Source: Cafeteria roenbergensis
Lineage: Eukaryota; Sar; Bigyra; Bicosoecida; Cafeteriaceae
Length of the DNA stretch: 64,000 bases
Reading direction: 5' to 3'
Assembly: GCA_008330645.1 (NCBI GenBank)
Contig: VLTN01000082.1
Location: 1-64,000, forward strand
Part shown: positions 1 to 64,000 of the stretch, piece by piece
Position numbering within the stretch: the first letter of the stretch is position 1
Layout of the letters: every line of letters starts with the position of its first letter
The notes under the pieces: generated by a model
What the model saw: only the letters and a program-made list of their open reading frames with translations
Told to the model about the DNA's origin: nothing
Database searches by the model: none
Program-made: the position numbers and the translations under genes

Positions 1-3000
1 GCCTGGGCAAGCTGGTGGGCAAGGTGGTGAACACCATCCTGGGGAAGCACGGACTGCTGGACCCAGCTGCGCTTCCAGTTCCTGGGCTGCGAGACGGTCC
101 GTGCAGGCTGGTCCATGCTGTCCGCACCGCGTTCGAGGAGGGAGAGATCAGAACGGTGGTGGTAGCGTTGGACATGGCCAACGCCTACAACTCTGTCTCC
201 AGGCGCGCGATGATCGAGGAGGTGCGGCGGTTGGACGAAGAAGCTCGTGCCGGCGGTGCTGGCGCTGTACGGCTCGTCCAGCCCGCTCCTCTTTGCCACG
301 GACGAGGGCGAGGTCTTTGAGCTGGAGTCCAACAGAGGCGTGCGTTCAAGGCGACCCGGCAGCGGGCGCACTGTTTGCGATCGCAGTGCACCCCCTGGTG
401 GACGAGGTGAGGCGCGCCTTCCCAGATGTGCTCATCTTGCAGATGGCCGACGACACGAACGCTGTGGGCCCGAGGAAGAGCGCCTTCAGGCAGCCCAGAA
501 TGCTGGCTGAGCGGCTCAGCACGGTGGGGCTGCGCGCACGATGAACACCAGCAAGACCCAGGTGCTGTGCAAGCGAGGACAGCTCGAGAGAACACAAAGC
601 CAGAATTCGGCGGGAGATGAAGCGGAGTAGGGACGATCCAGGGTCCCCACCCTCGGTGCTGGAGGGGTGCCACCTCACCGAACGGAGCGTGGCGGTGCTG
701 CCAGTGTCCTGTGGGGGAGGAACTCCGCCGGAGGTGGCACTTGAGCACTCGATGAAGCGACTGGAGAAGGAGTTTTGGGCCGGCGGCGGAGCGCCTGCTC
801 GCGGGCATCGAGGTCTGCGGGCTCAAGCGGGCGCACCACCTGCTGCTGTCGGTGGTGGGCCAGAAGTTCAGCTACCTGCACAGAGCAGCGGGTGCGGCGG
901 CGGGCCAGGAGCTGGCGGTGTTCCATGCGGCGCTGCTGGCCAACCTGTCGGCGGTGGCGCACAAGACGGAGCTGGATGCGATCGGCCACGCGCTCTCGGA
1001 CGAGATGTGCACGGTGACCCGAGGACGGCTTCCGTGAGGCGATGTCCAAGGCCATCGAGGCGCTTGTTCGGGGGGCTGCCGGACGAGCACGCAAGGCGGG
1101 AGGCGTGGTGGGCGCTCCTGGGCCGGGAAGCCGACGGTGTGACTCGGCTAGCATCGGCAGCGTCCAACCCGGCCTTGAAGAAGGGAGGCTACGCTCAGAT
1201 GAAGCCTGGCGAAGATGCTGAGCAAAGGGCTGCAAAGCCGGTGGCATGGGCCTGCCTGGCGTGGCGCAGTTCCGCTTCGAGGCGACAGCGGGCTTCATCG
1301 AGGCCGTTCGGGACATGCGGAAAGGGCGGTTCGAGATGGCACCACCGCCGGAGGAGGCCCTCGACGGGGCCCGACACTGGTGGAGGCGGAGGCGAAGCGC
1401 GGCGTCGGGGAGTGGTGCCGGAGCGGGACCAGCCAACGCCGGCGAGGCGGAAGCGGAGGATGAGTCAGGTGCGGCGGCTGCTGCAGCGGGCGGCACGCCG
1501 TGGGTGGACCACCCGGCGGTCGGAGAGAGCGAGTCCAAGGAGGACTGCGAGGAGGGGCCGGCGCACGGGCAGCAGCTTGCAGGTACGCTGGACGGCTGGC
1601 TCGTCAGCGGTACGGGGGAGCGGCTGAACCGGAGCATCAGCCAACACCGACAAGCGGAGGCCAGACGGGCGGTGGAGGTGCGGCTGCCGCCAGCGCGGCG
1701 GGAGCGGCGACCGAGATGACGACGAGCGGCGGCGGCGCAGCGGCAGCTAGTGCGGCTGGCGCTCCAACCGGCCAAGAGACATCTGATGCCGCACAGCCGA
1801 GAGCGGATGCGGCACAGGTCTACTCGGTCAGGCGAACGCCGGCGATCGGGTTGGCCAGGGACGGACCCGACGCGGACGCGGACGGCAACGACCCCAACTG
1901 GAAGGGCATCTCGCTCAAGAAACTCGTGAGGAGCTCGCTGAAGCGCTCAGACCGCAGCGATGCGACCAAGGAGGTGGGCGACATCCTGCTGCGATGCGAG
2001 GAGGTCGCCAAGGGAGCCTACCGGGACTACGAGCGGGACAGCAAGGAGTACAAGGACGCCTGCACCGAGGCACGGTACTTCAGGCCGGACAAGGACTGCG
2101 TCGTGGGCAAGGAGGCCGACCTTCATGCCGCCAGGGTGAAGAAGCGCTACCAGCTGGCGCACGTGTGGAGGTCGGACATCGCGGGGGCTGTCGAGGGCCT
2201 GGAAGAGCTGCGCGCCGAGATCGAGGAGCTGGCGCTGGAGGCGATGATGGAGCTCAGATCTGACGACGAGTCGTCGGATGACATGGAGGCAGCGGCAAAC
2301 CTGGTGGAGGAGTTCATCAGGGCCTGCAAGGGAGCCCGCTGCCTGGCCGCAGCGACAGGGTTCGAGGGCTTCTTGCCCGACACCTTGGGCGTGCTGTCGG
2401 ATGACCTGAAGGCCAAGCTCCGCAAGTGCCTGTACGGCGACGGGGTGACGGCGCGGGCGAACGAGCAGACCGAGGCGCCCTGGCAGCGCAAGATGGTGCT
2501 GCATCACGACGACATGCTGCGCATCAAGCACGAGTGTGTCTTCCTGCGCCGTCTGGCCAAGGCGCGCAGGGCCTGCACAGCACGCTGCAGGGCCGAGGCG
2601 CTGGCCAAGGGCACGCCGGAGAAGCGTGTCGCCAACATCGACGACCCGGCCATGCTGCGTGTCATGAGCGACCTGGTCGCGTTCCGAGAGGCGTGCGTGC
2701 CGGGAACGCACTACTGGCTCCGCAACACGATGATGGGGACCCCGCGGGCTCACAGACGAGGAGTTCGCGGTGGTGGAACGCTACCGCATCGGAGCCTCCG
2801 AGGCCGACCACGTGGTGCCAGACGGCGTGTCGATCAACTGCGCGTGCGTGCAGCGGGACACCACCGCGAGAGGCACCGTCCACATCGGCGGGGTCTCGGG
2901 CGTGGCACATCACCTGGCACGCTGCCGCTGCGGCAAGGGCTCCACCATCCGGGCGCACAACGACGTCCGCGACGTCCTGCACGCGGCGGTGCGCTCGGCG

Positions 3001-3690
3001 GGACTACAGTCGGTGGTGGAGCCTTCCAGCTGGCAGGACGGGCAGACGCGCTTCGGGTCCCAGCCGGGGTCCAGCGAGGCCGCGCGCAAGCGACCGGACC
3101 TGCGGGTGCACGTCGACTTCGAGACCACCTGTCTCGTCGACGTGCAGATCACCTCGGCGGTAAGCAAGTCCTACGTGACGCAGGGCCTGCAGAACATGGA
3201 CGCCTTTCTCGAGCGCCGTGAGAATGACAAGATGAGGGAGTACAAGAAGAGCTCAGCTACAAAGGACAACTTGAGCTCCATTGTGCCCTTCGTCATCACG
3301 ACCACGGGACGCATGGGACCGGCGGCCTTCGCCTTCCTCAAGAAGGTGGCGGACACGGCCTTTGGTGACCGGCCGAGGGAGCGTGCGCGCTGGGCCTTTC
3401 GCTGGCTGTCGAGGCTGAACGAGGTCATCGCCAAGGGACTGGCGACCCAGCTGATCGGGCAGACGCAGTACCTGCGACAGCAGGTGGAGCGTATGCGGTG
3501 AGCAGGGGCGGCTGATTGGTGACTCGTGGCAGTGTGATGGGAGTGATCTGGGACTTGAGACTTGGGATTGTGGGTTTGGCGCGGTTTGTGACTCATCGGT
3601 GATGGAGTTGCTGGATTGGTGATTGGTGAGTCTGTGAATCGAGTGTGTGGCATGGTTACGCGAGTTTTCGACCCCCCCCAACGATGTTCA
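1..3690 (+). mobile_element. Non-LTR retrotransposon (LINE) with restriction-like endonuclease, copy A, cut by window edge
   Basis: This is the longest copy of the local LINE. Reverse-transcriptase pieces lie at its left end: a motif A-like stretch ALDMANAYNSVSR (about 168-210), then in another frame a motif B-like QGDP and a catalytic MADD (about 340-460), corresponding to the usual YADD. A long alpha-helical linker follows (about 1800-2740). The C-terminal part has a CxC...H knuckle (CRCGKGSTIRAH, about 2926-2960) and a PD-(D/E)xK-like endonuclease core with RPDL and, about 15 residues on, LVDVQIT (about 3090-3160), as in R2/NeSL-type elements. The frame ends at 3501, and a roughly 180-bp 3' UTR runs into a C-run and AACGATGTTCA. 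The coding frame is interrupted several times, so the copy is dead. Its 5' end lies outside the window. Confidence 0.85.
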
Positions 3691-3710
3691 CAAGCCCCCA
3701 ACGATGTTCA

Positions 3711-5391
3711 CCGCGTGTTAACCGGGAGTATGAGCGGCACCGCGAGGATTACAAGGACGCCTGTGCCGAGGCATGGTACTTCAGGCCGGACAAGGACTGC
3801 GTCATGGGCAAGGAGGCCGACCTTCATGCCGCCAGGGTGAAGAAGCGCTACCAGCTGGCGCACGTGTGGAGGTCGGACATCGCGGGGGCTGTCGAGGGCC
3901 TGGAAGAGCTGCGCGCCGAGATCGAGGAGCTGGCGCTGGAGGCGATGATGGAGCTCAGATCTGACGACGAGTCGTCGGATGACATGGAGGCAGCGGCAAA
4001 CCTGGTGGAGGAGTTCATCAGGGCCTGCAAGGGAGCCCGCTGCCTGGCCGCAGCGACAGGGTTCGAGGGCTTCTTGCCCGACACCCTGGGTAAGCTGCCG
4101 GGCGAGCTGAAGGCCAAGCTCCGCAAGTGCCTGTACGGCGACGGGGTGACGGCGCGGGCGAACGAGCAGACCGAGGCGCCCTGGCAGCGCAAGATGGTGC
4201 TGCATCACGACGACATGCTGCGCATCAAGCACGAGTGCGTCTTCCTGCGCCGGCTGGCCAAGGCGCGCAGGGCCTGCACAGCACGCTGCAGGGCCGAGGC
4301 GCTGGCCAAGGACACGCCGGAGAAGCGTGTCGCCAACATCGACGACCCGGCCATGCTGCGCGTCATGAGCGACCTGGTCGCGTTCCGAGAGGCGTGCGTG
4401 CCGGGAACGCACTACTGGCTCCGCAACACGATGATGGGGCCCCGCGGGCTCACAGACGAGGAGTTCGCGGTGGTGGAACGCTACCGCATCGGAGCCTCCG
4501 AGGCCGACCACGTGGTGCCAGACGGCGTGTCGATCAACTGCGCGTGCGTGCAGCGGGACACCACCGCGAGAGGCACCGTCCACATCGGCGGGGTCTCCGG
4601 CGTGGCACACCACCTGGCACGCTGCCGCTGCGGCAAGGGCTCCACCATCCGGGCGCACAACGACGTCCGCGACGTCCTGCACGCGGCGGTGCGCTCGGCG
4701 GGACTACAGTCGGTGGTGGAGCCCTCCAGCTGGCAGGACGGGCAGACGCGCTTCGGGTCCCAGCCGGGGTCCAGCGAGGCCGCGCGCAAGCGACCGGACC
4801 TGCGGGTGCACGTCGACTTCGAGACCACCTGTCTCGTCGACGTGCAGATCACCTCGGCGGTGAGCAAGTCCTACGTGACGCAGGGCCCTGCAGAACATGG
4901 ACGCCTTTCTCGAGCGCCGTGAGAATGACAAGATGAGGGAGTACAAGAAGAGCTCAGCTACAAAGGACAACATGAGCTCCATTGTGCCCTTCGTCATCAC
5001 GACCACGGGACGCATGGGACCGGCGGCCTTCGCCTTCCTCAAGAAGGTGGCGGACACGGCCTTTGGTGACCGGCCGAGGGAGCGTGCGCGCTGGGCCTTT
5101 CGCTGGCTGTCGAGGCTGAACGAGGTCATCGCCAAGGGACTGGCGACCCAGCTGATCGGGCAGACGCAGTACCTGCGACAGCAGGTGGAGCGTATGCGGT
5201 GAGCAGGGGCGGCTGAGTGGCGACTCGTGGCAGTGTGATGGGAGTGATCTGGGACTTGAGACTTGGGATTGTGGGTTTGGCGCGGTTTGTGACTCATCGG
5301 TGATGGAGTTGCTGGATTGGTGATTGCTGAGTCTGTGAATCGAGTGTGTGGCATGGTTACGCGAGTTTTCGACCCCCCCCAACGATGTTCA
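3711..5391 (+). mobile_element. LINE copy B, 5'-truncated
   Basis: The copy matches copy A from about 2020 onward, covering linker, zinc knuckle, endonuclease and 3' UTR, and is almost identical over about 1.65 kb. It starts 20 bp after the end of copy A; those 20 bp repeat the terminal CCCCCAACGATGTTCA. The first 40 bp or so differ more from copy A than the rest, which suggests a slightly different source copy. Most of the coding region is open (3645-4870), with one frame break late in the endonuclease part. The 3' end is again a C-run plus AACGATGTTCA. Confidence 0.85.
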
Positions 5392-5740
5392 TCCTCAAGA
5401 AGGTGGCGGACACGGCCTTTGGTGACCGGCCGAGGGAGCGTGCGCGCTGGGCCTTTCGCTGGCTGTCGAGGCTGAACGAGGTCATCGCCAAGGGACTGGC
5501 GACCCAGCTGATCGGGCAGACGCAGTACCTGCGGCAGCAGGTGGAGCGCATGCGGTGAGCAGGGGCGGCTGAGTGGCGACTCGAGGCAGCGTGGTGGCAG
5601 GGATCTGGGACTTGAGACTTGGGATTGCGGGTTTGGCGCGGTTTGTGATTCATCGGTGATGGAGTGGCTGGATTGGTGTTTGATGAGTCTGTGAATCGAG
5701 TGTGTGGTATGGTGACGCGAGTTTTTGACCCCCCCCCCAA
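5392..5740 (+). mobile_element. LINE copy C, short 3' fragment
   Basis: Only the last 55 or so codons of the LINE frame and the 3' UTR remain. The fragment starts exactly after AACGATGTTCA of copy B. Its 3' UTR carries variants (GAGTGGCTGG, GGTGTTTGATGAG, TGGTATGG) that are shared with copy E and absent from A and B, placing C and E in one sublineage. It ends in a run of about ten C. Confidence 0.8.
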
Positions 5741-5988
5741 CGACGAAGACCTAATCCCTAAGCCTACTCATATTCGAGTGGAGCGTATGCGGTGGGCAGG
5801 GGCGGCTGTGAAGCGACTCGAGGCAGTGTGATGGCTGGGATCTGGGACTTGAGACTTGGGATTGTGGGTTTGGCGCGGTTTGTGATTCAACGGTTATGGA
5901 GTTGCTGGATTGGTGATTGGTGAGTCTGTGAATTGAGTGTGTGGCATGGTTACGCGAGTTCTTGACCCCCCCCAACGATGTTCATTCA
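5741..5988 (+). mobile_element. LINE copy D, 3' UTR tail behind a 37-bp spacer
   Basis: A unique spacer of about 37 bp (5741-5777, ending ACTCATATTCGA) leads into the last few codons and 3' UTR of the LINE (from GTGGAGCGTATGCGGT, about 5779). The same spacer and tail recur at 6537-6786, so C plus D behaves as one composite unit. It ends with a C-run, AACGATGTTCA and TTCA. Confidence 0.8.
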
Positions 5989-6536
5989 ACCGACGTGCAG
6001 ATCACCTCGGCGGTGAGCATGTCCTACGTGACGCAGGGCCTGCAGAGCATGGACGCCTTTCTCGAGCGCCGTGAGAATGACAAGATGGGGGAGTACAAGA
6101 AGAGCTCAGCTACAAAGGACAACATGAGCTCCATTGTGCCCTTCGTCATCACGACCACGGGACGCATGGGACCGGCGGCCTTCGCCTTCCTCAAGAAGGT
6201 GGCGGACACGGCCTTCGGCGACCGGCCGAGGGAGCGTGCGCGCTGGGCCTTCCGCTGGCTGTCGAGGCTGAACGAGGTCATCGCCAAGGGACTGGCGACC
6301 CAGCTGATCGGGCAGACGCAGTACCTGCGGCAGCAGGTGGAGCGCATGCGGTGAGCAGGGGCGGCTGAGTGGCGACTCGAGGCAGCGTGATGGCAGGGAT
6401 CTGGGACTTGAGACTTGGGATTGCGGGTTTGGCGCGATTTGTGATTCATCGGTGATGGAGTGGCTGGATTGGTGTTTGATGAGTCTGTGAATCGAGTGTG
6501 TGGTATGGTTACGCGAGTTTTTGACCCCCCCCCCAA
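5989..6536 (+). mobile_element. LINE copy E, 5'-truncated 3' fragment
   Basis: The fragment begins within the endonuclease coding region, at the sequence coding VQITSAVS, about 200 bp further 5' than copy C. It contains an open reading frame to the standard stop at 6354 and the full 3' UTR. Its 3' UTR variants match copy C. The C-run at its end is followed by the same 37-bp spacer as after copy C. Confidence 0.8.
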
Positions 6537-6786
6537 CGACGAAGACCTAATCCCTAAGCCTACTCATATTCGAGTGGAGCGTATGCGGTGGGCAGGGGCG
6601 GCTGTGTAGCGACTCGAGGCAGTGTGATGGCTGGGATCTGGGACTTGAGACTTGGGATTGTGGGTTTGGCGCGGTTTGTGATTCAACGGTTATGGAGTTG
6701 CTGGATTGGTGATTGGTGAGTCTGTGAATCGAGTGTGTGGCATGGTCACGCGAGGTTTCGACCCCCCCCCAACGATGTTTATTCAC
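6537..6786 (+). mobile_element. LINE copy F, 3' UTR tail behind the 37-bp spacer
   Basis: This is a near-exact repeat of copy D with its spacer. It ends with a C-run and AACGATGTTTATTCA, about 12 bp from the stop codon of the NTPase-nuclease gene that reads towards it. This is the left-hand boundary between LINE array and host gene. Confidence 0.8.
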
Positions 6787-6798
6787 ACCAGTCACATT

Positions 6799-9700
6799 TT
6801 AAGCTTCAGCCTGGTCCGCGGCCCCGTCTGCCTCTGCGACTGTGTGTCCGCCCCATGCTTGCCGCTTCACCATTCTGGCCCAGTCAAGGACAGCAGGCGG
6901 CAGTCCACTGAGTAGGTGATCGCCACAAGCGACAACCCAGTGCGGGCCGTGGATTCTTCCGCAGGATGACGTTGCTGCTCCGTCCACCCCGCCGAACATT
7001 GCCATTCTAAGAGCACCCTCGTGAATGCCGATTTCAGCTGGCACCGTAACATGCAGTGCATTTTCGGTGACGTCCTTGTTCGTGACCACCACGTTCCAAA
7101 CCACGAGGGACTCGCCGTCTCTCAGGAGAGAGAGCGACACGGGGTGGAAGTCACCCCAACTCTTTACCTGAGCTGTGAATCCCGGGACGATCTTATTCCA
7201 GCCAGTGAGGGATACGTTGGTTGATTTGTCTGCAGCTGCTGCTCCGGACGATGTTGCTTTGGCTTGAAGCAGCAAAAGGTGGACGAGCCGGGAGTCGAGG
7301 TCCCGCACCAAAAGCACGATGTCCACACCCTTGTCCGGAGACGGCTTGAACAGCATTCCCGTTCGAAGCACCGAAGAGTTTGCCCGCACATCGTCCCACT
7401 TGAGATCGGCAACCTTCGCAACGGCGGCGTCATCAACCAGCGACAGCCGCTCAAGGCTCCTCAGCAGGCTCTTTCGTTGACCCTCAGTTGCCGCTCCAAC
7501 AAAGTGGGCAGACTTGGCAGCGCTTTTGCAAAAGGCCTGAGCTAGAACAGGCTCGGTGGTCGTGGCACCAACTGTGGCATGGCTGAGGTCATCGCGCGCC
7601 TTGAACGGCAGGGAACAACCGCCCTCGTCGATGAGCATGATTGAAAGAACGGCGGTCCATGAGACGGGTCGCCACTCGCCAGCAACAACTGTCAGCACGC
7701 CACAGTCGGAGAGGTTGCTCAGCGAGGGCAGCAGCGCCTCTGCCGCAACATCGGCACCGCTCGCCTCCGATGCCCTTGCCGACAATTTGCCAAGGTCAAG
7801 ACCCAGGGCTGACAGGGGCACTGACGGCGACACAAGTTGGTCCAGCACCGTTTCCGAGCGCAAGCCCTTGATAACTGACTTGAAGTGGGCTGCAAAGACT
7901 GACGAAAGCTGCCGCCCATGCTGAGTAGCAATGATGTCACGTTGCATCTTGTCCAATCCCAACGGCGGCTTCTCGGAGTGGGCCCCGGGCTGGCCAAGGA
8001 GTGCGCGCAACACGCTCCCGGCGCGAAGTATTGAGCGGCCAAAGCGCGCTCGCCTCTTCGGGACGGCGCTTTTGGCGAGGAATCTTTTTGCAGCGGAATG
8101 GAAGCTCGAGACTGCACGCCCGGCCGCCATGATTGCCCTTGCATGGTCCTCGAGGGACGACAGGGGCTCAAGAGGCGAAAGCGGAATCTGCTTGTCGCTG
8201 TGGTTGGTCTTTTCGCGGAACTTCTCAACGTCGTAGATCCTCGGGTCCACACGGTCAGGGCTGAAGAGAATGTCGCGCATCCAGGCAGCGCTGCCGGAGA
8301 CGTAGTAGATCATCTGTGGCGAGTTGCCCCTCAGGGCGACGAGCTCATCGGCAATGATGTCGCCACACTTCTTGTAAGGCTCGTCTGCCTCGTCCATGAC
8401 CAGCAGCATGCTCAGCTTGTTGGCTTCAAGGAACTCGCACACTTGCTGCGGGGTCGCAAACCACGGATAACGCTTCCACTTGGAGGGGTCCGGGTCCGCC
8501 TCGACTCGCGGTCTGTGGCCTGCAAGCTGCAGTGCCCTGTCCAGCAGACGAGGAAGCGGCGCCGATGGTCTGAGCCACGCGTGCTCGCTGTCGGCGGCAC
8601 GAGCCGCACACAGCTCATAGAGCCACCTAGCTCGCAGCATGTCAACGTACACCGGGACCACTGGCCGGCCGGCGGCTGGAAGCGACTTGATCCTTGAGAA
8701 CACACCTGCAGCGACACAGCCCGCGACCAGAAGAGAAGACTTGCCGACTCCTCGGGGGCCAAAGACGCACCGGCCGTTGAGCTGCCCACCTTCGCCAGCA
8801 AGAGCGAGGGCTGCGATGTCGCAGGCAAGGCTCCTCGCCAAGAGGTCGCGGTTGCTTGGGCCCTCCCACAGCAGCCATCGAGGCTCCTTGACTGCCTGCG
8901 CGGTCAAGGACATCACCTGTGGATTCAGTCCAGCCGCCTCGAGCGCCGGCCCGACGCCATGCTCGCTGCGCATGGTGTCGTAGATGCGACCTGCAAAGGC
9001 TTTGCTGGCCTTGTCCAAGGCCAAGGCAGTCTCGCCTGCCTTGGCCTCGAGTTCAGCTGCCTTGTCCGGAGTGTACTTGTGCATCATAGCCCCGGCCTCG
9101 GAGAGGGAGTCTGAAGGAATCGTGGAAATGGCAGAGTCCACACGAGCCAGTGTCTCACGCATCTTGCTCCGAAGCGCCTCCTGCTCCTCGGCCTCGCGCT
9201 CGGCCCTTGCCAGCAGGACGTCGGCATGCTTCTGCGCTGCCTTAATGGTGGACCGCTTGGCCACCTCCTCAGCCAAACCGTCAGCGACACCCCGAAGATG
9301 TCCAAGACGGTGCCACTCGGCCAGCTGATCAATGCCGCCTGCCATTATTACTTTTACCTTGGCCCTGCGGAGCACGTCACGAATGTGGACTCCGCTTCCA
9401 AGCTTGATGCTCGCCGCACCAAGCTTGCCCAGGAGAGCGGTAAAGTTCTTTTCCTTGCCGGTCGACCTGAGCCCCTTGGCGCGGCGAAGCTTGTTGAAGA
9501 ACTGCAGCGCTTCCCGGGCAAGCTCAACCCGCGTGAAGACCTGTGCAGGCGGGGTCCGGCTGAATCTGAGCTCCGAGGACATCAGGGCACTCAAGTCTTC
9601 CCCAGCATCGTCCGGTGACAGTAGGGATGCGTCCCACTCTTCTGCAGCTTGCGGAGCTGGCTCTGCGCCAAGTCCAACCCTTGCTGCAGTTGCCACGGCA

Positions 9701-10299
9701 CTGCGGAGCAGAGCTGCTCCACTGGCAGCGGCGGCAGCAGCACTAGGGGAGGACTTTCCAGAGCGAGAACCAGAGCGAGAACCAGTGCCGTCAAGAGCCG
9801 AACAGCGATCGTCGGAGCCTGCACCACGAGGAACTGTCGCGGCTGAGGAAGCCGCCGCTGCCGCGGCACCAGAATGATCGACTGCAGCAGGCCCCCTAGC
9901 GGCGGCGTCGGCTGATTCTCCACGTCGACGACGCTCGGCTTGGCCAGCGCTAGCGCTGCGCCTCGTGGCCCTCTTGGCCTCCTTGTGCTTTTTGTCACCC
10001 TTGGGCGGCTTGCGCTCAGCGGTTCCATGTTCATCCGCAGCGGCGGCTTGACGCTGGCCCTCCTTCACAGCGGGATTGGCAGCAGAGGCACCGGCATCGC
10101 CAGTTTTCTCTCGGCGGGATCGCTTGCCAGTCCGGGCATCGCCGGCAACACTGGCCTCGTGCTCGCGCTCGCGCTTGGCGGCGCGCCGGCCACTTGGCTT
10201 CGCCTGCGAACAGAAACTCGAAGACGAAGACGAAGACGAAGACGAAGACGAAGACGAAGACGAGGACGAAGACGAAGATGATTGCGGACGGTCTGCCAT
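6799..10299 (-). CDS. Crinkler/RHS-type P-loop NTPase with C-terminal nuclease-like domain
   Basis: An open frame of 1166 residues, with the start taken at the ATG at 10299. Seen: an N-terminal low-complexity region with about 22 serines and basic nuclear-localisation-like clusters (KREREHE, GKRSRREK); a helical middle part; Walker A GPRGVGKSSLL near residue 512; Walker B LLVMDEADE near 630; a sensor-like YYVSGSAAW soon after; and at the C-terminus a PD-(D/E)xK-like pair, VDIVLLV near 990 and LLLLQAK near 1011. Known: this NTPase plus restriction-endonuclease-fold layout defines the CR class, which includes trypanosome retrotransposon-hot-spot (RHS) proteins and Crinklers. Inferred: a nuclear protein of that class. 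Both flanks of the gene are LINE 3' ends. Codon use is less GC-extreme than in the 15-64 kb genes. The frame looks whole. Confidence 0.7.
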   Translation of the reverse strand: MADRPQSSSSSSSSSSSSSSSSSSSSSSFCSQAKPSGRRAAKREREHEASVAGDARTGKRSRREKTGDAGASAANPAVKEGQRQAAAADEHGTAERKPPKGDKKHKEAKRATRRSASAGQAERRRRGESADAAARGPAAVDHSGAAAAAASSAATVPRGAGSDDRCSALDGTGSRSGSRSGKSSPSAAAAAASGAALLRSAVATAARVGLGAEPAPQAAEEWDASLLSPDDAGEDLSALMSSELRFSRTPPAQVFTRVELAREALQFFNKLRRAKGLRSTGKEKNFTALLGKLGAASIKLGSGVHIRDVLRRAKVKVIMAGGIDQLAEWHRLGHLRGVADGLAEEVAKRSTIKAAQKHADVLLARAEREAEEQEALRSKMRETLARVDSAISTIPSDSLSEAGAMMHKYTPDKAAELEAKAGETALALDKASKAFAGRIYDTMRSEHGVGPALEAAGLNPQVMSLTAQAVKEPRWLLWEGPSNRDLLARSLACDIAALALAGEGGQLNGRCVFGPRGVGKSSLLVAGCVAAGVFSRIKSLPAAGRPVVPVYVDMLRARWLYELCAARAADSEHAWLRPSAPLPRLLDRALQLAGHRPRVEADPDPSKWKRYPWFATPQQVCEFLEANKLSMLLVMDEADEPYKKCGDIIADELVALRGNSPQMIYYVSGSAAWMRDILFSPDRVDPRIYDVEKFREKTNHSDKQIPLSPLEPLSSLEDHARAIMAAGRAVSSFHSAAKRFLAKSAVPKRRARFGRSILRAGSVLRALLGQPGAHSEKPPLGLDKMQRDIIATQHGRQLSSVFAAHFKSVIKGLRSETVLDQLVSPSVPLSALGLDLGKLSARASEASGADVAAEALLPSLSNLSDCGVLTVVAGEWRPVSWTAVLSIMLIDEGGCSLPFKARDDLSHATVGATTTEPVLAQAFCKSAAKSAHFVGAATEGQRKSLLRSLERLSLVDDAAVAKVADLKWDDVRANSSVLRTGMLFKPSPDKGVDIVLLVRDLDSRLVHLLLLQAKATSSGAAAADKSTNVSLTGWNKIVPGFTAQVKSWGDFHPVSLSLLRDGESLVVWNVVVTNKDVTENALHVTVPAEIGIHEGALRMAMFGGVDGAATSSCGRIHGPHWVVACGDHLLSGLPPAVLDWARMVKRQAWGGHTVAEADGAADQAEA
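10220..10278. repeat. GAAGAC microsatellite encoding the serine run
   Basis: About nine copies of GAAGAC with one GAGGAC variant, read on the minus strand as TCG/TCT serine codons in the N-terminus of the NTPase-nuclease protein. Slippage would change only serine number. Confidence 0.9.
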
Positions 10300-10938
10300 G
10301 GTCGTGGGAGGGGCCACTGGCCGCGGGCGCTGCGCACTGCGGCGGCGGGGCGGCGGCGAGACGGGATCGATTTTCCGTGATGCCAACTGGCCTCGAAAAA
10401 CAACGGCGCGCGAGCACGCTGCAGCCGTCCCTCAGCGTCAGCCCCGCCCAGCACAATGGCCGGCAACGTGCACGCTGCGATCATGCCATGAAGGCACTGC
10501 GAGGGCGGGTGCCAGCGCTGCGTCGGCCAGCGCGGCAGCGAGAGCGACCTGGAACACGGACCGGCCGCCTCCGCCGCAGCTCACGATCCACGGGGCCGAG
10601 CAGCACCAGCCTCAAGACGGGCGCAGCAAGCTCGGGAAGAAGGAGCGGGGAACAGTGTGAGGCAGCGGGCGGCCGCGTTGCAGCTCGCTCTGGCGCGCAA
10701 GAGTGCGGTCTCCTTTGGCAGCCACGAAAATCGGCAGAGCCCGCGACCGCGCAGCAGCGCTCTCGCGCCAGCGGCAGTTGCAGGGTGCCACACCAAGGCG
10801 CGCTTAGGCCGCCACACGCAGGCAAGGGACCGATGATTGTTGCACGGCGTGGGTGCGGCGCCACAAAAACATGTCCCGGGGCACAGGGCTCGGCCCTCCC
10901 ACGGGCGCGGCGCTGAACGATCCTAGGCTGCAGGGTCA
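10300..10938. other. Gap between NTPase-nuclease start and LINE copy G
   Basis: No convincing gene is seen; reading frames here are arginine- and cysteine-rich and look like shadows. It presumably holds the promoter and 5' UTR of the minus-strand gene, unless its 5' part was displaced by the LINE. Confidence 0.4.
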
Positions 10939-11780
10939 GCACACCACCGCGAGAGGCACCGTCCACATCGGCGGGGTCTCGGGCGTGGCACACCACCTGG
11001 CGCGCTGCCGTTGCGGCAAGGGCTCCACCATCCGGGCGCACAACGACGTCCGCGACGTCCTGCACGCGGCGGTGCGCTCGGCGGGGCTGCAGTCGGTTGT
11101 GGAGCCCTCCAGCTGGCAGGACGGGCAGGCGCGCTTCGGGTCCCAGCCGGGGTCCAGCGAGGCCGCGCGCAAGCGACCGGACCTGCGGGTGCACGTCGAC
11201 TTCGAGACCACCTGTCTCGTCGACGTGCAGATCACCTCGGCGGTGAGCAAGTCCCACGTGACGCAGGGCCTGCAGAACATGGACGCCTTTCTCGAGCGCC
11301 GTGAGAAGGAGAAGATGGGGGAGTACAAGAAGAGCTCAGCTACAAAGGACAACTTGAGCTCCATTGTGCCCTTCGTCGTCACGACCACGGGACGCATGGG
11401 ACCGGCGGCCTTCGCCTTCCTCAAGAAGGTGGCGGACACGGCCTTCGGCGACCGGCCGAGGGAGCGTGCGCGCTGGGCCTTCCGCTGGCTGTCGAGGCTG
11501 AACGAGGTCATCGCCAAGGGACTGGCGACCCAGCTGATCGGGCAGACGCAGTACCTGCGACAGCAGGTGGAGCGCATGCGGTGAGCAGGGGCGGCTGAGT
11601 GGCGACTCGTTGCAGCGTGATGGCAGGGATCTGGGCTTGGGACTTGGGATTGCGGGTTTCGCGCGGTTTGTGATTCATCGGTGATGAAATTGCTGGATTG
11701 GTGTTTGATGAGTCTGTGAATCGAGTGTGTGGCATGGTTACGAGAGTTTTTGACCCCCCCCAACGATGTTCATTCATTCA
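10939..11780 (+). mobile_element. LINE copy G, 5'-truncated
   Basis: This copy corresponds to copy A from about 2855 to its end: zinc knuckle, endonuclease core (RPDL ... LVDVQIT) and 3' UTR. The frame is open from 10853 to the usual stop at 11584, and the first part of that frame is flanking sequence. It ends GACCCCCCCCAACGATGTTCA followed by ATTCATTCATCA, suggesting a short microsatellite-like tail. It lies on the far side of the NTPase-nuclease gene from copies A to F and in the same orientation. Confidence 0.85.
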
Positions 11781-12017
11781 TCATAATATTTGCGCTCGTG
11801 TTCCCGCCTTTGCAGGCGCCCTACCTGGTGAAGGAGGGCTAGGAGCGAGTGCTCCTGACGCGGAGGCAACCTCAGGACCCACGAACACCAGCGGCTTGCC
11901 GAGATGGAGCTTGTCCATCACCAGGCTCGCCGCTGGAGAGTCGAGAAGCAGGTCCCGCTTCAACGCCGCCTTGGTCGGCGTTGCCTGGGTGTGAAGCACC
12001 GAGTCGATCGTCGCCAT
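11781..12017 (-). CDS. Small unrecognised ORF ending at the LINE junction
   Basis: A 78-residue frame with an ATG start that contains LKRDLLLDSP and LHLGKPLVFVGPE, followed by a Pro/Ala-rich end. Its stop lies at the right boundary of LINE copy G, so it may be the 5' remnant of a longer minus-strand gene split by the insertion. I do not recognise a family. A relation to the N-terminus of the NTPase-nuclease gene, which reads the same way beyond the LINE, is possible but the splice phases I tried do not join them. It could also be a chance frame. Confidence 0.3.
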   Translation of the reverse strand: MATIDSVLHTQATPTKAALKRDLLLDSPAASLVMDKLHLGKPLVFVGPEVASASGALAPSPPSPGRAPAKAGTRAQIL

Positions 12018-12537
12018 GTTTGTGATGTCAATCGTGTGCTGCTGTCCCCTCGAGTTGAGCGGCCGCCGCCCTCAAGGCAGGGCAACAACCCCGGGCCCGC
12101 TCTGCCCCACGGCAGCCGCGGGCCATCCGACCCGCTCGCAAGCTCGCCCTCTGGGCAGGCACACCGGTTCGAGCCCACGTGGGGCTCACCGGCCGCACCC
12201 GTACCCGTACCCGCCGCACGCGCGTGCCCCCGAGTGGTGTGTGTGTGCTCTCGATTCGATCGTTTGACCCCTCCCTCCCGTCCCTCGGGCGACCCCGTGT
12301 GGTCCCCGCCGCGCCGAACTTTAGCCATTTAGGTCAACACCAGTCCTTCACCAACAAGCGGCCTCTCAACGCCCACACAGGTCAGCATGTTCGCTGAATA
12401 CTCGCCCTCCATTGGTTTGTTGCATCAAAACTGCTCTGCTCGCGTTCACGGCTTTTTCCACTGCTGCACAGCGCGGAGCACGACGTTCCAGCGCGAGCAC
12501 ATCCCCGACGCGCCTTGGCCCTCGGATGCCAGCGCAC
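12018..12537. other. Probable divergent 5' region, no gene seen
   Basis: Lies upstream of the ankyrin gene and of the small minus-strand ORF. It contains short simple repeats (CCGTACCCGTACCC near 12197; GTGTGTGTG near 12238). A GGTTCGAGCCC near 12165 resembles a tRNA B-box, but no tRNA fold fits. Confidence 0.4.
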
Positions 12538-14200
12538 ATGGCGGATCCGGCAGGTGAGGTATGCAGCGGTGCCCGGGGAGTGCTGGCACGGGAGGCGGCA
12601 GACTGCCTTGCCGTTTGGGCTTGCGTTGCCGTCTCCGCCCGCGTGCGTCGTCGGCGCTCGCGCATGCCCGCCATGAGTCCGGGGCCTGCCGCGACTCGAT
12701 GAGGTTGAGGTGCTCACGGCAGGGGGCAGGGGGCGGCAAGCAAGCTTGGCTGCCTCGCGTTGGTTTGATGGCGCAGGACTCGGGCGCGAAAAGCTCGAGG
12801 CCGCGCGGCGCGGCGATGCTGTGCGGCTCAGAGCCCTAATTGCTGAGGCGGGTGACCTTGAGGACGTTTGTGACGAGCGGGGGCGGACGCCTCTATACAT
12901 GGCATGCCAGAACGGCCACGATGCGGTGGTGCGGCTGCTTGTGGAGGCTGGGGCGGATGTCGACAAGGCCAGGACGGACATCGGCGCGACGCCTCTCTGC
13001 ATCGCATGCCAGAAGGGCCACGATGCGGTGGTGCGGCTGCTTGTGGAGGCTGGGGCGGATGCGAACAAGGCCACGCCGAGTGACTGCGCGACGCCTCTCT
13101 GCATCGCATGCCAGAAGGGCCACGACGCGGTGGTGCGGCTGCTTGTGGAGGCTGGGGCGGATGCGAACAAGGCCACGCCGAGTGACTGCGCGACGCCTCT
13201 CTGCATCGCATGCCAGAAGGGCCACGACGCGGTGGTGCGGCTGCTTGTGGAGGCTGGGGCGGATGTGAACAAGGCCAGGATGATCGACGGCGCGACGCCT
13301 CTTCTCATCGCATGCGTGAACGGCCACGATATGGTGGTGCGGCACCTTGTAGAGGCTGGGGCGGATGTGAACAAGGCCAAGACCACCACCGGCGCGACGC
13401 CTCTTCTCATCGCATGCGTGAACGGCCACGATATGGTGGTGCGGCACCTTGTAGAGGCTGGGGCGGATGTGAGCAAGGCCAAGACCACCACCGGCGCGAC
13501 GCCTCTCTTCATGGCATGCCAGCACGGCCACGATATGGTGGTGCGGCTGCTTGTGGAGGCTGGAGCGGATGTGAACAAGGCCAGGACGGACACCGGCGGG
13601 ACGCCTCTGGTCATCGCATGCCAGAACGGCCACGACGCGGTGGTGCGGCTGCTTGTGGAGGCTGGGGCGGATGTGAACAAGGCCAGGATGATCGACGGCG
13701 CGACGCCTCTCCTCATCGCGTGCCAGGAGGGCCATGAGGCAGTGGTGCGACTGCTTGTGGAGGCTGGGGCGGATGTGAACAAGGCCACGACGGACGACGG
13801 CGAGACGCCGCTCGTGGCTGCATGCCGCAGGCCAGACACCCGACTCGTGCGCCGCCTGCTTGCCGCCGGCGCCGACCCGAATATCTCAGACAGGCAGGGT
13901 AAGTCACCTCTTGAAGTGGCGGCGTTCCAGTGTCGCAGCGCCGCGGCAGTTCGGCTGCTGCGGGAAGCTGGTGCGCCCGCGCCGTCGTCTGGCGCCTCCG
14001 CCTCGGCAGGCCTCGCGATACTGCAGCTCACTGGCCACACAGACGTCATTGAGGCGCTTATGACGCCAACGCTATGGGAGCGGCGGTGTCGGCTCCTGGC
14101 CTGGCGGACGAGTGTCCAAAGGTGCAGTCATTTCGGTGCATGTGTTGTCTCCGCTGCGGCTCATGAGAGGGTGTCGTCCGGCGAGTGCACCGTGGCGTGA
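12538..14200 (+). CDS. Ankyrin-repeat protein
   Basis: Proposed as two exons, 12538-12553 (MADPA plus one base; donor GCAG|GTGAGG) and 12777-14200 (acceptor GCGCAG), giving 479 residues. The phases fit, and exon 2 has no suitable ATG before its first repeat. The product is almost entirely about 12 ankyrin repeats with consensus TPLxIACQNGHDxVVRLL then VEAGADVNKA, most of them 34 residues rather than 33. The last two repeats (from ETPLVAAC) are more diverged and form the cap. Ankyrin stacks bind other proteins; nothing shows the partner. There is no membrane segment or catalytic domain, though the last 40 or so residues are non-repeat. It neighbours the LINE/NTPase block and reads towards a glycosyltransferase gene. 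Confidence 0.8.
12885..13800 (+). repeat. Tandem 102-bp ankyrin-coding units
   Basis: Nine 102-bp units in a row, several almost identical at DNA level. The units beginning near 12987, 13089 and 13191 share nearly all bases, and those near 13293 and 13395 differ at only a few positions, including a Ser for Asn change. This points to recent unequal exchange or conversion within the gene. Confidence 0.85.
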
Positions 14201-15160
14201 ATGCTCGGGACTGGAAAGGCACTGGCGAGGCGGTATCAAGGCGTTGAGGCCATATTCTCGGCGCGCGCTCCACTGCTCGGGGGCTGCGATGAGAACCTCG
14301 TTGACTAGACAGTTGTTGCCAGCCAGTGCAGGGGAGGCTCCGCCTCGGCCTGCGCGTCTCTTGCACCTTGAAAAGCGCGATCGCCTTGCGCGATCACGCG
14401 CCGTACGCTATTTCTGAGCATCTGCCATGCCCAGTCACGTCAGCACTGCGGGCCACAGCCCGCCGGTCCGCGAAGACGACGACCTCGCTGAAGAGCTCGT
14501 CTCGATCTCGGCGCCTCCCCAGAGGCGGTCCGCACGGTGGCAGGCAAGGCCAACGGCAGCGCTGCTTTCGCTGCAACGGGCAACGAGACTGGTTCCATGT
14601 CCCACAGCTGAGAATGCCCACGAACACTTGACCGCGCCAAGACATGCCTGCCCTGGCGATGCCGAGCTTGGACACCAACGCAACCGGCTTCAAGGGAGGG
14701 TGAGCCATCCGCAATGCCAGGACAGGCTGCAGCTTCAGCCTGCGCCTCGGATCTCTCTGCTTCATCATGTCAGCACCAGATGGCCGATTTGCGATCTCGG
14801 CCGAACGGCGGCGTCGGCCATGGACGGTTTGCGACGCGCTGCCGACCCGGCATCCTTCGTCAGCCCTGGGGTGTTTCCAAGCCAGGGTGCGCGCGACACG
14901 TTCTCGATTGCCAGGCAAAGTGCGTGGCAGCGGGCCAGAGCGCACGGTAGGCAAGTTCGCTGCCAAAACTGCTTGCCCGCCAACACACATCTGCCGCGCA
15001 GCACGCCCTGGGTGACGACCTCTTCGCTCGCCCTGGAGGGCGAATGCAACAGGAGCGATGCCACAGGGGCGGTTGTCACGGCTTTGGCGCTGTAGCACGC
15101 GACGGCGGGGACTGGCACTCAGCGCCACACGCCGTCCAAAGCAACTCTGTCGAATCAAGT
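14201..15160. other. Convergent intergenic gap without recognised gene
   Basis: The 960 bp between the ends of two convergent genes are the least GC-rich stretch outside the LINE block. Frames on both strands are open for up to 267 codons, but their composition (Arg, Cys, Ser, Trp) looks non-coding. I see no RNA gene or repeat. Confidence 0.4.
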
Positions 15161-17536
15161 CTAGCCTGCTGAAAAGTACTGCGGCCGGTTCTTCCACTTC
15201 GAACGGAAGAGCTTGCCATTTTTGCGGAGCAGATCGTCGTAGTCGAGCTTGGCCTCGGAGTGAATGCGCGCCGTCGTCTTGTGCGCCTCGTGGAGAACGC
15301 CGCCAAACTCGCGATAGGCGATGAAGTAGCCTGCCTCGCGGAGTGCAAAGCTCAGGTCGGTGTCCTCAAAGCCCGCAGGGAAGAAGCGCTCGTCGAACCC
15401 GGGCGTGTCCATCAACGCCGAAAGCTTTGCCACCATGCCGCCCGAGCCGAGGTAGCCAACCGACACCCGGAAGCCCAGCTTGTCCGTTTCGGAGTTGGCG
15501 CCCCGCCGCGGGAGGCCGTACACAACTGTGTCGTAGGGCAGGTCCGGGTTGAACCAGCCAGCCGCCCACCCGATGGCCCCCAGTCGGGGGTTGGAGAGGT
15601 GGATGGCCTCTGTCTCGTACATCCAGGACGCCGACGTGATGAGCATGTCCGAGTCGAAGAAGGACACCAGGACGCGAGACGGCACGAACCCAGGCAAGTT
15701 GATCGCCGCCAGCCCTGCGTTGCGGCCGGCACTGCAGCCCGGGGAGTCGATCTGCACGACCGTGATGCCGAGTTCGGCTTTGAGGTCGGCGAGCACCTGG
15801 GGGGACTCGTCCGTGGAGGCTGTGTCGACGACGATGACCTGCATCGTGGTCTTGGTCGCGCCGTGCTTGAGCGCGCTGCGGACCATCCTGCCGATAAAGT
15901 CCCCGTTGTTGTGGCAGAGGATGATCACGACAAAGGCGTGCTGCAGCTTGTGGTCCTGCATCATCGCGTCGGCGACGCGCCCCCACGAGTACTGCTGGAG
16001 CGTGGTGGAAAGGTCGTCCGAGGACGGGGCGGGGAGCTCCGAGCACGCCAGCGACGCAAACTGGTGCGCGTCCTTGGCCTGGTGGATGAAGGGCAGCCCC
16101 TTGAGTTCCTCGCTGAACGTCGCCACGACGGGAAGCCCCGCGAACCCGTACTCGAACACCTTGACGGGGGAGATGGTCTCCAGGAGCGGGCCGGGGGCGA
16201 ACGGAAGCAAGCCCACAGTGGCAGCCTGCACGTAGGCCGTCAGCTCCGAGTGCTGCTTGAGGCCGATGAGGTGGACGTTTCGGAAGTCCTTGTTCATGTC
16301 CTTCACCTGCTGGGACGCGTCGCCGATGATCACGAACTCCGTGTCCGGACACACCTTGGCCGCCTCGTGGATGAAGTCCCAGCGAAGCCACGAGCCGTAG
16401 AGCGACCCGAAGTAGAGCGCCACGCGGCTGGCGCCTGGCGGCCAGTCCCCCGGCAAGGCCAACTCGGCCTCGCGAAACGCGGCGGGGCGAAACTCGAGCT
16501 CGTTGGCAGCGTTGGGGAGGTACTCGACCTGCCCCGCAAAGTACGCCTGCGCCTGGCGCTGCAGTGCCAGCGCCGTCGCCACAACGCGGTCGGCAGAGTT
16601 GAGGATGCGCACCAGGTCTGCCTTGTTGAACCAGTCGCCCCCGAGGGCCTTGTCGAACCAGTCGTCCAGAATCTCGACGACGACCTGGGTCTTGTGGCGG
16701 CGCGCGGCTTCCACGACGGGAATCACGTCCCTGTGCGGCACCTCGATGATGACGCGCGCGCCGCGAGACAGGGACGGCACCAGGTTCGTTGCGACCGCCG
16801 GCGAAAGCTGCATTTGCTGCACTGCCAACCCGCTCACCCCGGTCACGAATGTCGTGCCCTGGTTCTCGAACGACGCTGAGGGAAAGATGTACACGAAATG
16901 GACGGTGCAGAAGCGATGCGCGAACGCCCTCGCGAGCTGTGCCGACCGCTGCCCACCGCCTGCGTCGCCCAATGGAATGCCCGACACAATGAGGAACTCG
17001 CAGCCGGGCAGCTGCTGCGTAGGAAGGGGCTGGGGCGGCGGCGGGGCGCTTGCCCGGAGCTGGCGATCAACGCCCTTGCCCAGACTCGCTTTCCAGTCAG
17101 CGACGGCCTGCTGCGAGTCTTCGTGGGAAAGCGGCTGCTCGTGGACGGGAGGCTCGAGCCGGCTGGGCTCGGAAGGGGGGGCGGGCGCGTGCACTGCGTC
17201 CCCTGGTCGGGAGGGTGGCTGCGAGGCCTCGGTCGGGGACGGCTTGCGGACGGGGTGGCCCATCGCGTCCTCCCGCGAGCCCATGTTGGGCAGCTTCGCG
17301 CTCCCGTCAGGGCTTCCTGCCCGTGCAGGGACCTTTGCAGCCGACGAGCGCGCAGCCTCGGAGGTCAGCAAGAACGCTGCGGCAAGGAGGCACAACGCAA
17401 GGACCGCCAAGGCCGTCGCCTGGCGCCGCCCAGAGCCGCAGAGGCCGCCGCGCGCCCCAACGCCCTGGCAGCCTCCGCCGCACGGCCCGTCCGAGGCGCG
17501 GTGAACCGGACGCGCTCGGCGACCCCGCGTGTGCAT
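15161..17536 (-). CDS. Bifunctional glycosyltransferase, GT4-like plus GT2-like, type II membrane protein
   Basis: 791 residues if started at the ATG at 17536; the frame is open further upstream, but that part is low-complexity and crosses a long poly-C tract on the opposite strand. One membrane anchor lies at about residues 40-57, followed by a Pro-rich stem, a Golgi type II layout. Residues from about 178 to 510 are a GT-B, GT4-like module: a glycine-rich nucleotide loop (GIPLGDAGGGQRS), PNAAN, and ISPVKVFEYGFAGLPVVA near its end. Residues from about 530 are a GT-A, GT2-like module: VIILCHNN, VVDTASTDES, and DxD in FFDSDML near 625. The fusion suggests sequential addition of two sugars to one glycan; donor and acceptor are unknown. 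The next gene upstream, exportin-4, reads the same way. Confidence 0.85.
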   Translation of the reverse strand: MHTRGRRARPVHRASDGPCGGGCQGVGARGGLCGSGRRQATALAVLALCLLAAAFLLTSEAARSSAAKVPARAGSPDGSAKLPNMGSREDAMGHPVRKPSPTEASQPPSRPGDAVHAPAPPSEPSRLEPPVHEQPLSHEDSQQAVADWKASLGKGVDRQLRASAPPPPQPLPTQQLPGCEFLIVSGIPLGDAGGGQRSAQLARAFAHRFCTVHFVYIFPSASFENQGTTFVTGVSGLAVQQMQLSPAVATNLVPSLSRGARVIIEVPHRDVIPVVEAARRHKTQVVVEILDDWFDKALGGDWFNKADLVRILNSADRVVATALALQRQAQAYFAGQVEYLPNAANELEFRPAAFREAELALPGDWPPGASRVALYFGSLYGSWLRWDFIHEAAKVCPDTEFVIIGDASQQVKDMNKDFRNVHLIGLKQHSELTAYVQAATVGLLPFAPGPLLETISPVKVFEYGFAGLPVVATFSEELKGLPFIHQAKDAHQFASLACSELPAPSSDDLSTTLQQYSWGRVADAMMQDHKLQHAFVVIILCHNNGDFIGRMVRSALKHGATKTTMQVIVVDTASTDESPQVLADLKAELGITVVQIDSPGCSAGRNAGLAAINLPGFVPSRVLVSFFDSDMLITSASWMYETEAIHLSNPRLGAIGWAAGWFNPDLPYDTVVYGLPRRGANSETDKLGFRVSVGYLGSGGMVAKLSALMDTPGFDERFFPAGFEDTDLSFALREAGYFIAYREFGGVLHEAHKTTARIHSEAKLDYDDLLRKNGKLFRSKWKNRPQYFSAG

Positions 17537-18170
17537 GCCTCGCGCCGCGGGGCAGCGTTGCGGCGCCCTGGTGGAGAGTGGGCCGCGGGGCGAAGAATCG
17601 CAAAGTCCGAAATGCTTTGCTTTTTTGCGTGTCGCGGCACCAGCAGAGCCCCCTCCCAACGCCGGCCAGCGCACGCAAGGAAACAAACAAGCCCCAGCGA
17701 CGGTGAGCCAGCTGCGGCTGCCGCCATTTCTTCCCCCCCCCCCCCCCCCCCCCCCACACCGCTGACCTGTTCCTGCAGGGGAGGGGGGTGGGCCCGGGGC
17801 GGCCGCAACGACCCGAGGGCAGTGAGCCCCCTCCCAACGCCAGCTCAAGGGGGGGGGGTTTCGCCGCGCACGGGGAGTGGTGCGCCAGACCCAGGCCAAT
17901 GAGTAGTGTCCCCTGCTTGTCCAGCCTTGGCTTCTCGGAGCCTTGGCGCACCGCCGCACACCAGTCAGGACCGCGCTTAGTTTCGGTGGAGGCTGGGCGG
18001 CGCGGCGCCTGCCGCACGCACTTGGCGCTTCAAGCGGGGGGAAGGCTGCGTCCAGCGGCGCACGCTGGTCGCCAGTGCTTTTCCCACTCCACGCCGAGCG
18101 GGCGTCTAGCGCCGCTCGGACACTCAACATGCGCTTGCAAGCTCAGGCGCGGGCCTGGTCCGGTCTTCGG
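17537..18170. other. Gap with 23-bp poly-C tract
   Basis: 5' region of the glycosyltransferase gene and 3' side of the exportin-4 gene. It has a run of about 23 C at 17733-17755, followed by CTGACCTGTTCCTGCAG, which read on the plus strand resembles a branch point, pyrimidine tract and acceptor; a GTGAGC lies upstream at 17703. No plus-strand exon pair supports it. Confidence 0.5.
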
Positions 18171-21100
18171 TCAAAACGTGGCAAGCAGCGACCCGGTCCT
18201 CAGACAAAAGTCAGCAAACGCCCCCGCAGCGTGCGCTGATGCTCTGCGCCGGGCGGGCCCGGTGCTGGGCTGCCGAGCACCCTCGGCAAACAGTCGCGCG
18301 ATCGCCGCGGCATCGAGCTCAATTTTGCGCGCCGCCCCGGGGTCGGAACTTCGCCCAGCGAGGCTCGCAAATGCTGCCGCTACTTCCGCCGGAAGGGCCC
18401 TGGCGCTGGCCACCAGCAGGTGGCCAGTCGCCGAGGCAAGCGCTGCGCTTTCAAAGTCGGCCAGGGCCCGAGTCAGCGCTACGGCCGGAAGGCCTGCCAG
18501 AAGCGAGCTCAGGGCTGGGGCCTGGCGGAGCGCCAGCGCTTCCACAAGCGCGGTCAGGGCCCGGACGCACGCGACGGCCACCTGCTCGCTCGGGTTCTTG
18601 GCGCCCGTGGCAAGCGTCAGGACAATGGCCCGCTGCACTCCGGCTTCGGCGGCGACGAGCTGCGCCGAGAACTCGTCCACAGCGCTGCCCAGCGTGGAGC
18701 CGGCCGTCAGCGCAATGTCCGGACAGGCTAAGCGCTCCTCGTTGCACCACACGGCCGCCGCCAGCATGCCCGCCAGCGCGGCTTCCGCAAGGCCCCTGGC
18801 CGCGGCGTCGTCCTCGGCGGCAGTGGACGGGGCGGTGGCCATGTCCATTCGCGACTTGGACGTGACGGCCCGGAGCAGCGACAGCATGCTGCTGACTGTC
18901 TCCGACCCGTCCGAGTCAGCCGGCCGTGGCCCGGCCGCCGAGCTGGTCAGCGCCTCAAAGGTTGCGCGCAGGTGGGGCGCCAGCGCCGCCGTGTGCCCGG
19001 CGGGAAGCTCGGGAAGGATGGCGTCCACGATGGAGGCGCTGAACCCGAGCGCGACGGTGGCGACGACTGACAGTGCCCCGTGCGTCGACACGGCCGCCGC
19101 GACGCCGGCGAGGTGGCGGCCGACAACGTGGAGGTGCCACTCCGGCGGCGCCCCCGACGCGACGACGAAGCGGGTGAGGCACCGCATGGCGGCCTCCACC
19201 TCGTGGCTCAGTTCCGACGCAAAGGCCGCGCTCGCCCACGCGTCCAGGAGCCCCAGCGACGAAGCGAAGCGGGCTCCGCGGGCGGCCTCGTCCTCGATGC
19301 CGCGGTTCCCCGCCGCCACGCAGCCTGCCACCCGCGCCAGCGTGGGCGCGGCCAGCCGCGCGAAGCTCTGCCCCGCACCGTCCGCCGCAGCTTTGCTTGG
19401 GTCCAACGCCAGCGCCGCGGCTGCCGAGGCCAGGCGAGCCGCCGCCCGGGGCGACTGGCCCGCCAGCTCCAGCATGCGCACTCGAACGCCGCCTTCCAGC
19501 GCCGTGTGGAGGCCGGTCCACTCAGCGGCGGCGACGGCCATCTGCGCGCGGGCGGGCCGCCCCACAGCGAGCGCCAGCAAGCGCGAGGCCTCCTCGGCCA
19601 CCCGCTCCTCGCCCGGCCACGCGGCCAGGGCGCCGCAGGCGCAGCGCACCACCATGCCCACGCATGCCCGGCGGGGGCCCCCCGACCCGTCGCGGCCGGC
19701 CCCGAACGCAGCTCTGAGCGCCATAGTGGGCGACGGCTGGACGAAAAAGTACGTGCCAGCCACGCGCCGGAGCGCCTGCAGGCTGGCGGCCGCCACTGCG
19801 GGGCTCAGCGCCGCTGCCGCCGCCGCGCCCACGCCGGACCGCATGGCCTCGCGCTCGGCCACGCGCGTCGTTGACGCCACGAGCTGCACCAGGGGGCAGC
19901 CCTCCGGCGAGGCCGCGGCCGCCGAGACCGCCGCAAGCGTCGGCGGCACGGCCGGCGTTTCGCCCCGTCCAGAGTCGGCCAGCAGGTTGGCGGCGAAGGC
20001 CAGTGCCCACGTCAGCGCCTCGTGCGCGGCGGCCGCGTCTGCCTCCGGCACTGGCCCGCTGGCGCCCGCCGCGGCAGCCGCAAGCGCTGCACACCGCTCT
20101 GCTGCTGTTTCCAGGACGCGCCTCGCGTAGGCTGCGGCCTCTGCCGGGCAGGCGCGGCCCACGCAGGCCAGGCTCTGCATCTCCTCCTCCTGGACGCTGT
20201 CGTCGCCAAAGGGGTCCTCGTCGTCGTCGCCGCAGCGCACGAGCGCGTCAGCGCAGGCCATGCGGCAGTCGGCAGCGGCAGCGTACACCTTGCCACAGCA
20301 CGCCACCAGCTGCGCTGCGGCGGGGGAAGCCAAGATGCCGGCGCCCCGGGTGGCCTCAGCGCCCGCCGCGGCTCTCGCCTTGGTCCCCGCGGCGCGCGGC
20401 TCCGCCGTGGCGGCCAGCCTCGTGGCGTCGGCCACCAGCGACGCCCAGGCGGCCAGCAGCGAAGCGGCGGCGGTGGATGTCGACTCGTAGGCGTCGCGGT
20501 GGGAGTCCGCGGCGACTTGCGCGCCGGAGGACAAGGCCGCCGCCAGCGCAGCGGCCTGGCGCTGTTGCAGGGCGAGGACGGTGCCGTGCGCCGCCAGCAG
20601 CAGCGCCAGCGGGTCCGACTGCCCGTTGGACGAAGCTTGCGCGCTGGCATCGTGCCAGAACGCAAAGCCGGCCGCGGCCGCCAGGCGGGCGAGAGCGGCG
20701 GCTGCCTGGCACCTGAGCGCGGCCGCCGCAGCGGCCAGCGCCCCTGCTCTGCTCTCAGCTGCAGCAGGGGTGGCGGCTCCCGCGGCGGTCGCAGCCGCGC
20801 CCGCCGAGGTGCTGGCCGGGCCGTCCGGCCGGTGCACCGCGAAGCACAGCAGACGCGCCAGCGTTCCCACGTGAGTGCCTGCGCACGCGCGCCCCACCCG
20901 GTCGAAGGATCCGCCGGACACGTTGGCAAGCGCCCCGAGCAGCCGCATCAGCTCGGCAGCGGCGGCATCAGCACGGGCTTCCCGCGCCCACGTGAAGGCC
21001 TCGCTCGCCTCGGCCACGAGCCGGCCGTCAAGCAGCGTGGCTGCCATCGCGCTGCCCACCGCAGCTGCGACCGTGGCCTCCTCGTCCGCCAGCGCGACAG

Positions 21101-22048
21101 CGGACGACGGCCGGTGGGCTGCGCCCGCGGCCCAGGCCGATGCTGCCACCGCCTGGCGAAGGGCTGCCGCGTTCTCGGCCACGCAGTGACACGCCCAGGC
21201 GGGCGCCGCGGCCGGCCCCGAGGGGCCGTGGGCGCCGCCCGGCCCGCCCCCGGCAGCGCCAGCAGCGCCAGCAGCGGCAGTTCGCGCGGCTGTGAGGCCC
21301 TGCGTCGCCAGCTCCGCGCATGCCGCCAGCCCTCCGCGGCTGGCGAAGGCGGCGGCGGCCGCGTCGTGGTCCGCCCTCGTCACCCCCATGCGCGTCTGCC
21401 GCCGACCGCCCATCTCGTCGACCACGGCCCGCACCACGAGCGCGCACATGAGCTGTCCGTGCGGGCCCGCCCGCTGCAGGGGGGGGGGGGGGGGGGGCGA
21501 CGGACCGAGGCAGGGACATGCGCGGTAGCCGGTGCGGCCGGCGCGGGCGCAGCGCGCCTCCTCCCCCGCACGGCGGCCGTCACAGACTTGCCCCCTCTCG
21601 CGCCTGCCGCATGCCAGTCTGTCGCGCAAGTGCCCCGTGCCCACTCACTCGCGGGAGGCCACGTCGCCCAGCATGTGCAGCATCCACGACCGCAGGCCGT
21701 CTCGGACCTCGGGCGGCACCACGTCCCAAAGCCTCGACGAAGAGTCTCTCAGCAGCGCGCATCCCATAGTACGGGTCTCAGGCGTTCGCCCCGACTCTGC
21801 GGGCGCCGCTAGGGGGTCGTGCACGGGCGCGGAGCCGGGAGGTGAGGGCGGCAACTCGCCACTCGGCCTTGGCCGAGGCTCGCAGCCTTGCGTGCGCTCT
21901 CACCAATGGCGCTTCGCGCGACCGAGAGGGCCTCCACTCGCGACGAGAGCTCGCGAATCCAGGAGGCCGCCCTGGCTACCGCGTCTGGAGCCGAGCCGCC
22001 GTGGAGGGCAGCGACGGCCGCCTCAAACATTTCCGAGTCGGCAGCCAT
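18171..22048 (-). CDS. XPO4: Exportin-4 (importin-beta family nuclear export receptor)
   Basis: Three exons are proposed: 22048-21904 (donor GTGAGAGC), 21796-21663, and 21473-18171 after an acceptor with an 18-base pyrimidine run; about 1193 residues against about 1150 in animals. The second donor is uncertain: a stronger GTGAGT at 21648 does not keep phase, whereas GTGGCC at 21662 does. Family evidence is a block LLADSGRGETPAVPPTL near residue 620, which I align from memory with LLADDTQGETPLIPPEI of human XPO4, followed by a TAFGADTEG-like AAFGAGRDG. The N-terminal 90 residues align with the HEAT repeats of XPO4. The rest is an Ala-rich alpha-solenoid. Known role: Ran-GTP-dependent export of eIF5A, Smad3 and others, and import of some factors. 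It shares a 317-bp divergent promoter with the KH gene. Confidence 0.85.
21480..21497. repeat. Homopolymer used as intron pyrimidine tract
   Basis: A run of 18 G on the plus strand is poly-C on the transcribed strand and ends in CTGCAG immediately before exon 3 of exportin-4. It therefore acts as an extreme polypyrimidine tract. Confidence 0.75.
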
Positions 22049-22365
22049 GCTCGCCGCCTTCCGCCGCCGCTGCAAGCCGAGCGGGCCGGTGGTCCCGGCA
22101 GCCGCGAGCCCGCGGGGCAGGTCCCAGCGGGCGGGCGAGGCGAGCGCGCGCTCGTGCGCTTTCCGGCGCCGTGGTTGCAAGCGGAGCGCGCAGAGCTGGG
22201 GGGCGGGGCGCATCAATCGTCGTCCTCGCGCCTTCTCCTGCCGAGGGCAACAGCCGCTGCTGGTCAAACAATCAAACTGGCGGCAGAGGCGCGGGCCCGA
22301 CTGGCCGAGCAGACTGCAGCCACGCCGCGCGCGCCCGGTCGAGCTTGGGGGGCTGAAGCGACTGC
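22049..22365. promoter_or_regulatory. Divergent promoter region, exportin-4 / KH protein
   Basis: 317 bp between the two proposed ATGs. It includes a slightly AT-richer centre (CAAACAATCAAACTGG, about 22264-22280). I see no clear TATA box. Confidence 0.45.
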
Positions 22366-24276
22366 ATGGGCCAAGCCTCTTCGGCGAGCGCCCTCGAGAA
22401 CGAGGTGGTTCTCTGCTTCTACGTGGACCTGGAGGTGTTTGTGCCGACGGAAGAGCTGGTTCTTGTGAGCCGAGGCGTGGCCAGCGCGCGCGCCCCAAGC
22501 CGTGCACCCCGCCCCTGCCCTCCCGTCCCCCGCCCGGTCCGACGGTCTGGGGCCGGCGGGCCAGGGCGAGCCGCAGCGCTGGGGGCGCGGGCGGCCTGGT
22601 TTGCGCGCCGACTGCGCTCGATCTGGCCAGGCTCCCTCAGGCGTCGCGCTGCCGCCCAGCCCTGCGCCGCTCCGTCGGCCGAGCGGACCTCACGAACGCT
22701 GCCTGATGCGTGGGACCACAGCGCTTCCGCGCCCGGCGCGCGCCCATGCGCTGCTGGTGCGGGGGGGAGGGGGATTGGCGCCCATTTGTCCCGTCTTCCG
22801 CCTCGTCAAGCAGCGTCTGCGCCTGTGACTGTAGCTGCCGCCAGCACGTTGTGTGTGCCCTCCCCGCAGGTGATCGGCGACTCCCTGCAGCGCGCTGCGT
22901 GGATCCGACACAACATCGGTGTCCAATTGAAGTTTCCCGTGAGCTCGCACGCGCACGAGGGCGCTGCTGCGGCTGGCTGCGCTGGGGGCAGCGGGGCGGT
23001 GAAAGCGGCTCGCGCCCGAGCGCCGAGCGCACGCCCCTGCTGCAGTCGCCTCTCGCTCGCGGCCACCCGCGGCTTCCTTCCCTCCTGATGGTCGCGTGCG
23101 TTCGCGCAGACAGTTGCGGAGGCGGACGCAACGGGCGCTGCGTGGTGCCCCGTCGTGGTGTCCGGCGAGTGCCGCGACGTGCACGCTGCCTTCCTGACCA
23201 TCAAGGACCAGGTGGACGAGGTGGACGATGTTGTTGTCAAGTTCCGACTTGCCCCGTCCCTGCGGTCGGCGCTTCTGGCGCGGGACATGGCGCTGCTGCG
23301 CACCGTTGCGGCGGACTCGGACGTGCGCGTCCACGTGCCTGCGCTCGAGGACCCCGAGGGGGCGCTGGCGAGCCTCGAGGGGGCGGCCGACAACGTCTTC
23401 CGGGTGTTTGACGGCATGTGGGAGGCTTTGGACGCGACGCTGCGCAAGTCGTGCAGGGGCTCGGTCGCCTTCCCGCACGACGCCACCGGCCTGGTCATCG
23501 GCCCCAAGGGCGCCAAGCTGACCGCGGTTCAGTCCGCCACCAGCGTCAGGGACGTCAACGTCTCAAAGCGACCCTTCACACGGTCCGACCTGGCGGCCGC
23601 GACCGCCACTGCAGCGCTGTCCGGCCCTCTCAAGCCAGGGCACTTGGGCAGGGGCGGCGTGGTCGGCTTCACTGCCGCCCAGGTCGCAGAGGTGGAGGCG
23701 CGGCTGCGGCCAGCCACCGCGTCCGCCGAGGCGGCCACGGGCTCCGCGCCGGGCCGCGAGGCCGGGGAGCTGGGGGAGGCAACGGTGTACGCGGGCCACC
23801 GGTCCTGCCTGGAGACCGCTCTCCTCGCATTTGCGGCCGTGGCCACGGGCAAGCGGGCCGAGGACGCCGTGGCCATGGCGCAGCGTGCCATGCGGGAGGC
23901 AGGCTGGCCCGTTCCCGTGCAGCGGGCGCACGCCGGCCTGTGGATTAGCTCTGTGCCTTGCGATGACGCAGCTTCGGCCGCACTGTCCAGCGAACCCATC
24001 GGCGGCGCCGGAAGCCACCGGGGCGGCCACGGCTCCTCTCGCGGCAAGAAGGCGGCGGCGGGCGGGCCAGCAGACGGCGCCGCGTCGTGGCGGTCGGCGG
24101 AGGCAGCGTCGACTGGCAAGCCGCGCAGCGAGGGCAGCCGGCCTGGCGGTGGCGGTGGGGGCATGGCCCGGGGCGGCGGCGGCGGTGGTAGTGGCGGTGG
24201 CGGTCGGGGCAGGGCCCGGGGCGGCGGCGGCAGAGGCGGCGGCGGCGGCGCTGCGGGCGCGCGCTCGCGGGCATAG
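22366..24276 (+). CDS. KH-domain RNA-binding protein with RGG-like tail
   Basis: Three phase-0 exons, 22366-22464, 22870-22938 and 23110-24276, each with GTGAGC donors and GCAG acceptors, give 444 residues starting MGQASS (a possible N-myristoylation context). A first KH-like fold is rebuilt across the introns: VLVIGDSLQRAAWIRHNIG then LKFP, in which the usual GxxG is poorly kept. A second KH has a canonical loop, GLVIGPKGAKL, near residue 185. A third, weaker KH-like helix pair follows (VYAGHRSCLETAL). The last 100 or so residues are Gly/Arg-rich with RGG-like runs. KH plus RGG proteins bind single-stranded RNA. The weak first and third modules may be structural only. It is convergent with the TFIIB-related gene. 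Confidence 0.75.
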
Positions 24277-24760
24277 GCCAAGCCGGTAGGGGTTTGCTGC
24301 GGTGGGCAGACGGGCCACTGGCGCGTCACGCGTCACACGGTGGCTGTGTTGCGCGAGCGTCTGTTGCTCCGTGCAGGGGCCTGCCGACCAGGCGCGAGGT
24401 CCCGCCACAGCCCGGGCAACGAGCCGGACGCAGCGCGCGCTGCGGCAGCGGCAGGCGCAATGCCAATACCAGCCAAGTGCTGCCTGCGCAAAGCGGACGC
24501 CCACACATGCACGCGATTGCGATTGGGCCGCGACTCAGCCTCAGAAAGCTCTGCGCTGCCGCGCGTGGTCATGGTTCGCGTGGGGCGCGTGCGAAGATGG
24601 CCGCCGGCTCCGCCCGCCGGAGCGCGCGATGGCGGTGCGCTGACCGCTCGGCTCGCGCGCTGCAACCCACTCAACAGCACACGCGCTGCGACACCCTGAC
24701 CGACAGACTTTGCGCAGCCAGCCACGCGGACCGCGCAGCCACAGCCTGGCCGAGCAAGCG
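24277..24760. other. Convergent 3' gap
   Basis: 484 bp between two gene ends. Nothing recognised, apart from presumed 3' UTRs and terminator signals that I cannot define. Confidence 0.4.
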
Positions 24761-26886
24761 TCAGGCTCGTCGCTTGGGCCGCTTCCGCAACCGGCTCTGC
24801 AGCGCCGCCGCCCTGGCCGCCATCGCCTTGAGCCTGCCCGACGAGGCCGGCCGTGGCGCCAATGGCGCCTGCCTTGGAGGCGGCGCCGCCGCGGTCCCCG
24901 GCCCATGCCCGCCGTGCCCGCCGAGGGCGGCCCCTTGTTCGCCGGGAATGGCCGGGCCGGGCTCCCCGGGGATCATCGGCCACGAGTCGTCGGCAGCGTC
25001 CTCCACCCCTGCAGCCGCCGCGTCCAGTGCCCCTGCTTTGCCGTCGTCGTCGTTGTCGTCGTCACCGCCGACGTCGTCACCGCCGACGTCGCGCTCGCGC
25101 TTCCCAGCTCTGCCGGGAGAGTCCGCTTTCGTTTCCCCGGCGCCTTCAGAATGGGCAGGCGGCGCCGCCGCCGGCGGCCGAGGGCCCCTGCGCTCAGAGC
25201 GACTGTTCATGGTGAAGAACCGTGGCCTCACACTGAGGCGGTGCTTCCGAGTGGTCTCCGCCTCGGCGGACCGCATCGCAGCCGCAGCTCGGCGCCGCGA
25301 CTCCTCGTCGAGGGACGGATCCGTATCCGGAAGGAACGTCGGCATGGCGGACGCTGCGCTCGGGGCGACGACCGCGCCGTCAATCCGCGCGAACCGCGCT
25401 GCGGCAGCGGCGTCCGCGGAGGCCGCCGATGCGCCGAGCGGGCCGGCGGCCGCTTGGGCCGACTTCTCGAGCGCCGAGTCGAAGGCGGAGATGCCTGCCC
25501 TCGCGCAGCTGATGGCGAGACAGGCCAGAATGACAGTCTTGAACCGGTGCATGTTCTCGCGCTGGTCGCGCAGCCGAGTGAACAGGTCCTTCGCAGCGTC
25601 CGTCACGGCGCGGTGGAGGCCGAGGCGCTCCCCCGCGGCGTCCATGGCGGCGAAGGCTGTGGACTTCATCTTGTCCTTGTAGGCGGCCGTGGTGCGCTGC
25701 CCCGTGCTGACGCTGGCGCTCTCCTGGCCGCGCTCCATCGCGGCAGCCATGCGCCGCATGTGCGCGATCTCCGACTTGGACACGCCCAGCGGGGCCGAGA
25801 AGGCCGTCCGCAGGTTCCACTGGCTGGAGTAGTTTCGCTGCTGGGGGGCGCCTTGCTGGGTCTTGTCGCCGTCCTCGGCCAGCGAGCCGCGCGTCCAGTC
25901 GCCGTCCAGGGTGCGCCGCTGGGAGGCCACGCGGCCGCACCGCCGGCAGGTCAGCTCCCCGGCGCGGGAGTCCTCAACGAAGTGGAGCGGGTCGTTGTTT
26001 CCGCAGGCCTCGCACACCAGGCTGTCGTCGGCCGCGACAGCTGCGGGCCGGGGGGCGGGGAGCGGGGGGACTTGGCCGGTCGCGCGCGGGGGGGCGGGAG
26101 GGGCGGGGGGCAGAACGCGCCGGGGCGCGGCGCGGATATGTGCCACTCTGGGGTCGTGGGCCGCTCGGCGGGCCGGCGCGTTGGCGACGGCGACCGCAGC
26201 TGCGCGCCGCTGGCAGCACGCGCCCCCCGCGAGGACCACGGCTGCGGTGCGCGCTGGCTCTCGCCGGCGGCCCGCGCCTGCTCCCGCTCTGCCGCCGGCT
26301 CACCAGCTGCTAGGCCGACGCCGTGCGCACGCAAGTCCGCCTCCGTAACTGGGGCCGCGTCCGCTGTCAGCACCTTCCCCACCACCTCGCGCAAATCGCT
26401 GGCCTCCTCCGCGCCGACGCTGGCCTCTGCACGCGCAGCCCTCTCTTGGGCGCGCGCTGCCGCCACCTGCAGCTCGTTGAGCCGCGCGGCAGCGGCGGCG
26501 TCGCCAAGCGCGGCGTCCTCAGCATCCCGCCCAGTCTTGGAGGCGGCCAGCCGCGCAAGGGCCTCGTCCCGCTCCTCGATGGCCTCCTTGACGGCGGCGC
26601 GCGCACCCGAAGCCAAAAACACACCGATGTCGTTGGCCAGCCGCCGCTGAATGTCATTGATGGCAGGGCCGACCACGTCCCAGGCAGATGTCTGACGCGG
26701 GGGCTGCGACGTGGGCTGCGCAGCGTGGGCGCCGATGGCGCCCAACTGGGGCTTGCTCTCGCCAGTGGCCGCGCTGATCGTGCCGGGGGCTCCGGCTGGG
26801 GCGGGGCCGACGGGCTCGCGCTTGACCGGAGCCGGCCCGGCTTGCGCAACCGTGCCCCGGCGCCTCGGCCCACCTGAGGCAGCCAT
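24761..26886 (-). CDS. TFIIB-related protein with N-terminal coiled-coil region
   Basis: Two exons, 26886-26304 (donor CTG|GTGAGCC) and 26040-24761 (acceptor CCCGCAG), join in phase to give 620 residues. Residues about 75-185 are charged and helical, likely coiled coil. A zinc ribbon follows with Cys204, Cys207, Cys226 and Cys229 (CEACGN ... CRRCGRV). After a linker, one cyclin-like repeat is visible at about 311-378 (AAKDLFTRLRD, RFKTVILACLAISCARAG). This is the TFIIB/Brf arrangement, but I recognise only one cyclin fold and the C-terminal 240 residues are acidic low-complexity ending in a basic helix. Inferred: a transcription initiation factor of the TFIIB family or a lineage-specific paralogue. 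It is not a clean match to TFIIB, Brf1 or Rrn7. Confidence 0.7.
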
Positions 26887-26994
26887 AGATGCGAAGCGAT
26901 ACCGGATCCAGCCGCACGGACAGCAGGAGCCTCGGTTGCCTGGCAAGCGACGGCAAGGCCTGTGGGGCAGTGTGCGTCGTGCGTGGATGGGCCA

Positions 26995-28178
26995 ATGTTT
27001 GCGCGGCTCTGCCAAGGCTGCGCCGAGAGTCCTGCCGCGCGCTTGCAGCGCGGACACCGGCGAGCCCGCAGTGGCTCTCCGGTCCACAGTTGCGTGAGCG
27101 GGGCGTGGTGGCCGCGGCTTCGAGCCCGGAGAGGCGGGAGGCATGCGCTGACGGCCGCAAGGCCACGGCTGCGCTGGCGAGCGAGCTGCAGCGCGCCGCC
27201 CACGGCTGGTCAGTGGCGCTGGCTGAGCTAAAGCGGGGGCGTCCGGGCGCTGCGTCTGGCCGCAGGCGCTTGCGGGGGGGCGTGGGGCGCTTCGGATCGG
27301 ACGTCACGAATGCCTGGGAGCTTGCTGCAGCCTCCGTCGGCCTCCGCCGCGGCGCCGTCGTGGATGGGATTGCCGCAGATGCGGACTGGGCGACCGGAAG
27401 CGAAGCGTTCCGCGCTTGCATCGGAGACGGTGCTTTGCTCTTTGAGCTGGGCGGCTCGCTCATCGTGGGCAACAGGGCGCGTATGTCCGACTGGGCGGCG
27501 GCGCTCGCTGCGGCCGCGGCCTGTCCGGAAGGCGCCGCTGCAGGGCGGGAGGACATTGGCAGCGTTGCTGTGGCAACTGCCGCGGGCGACGGCTGGTCGC
27601 GCTCCAGCGTGTGCGCAGCCGCCTCGGCTCACCGCGCTATCCTGCTGGCAGCAGCGGCATGCGTGTCCGAAGCGGCCACCGCCTCTTCCGGCGCGGGGCC
27701 TGGCCCCACCCGTGCCCTGTCGCTCACAGCGCCGGTCGAGCGGGCGTGCGCGGGCCGCGGCGTCGGCCTGGCCGCCGCCTGCTGCCTCGTCTGCGGCGCG
27801 CTCCTCGGCTTTCCGTGGCTTCTGTTCCCAAGCACTGGGGGCCGCGGCCCGCCGCCGTCCACGGCGCGAGTGCTGCGCACAGCGGTCCTCGCTCTCGGCC
27901 ACCGCATTGCGTCGTGGTCCGTACCTCTGTCGGCGCTTGGCACTGGGGCCGGTGGGGCCGGTGGGGCTGGTGGGACCGGTGGGACCGGTGAGGCCGGTGG
28001 AGCCGGTGAGGCCGGTGGGGCCGGTGAGGCCGGTGGGGCCGGTGAGGCCGCCGTCGGCCGCACTGCAGCGCTCAAGCCGCTGGGGGCGCTCGGACTCGGT
28101 CCGCTCGCCGCGGCCGAGCTGGCCAGCGTTGTGGAGGTGCGCACTGAATCAGTGCTGCTCGATTCGTTCGTGGTGTAG
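26995..28178 (+). CDS. Hypothetical protein with Gly-Ala-Glu repeat
   Basis: An open frame of coding-like composition runs from about 27190 to a stop at 28178. Its 5' end is unclear. An ATG at 26889 lies 2 bp from the divergent TFIIB-related start; an alternative first exon 26995-27093 (donor TGC|GTGAGC) could splice in phase to 27191. The protein is Ala-rich, with a hydrophobic stretch [17 protein letters not shown] that may be membrane-embedded, and a repeat rich in GGAGEA near the C-terminus. I do not recognise a family. Another frame (27310-28479) overlaps, but its Arg/Cys/Trp-rich content suggests a shadow. Confidence 0.5.
27944..28050 (+). repeat. GGGGCCGGTGAGGCC-type minisatellite
   Basis: About seven copies of a 9 to 15-bp GC-rich unit (GGTGGGGCC / GGTGAGGCC), in frame with the hypothetical protein and coding its Gly-Ala-Gly-Glu run. 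The unit contains GTGAGG, so it also presents repeated donor-like sequences. Confidence 0.85.
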
Positions 28179-28479
28179 CCCTTGCGAGGGCAGCGCCAGC
28201 AAGTGCCGGGGCCGGCGCGTGTTGGACGGCGGCTGCTACTCGGAAGCCTGTGCTGTGGTGTGCTGTGGTGTGCTGTGGTGTGCTGTGCTTTGGAAACGGG
28301 CCGGTGGTCGCGCTGGCTTGCGCAGCTTCGCCGTTGTCACAGTCACTGGAGCGAGCGGGCGGCGCGGGCCGTTCGCAGGCCTGGCCTCTGTCGCGGCCAA
28401 CACGCACACCTGCGCTGCACTCGACACCACGGCACAGCCGCACAAGCCTGAGCGGACAGCGGGCTCGCCTGGGAGCTGA
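28179..28479. other. Convergent 3' gap with 10-bp repeat
   Basis: Between two gene ends. Contains TGCTGTGGTG repeated three times in a row (28251-28280) plus a partial copy. Nothing else seen. Confidence 0.6.
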
Positions 28480-31400
28480 CTAGTGGTCCGCAGCGGCCGG
28501 GTCCGCGGGGCCGCGCGTGACGCGCCACTGAATGGCCGCGCAGTCGTGCATGCCCGCGGTCAGGAGGAAGCGGTCCGTCACCGAGAAGGTGAGCGCGCCC
28601 ACTGTGGACGCGTGCGCGCCCGCAAACACTGCCTCCGTGTCGTCAGCCGGCAGCGCCGCCGGGTACCGGACCAGCCGCACCTGGCCGAAGACGTCGCCCG
28701 CTGCCAGCAGCGACCGCGAGTGGGACCGCTCGGCGCGGGACACCTCCGTGCCGTCCGCGCCCGCGGGCCACAGCGCCTGCGCCGGCCAGCCGACGGACGC
28801 CGACCAGGTGGCCCACGCCGCGTCCCGCATCGACGCAGCGCTGGCCACCTGCCGGCCCGTGCGCAGGTCGAGGTAGGCCAGAGCGTCGCCGGCCGTCTGC
28901 GCCTGCAGGGCGGAGCTGTCCTCCACAAAGTCGAGGGAGCGAAGCGGCTCGCCGTGCTCCAGCACGTACACGAGGGAGAAGCGCCCCCCGCGGGCGTCGT
29001 ACACGTAGGCGCGGCCGTCGGCGCTCGCCAGCGCAAGCAGAGCGCCGTTGGGGCTGAACTTGACCGCCAGGGCAGAGCCGCTAGCGTCGCTGCACTCGTG
29101 GATCGCCTCGAGCGTGTCGGCCCGGAGGAGGGTCAGGGTGCCCGCGCCGGCCGGCTCGCGAGTGAAGCCGCCGCCAGTGTCCTCGCCCGAGCCGACGGCG
29201 AGCACAGACCCGTCGGGCGACCACGCCACGCAGCTGGCGGGCGCCGAGAGGGCCGCGACGGAGAGGCACCGGCGCCCCTCCATGTCCCACAGGCGAAGCG
29301 TGCCGTCCGTGCCGGCGGTGGCGGCGAGCGCCTCCACCGTGGGGTGGGCGGCGGCCGCGGTCACGGCCCCGTGAGCGTGGCCTTCCGCCCGCGTCACGAG
29401 GCTGCCCGTGGCCAGCGCCACCTCCACCACTGCGCCGCCGCGGGTTCCTGCGGCGAGCCGCTCGCCGTCGGGGCTCAGAGCCACGCTCTGCACGCTGAAG
29501 TGGAGCGGCGCCGGCCCGTCGCCGCCGTGCACGCGGTACACTGCCAGCCGCTCCAAGCCCGGCCCGAACAGCCGGACGCAGCCGTCCCGGCAGCCGGCGA
29601 TCACGCCGGCAGCGTGGGCGTGCAGCGCGTTGACGGCGCGGTGCCGCGTGCCGGGGTCGAAGGCGTCCACGGCCCGGGCGACCACGCGGCCGCGCCACGC
29701 GTACAGCTGCCCCGAAACCGTTCCCGTCACCAGCGTGCCTGCCACGCACGCACCGCACGTCACCGTCTGCCGCTTGGCCTTGCTGCCCCATATCCCCGCG
29801 GTGGACGTCAGCGACCCCTGCCAGAGCCTCCAGAACCGCGCGCCGTCCTCGCCCCCGGTCACGAACCGGAGCGACGCCGGCCCGTCCTCCCACACACCGG
29901 CAGAGCTTCCGGGCGCGGTGGCAGAGCTTCCCGCCCCGTCGCCCGAGGGAAGGCAGCACGCGAAGTGGGCCCTCCCGGAGCCGGAGAGGGCCACCGCCTC
30001 CACCACCCCGTCGGTCCAGTCGCCCCGCGGGGAGGTAAACACGGCAACGCTGCCACTGCCACTGCCGCTGCCGCTGCCGCCTCCGCCTCCGCCGCCTCCA
30101 CCGGAAGCAGCAGCGCCTCCCGCTCCCCCGGAGACGCCCCCGCCGGCGGCAGGGCCGGAGCCCCCCGCAGCGCGCGGCAGAGCTACGCTGACCACCCGGC
30201 GGGCGTCACGGGAGAAAGCCACGGCCGCCACCGCGCCGGCGTGGACGGCCGGGAGCGCGCAGCGGGGGGTGGCGCCGCACGCGTCCCAGACGTGCACGCG
30301 GGGGACGGGGCCGCCCTGGCCGGAGGCCGCAAGGCGGCGGGAGGGGTCCACTGCGAGGCAGGTGAGGTCCGCGTCGTGGCCGCGGTAGTGGCGCTGCGCG
30401 TGACGGTCCGCGTCCAGCGACACGCCCAAGGCCGACACGTTGTAGACTAGGGCAGAGTTGCGCGCAAAGGCGAGGTTCCCCGACGTGTCGTGGCCGCGGA
30501 ACCCGTGGACCCACTCCAGCCGCAGGCGCTCGGAGGGGGCCCGCGGGTCGACAGGGGGTGCGCGGGAGGGGGCCACCAGGCAGCTTTCCCTGGCGTCCGC
30601 GGCGGCGGCAGAGGCGGCCCCTGGCGCCGCGAACTCGTCCGGAGGCCGGTAGTCGCCGAGCGGCCGCCGGAACTCGCTGTCGTCCGCCTCCGCGGGCGTG
30701 GCCGCCACCGCCTTGGCTGCCGCCCGGGCGCCGTCCTCGTCGGGCAGCACCCGCCACTGCAACACGCACAGGTCGCGGCCGCCCGTGGAAACGAGCCTTT
30801 CGTCTCCCGCAAGCCACGCAACGCCGGTCACGCGCCCCGGGTGGCCGCGCAGCCTGTGGAACGCGGCCCCAACCTCGGGGCAGGGGTAGCGCTTGATCCG
30901 CAGGCCGCCCATGCTGTCCCCAACAGCCAGCAGGGCGCCGGACCGCGAGCTGGCCACGGCAGTGAGGTCCTGCCCCGCGCCCTCCTCCCCGCCCTCCCAC
31001 GCTCCGAGCATGGACCAGCCGACGGCCACGGTCTGCGTGGCCCACTGCACGTCCCGCATCGCCGCGGCGCTAGGCAGGTGCGCCCCAGTGGCCGTGTCCG
31101 CGTAGAGGAGCTCCCAGGTGGCGCTCGCGGTGCGCACCTTCTTGCCGTCCCGCGAAAAATCGAACCGCACCAGCGGGGAGCGGTGCCTGTCGAAAACCCC
31201 GCGCAGCGAGAACCCCGCCGAGACGTCGTACAGCAGCAGGCGGCCGTCCCGCGCCGCCACGCCCAGCGTTGCGCCCGCGGGGCAGAACTTGACGTCTGTG
31301 ATGGCGGCCCGCGTGTCGTGGGCGCGGTGCACAACCTCCCAGTCCTCCGTCGACACCACCACCCACCGGCCGTCCTCGCGAGTGCGGCCCCGGCCGACGT

Positions 31401-34400
31401 CGCCCCCGAGCCCCACCGCCACGAACCGGCCGTCGGGCGAGTAGGCCACCGCGCGGGCCACGCCCTCGAGCGCGGCGACGGCGGCTTGGCCGGGGCCGGC
31501 GGCGTCCCACACCCGCAGCGTGCCGTCGTCGCCCACCGTGCAGTACTCCGCCCGCTCCGGGTGCGCCGCCAGGCCCCACACCTCGTGCCGGCCGTGGCCC
31601 TGCACCAGCGGGCCCCCGCCAGCGTCCTCGTGCGCGTTGCGGCCGTCAGCGGCCACCACCTCGAAGAGCTCGCAGCCGCGCGTCCCCACGAGGATGCGGC
31701 CCCGGGCGGGGTCCCAGTCCACCGACCGAACTGCCGCCACCAGGCTCCCGTGGTCGGCCATCCGGATCTCTGAGAGGGGCTCCAGGTTCGCAGACCACAG
31801 GCGCACGAAGCCGTCCCGGCCGCCGGTGACGACGCCGCCGGCGGGCAGGCCCGCGCCGCCCTCGCTGGCCGGGGCGATGGCGTACACGGCGCCATCGTGC
31901 GCCTTGACCGCCCGTGCAAGCCGCCCAGACCCAGACTCGAACACGAACATGTGTCCGTCGTGGCTGCCGACCAGGCACTCCCAGGCAGCCTCGGCCTTCG
32001 CGGCACCAGCGTGGCGCGGGGCACCGCCTTGCGCAGCGGCGGCCGCGCCAGCGCCGGCTTGGTCGTCGTCGTCGTCGCCCTCGTCGTCGCCCTCGTCGTC
32101 GCCTTCGTCGTCGCTGCGCCTGCCGTCCGTACGCGCGCGCCCCCTCGCTGCGTCGCCCTCCGCGCCAGCGCTGCGCGCCCCGCCGACCGCCGGCCTGAAA
32201 GCAGCGCAGTAGAAGGGCTGGCGCCTGCCCACGCGGCCCAGGGCGCCCCTCCTGGTCCTGCAGCTGCGGCCGTCGTGCCGGTGAAAGAGAACGTAACCGT
32301 CCCCCACCTGCGCGACGGTGGCCCCGCCGGAGCTGACGGCCAGGCCCAGACAGGCGCCCTTGCCGCCCGGCGCCGAGAGCACGGCCGCGCCCGAAGCCCA
32401 GTCGAAGAGGCGCATGGTGTGGTCATCGTCCTCGCCAGAGGTCGCCAGCAGGGCGCCGTCGCCGCCCGCAAAGGCAACGTGGCCCACGCCAAGGTCGTGC
32501 CCCGGGTCGATGCGCGCCACCAGCTGCGCCGAGGCCACGTCCCACACAGCCACGTCGGCGCGCCGGCCCACCTGGCAGGTGGCCACGAGACGGCCCGACG
32601 GGTGCACCGCCAGGCCGCTCACGTGGCCCGTGTGGTGCCGCAGGAATGACTGGGAGCGCTTCTGCGGCGACAACACCACCCCCAGCGAGGCGGCCGGGTA
32701 GGCGATCTGACCCCCCTGCACGTACCTGGCAGAGCCGCGTGTGTGGCGGCCGCTGTAGCCGTGCACCCACTCCAGCTCCGCCGTGGTGTCTGGCAGCGGA
32801 AGGCATTCCCCGGCCGGCGGCGGCACCGTGGGCTCCACCGACAGCGCGCGCCACCGCGTGGCCGCGTCGGGCGGCTCCGCCACGTGCGCTCCGTCCGCGC
32901 CCGCCTCCCCGCCCGCCGCGGCGGCGCCAGAGTGCGCATGCCCCCCCCGCCCGCCGGCCCCGGGGGGCGCGTCGTCCTCCGTGGGCGGTCCCGGCAGCCG
33001 CGTCCGGCGGAGCGCCACCAGCGCGGCCCGCTCCTCAGCGTCCAGCGTGGAGCTGGCCTCCTGCGCGAGCGTGCGGGCGCCGGCGTCAGCGCTGGCCAGG
33101 TCCTCCTCGTCCTCGCTGTCTGGCTCGACGGCCAGCGTCTCCTCTGCAGCCTGCTCGGCGGCTAGGCTGGCAGCCTCGACCGAGCGCGGGGCTGGCCCGT
33201 GCCGCTCGCCAGCCCCGCGACCCGCGCCGGCGCCCGCCTCGCCGGCGCGCTGGCGGCCTGCTGGCGGCTCTGCCGGCCCCGTCCAGCCCGACACCGACCA
33301 CTGGAGAACGCTTCGGTCCGCGGCCCCCACCGTGACCAGGCCGGCGTCGTTGGCCAGCCAGGCGATGGCTGCCACGGGGGAGCCGTGCCCGGCCAGCGGC
33401 ACCGCCGGGTATGCCGGCGACAGGGTCGGAAAGCGCCGGAGCGCGAGCCGGCCGCTGGTGTCGCTCGTCGCCACCACCTCGCCCCCGCCCGCGCGCGCCA
33501 CTGTGAGCACGGCCGAATCCAGAGACACCTCGGGCCACAGGCCCTGGGCGTGCCATCCCACGGGGCAGGTCCAGGTGGACCAGACGACGTCCTTCATGGC
33601 CGCCACGGCCGCCTGGCGCCTCCCGTCGTCGCAGTGGAAGAACAGGTGCTGCAGGTCCGAGTCGCAGCTCTGCAGCATGTCCCCGCCTTCGCTAAAGTCC
33701 AGGGCGGTCACCGGCGCGCCGTGGGCGGTGCAGACGCAGCGCAGGCTGAAGTCCGCCCCCTCGTAAAGGTAGATGTTGCTGTCCGCGCTGCCCAGGGCGA
33801 GCGTCCTGCCGTCGGGCGCAAACGCCAGAGCCGTCACGGGGCCGCGCGCGTCGCGGGCGCTGTGCACAAGCGACAGGTCCTCGCTGCGGACGACAATGAA
33901 GCCGCCGGCCTTGTCGGGGAGGCGGGCCCTCACGGCGGAACGCTCCGCCGCCGCGCCGAGCCCCACCGCGAGGAAGTCTCCCTCGGGCGAATAGGCGACG
34001 GCCCTGGCGGGGCAGCCTAGGCGGGCAAGGCGGGCGAGGCGCCGCTTGGCGGCGTCCCACACCCGCAGCGTGCCGTCGTCGCCCACCGTGCAGTACTCCG
34101 CCCGCTCCGGGTGCGCCGCCAGGCCCCACACCTCGTGCCGGCCGTGGCCCTGCACCAGCGGCCCGCCGCCGGAGTCCTCGTGCGCGTTGCGGCCGTCAGC
34201 GGCCACCACCTCGAAGAGTTCGCAGCCGCGCGTCCCCACGAGGATGCGGCCCCGGGCGGGGTCCCAGTCCACAGCGCACACCGCAGCGTCGAAGGGCCCC
34301 AGCGCGCTGACGTCTGCCGTGCTCTCGCACTCCAACCTCCCCGACCACACGCGGACTCTGCCGTCCGCAGAGCCGGTGGCAAGGCCCCGCCCCGCGCCCG

Positions 34401-36995
34401 ACAGCGCCAGCACGGGGCCCTCGTGCGCGCGCACGGCTCGCACGCAGCACCGGCCCCGCCAGAGGAACACGTGGCCGGACATGGTCCCGGTGGCGAGCAT
34501 GGCGCCCTCGCCCGTGCCGCGGGGGCCGTCCCCGCCAAAGGCGGCCACGCACAGCAGCGTCTGCACGGACACCCCGGGCGCGGCGCCGAAGAGACCAACG
34601 GACTTGCGTCGGCTTGCGACGTCCCACAGGGCGAGGTGGTCGCGACCCACCGTGACGAGCGTGTGCTCGTCGCGCCAGCAGCAGCCCAGCGTCTCCCGGG
34701 CAGTGCTCTGATCGGCCAGCGCCACGACGCCCGCTGCAGCGGGCGCGGCCACCGCCGCGGCCGAGGAAGTGTCAGCGGCGGACGCGCGGTGGCACCCGGC
34801 GGCCCAGTCAAAGACCACCACGCGCCGCGTCGGGTCGGCCCCCACGGTGGCCAGCATTCGGCCGGAGGGTGAGAAGGCGCAGTGCGTCACCGCCGCGCTG
34901 TGGAGCCCGTGCAGTACCCGGACCACTTCCGCGGTGGAGCCGGAGCCCGCTGCAGCCCGCGCCGGGCGCCAGACCACCACGCGGGGCACGGGGCCACGCT
35001 CGCCCGTGGCCACCACCTCCCCCGCAGGGTGCACTGCCAGGGACACTACCTGGCCGGTGTGCTCCCTGCAAAAGAGCGTGGCCGAGCTGCCGCCGTCCGA
35101 GGGAGCGGCGCCTGCCGGCGCCGCCTTGGGCAGACCCGCGCGTCGGCGCCCCGCCGCCGACCGGCCTTGCGGCCCTGGCCTGGGAGGCAGCGACGTCGCC
35201 AGAGCCGCCGAGGCGAAGACCACCCGGCCGCCCGGGCCGTACGCTGCCAGAGAGCGGGCCGCGCCCCCGCTGAAGCAGTTGGTCCACTCCAGCCGCGCCT
35301 CCACGTCCGGGAGAGCCGTTGAGGGGGGCGGGGGGGAGGAGGGGACGAGGTGCCGGGCCTGCTCGAGCCAGGCCATGCCCGCCAGGTGCTCCGCCGCCGG
35401 CCCCATGTGCGCCTCGGCTCGCGAGCGCTCCCGGTAGGCGCGCACGGCCGCGTCCTCTGGGCGGAGTGCTGCCCTGACCGCCAGGCTGGCGCCGGGCCGT
35501 TCGGCAGCCTGAGTGTCGAGCTCCGCCGCAAGCCAGGGGTCGTCCTCAGGATGCAGCGAAACGGCCGCCGCACCGGGGGAGGAGTCCACCGAGGCTCGCG
35601 TGGGGGCCTCCGGGCTGGCGTCTCGGAAGTACGCCACCCACGAGCGCACCTCGGGGCTGCTGGCGCAGAAGCGGCGCAGCTCTCCCCGGGAGAGCCTGGT
35701 GGAGGGGTCCCTGTCTGACCGAGCAAATGCCTGCGATTGGGCCAGGGGCGCGGTGGCAGCGGCGGACGCGGTGGCAGCGGCGGGCGCGGTGGCAGCGTTG
35801 GAGGGGGGGCGAGGCCCGTGGTGGTGCGCGCTTCGGCGTTGCAAGGCCGCGCGCCTGCGCGCTCAGCCCGGACAACGCCAGCCCGGCGACTGCGCGCGGA
35901 GTCGCTGGCTGCAGAGCGCCCGCACTCACCAACCGCGACATGGCGTCCAGGGCTGATTCGAGCGGGGGCTCCTCCCCGGCCAGCTTGGCCACGCCGGAGA
36001 GCGCCCCCTTGAGTGCGAGGGTCACTTCGTCAACGGTGAGGGCGCCGCTCTCGTCCAGATCGTACAGGCGCACGATGTCTGCGCGTGGCCGGTGGAGTGG
36101 CGGACGGTTGGCCGGGGACCCGGGAGCGAGGGTGGGGTGGCAGGGCGGCGGAGCGAGGGCTGGCGTGGGGCGATGGCCGCAGCTAGGCGCCAGGATGGCC
36201 AGCGGTCGCCGCGGCGTCACGGGCAGCAGGCGAGCGTGCGAGCCGGGCGAGGGCGGGTAGTGGTGCCCGACTCACAGTCCACTTTCTCGTCGTCGTCCAG
36301 CGCCGAGGCCAGGGCCAGGCCGGCCAGCATCTCAAGGGCGTCGATTAGCCCGTTCTGCGCAGGCTCAGCGCAGTGGTACACCGTCAGGTCAAAGGGCGTG
36401 GCGGATTGTGAGGCTGTCCACGCGCGCGCCTCCACTCGTTGGCTTGCGCTGCGTTCGAAGCAGCGACGACGCGCCCCCCGCCGTGCCGCACCCGCACGCC
36501 GGTGCACGTTTCACAGCTGCTCAGCTGCGGTCGGGGCACTGGCCTCCTGGGTGGGGCAGCCCGCCTTTCGGCCCGCTGCAACGGCACGGGAATCTGGCCT
36601 GCGCCCGATGCCGCGCCTGCCTGTCCCGGTCGGCCGAATCGGAAAGCCAGAATGCGACACGCGCATTTCCACACGCGCCCAATTCGCATCTGGGCCGGGG
36701 GGCTTCGGGGGGGGAAGGGGGCGCGTGGGCTGCGGCGGTGGCGAGGCAGTCGCAAGGCGAGCAGGGAGCGGCTCACGGCGTCGGTGTCAAGAGCCCGAAA
36801 GAGCGCGTCCACGTCCGCACCACTGAAAGGGCGGTTCGCAGAGGCACATATGCGCCGAAGTTCACCGGGGCGCAGGCCGAAGCCCTCGGCAACCTCGTTG
36901 AACGAGCGCCAAAGCTGCTCCAAGTCGCCCGCAGCCAGGCTGACAAACGGCTCCGCAGCGCCGTCAAACTGCGCCTTTCCGACGCGCTGGCCCAT
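28480..36995 (-). CDS. Giant EF-hand / EML-type (EMAP-like) WD-repeat protein
   Basis: Four exons, 36995-36777, 36354-36276, 36078-35930 and 35730-28480, join in phase to about 2565 residues starting MGQRVGK (possible myristoylation). The first three junctions rebuild EF-hand loops: DTDANGLIDALE spans intron 1, DLDESGALTVDE is in exon 3, and a degenerate DRDPSTRLSRGE opens exon 4. Three EMAP units follow, each opened by a HELP-type motif (LEWTNCFSGG, LEWVHGYSGR, LEWVHGFRGH) and each with two WD beta-propellers. Three units is the organisation of animal EML5/EML6. EML proteins bind tubulin and microtubules; the calcium-binding head is not part of animal EML5/6 and suggests calcium-controlled microtubule or flagellar attachment. 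Acidic (DDEGDDEG) and Gly/Ser linkers separate blades. Units 1 and 2 share a nearly identical DNA tract. Confidence 0.88.
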
Positions 36996-37369
36996 TGCAG
37001 GCGTGAGGCAGCTGGCTTGCAGCGAGCCCAAACGCAGTCGGAAGCGGAGTCTGCGCGCTGCTGTGCGGCGCCACGAGCGAGGCGGCCGTCGCCGAGGCTG
37101 GCCAACAGTTGCGCTCGAGTGGTTTCCCAGCCCACGCCAGCTCTGCCCGCCGGAACCACAGAGCGGCCAGGGGGGGTTGGGAAGGTGCCCTCGGCAGCAG
37201 CTGGCGGTGGCTCGCGACTGCCGCGGCGTTGACGTGCCGCGAGTGAATGCGTGCGTGCGTGCGTGCGAGGGCGCGGCGTGCGCTCGAGCGGCGAGGGCTG
37301 TAGCTGGTCCAGACGCGGGGCGCCGAAGGCGGGCGGGTCCTCGGGACTTGGCTTCGCAGGCGGGGCTCC
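36996..37369. other. 5' region of the EF-hand/EML gene
   Basis: 374 bp between the end of the GT31-like gene and the EML start, both on the minus strand. It contains GCGTGCGTGCGTGCG near 37252. No gene seen. Confidence 0.45.
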
Positions 37370-39835
37370 TCACACAAAGACTACGCCGTCGGCCGAGCAC
37401 ATATCGTGCTGCGCGCCGTCGGAGCAGAAGGTAGCGAAATCGCCGCAAACCACATCCACCGCCTCGCGGACCTCCGAGAGGCGGCCGCGGTAGAGCGCGG
37501 CGTTCACGGCGCAGGGCCGGAAGAGCGGCGGGTACGGGTTTTGCACGGCGGCGGGGGTGGAGGGCACGGTCGGGGCGCGGGGGCAGTCGGGCAGGCCGAC
37601 TCCCAGGTGCGCTGGCCGGAGCGGGTACTGAGAGAGACAGCTGGCCCGAGAGACGGGCACGCCAAAGTCGGCCAGGAGCATGCCCCAGACAACGTCCTCC
37701 CTGGGCTCGGAGCCAGCCTCCAGCCCGGTGAGGGCGTCCCAGCGGGATGCCAGCGCCTCCGCGGCGGGCCGCGACAGCACCCACCCGACGCCCCCGGAGG
37801 GGTACACCTGCACCGGGAGCGAGGGGTGGTGGAACGGGAAGGGGCGCTGCAGCGGGGGCGAGGGCTGGGAGGAGCCCTGCCGGGCGAAGTAGACGGGGTC
37901 TGCCAGCGCGAGGGGCTGCGACGCGTCGTGCAGCGCCAGCGCCCTGAGCAGGTTGTCAACGGACACGAAGGCGTCGTCCGTGGTGCGGAACAGCCAGGCG
38001 GCGCGCGGCCCCGTCAGCAGCGCGTCAAAGGCGCAGCGCGACGGCCAGCGATCGACGCCGGCCTTGTGGCTGCCTGGGCCGTCCTCCGGCTGCGGCTGCG
38101 GCCCGCTGTCCCGCCGGCCGGGGCACACCACCACGTCGGGGAAGCCGTCGGCCGGCTGGTCCAGCACCATGGCGACGCGGATGCCCACCGCGCGCGCCCG
38201 CCTGGCCCACGCCGCCTCAACGTCCCGCGCCCGCTCGATGGACGCCACGGAGGAGATGACCGCGATGGCCACCGATCGCGGGTCCAGCCCCAGCCTGCCT
38301 GCGGCGGCAACGGCGTCGCACGCCGCCGCCGGGTCGCCGGGAAGGGCTGCCGCGTCGGCTGCCGGCGCCTCGGCGGCCGCCTCCCCCGCCGCGCGCACCG
38401 CGCCCTGCACGGAGGCGGTGAGCCCCGGCAGCGGCACGCCCCGCGGCACCTCCCGCAGCAGCGGGCAGGCGTCCAGGGTGAGGCGCGTGCCGGCCCCGGC
38501 CGACTGCGAGCAGCGGAGCAGGTCCCGGCCGTGCTCGCTGGCCCGCAGCACGACCGCGACCGCGCTGGCTCTGGGCAGCAGCGCCCAGGCGGAGGGGTGA
38601 AACCGCCGGAGCGCGGCCGCTGCGGCGCGGACCGTGCCCAGGAGCGACACCTGCGCGCCCACCCAGCTGACGTCATCCAGCGGAACCTGCACGTCGCCGC
38701 ACAGCAGCGCGCTGCGCGGGATGGCGGTCGCGGCGGAGGAGGCGAGCTGCACGGCCTCGACCGCTCGGGTCAGCTGGGCGCGGGCCTCTGCGGCGGCGCA
38801 GCGCGCGTGCACGTGGCCGGGCAGCACCGGCACGGTGTGGTGCTCGCTGTGGACGGCGCGCCAGCGCAGCGACCACACGAAGCGGCGGAGGAGCAGAGCG
38901 GACGGCTGCCCCAGCGAGGCTCGGCGCAGCGCGGCGCCAAGCGCGGCCGCGTCCACGAACTCGTCCCCCGCCAGCACCGCCACAGCGTCGCCCTCTTGCG
39001 GCAGAAACGTCGTCCGCAGCACCTCCAGCGCCCCGTCCAGGTGCGCCTCGCGGCAGGCCGCCTCCGCCGGCCCGCAGTCCGTCAGGCTCACCCTGCCCAG
39101 CACGGCGCCGATGGCCTTGAGGTCTGCGCGGTCCGCAGCCGTGGTCCCGGACCCGCGCTCCTCGCCGTAGCCCTCGGCGTCCACCACGACCACCCCGTCC
39201 GCCACCGCAGCGGCAATTCGCGCTACCTCCTTGGCGCTCGCTGCCGGGCCCGACACGGCCACCGCCACCAGCATGAGCGGCACGCCGTCCTGCCGCTGGG
39301 CGTGGGACTGCATCCACGCCCGCTTGCCCACAGTGGCCCCCGTGCGGGCCGTGCCGTTGCGGCCCGACCCTGCCCGCGCCGCCCCCGCTTGCGGGAGAGG
39401 CATCCCGGCACCGCTGTAGCGGGGGTCTCCCGGGGGGGCTGGGGCGTCTGGCTGGGCCGAGGGCAACCCGCGCAGCGAACCGCCTCGCGTCCAGGCGCGG
39501 AGCAACAAAACGCCAGTCGCGCAAAAGAGCAGCCCCAAAGCCACGAGCAGCAGCAGCGCCAGGCGGTGCGACCCGCACAACACGCCCGTGGCTGTTTGGA
39601 TCCGGGCCGCGTGGCTGGGCCTCGGCGCCGCGTCGTGGACGGGGAGCGGCGTTGTGGGACGGCTCCCCCGACTCGACGCGGTCACCTCCGGAACCTCGCC
39701 GATGGAAGGCACCCGCCTTGAGAGCCCCCGGCCGGACGACTCCCGGAACGGCTCGGCACGGCCCATCGCGCCGAGGCCGACCGTCTCAGGCCCAGCCGCG
39801 CGGAGCTCGCGCATGCCGGAGCCCGCCTGCGACAT
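37370..39835 (-). CDS. GT31-like (galactosyltransferase/Fringe-type) glycosyltransferase, type II membrane protein
   Basis: 821 residues from the ATG at 39835. One membrane anchor spans about residues 91-113 (LALLLLVALGLLFCATGVLLL) behind an 80-residue cytosolic tail. The C-terminal third carries GT31/Fringe signatures: a DxD-like WLFRTTDDAFV, the YPSGGVGWVLSR loop and the acidic EDVVWGMLLADFGV motif (all within about residues 615-770). The middle 400 residues are Ala-rich, with a possible second GT-A-like domain (AVLAGDEFVDAAAL) that I cannot assign. The likely role is transfer of a hexose or HexNAc to glycoproteins in the Golgi. It is divergent from the mRNA export adaptor gene. Confidence 0.8.
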   Translation of the reverse strand: MSQAGSGMRELRAAGPETVGLGAMGRAEPFRESSGRGLSRRVPSIGEVPEVTASSRGSRPTTPLPVHDAAPRPSHAARIQTATGVLCGSHRLALLLLVALGLLFCATGVLLLRAWTRGGSLRGLPSAQPDAPAPPGDPRYSGAGMPLPQAGAARAGSGRNGTARTGATVGKRAWMQSHAQRQDGVPLMLVAVAVSGPAASAKEVARIAAAVADGVVVVDAEGYGEERGSGTTAADRADLKAIGAVLGRVSLTDCGPAEAACREAHLDGALEVLRTTFLPQEGDAVAVLAGDEFVDAAALGAALRRASLGQPSALLLRRFVWSLRWRAVHSEHHTVPVLPGHVHARCAAAEARAQLTRAVEAVQLASSAATAIPRSALLCGDVQVPLDDVSWVGAQVSLLGTVRAAAAALRRFHPSAWALLPRASAVAVVLRASEHGRDLLRCSQSAGAGTRLTLDACPLLREVPRGVPLPGLTASVQGAVRAAGEAAAEAPAADAAALPGDPAAACDAVAAAGRLGLDPRSVAIAVISSVASIERARDVEAAWARRARAVGIRVAMVLDQPADGFPDVVVCPGRRDSGPQPQPEDGPGSHKAGVDRWPSRCAFDALLTGPRAAWLFRTTDDAFVSVDNLLRALALHDASQPLALADPVYFARQGSSQPSPPLQRPFPFHHPSLPVQVYPSGGVGWVLSRPAAEALASRWDALTGLEAGSEPREDVVWGMLLADFGVPVSRASCLSQYPLRPAHLGVGLPDCPRAPTVPSTPAAVQNPYPPLFRPCAVNAALYRGRLSEVREAVDVVCGDFATFCSDGAQHDMCSADGVVFV

Positions 39836-40365
39836 TGGACCGAGCGCCAGCTCCGCCCCAGGGAGGCCGCCCGCCGCAGAAGAAGAGGCGCTTACGCAGG
39901 CAGCCAGGCAGCCAGGCAGCAGTCGGCGGGCCGGGCCTTGCGCCGCGATCGCGCGGCGTTCTTGCCGAGGCTCTGTGGTGACGCCAGGACTGGCCTGCCA
40001 CCCACCAATCTCTGGAGCGCAGCAGAGCGACCGCAAAGGGCTCCCGCAATTATGTGATGGGGCCAGAGTTTTGCAGGGCGCGCGCAGCGCCGCCGACGCC
40101 GTGGCGCGCCCCCACAGGTGAAGAGGGCATGCGACCCTCACCCCGGTGTTCCCGGATGCAGCGCTGGCACGCCGCCGGCCACGGCCGCTCTCGAACGGGC
40201 GGCGGCGCTGTTGCCCATGACACTCAGGCAGAGCCAAGCGCTGAGATCGTCGCCCGTCGACAAACAAGGATCAGAGTCCGGCTGGCAGGCGGCCTCGCGC
40301 AGCAGCCCGGCCGCGCAGCACAGCCTCACCACCCGCTCTCGTCCGGGCCTCGCCGCCTCTCAGCA
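39836..40365. promoter_or_regulatory. Divergent promoter region, GT31-like / CHTOP-like
   Basis: 530 bp between two divergent ATGs. Frames read through part of it on both strands without conserved content. AATTATGTGATG near 40049 is the only AT-rich spot. Confidence 0.4.
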
Positions 40366-40911
40366 ATGCAGGGCCGCCGCGTCGAGATCCGCCAGGTGGA
40401 GCCCATCAGGGCCGACGCCAAGCTCACCCTGTCCCAGCGCTTCACCGTCATCCAGCGCGTGGCAGCACGCCGGGCGACCGCCAGGCCCGCCGCGGCGGTT
40501 GTTGCGCGCCCCGCGGAGCGTGCCCGCGTGCAGGTGCGCTCGCCCGCCGGGCGCTCGCCAGCGTCGGCTGCCAAGACTGTTGGCCGTCGCGCCGGCGGCG
40601 GCGCGGCCGCCTCGGAGCGCGCAGTGAAGGACCGCGCCAAGGCCAAGCGCGAGCAGGACGACGCCAAGGCGCGCGCCTCGAAGCGCACGGAGGCGCGAGG
40701 CAAGGCCGCCAAGAAGGGCGCTCCGGAGAGCGGCAAGGGTGCCGCTGCAGGCAAGCCGGCCAAGAAGGCTGCGCCCAAGCCCCAGGACGTGGAGAAGGAC
40801 TTCGACGCGTATCTCAAGTCTGCCGGGCGTGGGGACAAGGCCGCCGAGCTGGAGATGGATGCTGCGCTTGCGGCGTACAAGGCAACCGCCGCCGCAGCCG
40901 GCTCGGACTGA
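40366..40911 (+). CDS. CHTOP/Aly-like mRNA export adaptor
   Basis: 181 residues from the ATG at 40366 in a single exon; the frame is open upstream but carries no similarity. Near the N-terminus, AKLTLSQRFTVIQ resembles the UAP56-binding helix of animal CHTOP (KMSLNERFTNML, recalled). The centre is a basic Lys/Arg/Ala-rich linker without an RRM. The C-terminus has two FoP-type helices, DVEKDFDAYLKS and LEMDAALAAYKA, like the LDxxLDAYMA duplication of CHTOP and Aly/REF. Known role of that family: linking the helicase UAP56 and NXF1 during TREX-dependent mRNA export. Inferred: a nuclear RNA export adaptor with arginine methylation replaced by a lysine-rich linker. Confidence 0.7.
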   Translation: MQGRRVEIRQVEPIRADAKLTLSQRFTVIQRVAARRATARPAAAVVARPAERARVQVRSPAGRSPASAAKTVGRRAGGGAAASERAVKDRAKAKREQDDAKARASKRTEARGKAAKKGAPESGKGAAAGKPAKKAAPKPQDVEKDFDAYLKSAGRGDKAAELEMDAALAAYKATAAAAGSD

Positions 40912-41729
40912 GCTTTCCGGTCGTTCTCATCTCCCCCCTCCCCCCTCCACTCGCCCCTGTCGCTGCCCCCGCCCCCTTCCGCCCTCTCCCCCACCTCCTT
41001 CATGACCCCGGCAGCGCCTGGGGCGGCGTGCCAGTGTTTGCGCTCGTCTGCGTGGGCTTCGCTGCAGGGCTGCGTGCAATGCGATGTTCGGTGCCAGCGC
41101 GCTCAGACTGCGCGGGCTTCGCTGCAGGACCGCGCCACCCGCCCGCGCACACAAGGTCATGCTTGTGAGGGAAGGGCCAGTGCGGCAGCTGCGCGCGTGA
41201 GCCTGATTAAGCCCGCTCGGCGCGTGACGTTGCGCCGCTGATCGTAACCGGGCCTGGCGGCGTCTGCGGCGGCGTGGCATGCTGCTTGGCGCTCAGGGCA
41301 CTGGGCAGCGATTCGCGGGCTCCTGGAGCACCGCGACCGTGCCCCGGTGCCCCGCGGTGACAGCCACAGCGCGGAGTGAGTGAGAGACGGACACGCACAC
41401 AGTCGCAGACGGAGCGAGCGACCGACGACCGCGTCTGCGCGCTTGCGTGTGTGGAGGGAGTGGATCAGCTATGCGGGGGAGAGGCGTGGAGGTCCGGGCG
41501 AGGGCGGGAAGAGCCGCGATTGAGGAAGAGGGTGAGCGCCCGAGCACCGGCGGCGGCGGCACCAACGGCCGCTCGCAGCGCCTGGGCACTCACACACACA
41601 CACACACACAAACAGTGGGCGCGACACGGGGAGCCAGGGAGGCAACGGACGAGGGGGGAGAGGGCAGATGCGACGGGGCGCCGCGCGTTGGGAGTCGGCG
41701 CGGGGCGGCCAGTGCGGGCTGGGCGGCCC
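40912..41729. other. Convergent 3' gap with CA microsatellite
   Basis: 818 bp between two gene ends, with a (CA)n tract of about ten units at 41591-41610 and a C/T-rich stretch just after the CHTOP-like stop. No gene or RNA recognised. Confidence 0.5.
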
Positions 41730-42563
41730 TCAGGCAGCGTCCTCCTCAGTGGGCTCCTCGGCCTCCCCCGCCTTGGCCTCGTCGCTCCATTCGTCGTCGG
41801 TGTCCTTCCCGTCCAGGCGCTTGCCGTCAGGGCCGCGGCCGGCCTGCGCCAGCGCCTCGGCGGTGCCGGGGGCCGGCTTGGCCATGAGGAGCTCGGTGGA
41901 GGAGCGGAGAACGCGCGCGCCGTCGAAGCCGATGGAAGGCATCCTGACGCCCGGGGCGCGGCGGTTGTCGATGAGGTGACCGACCTTGAACTGGGCCTGC
42001 ATGAACTTGCCGAGCGGCGCAAGCACGGTGGACTCAAGCTCCTCGATCTCCTCTGCCGGCATGGCGGCGGGCAGGTCGTCCTCGTCGCCGTCGGCCATGG
42101 CCGCGGCCACCTCGTCGGCATCGTTGTCCTTCGAGTCGGACTTCTTGGACTCGCCCGCAGTGGCGTCGCCGCGCTGCCAGAGAATGCGCTCCCCGACAGA
42201 CCGCTTGATGGGGCGCTGGCGCTCCGACCGCGTCGTGGTTCCCAGGCGCTTCGCCGCGCCCTCCTCGATCCACTTGTCGCGGGCCTGCTCGGCGTCAAAG
42301 CCGCGCAGGTTGTAGTCCTGCAGGCGGGCCTCTGACCAGTCGACGATTGCGTCGCCCTTGAGCCCCGCCTTGGCGCGCCGCGTGCTCGCGCGAGGGGTCG
42401 CGGGCTGCCTGGCCGTGCGAGCGCCGAACACGTCCAGCCGGGCCTGCCGCACGGCGTCGCGCATCTCGAAGGACGAGTCCACCATGACCGTGCGCACGCC
42501 CACTCGGCCCTCGGCCGCCGCTGCCCTGCTGAGCGCCTTGCTGAGCGCGCCTGCGCGCAGCAT
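41730..42563 (-). CDS. Probable mitochondrial protein of unknown function
   Basis: 277 residues from the ATG at 42563. The first 25 residues (MLRAGALSKALSRAAAAEGR) form a positively charged amphipathic presequence without acids until Glu17, typical of mitochondrial import. The mature part is mixed: VDWSEARLQDYNLRGFDAE, a linker of acid and lysine (SKKSDSKDNDADE), and a conserved-looking block LGKFMQAQFKVGHLIDNRR, then an acidic tail. I do not recognise the family. Its shared promoter with a cytochrome oxidase subunit gene supports a respiratory or mitoribosomal role, but that is inference. Confidence 0.65.
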   Translation of the reverse strand: MLRAGALSKALSRAAAAEGRVGVRTVMVDSSFEMRDAVRQARLDVFGARTARQPATPRASTRRAKAGLKGDAIVDWSEARLQDYNLRGFDAEQARDKWIEEGAAKRLGTTTRSERQRPIKRSVGERILWQRGDATAGESKKSDSKDNDADEVAAAMADGDEDDLPAAMPAEEIEELESTVLAPLGKFMQAQFKVGHLIDNRRAPGVRMPSIGFDGARVLRSSTELLMAKPAPGTAEALAQAGRGPDGKRLDGKDTDDEWSDEAKAGEAEEPTEEDAA

Positions 42564-42868
42564 GACTGCCAGGTCGCCTCGGGGGAGCGCGGGCAGCGGC
42601 GCTGCGGCGGGCTGCTCTCGGCCGGAGCGGTCGGCTCTCGCCGGGTGCCCCTGCGGGCCTCGCCGCGCGCGCCCCGCCCCCGCGATGCAGCACGGCCCTG
42701 CCGGACGAGCCGCAAACCAGCAGATTGCCGCCCCTTCGCCTTGGCCGATCGTCGGCCGGATATTTCCGGCCGGGCCAATATTGCCCGGCCCGAGCGGCCG
42801 ACGCCGACGGCTCGGCGACCCATCGCTGCGCGCCTCAGTCGGCCCACTCCAGGACCATTCCCTCAGCG
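42564..42868. promoter_or_regulatory. Divergent promoter of two mitochondrial genes
   Basis: 305 bp between ATGs. The centre holds an imperfect palindromic stretch, GGCCGGATATTTCCGGCC (about 42753-42770), followed by GGGCCAATATTGCCCGGCCC, two adjacent inverted repeats with AT-rich cores. They are good candidate factor-binding sites for co-regulation. Confidence 0.5.
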
Positions 42869-44380
42869 ATGCTCGCGGCCAAGACCTTCCGCTCCGCCAT
42901 CGCGGCTGCCCAGGCCAGCGGCTTTGCCCGCGCCGGCGCTGTTGCCGCCCGGGGTGAGCAGTGTTTCCAGCCCGTGACCGCAGACTGATGCCTGTCCGCA
43001 GCCTGACGAGAGGCTGCAGCGGGCTCCCCGCACGCTGCGCGAGCCCCCCGCGGCCAGCCCGCCTCGCCGCCACGCCTGGTGCTCGCTCGCGGGCGCCCGG
43101 CCACCGCCGGCCAGTGCCGCTGCCGGCGCGGCCGCGGCGCGCTGGATCCCGCGCCCCGCTGCGCAACGAGGCTTCCCAACAGCCGCGCTCGCCGGCTCGG
43201 CGCGAACCAGTGCCAGCCCCCCCTGCCGCGCCCCGCTCCGCCTGCGACGCCGGCGCCCCGTGCGGGTGGGTGGGGGGCCCAGAACGCCCGGGCACCGCGG
43301 GGTGGCGAGCCCGGCGCGCGTGGGCCGGGCCCGTGGCTCGGGCTCGCATGCTGATGGACGATTCGCAGTCGCGAAGACGCCCAGCCAGCCTTTTGCCGAG
43401 CCAGCCACGCAGCCCGTCCCGGGACCGCTCCCGCGGTCGCAGCCCCCCCCCGCCCCCCGCGCTCAGCGCCTGGCTCGGAGGTGCTGCTGCGCTGCCCCCA
43501 TGGCCGCCGGCGTGCCGCGACTGGCCAGTTGCAAGCAACGAGCGGCCTGCGCGCTTTTGGTGCCGTCAGCCGCTGGCAGCTGCACATCGCCCTCGGCCCC
43601 CGCGGCCACCGCCCCCCCAGCCCCCCAGGCCCGGTATCAGATCTGCCGTACAGCTCTGAGGACGGAACGGGGCCGCGCCGTCTGCTGCCAGCGGCGACGG
43701 GTTCCCGACGCCGGCGAGGCGGCGGCAAATTCGTAGCCTCGCGGCGACGAGCGCGCCTAAGCCCGGCCACCCGGCAGCAGCAGCGGCTGGCACCACTGCA
43801 TGCCGTCATCGGTGCTGTGTGGATGTCACGGCCCGGGCGCCCGCCGCTCTCGTTGGGCTCGCGGGGCAGGGCGAGCCCGTCCGGGCCAGCGCCAAGCCGA
43901 CCGGCCCACCTTTGGCACCCCCAGCCAACCCAACCCAACCCAACCCAACCATCGCCCCTGCGCCCTGCGGCTGCCGCTTGCAAGACGCTCCCGACCTTGA
44001 CTCGCGCCTCTCCTTGCTTGTGCGATGCCTCCGCAGCCATGGCCACCGAGGCGACCGGCGGCATCCCCGACGAGCGCAAGGGCCTCACCGGCAAGGCTCT
44101 GGACGAGGCCGTCTACTCCGAGAAGTACGGCCAGGAGTTCTATGACCGTGATGCCCTGACCTTCTTCGACGAGGGCACCAAGGAGAACCCCATCTGCATC
44201 CTCTCCGAGGAGCCGGACCGCCTCGTCGGCGTGTCGCTCACCGACGATGCCAACATCCGCTGGTTCAACCTCACGGAGGGCGAGGTCGTGCGCGACCCCA
44301 TCACCCACAACTACTTCGCCCTGCGCGTCATCAGCCCCGAGGACGTCAAGAAGTCCGTCGATGCCGCCAAGGAGGAGTGA
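42869..44380 (+). CDS. COX5B: Cytochrome c oxidase subunit Vb homologue lacking the zinc ligands
   Basis: Exon 1 (42869-42953) encodes the mitochondrial presequence MLAAKTFRSAIAAAQASGFA and exon 2 (44037-44380) the mature protein. GTGAGC donor and CCGCAG acceptor join in phase over a 1083-bp intron; 142 residues. The family pattern is clear: DALTFFDEGTKENPICI, then RLVGVSLTDDANIRWFNL, then EGEVVRDPITHNYFALRV. In animals and yeast the last block is RCPECGxxF and binds zinc with Cys residues from the earlier block; here those positions are Asp, Thr and Val/Ser. Known role: peripheral matrix-side subunit of complex IV. Zinc binding is probably lost. Confidence 0.75.
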
Positions 44381-44735
44381 GCCGGGCAGTTTCTTCCGCC
44401 GCGGGACGCTTGGCAAGGCGTCTGCTCGGTGGCGCAGGCCGGAGGCACGCTGCCCGGCTGGAGCAGTAGTGCGCGATTGTGTCCTCTCCATTGCCTGTGC
44501 CGATTGCTGAGCTTTGGCGCGCCAGTTGCCGGAGGCGATGGCGGCGAACCAGCCAGACTTTCCTGCTCCAGAAGCCGCGGTACAAACAGCAGCAATCACG
44601 GGCGCAAAAGCACAACGAGTTTCAAGTCGGGGCCTGCATACGCCGCTGCGCTTGCCAGTGGGCGCGCCGCGCGCTGCAATCCGCCGCGCGGCAGAGCAAG
44701 GTCGCTCGCAGAACACACAATCCACGCACTCAGCC
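44381..44735. other. Gap between COX5B-like and peptidase genes
   Basis: 355 bp between tandem plus-strand genes, holding the first gene's 3' UTR and the second's promoter. Slightly AT-richer around 44575-44630. Nothing else seen. Confidence 0.4.
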
Positions 44736-46049
44736 ATGGCCGCGACGAGCAGCATCCCCACGCACGGCATCGTCCGCTCCGCGCCGACGGATGGACCCAC
44801 CGAGCGGTTTCCCGCAGGAAAGGTGTTGGAGACGGGCCACATGGACGTCGGGGACGGGCACGAGGTGCGCAAGCTGCGCGTCGGGCGCGAGCGTTCCCCG
44901 ACAGCAGCCCGGGCCGCGTCTCGGCCGCGGGCGCCGAGGGAGGGGGACGGGTATAGCAGGGGAGGCTTGCGCGCGGCCGCGTCCGTGCTCCCGTGACGGC
45001 GATCGTGTGGCTTGGCTGGGGCACGCCGTCCGCAGATTTTCTACGAGATGACCGGCAAGGCGGACTCCCCGCACGTTGCAGTGTACCTCCACGGAGGCCC
45101 CGGGGCCGGATGCGGGCCGAACGCGGCGCGGCTGTTTGACCCCGAGTTCTACCGCGTCATCGTCTTCGACCAGCGCGGCTCGGGGCGCAGCCGGCCCAAC
45201 GGCGAGATCGCCAAGGCCAACAAGACCTGGGACCTGGTTGCCGACATCGAGAGACTGCGCAAAGAGGTGGCCAAGGTGGACAAGTGGGCCGTTGTGATTG
45301 GGGGCAGCTGGGGATCGACCCTCGCCCTCGCGTACGCCGAGAAGCACCCCGCGCGAGTGCAGTCGCTCATCCTGCGCGGTGTGTTCTTGTTCGACCGCGC
45401 CTCCATCGACTGGCTCTTCAACACGGGCGGCGCGAGCGAAATCTACCCGGACGCGTTCGAGCGGTACGCGGGTGCCATCGCCAGCGGCGAGCGCGGCGAC
45501 CTCCTCTCCGCCTACCACCGGCGCGTCATGTCCGACGACATGTCCGTTGCCCTCCCGGCCGCCCGCGAGTTCGTGCGGTGGGAGATGAGCGTGTCCACGC
45601 TGACCGGCATGGACGACGCTGCGCTGGACGCCATGCTCGCGGACGACGGCTTTGCGCTGCCCTTCGCCCGCGCGGAGACCCACTTCTTCGTCCACGGGGG
45701 CTGGTTCCCGGACGAGGCGGCCGAGGCGGCGGGGGAGGACCCGGGGTGCCCCGAAGCGGGAGAGACGGGCGCGTCTGCCGCGGCGGCTGCGGGCGGCCCG
45801 TGCGCCATGGGATCCGGCACGGTGCCCTACCTGGTGCGCCACGCGGACCGCATCGCGCACGTGCCCACGTGGATCGTCCATGGCCGCTGCGACATCGTGT
45901 GCCGGCCACGGGCGGCCTTTGAGGTGTTCAAGCGCCTGCGCACGTGCCGGCTCGAGTTCGTCCACAACGCGGGCCACTCCGAGGGCGAGCCCGGCACCAC
46001 GTCCCGCCTGCTGGCAGCCACTGAGGACGCCAAGCGTCTCTTCGCGTGA
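44736..46049 (+). CDS. Proline iminopeptidase (S33 alpha/beta hydrolase)
   Basis: Exons 44736-44864 and 45036-46049, both phase 0 with acceptor CCGCAG, give 380 residues. The donor is GAG|GTGCGC rather than the window's usual GTGAG. The N-terminal lead, ending MDVGDGHE, continues directly into IFYEMTG as in bacterial proline iminopeptidases. Oxyanion motif LHGGPGAGC, nucleophile elbow GGSWGS (Ser134), acid Asp329 in GRCDIVC and His357 in NAGHSEG complete the triad. The enzyme removes N-terminal proline from peptides. A 30-residue Ala/Glu-rich insertion (about 285-315) before the last motifs makes it longer than the usual 310-320. No targeting signal is seen, so it is probably cytosolic. Confidence 0.9.
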
Positions 46050-46823
46050 CAAGTTCGAAGCCTCGCGGCCGCATGGCCGCCGCTGCTGAGCGCGGAACAA
46101 AACAGGAACGTTCTTGCGGCGCAACCTTGCTGCGCGACGGCTGCGCAGCTGCGGCGCCCGCGCGCGGTCCAAGCAGCGGCAGCGATGCACACATGCGACC
46201 CCCCCCGGCCGCACGCAGCAGCAGCGCGCGGCCGAAACATTCCAGCGCTGGCGCTCCGGCCGCAGACCTGTCGGGACGGCAGTCTGAATCGCGCACGACG
46301 CGAACCCACTGCCGCTTCCAAGAAGCGTGCGCGAGGCAGGTGCCCACAGGCCGGGAGGGATTCAGAGGCGCGGCTGGCTGCGCCCGGGCTGAGCAGACCC
46401 TGGCCTGCCCTTGGCTGTACACCCTGCGGCGCGCACAACGTCGCGTTCTTCGGGAGCTGCTCTGCTGTGACGGGTGCCCTCATGACTGCGCCCTCCCTCT
46501 GGCCCGGGCCAACCAACTCGCGAAATGGCACGCTGCCAGCACCAGCACGGGCACAAAGAGCCACGCGAGGGGAAGGGAGCCATGCTTGCACAGCCATGTC
46601 CCGGGGGCAGGCGCCCGAGATTGGTCTGGTCGAAACTGTGCCCGGTCCGATTGCGCTCTGCCGCGCCGGGGCGCGCGGCGTTGCTGCCGAAAAACAGGAG
46701 AGCGCGTCCCACTTGGGCAGGATGCAGTCCCGGGGCCGGCACGGTCGCCCGAACCGGAGCTCGGCCAATGGCGCGGGGGGCGCGTCGGCGAAGGGCGTGT
46801 GCCGTGGAACCGCCTGCAACTCG
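46050..46823. other. Upstream region of the GT4-like gene
   Basis: 774 bp without a convincing gene. Long shadow frames are present on both strands. It presumably contains a 3' UTR and a promoter. Confidence 0.4.
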
Positions 46824-49456
46824 ATGCGAGGCCGACTTCTGGCTGCGGCACTCGTTCTGCCGCTGCTGGGCGCTCTGGTGTTCACGCTGCGGACGGCCAA
46901 GCCCGCCCCGCGTCTGGCTGCGTCGTCACTGGCTGCCCAGCCCTCAGCTAGCAGCACTCCCGTCGTGGAGCCGCTGATTGAGACCGTGCACGAGGACGCT
47001 ATCCTTGGGCCGTTGCCCGTCGACCAGCACGACCGCGAAATCGCGCCGATTCAGCCTGCGCCCACCCCCGAGGCTCAGCATGAGCCCGAGGTGGCGAGCC
47101 CGCCTCGGCCAGCATGCCCCGGAGTCGCGCCTCCTGGAGCAGGGCGTCTCCCAGCAGAAGTTATTGCAAACGTGAGCTGCTTTGCCTTCGGAGGAAGCAC
47201 CGGCCACGCCGAGCGCAGGCTGCCCTCCCCGCCCAGCCTGTGTCGACCGCGTGTCCCTGGCTACATCCCGCATGGTCCCCACCCACTCCGCAGGCTGTCG
47301 CCTCCGCTACGGACGCGGACTGGGCCATCCCGTCGCTTCACACGATGCGCACGCTGCACCCGACCGAGGTGGTCGACCTCTCCCGCCTCAGCGGCGCGCA
47401 CGAGACCGCATTCGCCACCTCCAAGGTCGCCCCCGAGGCCGTTCCGTTCGTTCGTTGCGGGGACCACTACGACCAGAGCCAGCACTTTCGGATTCTCGCC
47501 GAGTGCCTTCCGTTCGCCCCGCGAGGCGCCCTGGTGATGGTGCTGCAGGATGAGTCCTCGGAGGAAACCTGCCACGACGACGTGGCGCTCGCCACGGCGC
47601 TGGGGCGGGCCGGGTTCCTGGTCCTGGTGCGGGCGCACGCGCCCTGGGCGTGCTCGCCCAAGGAGTCCTGGACGGGGCACTACATCCGGCTCGCACCGTC
47701 CACCTTCCTGCAGGTGCAGGAGGCGCGCCTCCGCTCGATGCAGGGCGTCTTCTCGGAGGACGAGCTCCTGCCAGCCCCGCACCTGCTCATGGGCGACCTG
47801 ACCTCTCTGCCAGGCAAGCCCGACACGGACGCGCTGCGCTCCAGCGGCGCGCACGTCGTCGTTGTCGCGCGCCGCGGGCTCAGGTGGTCCCACGAGGCGG
47901 CCCGGGCCGGGGCGGCGGAGCACGGCTTCCTGCTCTGGGCCGCGTGCCGCGCCAGCGTGTCGGCGGTGCTGGTCCGCGGGAAGGCGTCGGCGGCGGACAT
48001 GCAGGCCACCAGCTGCGGGTCCAAGGTGCGGCTGATGTCGCCAGACTTGCCCCGGCCGCGGGGGGCGGACGCCATCCCGATTCACGACGTGGAGGCTGCT
48101 CGGATCACCGCGCTGCTCGGCGACTTGCCGCAGCTGAGCGGCTGGACCGACCCGCGCAGCGAGCCCGGCGCCGAGACGGGCGGGGCGCCGCCGCCCAAGT
48201 GCGACGAGGACGGCCAGGGGGGCGGTGTGAGGGGCGCGGGCGCCAGAGCTTGCCCGCTCGAGCAGCCCAGTCTCAGCAGTCGGCTGCCCCTGCCTGTCGT
48301 GCGGGCGCCGTGCGAGAGCACGCACACCACAGCCTTCGTGCCGTGGCTGCTGCGCTGCCTGCCTGGCCGGCGCGGGCTCTTCGTGCAGTCGCACACGGTC
48401 AGCTGGGACATGATGCTGTTCCAGCGCCCGCAGCACATGGCGCGCGCCATGGCCAACAGGAACGCGCTCGTACTCTACGTGGGCATCGCGCGGGTGCTGG
48501 GCCTGCTCCGGGAGGCGCCCGGCGCCCCAGGCGTGTTCCTGGGTGACGAGCGCATCGGCATGTGGATGCTCAAGGGCGGCGCTGTCATCAGCCTGTACAG
48601 CACCTGGGCGATGCAGGGAGTGGAGGCCGCCAAGACACTCGAGTCCGTGGGCAACGTCGCAGTGTACGAGTACATCGACGCGATCGACCCGGAGATCAGC
48701 GCCGACCTCGCTCCCCAGCTGCTCCAGCTGCGGGACGCTTCCTTCGCATGCGCCTCGGTGCTCGCCGTCACGGCGAGGGAGCTGCTCGACCACGTGGGCC
48801 CCGTGCGGCCGGGCGTGCAGGTCAAGCTGGTGCCCAACGGCGTGTACCTCCCCATGTACGAGTTCCAGGCCGACGACGCCGTTCCGGACGCGATTCGCGA
48901 CTTTGTCGCCTCGGACAAGCCAATCGTCGGGTACTTTGGCGCCATCGCGCCCTGGATCTGGCTGGAGCTGATCACCAGCGTCGCCAAGCTGCTGCCGGAG
49001 GTGAACTTTGTCATCATCGGCCCGGCGTACCACCCGCTTCACCTGCCGGACGCCAGCGAGCTGCCGTCGAACCTGCGGTTCCTGGGGGGCGTGCCTGCGG
49101 CGGACCTGGTGCTGTACGCGCGGCACTGGTCGGCGGGAATCATCCCGTTCCGGCACGGCGACATTGCCCGGACCACCAGCCCGCTCAAGCTCTTCGAGTA
49201 CTTTGCGCTGGGCCTTCCGGTGGTGGCGACGGACAGCATGGTGGAGTGCACTCGCTTCGATGTCGTGCACGGGGCCTCGACCGAGGCCGAGTTTGCGAGC
49301 GCCATTGAGGCAGCCATCGGGGAGTCCAAGGACGAGGACTTCCGCAACCACGTGCTGGCTCTGGCCGAGGAGAACTCGTGGGACCGCCGGGCGGACGATA
49401 TGATTGAGGCGATCATGGCGGCCGCGTCGTTCCGCAACTCCGCGCAGCCGCGCTGA
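46824..49456 (+). CDS. GT4-like glycosyltransferase, type II membrane protein
   Basis: Exon 1, 46824-47171, encodes a short tail, a membrane anchor at residues 4-22 (RLLAAALVLPLLGALVFTL) and a Pro/Glu stem. Exon 2, 47294-49456, joins in phase 0 (AAC|GTGAGC ... CCGCAG). The product has 836 residues. Residues from about 130 to 500 are an unassigned lumenal domain; from about 510 a GT-B glycosyltransferase follows: MLFQRPQHMARAM, PNGVYLP, VGYFGAIAPWIWLELI, FVIIGPAYHP and TTSPLKLFEYFALGLPVVA. The layout resembles the GT4 half of the 15161-17536 protein (compare ISPVKVFEYGFAGLPVVA), so the two probably share ancestry. Likely Golgi glycan synthesis; sugar unknown. Confidence 0.85.
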
Positions 49457-50022
49457 GTGTGGACGGCGGGCGCCTGGCAGGTGGCTGGCGATGCAAGCCG
49501 CCCCTGCGGGCTGGCGGGAAGGTGGGGATGGGGAGGGCCTGTCACGCAGCACAGTGGGCCGGAACGATTGTAGAGGAGAGTGCGTGTTTGGCTGGCGGGG
49601 GGGGGGGGGGGGGTGCGGTCGCCTTTTGGTGCTGTGCTTCCCCCCCCAACCCTCCACGCTGAGTGTGTGCGTCGCGCAGTTTGATAGCAGTCGTGCTAAT
49701 TTTTTGTACCCCAGCGGAGCCTGTTGACACGGTTTTTTGTGCAGCGCGGCTACCCTTGCTGCAGGGATCGCCAAAGTGCGTTGCTAAAGCGGCTTGCATC
49801 GCGCCCGTAGCGGCGGGCCAGGCGCATTTCGAATTGCCCCCGTCCCGCGGTTGCCGCGGCTGGCAGAAACGCCAAGCATCGCAGCAGCACTGACAAGATC
49901 GCGCGTGCCTCGCTCCGCGCCTCAAACAACTTGCGCCCCCATTCGCTCGCACGCACACAACATGCGCCAACCCTTGCACCAGACCAGACGGCTCCCTCGC
50001 TCCTTTCAAGCCACACACCCAT
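49457..50022. other. Convergent 3' gap with poly-G and T-rich stretches
   Basis: A run of about 17 G at 49597-49613, CCCCCCCC at 49640, and AATTTTTTGTACC and TTTTTTGTGC near 49700-49740. The T-rich spots may be part of 3' end formation. No gene seen. Confidence 0.5.
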
Positions 50023-52359
50023 TCACCAGCGCTCCGACTGGGTGATGTGCTCGAGGGGCAGCAACGCGTCGGCGCCGAGGTCGGACAGCAAGCGAGCTGT
50101 CCTGCCCTTGTTGTGGGCATGCAGGTTGACCATTGCTACTGCCTCGCCGTCGGCTCCCTCCCGCGCGCTCCTGTACTGCGGGAAGGCCAGGGACTGAGCT
50201 GCCAGGCGGTGGCTGCCCCAACTGAACTCCAGCTCCCCGCACGGAAAGTACGTCCATGAGTTGCAGAAGCCCTGCTTGGCGGCCGTGCCCTTGTTTTGCG
50301 GGTCGTTGCCGCCAACCCACTGGCCAAACCCAGCGCCGTCGACCTTCCCAGGCCAGCCTTGCCGGCGTTCGCCAGGCGGGTACACGCCGACGGCTCCTGC
50401 CGGAGCCCGTCTCAGCCACAGCCCAGCTCGCTGCATCTCGTTGAACACGTTCGCTGCAGCACCGACCTGCTCCGGCGGCGGCGGGTACGCCACGGCGTCG
50501 ACCAAGTCCGAGAGCCCTTGCTTGCGAACGACGAACACGAAATTGGTCACGGCCTCGCGTCGGTGCGCCTTGAACGTCCCCACCCACACCCCCACGCCCC
50601 ACGCCCGGGCCATGGGCCGGAGCTCGCGAGCGTCAGCGTACAGCATGTTGTCGTTTTCAAGGTGCAGCAGCTCCTCTGTTCCCGAAGCCTGCGCCCAGGC
50701 TTCCAGGGCCATGAGTCGTTCGGTGGTGTACCGCCAAAACCCCGCCCGAAACGCCTCCTTGTTTTTGTCCATTGCGGTGGACTGAAAGTCGCACCACGCT
50801 GCCGACGGCTCCAGGTCTTCAACCGCAACCAGCTCGACAGGGCCCCATGAGTCGCCCGCAGGGGCCTGGTCCTCAAACTTGCGCTGAGTCACAAGGACGC
50901 GTCTCGCGCCGGGGTTCCACATACCCGCCTGGCGAATGGAGTTTGTGAGGTGCGCCGGCCACGCTTGTCCGATGTGCACCCACACGAGCGGCGGGCGGGG
51001 ATTGCCGTCCAGATGCGCCGCAATGCGGTTGCGCCACCAGCTTAGGCGGAGCCACGGCAGGTCCCGCCGCGGGTCCGTCAGGCCAAGACGCACTGACTCG
51101 CCGCCGAGGTCGGGAAGCTCCCCCTCGCGCACGAGGACGGCGTCGAGGCCCGGGCACTCAGCGGCCAGCTGCCTTGCCCCCGCGCTGTCGGCCAGGACAG
51201 GAATTGCGCCCGCGTAGAGGGCGGCCCACAGCGACGCCGGGGCGGGTTTGCCGGCGCTCCAGACGATGGCAGCGAAGGCGGAGCTTCCCAGCGCAGCGAT
51301 GGCCGTGTCCGCGCGGCCTCGCCCGCTCTCGTCGGCGGCCACGACCAGCCGAGGCACGCGCTCCCACTTGGAGTCGGTTTCCGGCCACTCCTTCGACGGG
51401 GCCGCGGCCGTGTGTACGACCACCGCGGAGGTGTCGTCGCCAACCCGCGAGCGGGGCGGGCGCTGAGCGTTTGCCCATGCCTGCCGCGCCTGGAGCGGGA
51501 GCCAGCCCGTGCTCGCCTCCGGCAGCCCGACTGGCATCAGATGCGCCCGCCTGTGCTGAAAGTCGAGCCCCGTGGCGTAGAGGTGCAGCTGCGGCTGCTC
51601 GCTCAGCAGCCGTGCCCACACGGCCCCGGGTGCGCTTGCGATGGAGGACACGGCCAGCACGGCCTGCAGGCCGTCCGGAGCCGCCGCGGCCGCCCGCAGC
51701 TGCTCGAGCCACGGCCCTGGGCTGTCGACCAGCGACCCCACGACAGCCACAACGCGCGCCCCGGCCAGGAGGGCTGCCGCCTCAGCGCTGCCCGCCACCG
51801 CCACCGCGGCCGACGGCAGGAGCTTCAGCTCTGGCGCAGCCGCTGCCGTCGCCGCATCCGCCACGAGGGCAGCCTGAGCCTGGGCCACCAACGCCGCGGC
51901 GGTCACGACGTCGCTCGCAGGCATGCTCGCGTCGTTGAACCGCATCGACACCGGCTCCCGAACGAACTGAGCCGACACGTTCAGCAGCCCGGCAGCACCT
52001 GTAGGGGGCATCGTTGCCGCGCTGCCAGCTGGCGGAGCGGCCGCGGAAGTGTCGCCGCCAGCAGCCGGCTGCGGAGGCCACTCGACGAGCTGCCGAGGTG
52101 GCGGCCGAGAAGCCCGCGAGTGTTTGCCCTCGCGGATGTGCTGCTCTCGCGCAATGCACTGCTGGAAGATGAATCTGCCGGAACCCCCCTGGCCGGTGCG
52201 CAGCGTGAGGGAGGCAAGGAGAACGAAGATCAACACTAGCATCGCGCCAAACGCCACAGCAACCACCGCTTCGGGCGAACAACTGCTCCCACGGCGGGCG
52301 CGCCTCTTGGGCCCGCCGGGCGCCCGGGGTCGGGCACGGGCCCGAAAGAGCGCATCCAT
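50023..52359 (-). CDS. Two-domain glycosyltransferase, exostosin-like plus GT-A-like, type II membrane protein
   Basis: 778 residues from the ATG at 52359. A very basic tail (RARARPRAPGGPKRRARR) precedes one anchor at about 31-53. In the middle, AAIVWSAGKPAPASLWAALYAGAIPVLAD (about 356-385) resembles the C-terminal nucleotide-binding part of exostosin (GT47) domains, where an S-R-EAL-GCIPV pattern is usual. The C-terminal part has an acid motif LLHLENDNMLY near 566 that can serve as a DxD, then WVGTFKAHR and NFVFVVRK, a GT-A-like layout of an unassigned family, and WTYFPCGELEF near the end. Likely a Golgi enzyme acting in polysaccharide or glycoprotein synthesis. The exostosin assignment is tentative. 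Confidence 0.65.
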   Translation of the reverse strand: MDALFRARARPRAPGGPKRRARRGSSCSPEAVVAVAFGAMLVLIFVLLASLTLRTGQGGSGRFIFQQCIAREQHIREGKHSRASRPPPRQLVEWPPQPAAGGDTSAAAPPAGSAATMPPTGAAGLLNVSAQFVREPVSMRFNDASMPASDVVTAAALVAQAQAALVADAATAAAAPELKLLPSAAVAVAGSAEAAALLAGARVVAVVGSLVDSPGPWLEQLRAAAAAPDGLQAVLAVSSIASAPGAVWARLLSEQPQLHLYATGLDFQHRRAHLMPVGLPEASTGWLPLQARQAWANAQRPPRSRVGDDTSAVVVHTAAAPSKEWPETDSKWERVPRLVVAADESGRGRADTAIAALGSSAFAAIVWSAGKPAPASLWAALYAGAIPVLADSAGARQLAAECPGLDAVLVREGELPDLGGESVRLGLTDPRRDLPWLRLSWWRNRIAAHLDGNPRPPLVWVHIGQAWPAHLTNSIRQAGMWNPGARRVLVTQRKFEDQAPAGDSWGPVELVAVEDLEPSAAWCDFQSTAMDKNKEAFRAGFWRYTTERLMALEAWAQASGTEELLHLENDNMLYADARELRPMARAWGVGVWVGTFKAHRREAVTNFVFVVRKQGLSDLVDAVAYPPPPEQVGAAANVFNEMQRAGLWLRRAPAGAVGVYPPGERRQGWPGKVDGAGFGQWVGGNDPQNKGTAAKQGFCNSWTYFPCGELEFSWGSHRLAAQSLAFPQYRSAREGADGEAVAMVNLHAHNKGRTARLLSDLGADALLPLEHITQSERW

Positions 52360-52664
52360 GCCGAGAGGAGGCCTGGTCTGGGAGGGGAAGCGATGGCTCG
52401 CCCGAGGCCTTGCAGGTGGCCAGAGCTGCACCAGGAGGGCGCCCAAGCCGCAAGCTCGTCACAGCGCTGCGGCAAAGCTCCAACGAAAGGCCGATGCCCC
52501 TCTCGGTGCGCCCGACGTGGCGTGACCGCCCGTGGGAACCAGACGGCGCGTCGCAGTCTCGGCGGCCGGCAGAGCCCGAATCGAGACCTCGGACGCAGAC
52601 GATTCGAGCGTTCGCGGAGCAAAGCTGAGCGCGCACGCCTCCGCAGCGCGAGAGCGGCTCGGGG
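52360..52664. promoter_or_regulatory. Divergent promoter, glycosyltransferase / NDRG-like
   Basis: 305 bp between ATGs. No TATA-like box is seen; scattered CGCAGACGATTCGAGCG-like sequence occurs near 52593. Function is inferred from position only. Confidence 0.4.
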
Positions 52665-54632
52665 ATGCCGCTTCTCAGCACCCTTGGGAATGCGCTGGCG
52701 CGCACCGTTGAGATGGACTTCGTCTTCGGTCTGACGGCCCTGGCCGCCCTGAGCCTTGTGGTCTGGTTCTGGGTCATGTCGTCATTCCCCGCCGTGAGAG
52801 CCCCAGGGCGCCGTGTGATTATCGCGCGCAGGCGATTTGCGCACGCATGCCAAGCAGGCGGGAGAGTGGCCGCACCATTGCTCGCCTCCGCGGCGACTGG
52901 CCTTCAGCTTTTGCAGCTATCCCGCCACGCGCCGGTCTGAGAGAAGCAAGGCTATGCCACGAGCTCGCTTGCCGCGCGACGGAGCGTAGCCCATGTCGGC
53001 GCACTGCCGCTGGCGTCGCTGGGGCCATGCGCGCGCCGGGTGGGGCCGGCCGGCGGAGCGCCACTCGCCACCGCGCGCCTGCCCGTCATCGCCTCGCGAC
53101 GCACCCGCGCCCCCGGCAGCCTTGCCTCTGGCCTCTGCAACTTCGTTTGCACCGCTTCCGCTTCTCGCTGCTGGCGCCCTTGCGACGCCGCAGCCGCTCG
53201 AGTCTGAGGGCCTCGCCGACGCCGCCGAGGACGAGGCCGCGGCCATCGCGGACGGCCCGCGGTCCGACCCGGTGGTGCGCCGCACACAGAGGGTGCGGGC
53301 AGGGCAGGCGGCCGCCCGGCAGCACGACGCCTCGCTTGCCCGCGCTGACGACGCGGCAGCGGTGCTGCCCGTTGTCCGGCGGCTGCTGGTGCGCACGGGG
53401 GCGGGTCCCATGCGCGTCACGGTGAGCGGCAGCATGCCGAGCGAGGCGCCCTTCTGCCTGCTGACGGTGTCCAACCCAGGCGCCGACACGCACGCCTGCT
53501 ACGGCCCCTTCCTGGCCAGCGCCGCGGCCGCCATCCCCGCGCTGCGCCGCGCGGCAGTGGTCTCCATCGACCTGCCGGGCCAGGAGTCGCACGCCGAGGA
53601 GTTCGAGCCGGAGGGCGGGCTCGAGCGCGCGCCCTTGCCGGACGCGCCCCCGCTGGTGTCCTTCTCCTCGCTGGCGGAGGCGGTGGTGGACTGCTGCGCC
53701 GCCGTGCGGGTGGGGGAGGCGGTGGGGCTGGGTGCCGGCGCGGGCGCGTGGCTGCTGCTCGCCGCGCAGGCGCGCCGCCCGGCGCTGCTGCGGGCGTTTG
53801 TGGCTTGCGGGATCACGGCCGTGGCGCCGCGGCTGGGCGAGGCGTCCACCCTGGCGGCGCTCGCGTGGTGGCTCTCCTCGCCCGCGGGCTGGACGCCGTG
53901 GTCGCGGCGCCTGGTGGCGGGCGGCCTCATGTCCACCACGGCGGCGCGCGGCGAGCTTGGACGGCGTGTGCGCGAGGGGACGCGCGACTGGAACCCCAAG
54001 TGGGTGGCGGCGCTGCTCGCCGGGTGGTCCGCCCGGCCGGCGCTGCTGGACTCCACGCTGGAGGCAGCGGTGCTGGGCTGCGAGAGCGTCGGCCACGGGC
54101 GCAAGGGCAGGGGCGGCGCCAGCGCGCTGTCGGCCGTGGTGCTGATGCAGCCGGCGGTCCCAGGAATCGGCATCCCGCTCTGTGACGTGAGTGCGAGACG
54201 GCGCCAACATGGCGGGCTGTGGCGCGCGGCGGGGCAGGCACAGGGAGTCGCTCTGGCCGGCCAGGTGGGGCGCGCAGGTCAATGGCACGGCATCGTGGCG
54301 GGCACGCGCGTCGAAGCCTGGCCCGACCCGCGCTGGCTTGGTGTGCGCTGGCAGCGCCTGGCCCGTCTTGTTCCACGCCCGCTGACCGCCGCCCGCCGCC
54401 CGCCGCCCGCCGCCCGCCGCCCGCGTGCCGCTCGCAGGGGTCTCCGCCGCCGTCGGACACGGACGCGCTTGCGCCTCGGCTCAGCAAGCTCTTCGGCGAC
54501 AAGGGCCTGGGGGGCGCCTGCAGCCACATGGACGCGCCGGGCGGCCCGCTCTCTGCGAGCGAGGTTCCGCACCGCACGATCCGGCCGCTCAAGTGCCTCC
54601 TCCTAGGGTTCGGCATCGCGGTGGACGACTAG
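52665..54632 (+). CDS. NDRG-family protein with N-terminal membrane anchor
   Basis: Three phase-0 exons, 52665-52793, 53194-54186 and 54438-54632, with GTGAGA/GTGAGT donors and GCCGCAG/CTCGCAG acceptors, give 438 residues. Exon 1 is a separate membrane-anchor cassette (FGLTALAALSLVVWFWVM). Exon 2 has the NDRG alpha/beta-hydrolase fold: TVSNPGADTHACYGPF, VVSIDLPGQESHAEEF, VGLGAGAGAWLLLAAQARRP, and WTPWSRRLVAGGLM (compare GVGAGAYIL and WMDWAAHKL in animal NDRGs). The catalytic Ser of hydrolases is replaced by the Gly/Ala elbow, as in the family, so no enzyme activity is expected. NDRGs act in stress response and vesicle traffic. The anchor is unusual for the family. Confidence 0.75.
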
Positions 54633-54885
54633 CCTGCGGCAGCCGCATGCGAGCGGGCGGCCTTGTGATCGGACCATTGACCCGCCAGGACCTCGGTGCT
54701 GGGAGGCTGCCGTGCCGCTTGGCAGGCTTACAGCGCGCGCGCGCGCGCCTGAGGGTGTTTGTGGCCGGAGCGTTCGAATGCACGGGTCAGTTCGCAAGCC
54801 AACACAAGACTGGTCCGCGGCCGCTCACACGGTGGCACGGCGCAATAATACACGCAGTCTGCGGGTCCGGCACTGGGCGCAGGCT
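54633..54885. other. Convergent 3' gap
   Basis: 253 bp between two gene ends with a short CGCGCGCGCGCG run near 54732. Nothing else seen. Confidence 0.45.
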
Positions 54886-57800
54886 TCACGCCTTGCCGCC
54901 CGCCTCCGCAGCAGTTGGGGCGGCGGCAGCGCCAGAGGGCGGCCTCTGCTTCCGGAGCCCTGCAATGGACTTGGACCGGCCTCCTTTGACACGCGCCGCC
55001 GCCCCGCCCCACATCAGCCGGTCCGCCACGGGGGCCTTGCCCTCCCCGCGGCGAGGCCCGATCCGCCCCCGCACCGTGCTGACGTCGGCCTTGGAGGCTT
55101 GGGCCAGCGCCGACCCGTGCTGCCGCTTCCGCACGGAGCGGTGCCGGCAGCAGCTATCCGCGACGTCCAGCGAGCCCTCCACGCACCGGCCGCCGCAGCA
55201 CCGCGCCGCCACCTTGACGGAGAGCGCACCGCACATGGTGGCCAGCATGAGGAAGAGGCAGAAGCCCACGGCTGCCACCAGCAGCGCCACCAGCAGCGAC
55301 TCCCGCGCCCCGAACGCGTCCTCCGTCACGAGCCCCTCCGTCAGGTCCTTGTCCAGCCGCCAGAACACCGTGCTGGCGAAGATGGCGGCCAGCGATGCCC
55401 CCAGAGACACAGCCTCCAGCGCGTTCAGCCCGTAGAGCGCGTACGGCTTCACGTGCATGTGCAGCACCAGCGACAGCGCGAGCACCACCGACGCCGCAAA
55501 CGCCTGCACGAACGGTCCCCGGATGAGCGACGCGCAGAGCGCGATGGCCACCTTGCGGGTCAGAACCACCGCCTCCCACCAGTACAGCCCGTGCCGGGTG
55601 CCGTCGTATGCGAAGCTGAACCTGGTGAAGAACGAGTGGCTGCGCAGCAGCTCTGCCAGCCGCTCCCCGGAGAGCTTGCCGCTGGCGCGCAGCGCCTCGG
55701 TCTGCTCGTCCGACGGCGGGTAGAGCCGGTGGCGGTTTCGGCACAGCAGGACGACAAAGGCGACCGGGATGCCGAGCGCGTAGGCGAGCATGGCAACTGC
55801 CGCCACCAGCTGCGCGAGGTCCAGGGAGGGCGTCCCGACCGCGACGGTGAGGTCGGCCTGCAGGCGGATGCTGCCTTGGATGGGGAACGGGTACGCGACG
55901 AAGGCGTCGACTAGGGCCCTGAATACCCGCGAATACACCAGAAATACCAGCACGACCGAGGCCGCTACCCACAGGTCCGAGTACCGCTGGCACGCGCTCT
56001 CAGAGGGCGCGCCGGCCGCCGCCTCCGCCTCGGGGCCGGCCCCCGGTGCAGGCCCGCCGAGCGCCTCCGTGGCCGTGGGCGAGCCGTCGGCGGCCCCGCC
56101 CTGGGCCGGGCTGCCGCTGCCGCCGCTGCTGCCACTGCCGCGCCCAGAGCCTTGGGTGTGCCCCTTCCCCAGGAGCAGTGGGTTCATCGTCGGGGCGACG
56201 TCCTTGCCCTCCGGCCGGTCCAGCAGGGCCAGTGGCGCCTCCGCGTCCCCGCCGTCGCTCCCATGCCTGCCCTCAGAGCCCGCCGTGCTGGAGCCCTGCA
56301 GAGCGGGGCGGCCCGAGCCCTGCGCCCGCTTGGTCGATCGCCCGCGGCCTTTGCACCCGCCGCAGGGCTGGCAGCAGCCAAACACCACCACGGCCGATGC
56401 CAGCAGCATCAGGAACGGCAGAGCCGAATACAGGTAGAGCTTCTCGACGAAGCCCAGCCCCAGCGCGCACTGGACGGGGTACAGCTCGAGCGAGAAGCCG
56501 TCGCCGGCAGCGCTGACAACCTGCCCCGCGCCGGCCAGCGCCTTGGGCGCGCGAGTGCGCAGGTCCGTGACCACGGACAGGACCTGGAGGAAGGAGAGCA
56601 GGATACGCTGCGCGCCCGAGGACGTGGTCCGGAGACGGGTCCTGGTCACGCGGCGGCTGATCCACCACGTGTAGAAGGCGACGACGCCGATGACGGTGCT
56701 TGCGAAGATTGCCCAGTTCTCCCACGGCTCGTCGAAGCACCGCCCGCAGCTGCCGAACCCGGCCGACGCCCACCCCTCCGCGCACACGCTGCACAGCGGC
56801 CCGCCGTGCCCCTCCGCGCACGCTGACTGCTGCCGCCGCCAGGAGGACGCCTCGGCGGCGGAGCGGTACGGCTCCACGCGGGCGGCGGCGCCCTCGCCGG
56901 CGGCGTCGGATCCTGCCAGCGGAAGGATCAGCGACGCTGCGGCGGGCTGGCCCATGCTGGCGCTGAGCAGAGCGCGAGCGACGGCGAGCGACGCGGTCGC
57001 GTTGAGCAACACCCCCTCTGGCCACAGCACGCCGCTGAACACGTCCCGCGACGCCGACGACGACGCCGACGACGGCGATGAAAACAGACCCAGCGCCCTC
57101 CGGCCGGGCCCATCCACGGGCTCAGGCCCACGGCGCCCCGTGCTGTTCCCGGCGGGAGCACTCTGCGGCAGAGCCACGTCGAAGAACCTCAGCCGCTGCT
57201 GCGAGCTCTGCTGGGCTGCCGTCCGGACCCATGCTCCCTCCCGGCCCAGCCGCCGGCCGCTGCCGCCGCCGCCGCCGCCCCCGGCGCTGCCGCTGTCCCC
57301 GCTGTCGTGTATCGCGGCTCCGCCGCCGGCCGCCAGCGCGAGACGCTTCACTGCCGCGGCCAGCAGCTGCGACGGCAGCGCATCGCACTCTGCCGCTTGA
57401 GAGGCCACCGTCGACGCGTCGGACCCGTTGGCGCCCTGCAGCTCTGCCAGCAGAGCCTCGGGCGTGAGGAGCACGGTGGGAGAGGCGTCCCAGTGGAAGC
57501 TGTCCAGCGGCCGCAGCGTGCTGACGGACGGGGCCAGAACCACTGCCGCGCCGGTGGCGCGGGCCACCTCCACGGCCCGCGAAGGCACCGTCGTGGAGGG
57601 CGATCGCCCAACGGCGCAGAGCCGGTGGATCGAGCACGCTGACTCCACCGGACACATGTGGAAGGTGATGCCGCCGCGGCTGGCCACGACCTCGTCCGGG
57701 GCAGAGCCAGCCGCCGGCGCGGAGAGAGTGTCGCTCTCCTCCCACCACACGCCCTCGGAGCGCAGGGAGAGCCGGCCGTCGCCGCAGCCGCTGCCTCCGG

Positions 57801-60426
57801 CACCCACGTACCGGGGAGGGCAGGACAGGCACCCGACGCCCAGATCGGCGCCCCCCGTCGAGAACGACCCGGACGCGCACCGCGAGCATGCGGCAGAGCT
57901 CGCGCTGCTCTGCACAGATCCTTCCGGGCACGCCGAGCAAACCAGCCGTGAACCGATCCCAGTGCGGCCGGATGCGACGGCGGTCTCTAGCGCAGACGCG
58001 ACGGCGCTGGCACCTGGCCAGGCCGCCGCGGGGCTGCTTGCGGCGGCGACGGCGTCGCTCGGGGCGGCCGCGGCGAGGGCGGCGCACTGCCGCTCCGCCG
58101 TCACCGTGGGAGACGTCGACTCTGCCAGAGTGGCGGAGCCCGTTGCCGAGACCGCAGACTGCGACGATGACGAGGAGGACGAGGACGAGGACGACGAGGA
58201 GGACGAGGACGAGGCCGGCAACGGCAGCCAGTCGAGACCTGTCTCCGAGCCGTCGGTCGCTGCGGCATCATCGCCACTCGCGGTGCTGTCAGCCGCAAAG
58301 GCGGAGGATACGGAGAGCGCGGCTGCCGCAGCGCCGGTGACGGCGCCGTGCCCGGCCGCGCAGGCGCAGCCCACGCCGGACTGGTGAAGGGCCATGCCCC
58401 TGCGGCAGCACTGGGGAGACAGCACGCGAATCCGCAGCGACGCCGGCGACGTCAGCGGCGACCGCAGCACGTATGTGCCGTTGCTGTAGGGAGTCAGCCA
58501 CAGCAGGAAGCGGCCCGCCCCCGCGGCAGTGACGGTCACGGCGGCGCCACCGGCGGGCGCCGCCCCTGCCGCGGCAAGCTGCACTGCGCGCGCCGGGGCC
58601 GAGACCACCGTCACCCCAAGCGACAGGACGTCGGCGCCGCACCCGCGAGCGACCCCAAAGGCGTCTCTCAGCTCCAGCATGCCCACCGGCAGAGCCACGC
58701 CGTCTCCGGCCGCGACCACTGTGGCGGCCATGCCGGAGCCAGCGGCGAGGCGGTCGCCGGACGCGCCCGCCACCGCGACCAGCCTGGAGGCGACCCCGGA
58801 GCCGTCGAGCGCCATCCCCAGCAAGCCAGCCGCCTGGTCGCCCACGCGAATGGCCTCGTCCGCGGCGGCGGTCGCGCCGCACGCCCCCCCCGCTGCGTCC
58901 GCGTCCGCCGACACCACGGCCGCAAGCGGCGACCTGGCCACCTCCACGGCGCCCACGCGCGGCGCCATGCTGGCCCGCACAAGGCGCGCCTCTCCCCACG
59001 GCATCCACACCACGAGGCTGGCCCAGAGCTCGCTGGGGGCCGCAGACGTCGCCGTCCCGGTCCCTTCCGCCGCCGCTGCCGCCTCCAGCGCGCCGGGAGT
59101 GGAACGGTCGTAGCGCAGCGCGACCGTCACGGTTGCAGTTGCTCCAGCTTCGAGGTCGACGGATCCTTCCGGCGAAGCAGAACTTGCCAGGGACGCTGAG
59201 AGGCCGCTCCCCGGCAGAGCCGACGCGAGCGACGTCCGCGGCGTTTCGAGCGACGCCACCGCCAGCGACGCGTTGAAGCCGCCAGACGAGGCCGCAGGGA
59301 CAGCCTCCGCGAAGGATCCAGGTGTTGCGCTCGACGACACTGCGAGCCACGTGGCGGCGGCGCCGTCGCCGAGCGCTGCCGCGGCTGCGTCGTGCGCGGC
59401 CGCCGCCTGGGAGGCCGTCCACCCTGCCGCCTCAAGGCCCTTCACGGCCGGCGGCAGCCCCAGAAGGGCCCTCACCGCGGCCGCCGCCGCGTTCTCGGAG
59501 GCGAACCGCTGGCCGAAGCGGAAGAACCGAACCCCTGCGCTGGCGTCCGTGCGGAGGCTGGTGATCTCCAGGCTGGCAGTCGCGGAGCCGCTCGGGGTGA
59601 GAGTCGCGCTGAGCGACTCCGGGCACACGGAGGCGTGGGACGACAGCGTGACCACCGTGGCGGAGCTGTTGTCCGCCAGTCGCCACGGAAGCGCCGAAAC
59701 GCCAGCGGACGGCACGAAGACGAGGGAACGCGCATCGGAAGCGTTGCCGGCCGCAAGCGCGGCGGCCTCCTGCTCCGGGACGGTGCTGTCGTCCGGTCCG
59801 TCGCTGGGCGGGGCGGCCCTGCCGTCAAAGCAGCCGGCGGCAACGAGCGCGTCCGCCTCTGCCTGCGACACGGCCGACGCCCAGGCCCCAACGCTGGCGC
59901 CCAGGCGGCCGGAGTGGCCCGGTGCGGCCGTAATCAGCGCGATGGAGCGGTGCGGGGCAGTGCCGTCGGCGGCCGCGGCCTCAACGCCGCAGGACGCTGG
60001 GAGGGCCGCCAGAAGCTGCGCGCCGTCCCACAGCGCAGCCGACGGGCTGGAGGCGCCGGCGGGGGGCTGGGCCCGTGCCCACCAGGCAACGAGGCCGCCG
60101 CCGGGTCGCGTGGCGGCGATGGTGGCGTCGGAGCTGCCCGGGCTGTCCGGGCGCAATGTGACATCAAAGCGCGCGGGCGATAGCGCTGCCGCCGGGCCAG
60201 GCTGAGCCGCGGCGGCCAGGCCGCGCCCGCCCCCCTGCAGCGGGTGGCCGTCCGCGGCGAACGAGCGGGCCGGCGCCAGGTGGGCGTGCAAATGCGACCA
60301 CAAGCGCGGCTCCTGCCCGCACGAGGATGCGGCCGAAGGACGAGGCGGCGCGCGGCCCAGCGCGGCGGCGGTCGCGGCGTGGACTGCCGCAGCGACCACC
60401 AGGGCCCACGCAAGCAGGGCAGCCAT
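54886..60426 (-). CDS. Large receptor-like polytopic membrane protein with cysteine-rich (GCC2/GCC3-type) region
   Basis: 1846 residues from the ATG at 60426, one exon. A signal peptide (MAALLAWALVVAAAVHAATA) is followed by about 730 extracellular residues with beta-rich segments, probably filamin/Ig-like (one ends FLLWLTPYSNGTYVLRSPL). A run of about 17 Ser lies near 740. A Cys-rich GCC2/GCC3 ephrin-receptor-like repeat spans about 827-880 (CSACPEGSVQ, CSRCASGSFS, CLSCPPRYVG), and a further Cys cluster lies near 1200-1235 (GGPLCSVCAEGW). The C-terminal 600 residues hold about eight membrane segments with a long Gly/Ser cytosolic loop. Such proteins are common in stramenopiles and other protists and are of unknown ligand. 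It could be a sensor or adhesion protein. Confidence 0.75.
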   Translation of the reverse strand: MAALLAWALVVAAAVHAATAAALGRAPPRPSAASSCGQEPRLWSHLHAHLAPARSFAADGHPLQGGGRGLAAAAQPGPAAALSPARFDVTLRPDSPGSSDATIAATRPGGGLVAWWARAQPPAGASSPSAALWDGAQLLAALPASCGVEAAAADGTAPHRSIALITAAPGHSGRLGASVGAWASAVSQAEADALVAAGCFDGRAAPPSDGPDDSTVPEQEAAALAAGNASDARSLVFVPSAGVSALPWRLADNSSATVVTLSSHASVCPESLSATLTPSGSATASLEITSLRTDASAGVRFFRFGQRFASENAAAAAVRALLGLPPAVKGLEAAGWTASQAAAAHDAAAAALGDGAAATWLAVSSSATPGSFAEAVPAASSGGFNASLAVASLETPRTSLASALPGSGLSASLASSASPEGSVDLEAGATATVTVALRYDRSTPGALEAAAAAEGTGTATSAAPSELWASLVVWMPWGEARLVRASMAPRVGAVEVARSPLAAVVSADADAAGGACGATAAADEAIRVGDQAAGLLGMALDGSGVASRLVAVAGASGDRLAAGSGMAATVVAAGDGVALPVGMLELRDAFGVARGCGADVLSLGVTVVSAPARAVQLAAAGAAPAGGAAVTVTAAGAGRFLLWLTPYSNGTYVLRSPLTSPASLRIRVLSPQCCRRGMALHQSGVGCACAAGHGAVTGAAAAALSVSSAFAADSTASGDDAAATDGSETGLDWLPLPASSSSSSSSSSSSSSSSSQSAVSATGSATLAESTSPTVTAERQCAALAAAAPSDAVAAASSPAAAWPGASAVASALETAVASGRTGIGSRLVCSACPEGSVQSSASSAACSRCASGSFSTGGADLGVGCLSCPPRYVGAGGSGCGDGRLSLRSEGVWWEESDTLSAPAAGSAPDEVVASRGGITFHMCPVESACSIHRLCAVGRSPSTTVPSRAVEVARATGAAVVLAPSVSTLRPLDSFHWDASPTVLLTPEALLAELQGANGSDASTVASQAAECDALPSQLLAAAVKRLALAAGGGAAIHDSGDSGSAGGGGGGGSGRRLGREGAWVRTAAQQSSQQRLRFFDVALPQSAPAGNSTGRRGPEPVDGPGRRALGLFSSPSSASSSASRDVFSGVLWPEGVLLNATASLAVARALLSASMGQPAAASLILPLAGSDAAGEGAAARVEPYRSAAEASSWRRQQSACAEGHGGPLCSVCAEGWASAGFGSCGRCFDEPWENWAIFASTVIGVVAFYTWWISRRVTRTRLRTTSSGAQRILLSFLQVLSVVTDLRTRAPKALAGAGQVVSAAGDGFSLELYPVQCALGLGFVEKLYLYSALPFLMLLASAVVVFGCCQPCGGCKGRGRSTKRAQGSGRPALQGSSTAGSEGRHGSDGGDAEAPLALLDRPEGKDVAPTMNPLLLGKGHTQGSGRGSGSSGGSGSPAQGGAADGSPTATEALGGPAPGAGPEAEAAAGAPSESACQRYSDLWVAASVVLVFLVYSRVFRALVDAFVAYPFPIQGSIRLQADLTVAVGTPSLDLAQLVAAVAMLAYALGIPVAFVVLLCRNRHRLYPPSDEQTEALRASGKLSGERLAELLRSHSFFTRFSFAYDGTRHGLYWWEAVVLTRKVAIALCASLIRGPFVQAFAASVVLALSLVLHMHVKPYALYGLNALEAVSLGASLAAIFASTVFWRLDKDLTEGLVTEDAFGARESLLVALLVAAVGFCLFLMLATMCGALSVKVAARCCGGRCVEGSLDVADSCCRHRSVRKRQHGSALAQASKADVSTVRGRIGPRRGEGKAPVADRLMWGGAAARVKGGRSKSIAGLRKQRPPSGAAAAPTAAEAGGKA
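58146..58220. repeat. GAC/GAG-rich simple repeat coding a serine run
   Basis: Imperfect GAC/GAG/GAT triplets on the plus strand, read on the minus strand as TCG/TCC/TCA serine codons of the large membrane protein. It is the same coding solution as in the NTPase-nuclease gene. Confidence 0.85.
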
Positions 60427-60668
60427 GGAGCAACCCGACCGGTCCGCGGGGCGGCGCGAGGCCCTGCGACGGGCGTGCCGCGCGTGCGGACTGTGTTCTG
60501 CGCCATCGCTCACGGGTCGAGAATCGTCTGGTTGCCTTTGGCCAATGCTTGCGGCCAGGGCAACATTTGGCCGCGCGGGCGCAAATGGCTGCAGCCGCCC
60601 AGCCAGTCGGTTGGTTTTTGGTTTCCGGGCGGCGCGGCCGCGGCACTGGAGTCCGTCCGACGAGGGCC
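60427..60668. promoter_or_regulatory. Divergent promoter, receptor-like / two-span membrane protein
   Basis: 242 bp between ATGs of two divergent membrane-protein genes. GTTGGTTTTTGGTTTCCGGG near 60609 is an AT/T-richer stretch just before the plus-strand start. Confidence 0.4.
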
Positions 60669-63600
60669 ATGGTGAGGCCGGGCCGCGCGCCCGCCGCCGG
60701 CCGCTGCTGGGCCAGCCCCTCGGCGACAGCGCTCGCAAGGGGCACGACCTGCAGGCGAGCCATGGCTGGTCGTGCATCAGGATGGTCAAACGTGCATGCT
60801 TTTCACGGTTGGGCGCGCTTTGCAACGCGCGCTCCCGACCCGCCGCCTCCCGCGCTGCGCCCGCTCGGCTGTGACGCTGCCCTCTACTGCAGGCTTCGAA
60901 GCGGGGCTATGCTTTCCAGGTCCGGCGCGTGTTCCGAGTGTTCTGCCTCATCCTGACGCTCGCGCTCGTTGCCGGCCTGTGGATCGGCATCGCCACTGTG
61001 CTCGGGCGCGCAACCATCTCCGAGCGGTATGACCCAAGCAACGAGCTGGCCGTGCGCGTCAAGGGCTGCGACGTGCGCGTGGAGCGCGGCACCGCCAACA
61101 CGGTGTCGCTGAACCGCTGGCGCGGAAGCGGAATGAGCCAGAGGTGAGACTTGTCGGCGCGCCGCCCCATCCAAGCCGCGCGCAGCGGTGCCAGCTGCCA
61201 CAGGAGAAGAGTGTGCCATGTGGCGGCACGCGGGAGCAAGGGGCAAGAAGCCCAGAGTCGCCGGTTCCAGCAGGGAGCGGTTGCGGGCCGCGCGCGACTG
61301 GATGCAACTGCCCCAGCACCCAGTCCTCGCCCCAGCCCACCCAGGCGCGCAACGCGGCCTCGCGCTGCAGACGGTGGGCCCTCCCACTCTGGGTTGCGAG
61401 GGTGGAGTGGAAGGCCGCGGGGGAGGAGCGTTTCGGCTTCTTGCCCGTGCCCGCAGCTGCGCCGGCCTGCCCAACGCTGCGAGGGTTGCTGCGTGCTATG
61501 ATGCTGCCTGGAGCACGGCGACGCCCATTTGTGTCAGCTGCACCCCCGTGCCGGCGCTCGACCTGCCCGCAGGCTGCACTACGCCACGTCCGGCACTGTC
61601 ATCCACCAGCTCGACGCGCTCAACGTGGGGGGCTGCGACGGCGTGTTCGGAATGGAGTGCGCGCGCATCTGCCTCGTCACCGTGTCGGTGGACCCGGACG
61701 ATCCCCCGGTCCGCATCGACGTGCGCCAGCTGGCCGACGACGACAACACCAACCACGTGCGATTCACCGTCCTGCCGGGAGTCAAGGCTGACACGATCTG
61801 GCTGGCCGGATCGCGGCTGGAGGTGAGCGCCGAGGGGACTGAGACGTCCTCGCTCGTGGTCCGCGGCGGCCGTGGCGACGTGTATGCCGTCGACAACACG
61901 TTTTCCTACGCCGACTTGCGCTCGCCCAACGGCGCGGTGTACCTGCTGGAGACGAAGCCCCCAGCGGAGGCGTCCGACCGCCGCAACATGAGCGTGCGGT
62001 TTCGCTCCAACGCCAAGGACGTCTGCTTTGCGTCCCAGGGCTCTGCCGACTTCATCCCGGACACAGTCAGCCAGGGCAGCGTGTGGTCCGGCAGCAACGA
62101 CGGCAGCTGGGGCAGCCTGTGCGAGCCGCTTAACCCTAACTTTTACTTTCCCCGAACCAGGGACACGTTCGACCGCGACAAGGACGGCTTCGTGACCACG
62201 GAGGAGTTTGACGAGGGGGTGGAGGCCCTGGACCGCTGCTGCGGGTCCGGCTGCCCCTACAGGTCCTTCTGCGGGTCGGTGTCCAACCAGCTCTTTGCGC
62301 CCCGCCCCGCCGCGGCTGGCACCTCTGGCTCCGCCTGCTGCAGCCGCACCGGCGTCGTGGAGACGTTTGACTTTGTGAACCGGCTGCGGGAGCTGAACGA
62401 CACCTCCTTCATCCCGCTCTGCCAGCGCAACATCGAGGTGAGAGACGCCGCGGTGCCCGCTCCGGCCGGGGCCGGCGCTTCATCGGTCACCGCGTCGCTC
62501 TGGGCCGACGATGGCCACGTCCGCGTCCACCGGGTCACGGAGGCGGATCCAGCGTCGTCGACAGACTCCAACAGCAGCTTCACGGGGGCGACGACGTCGG
62601 ACCCAGCGGCGGGGCTGGCGTTCTGGGCTCCGAACGGGGGAATCCCCGGCCTAAAGATGCACCGAAGCGACGCAGAGGAGCTCATCGCCGACATCCGCGA
62701 CGTGTATGGCCCGACGTCGGCCACGGGCGACGTCTTCGTGACGATCGACGTCGTGGGCGCGCCCGGCGTCCCCGGGGGTCGCTGGGTTTGGACCACCCGC
62801 CCCATCTTCCTGTACCTGCAGCCCTCCCTGCTGCAGTTCCTCTCGGGAGGCCTGCTCAACCCGCCGCTGCGCACCTACCGCGTGCACATGGCCACCAGCC
62901 AGTGCGACGCAGCGGCAACCACGGGGGCGGGCGGCGCGTTCCGGCCCGGCAAACCGCTCAGCGACGTCGACCACGCGGACCTGGCTGCTCGGCGCGCGGC
63001 CGTGTTCCAGCAGCTGCGCACGGCGCTCACCCCGCGCTTCCAGCTCGAGATGCGGGGCGTGCTGGTGGAGGTGGGCGAGAACCACCAACCGCTCCCCGAC
63101 GCGCCGCACCTCACAGCCTACGCTCAGCGCACCGACGGCAGCATCGTCTCGGCGCCGTTCCAGACATCCAACGACGAGAGCACCACCGCGGCCGTGCTGC
63201 TCTCCGTCGGCATGGCGCTGCTCGTGGCCCTCGCCCTCACCGGGTTTCTCATGGTGTACATGCGCTCCGCCCTCAAGAGCCGGTACAGCCGCGAGCGGGT
63301 CAGGGCCAAGCTGCTCGCAGTTCGGGCCGAGGCTGCCAGGTCCCGGCAGGACAAGGACACGGCGGACAAGCTCGAGGCCGAGCCCCACGCCGCAGCCGGG
63401 GCGGCCGGGGCTGCTGCCGGCAGCCCGACGGGCTCTGCCGCCGTGGCCAGCGGCGGCGGCGGCGCCGCCGCCGCCTCTGGGAAGGCCTCCGCCGGCGCCG
63501 ATGGGGCCAGCGGGGCCTCCGCCCACACGCAGACGCAGCCGCTGCTCGCGGGGCAGTCGTCTCCGCCGCCTGCGCCGGGCGCGGTCCCCGGGGCTGCCCG

Positions 63601-64000
63601 GTCTGCGGACGGCAAGGTGGCGCCGCCCCAGGCTCCCGCCGCCGCTCGCGCCCCGGCTGGGCCCGCGGGGGCGCCGGGAAAGGCCCAGCCCTCGGTAGGC
63701 AAGACGGCGCCGGCGCCGGCAGCGCCTCTGCAGGTCAAGGTGGACGAGCGAGCTGCCGTGCCCGACGGGGCCGCCATCGAGGCCGCGGCGGGGGACGGCG
63801 CCGGGACCGACGGCGTTGACACCGGGGACCTGGACTCTGCCGTGGAGCGGCGCGGGTTCAACCCGCTGGAGACCCCGATCGAGGTGGTGAACATGCTGCT
63901 GGTGGCGCCGGTGCGGCGCCAGCTCGTCGACTCGGTGAACGCCTTTGTCAATGAGCGCTGCGCTGTGCACGTGAAGCCGCCGTCGGACGACGACGACGAC
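60669..64000 (+). CDS. Two-span membrane protein with EF-hand, 3' end outside window
   Basis: Model: exon 1 contributes only the ATG (60669-60671, followed at once by GTGAGG), exon 2 is 60893-61143, exon 3 runs from 61573 to the window edge in one open frame. Donors GTGAGG and GTGAGA and acceptors TACTGCAG and CCCGCAG keep phase. About 894 codons are visible. Membrane spans: about 14-37 (VFCLILTLALVAGLWIGIATVLG) and 621-645 (AVLLSVGMALLVALALTGFLMVYM), leaving a 580-residue lumenal or extracellular part with many Cys and a perfect EF-hand loop, DRDKDGFVTTEE, near 285. A Gly/Ala/Pro-rich cytosolic tail follows, ending in an acidic run at the edge. No family recognised; calcium binding in the lumen is the only functional clue. 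Confidence 0.65.

Follow-up and report, generated by a model that had tools for sequence, protein, structure and literature searches.

The window, the whole 64,000-nucleotide stretch of Cafeteria roenbergensis DNA analysed here, begins at the end of contig C82 and contains a Crinkler/RHS-like (CR-type) gene on the reverse strand at 6799–10299. Translation from the first ATG, at 10299, bore out the 1166 residues given in an earlier note on this DNA; the open reading frame (6799–10386 in the ORF listing of the window) reaches 10386 with a TTG start, from which it counts 1195 residues. The distal side of the gene was occupied not by one LINE copy but by a head-to-tail array of six LINE pieces, all on the forward strand, which spans 1–6781 and reaches the contig end. 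Copy 1 (1–3691; 3' end CCCCCCCAACGATGTTCA) is cut by the contig end and retains part of the reverse transcriptase, with a weak RVT_1 match (E 0.0026) in 2–544 and, in the ORF listing, a C-terminal endonuclease-like ORF at 2770–3501; it served as the reference copy for LINE comparisons and for the numbering of LINE positions. Blastn placed the 5' truncation of copy 2 (3721–5391) at LINE position 2020, that of copy 3 (5392–5736) at 3335 and that of copy 5 (5991–6532) at 3138, while copy 4 (5778–5984) is a tail only, from LINE position 3484 onward. Two forward-strand stretches of telomere-like filler with CCTAATCCCTAAGCC were read from the sequence, at 5737–5777 and 6533–6573. Between the 3' end of the last piece, the tail of copy 6 (6574–6781), and the stop codon of the CR gene, the gap measures 17 bp, not 12 bp as the earlier note had it.

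Upstream of the gene lies the conserved 5' flank that goes with header type A (10300–10940, reverse strand), which recurs at 97% identity at the left contig end of C1 and at 80–88% in C45, C46 and C135, as far as these were read. It is followed by a LINE 3' segment that closes the inner side of the cassette (10941–11772, forward strand; LINE 2858–3690). A LINE 3' end had been placed some 640 bp before the start codon; this site is an internal breakpoint, at which 10941 corresponds to LINE position 2858, and the 3' end of the fragment itself lies at about 11773. The description of the gene as boxed in by LINE copies was right in that the LINE does flank it on either side, but a picture of insertions around the gene is wrong.

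The reverse-strand features of the protein comprise a header module (9220–9948, about residues 118–360, from a mosaic scan), a coiled-coil linker (9175–9234, from the paralog alignment and the mosaic scan) close to the point where header and body are swapped, Walker A GPRGVGKS (8737–8760, residues 514–521), the Walker B region SMLLVMDEADE (8380–8412, residues 630–640) and the PD-(D/E)xK-like motif PSPDKGVD...LLLQAK (7258–7344, residues 986–1014). The Walker A and B motifs and the PD-(D/E)xK-like pair proposed earlier were all found, as GPRGVGKS, LLVMDEADE and PD-x-GVD...LLLQ-x-K respectively. In an alignment of nine intact paralogs, including the window copy, GPRGVGK, DEADEPYK, PD.GVD and LLQ.K were all invariant; the final Walker A residue was S or T, and DEADE as well as P988, D989, G991, V992, D993, Q1012 and K1014 were conserved in 9/9. 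The P-loop NTPase motifs typical of CR proteins were present in all nine, with an AAA_16 match below the cut-off. The dN/dS of bodies was 0.29–0.63 in the 10 of 11 pairs that gave a finite value, the lowest of which has a saturated dS; headers gave 0.49–0.86 and the nuclease part 0.38–0.78. The gene probably encodes an NTPase-regulated nuclease and evolves under purifying selection of moderate strength.

Crinkler-RHS (CR) proteins, which occur in oomycetes, fungi and trypanosomes, were reportedly described by Zhang et al. (2016). They are said to form a large family in which a P-loop NTPase is followed by a PD-(D/E)xK-like nuclease and a conserved, ubiquitin-like N-terminal header precedes diverse C-terminal bodies (in part PMC5289972). 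The proteins studied here resemble them in family size, in NTPase motifs followed by a PD-(D/E)xK-like motif and in varied C-terminal bodies behind a conserved header; they differ in that their genes ride in LINE-bordered cassettes and that Crinkler/RHSP models were absent from the Pfam matches listed. These comprised all three matches of the window protein (E up to 10), the best 25 of 42 families for the nine paralogs (E up to 10) and five matches of the C76 protein (E up to 1). A PDB profile search with the CR protein returned a single weak and irrelevant match, and single-sequence fold models were too poor to use (mean pLDDT 37 for the nuclease part and 40 for the NTPase part). Viral contigs yielded no relatives by the CR protein, the nine-member alignment or the reverse transcriptase piece; PADLOC gave no match for the window protein and weak matches only for other members, the best being LeoA (0.0019). 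The CR/RHS label given in the earlier note is based on the NTPase- and nuclease-like motifs and the modular layout; no family or structure search proved it. By analogy with the CR family, the protein may act in defence or in conflict between cells or elements.

The LINE reverse transcriptase matched RVT_1 at 7.5e-16. Its best PDB matches were 8gh6 (5e-07) and 8ibw, both labelled just 'Reverse transcriptase-like protein', which we take to be R2 proteins; the next matches, 9nl3, 9dou and 9nl2, are named R2. Judged by these similarities, the reverse transcriptase is R2-like. For the restriction-like endonuclease (REL), a consensus of C-C-H-C, RHD/N, E, R/KPD and D/E is given in a passage of PMC12857005. 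The pieces H-C, HN-x19-E, E-x24-RPD and RPD-x13-D were present in order in the LINE, with the strict consensus unmatched. An Rfam scan of the window gave nothing at the gathering score.

To place the LINE in the assembly, we scored the best 40 of 293 candidates, with some contig sizes interpolated. The 3' end pointed inward in all 46 resulting matches, on 29 contigs, and 45 of them fell in the terminal 20 kb of a contig. Among 60 contig ends sampled, one of them withheld, the LINE was found in the outer 1.2–1.5 kb of 19, with the 3' end inward in 18; the sole outward-pointing copy was an old one (87–89% identity), and at the other 41 ends the LINE was not seen in the stretch read. At no fewer than 24 of 54 distinct LINE 3' junctions, that is at least 24, another copy begins within 60 bases, and these 24 following copies start at LINE positions 247–3674, indicating 5' truncation. 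LINE-LINE junctions include fillers such as TCAACCCTAA, several of them with short CCTAA-like fillers, and a degenerate telomere tract was seen at the left end of C7. Searches of the assembly for three TTAGGG units and for a loose CCTAA triple gave 0 matches. C17 carries a probable TERT: a single open frame holds two Telomerase_RBD pieces, collinear although below cut-off, together with a GIPQGS motif. Head-to-tail, 5'-truncated, inward-pointing arrays at contig ends, which here stand in for chromosome ends without proven equivalence, are the layout of telomere-attached retrotransposons. We also considered a promoter in the 3'-UTR that would leave HeT-A-like short tags: tails of ~80–90 bp recur, but the truncation points spread widely, and this idea is therefore not claimed.

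About 46 CR-type loci were found in the assembly, after a hand merge of 52 rows that included partial and overlapping pieces; 30 of them are no more than 20 kb away from a contig end, a zone that makes up 15.4% of the assembly. Among these 30, 26 are transcribed toward the end and four away from it. A LINE 3' end lies within 99 bp of the stop codon in 21/24 readable CR-type genes or remnants. The exceptions are C59 and C55b, where the distal LINE end is ~620 bp and ~691 bp off, and C34, with none within 1.5 kb; C55a, C128, C32, C29 and C12a were left out on this side because the stop was unreadable (at C29 the 501 bases that were read showed no LINE, and neither did ~360 bases past the broken frame of C55a). 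At the other border, the conserved upstream flank met the LINE at a set internal position in 18/24 readable starts, and this breakpoint is fixed per header type. Six of 19 header-B starts had no LINE segment in the sequence read, namely C112, C122, C108, C85 and C29 (2.6 kb) and C34 (0.5 kb). C25, tried as a header-A cassette, was rejected: its LINE starts at 2854, but the neighbour is not the CR flank. Because the gene/LINE arrangement recurs at many loci, it is far beyond chance, and the genome-wide association that the earlier note had proposed to count proved strong.

The same note had offered a targeted insertion site as an explanation, in which the LINE endonuclease would recognise a site just past the CR stop codon. 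The stop-side ends, all in a single orientation, are consistent with this, and so is the trypanosome precedent: RHS genes there form a subtelomeric family linked to the non-LTR elements ingi, RIME and L1Tc, serve as ingi/RIME targets and are often interrupted by L1Tc (as far as PMC6967402 describes them). In that system, however, elements insert into the gene (PMC6967402, in part), whereas the LINE lies outside the intact window ORF. The stop-to-LINE gaps are mostly common within a body type (17–21, 35, 75–92 and 80–99 bp; 1–31 bp for body D), which points to few independent events. Several copies are also recent duplicates (C76a/b, in tandem; C112/C122/C108; C1 and C4 with C82) and therefore not independent. 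The idea leaves unexplained the fixed internal LINE position and conserved flank at the other border, and 16 of the 29 LINE-bearing contigs among the LINE matches listed had no CR match by hand count. We consider targeted insertion highly improbable: the association is widespread, yet it fits cassettes carried by telomeric arrays better.

Plain co-location, in which both families are subtelomeric and their adjacency is a by-product of subtelomere duplication, would account for the enrichment of CR genes and LINE near contig ends and for recent copies such as the C76 tandem and C1, which carries a copy of the window's flank and LINE. However, LINE-bordered CR genes also occur about 100–270 kb from any contig end (C20, C27, C46 and C11b), so that arrays exist inside contigs as well; C46, C20 and C11b, at about 108–270 kb, keep their LINE borders, and the borders recur at fixed LINE positions under different bodies. 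Co-location alone thus seems very unlikely. Equally doubtful is an action of the nuclease protein on the LINE or on chromosome ends, by which it would control or help retrotransposition. Physical linkage is the one point in its favour, the cassettes explain that linkage without such action, and no test run here points to the control link suggested earlier.

The cassettes also exchange parts. One header type was joined to at least three different bodies, with the switch falling in the coiled-coil linker. In a tree, cassette LINE segments interleave with ordinary LINE copies and form no clade of their own; their mean identity is 96.2%, versus 91.4% for the adjoining flanks, as expected if LINE parts are exchanged. 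Homology between C76a and C32, C62, C30 and C14 stops at the LINE 3' terminal base in 4/4 comparisons, and the sequence beyond differs; in C20 compared with C76a, the LINE segment itself ends 11 bases short. Body-A cassettes have a nearly identical distal junction (C53 has one extra TTCA) and LINE tails of about 29, 83, 130 and 206 bp. In C12, the break in the gene, near residues 922–944 as numbered in the window protein, coincides with a LINE 3' end. The three body-D cassettes, C76, C30 and C20, differ at both distal and inner borders, whereas recombination predicts shared distal sequence.

These features bear on a composite retroelement, in which transcription in the LINE direction would take in the antisense CR gene, its flank and the LINE 3' segment, and the LINE enzyme would use this transcript as a template for adding a non-autonomous unit, with the CR gene as cargo, to chromosome ends by reverse transcription. 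The stop of homology at the LINE terminus, the breakpoints fixed per header type, the varied body-A tails (as 5' truncation would leave), the C12 break and the body-D borders all speak for it. Recombination through the LINE, however, likewise leaves homology that runs as far as the LINE 3' terminus and no further. The interleaving of LINE segments and the greater age of the flanks also count against it, and the composite reading therefore needs repeated template switching. That CR genes are antisense cargo of LINE-tailed composite elements, with template switching in the linker making new header-body combinations, is a possibility to which we give limited weight. If true, it would match the rotifer Terminons with a system based on a LINE, in which retrotransposition would drive effector diversity.

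We favour, at a probability of roughly 0.6, the reading that telomeric LINE arrays carry CR genes as passenger cassettes, which spread mainly by end-to-end recombination. The window would then lie at a chromosome end with a telomere-attached LINE array as its cap; the LINE copies, head-to-tail with the 3' end toward the chromosome and often 5'-truncated as observed, would have been added at the end. In the order read along the loci, a cassette usually comprises, in the LINE direction, a LINE 3' end, a short gap, the antisense CR gene (stop first), the conserved flank and a LINE 3' segment from a fixed internal position. Because the LINE flanks most cassettes, they could be copied between chromosome ends and bodies placed behind other headers, presumably in most cases by gene conversion or break-induced replication running through LINE sequence and through the linker, a repetitive coiled coil. 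LINE retrotransposition may re-cap eroded ends. Counting against this reading are the 41 sampled ends at which the LINE was not seen in the stretch read, the two telomere patterns that matched nothing in the assembly, the LINE-bordered genes far inside contigs, the header-B starts and stop-side exceptions that lacked a close LINE border, the four end-near loci transcribed away from the end, the differing distal junctions of the body-D cassettes and the recent duplicates among the copies.

Among known systems, the bdelloid Terminons (Athena) are telomeric retroelements with accessory ORFs and 5' truncation, and host genes are caught between neighbouring elements; they are Penelope-like with a hammerhead motif, whereas the Cafeteria LINE has an R2-like reverse transcriptase (PMC6431247, in the part that treats them). 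GilM/GilT, MoTeR, FoTeR and Zepp share one-direction arrays at chromosome ends and 5' truncation, and MoTeR/FoTeR have a restriction-like endonuclease, the consensus of which the Cafeteria LINE matches only partly (relevant passages of PMC5537684, PMC12857005 and PMC7367193). The Cafeteria arrays differ in holding a gene family in cassettes. Drosophila HeT-A/TART/TAHRE likewise form one-direction head-to-tail non-LTR arrays at chromosome ends (outlined in PMC5537684). A HeT-A/TART-type telomere implies absence of telomerase, whereas Cafeteria has a probable telomerase gene. We know of no CR-type cargo in HeT-A/TART/TAHRE.

Cafeteria roenbergensis is a free-living marine flagellate, culturable and used as a virus-host model. 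To our knowledge, CR/RHS genes recurrently adjoin mobile elements with no agreed reason. Here the link takes a concrete form, that of cassettes bordered by a telomeric LINE, with exchangeable bodies behind a common header. The finding would extend the short list of lineages in which non-LTR retrotransposons attach to telomeres to a bicosoecid stramenopile. In Cafeteria it becomes testable by what route CR-type families grow in number and diversity, and whether chromosome ends built of retrotransposons carry them. Residence in such arrays may let these putative nuclease genes copy and shuffle between chromosomes.

To characterize the gene at 6799-10386 (minus strand) of the window, we searched its product, 1166 aa counted from the first ATG, against known families. 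Pfam returned sub-threshold matches only, including AAA_16. The motifs GPRGVGK, DEADEPYK and PD.GVD...LLQ.K were invariant across nine aligned intact paralogs, the window copy included, and CR (Crinkler/RHS-like) proteins have been described with the same layout (PMC5289972). No convincing match to a family model (Pfam; 25 of 42 families inspected for nine members) or a solved structure (PDB) was obtained, and single-sequence structure predictions were too poor for use. Judged from its sequence, the window gene is a likely, though unproven, member of the CR family.

A query with the N-terminal module (header) gave 52 matches from 54 candidates, which were merged into 46 CR-type loci. Thirty of these lay within 20 kb of a contig end, in zones making up 15.4% of the assembly, and 26 of the 30 were transcribed toward that end. 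The headers fell into types A and B. By eye, the N-terminus of a B header (sequence piece L098, 3666-7424) was Arg/Ala-rich and resembled an organelle-targeting presequence; the window protein has a Ser-rich start instead.

The headers and the C-terminal parts (bodies) did not always share one history. C11a and C59 (contig numbers; suffixes separate CR genes on one contig) had similar headers (aa identity of 67-90% in successive 60-column steps) and dissimilar bodies (26-64%), and C11a versus C45R showed the reverse. The switch point was the coiled-coil linker, alignment columns 360-420. The dS of C11a/C59 was 0.24 in the header versus 2.36 in the body, in agreement with the mosaic scan. Body D (C76) aligned to the family profile over the header only. 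For bodies, 10 of 11 pairs gave a finite dN/dS, which ranged from 0.29 to 0.63; for headers it was 0.49-0.86.

The window copy of the LINE could be extended with copies from other contig ends, which gave a reverse transcriptase (RVT_1, 7.5e-16). Its best solved-structure matches, 8gh6 (5e-07) and 8ibw, are both labelled just 'Reverse transcriptase-like protein'; we take them to be R2 proteins, and three more structure matches carry the name R2. The C-terminal ORF contained H-C, HN, E, RPD and D, ordered as in restriction-like endonucleases, and deviated from the strict consensus (PMC12857005). The 3' end reads CCCC...AACGATGTTCA. TTCA units often come after it, as do short CCTAA-like stretches in several copies.

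A DNA search for the LINE tail gave 46 matches, all with the 3' end inward and 45 no more than 20 kb from a contig end (lengths were interpolated for some contigs); since the best 40 of 293 candidates were scored, these are biased to window-like copies. The LINE matches fell on 29 contigs, 16 of which had no match in two CR searches. We also sampled 60 contig ends, 34 left (C4, C11, C12 and C14 missing from C1-C38) and 26 right, the latter picked in part because previous LINE or CR matches had given their length; one of the sampled ends was withheld. The outermost 1.2-1.5 kb contained LINE sequence at 19 ends, 18 of them inward-facing, and none at the other 41. Because assembler-broken internal arrays would show both orientations, the inward orientation fits true chromosome ends. 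The left end of C7 starts ACCCTAACCTAACCC; two patterns of longer telomere repeats had no match in the assembly. C17 probably carries a TERT gene: one open frame there holds a GIPQGS motif along with two collinear Telomerase_RBD matches that score under the cut-off.

On the stop-codon side, a LINE 3' end lay within 99 bp of the stop codon in 21 of 24 readable CR genes or gene remnants (C82, C135, C45R, C11a, C53, C46, C4, C45a, C11b, C62, C76a, C76b, C30, C20, C14, C112, C122, C108, C85, C27a and C27b). Just the last 25-30 or so bases were present at C53 and C85, and about 66 were recognisable at C112, C122, C108 and C135. The LINE 3' end was about 620 bp away at C59 and 691 bp away at C55b, and none was found within 1.5 kb at C34. 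At C12b, additional to the 24, a LINE 3' end sits on the break of a broken CR gene. C76 contains two identical 1252-aa CR genes in tandem, each flanked by LINE copies. CR genes with LINE borders also occurred deep inside C20 (~268500-275100), C27 (~227500-246100) and C46 (~187000-201000); these are possibly former chromosome ends or misjoins.

On the start side, a flank followed by a fixed LINE position (numbered on window copy 1) was found in 18 of 24 readable starts among the 46 loci, C45a being uninformative. Header A had a 0.64-kb flank and then LINE position 2855-2858 in 5/5 cases (C82, C1, C45R, C46 and C135; C1 holds the flank alone). Header B had a 1.1-1.2-kb flank and then position 2393 or 2411 in 13/19 (C76a, C76b, C62, C30, C14, C32, C20, C55b with 117 bp of LINE only, C12a assigned by spacing, C11a, C11b, C53 and C59); the segment was not seen at C112, C122, C108, C85, C29 (2.6 kb read) or C34 (0.5 kb read). 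In the C55 cassette (L100 ~1628-1744; L106-L108), the 117-bp inner LINE is followed by a stretch common to the C112/C122/C108 group. At the left end of C25 (L064), the LINE starts at 2854, as in header-A cassettes, but the adjoining sequence is not CR flank and is perhaps another cassette gene.

Homology of C76a to C32, C62, C30 and C14 spanned flank and LINE segment and ended at the LINE 3' terminal base in 4/4, with different sequence beyond; the C20 segment ended 11 bases before the terminus. Distal (stop-side) borders also differed among C76, C30 and C20 despite a common body type, and body-A cassettes had a nearly identical distal junction with LINE tails of varying length. Two models of cassette movement are compatible with the data. 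Exact LINE 3' borders, 5' tails of graded length and separate borders on both sides speak for the main rival explanation, a composite element whose cassettes would be retrotransposed as units. Simple retrotransposition of fixed units is opposed by a tree in which cassette LINE segments intermixed with ordinary copies, and by LINE segments more alike than flanks (96.2% versus 91.4%; 21 pairs from 7 cassettes, two near-identical). Both results favour exchange through LINE sequence.

The assembly comprises 36.3 Mb in 167 contigs, and the window (C82:1-64000) starts at a contig end; the published assembly of strain BVI (now C. burkhardae) has 170 contigs, 36,327,047 bp, an N50 of 460,467 and 70.1% GC (PMC6972860). 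Window GC was 62-76% in 4-kb steps. Some sampled contig ends had low GC (29-41%), in agreement with endogenous virophages reported for C. roenbergensis (PMC8547959). The window also contains an ankyrin-repeat ORF just inside the LINE array (12710-14200; 102-bp repeats, ten in-register copies of one family), two glycosyltransferase ORFs (15161-18130 and 47114-49456) and a 2454-aa WD40/EML-like ORF (28480-35844). A family search gave no chlorophyll a/b-binding match.

Telomere-attached non-LTR elements have been described in insects, fungi, Giardia, Chlorella and further organisms (PMC5537684, PMC12857005); Terminons contain accessory ORFs and capture genes of the host (PMC6431247), and RHS genes are intermingled with L1Tc in T. 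cruzi subtelomeres (PMC6967402). Among the matches listed from open-licence PMC literature (titles and abstract openings), none described LINE-CR cassettes or a telomeric LINE for Cafeteria. In the two Cafeteria genome papers (PMC6972860, PMC8547959), 'telomer' was absent from the main text as searched, and the whole PMC8547959 record contains it twice. Such exchange through element sequence, by break-induced replication, has been reported for some Magnaporthe MoTeR arrays (PMC7367193). For the spread of the Cafeteria cassettes, we favour recombination via LINE sequence plus LINE capping of ends: cassettes would be exchanged through LINE sequence, as by break-induced replication, and the LINE would cap the chromosome ends.
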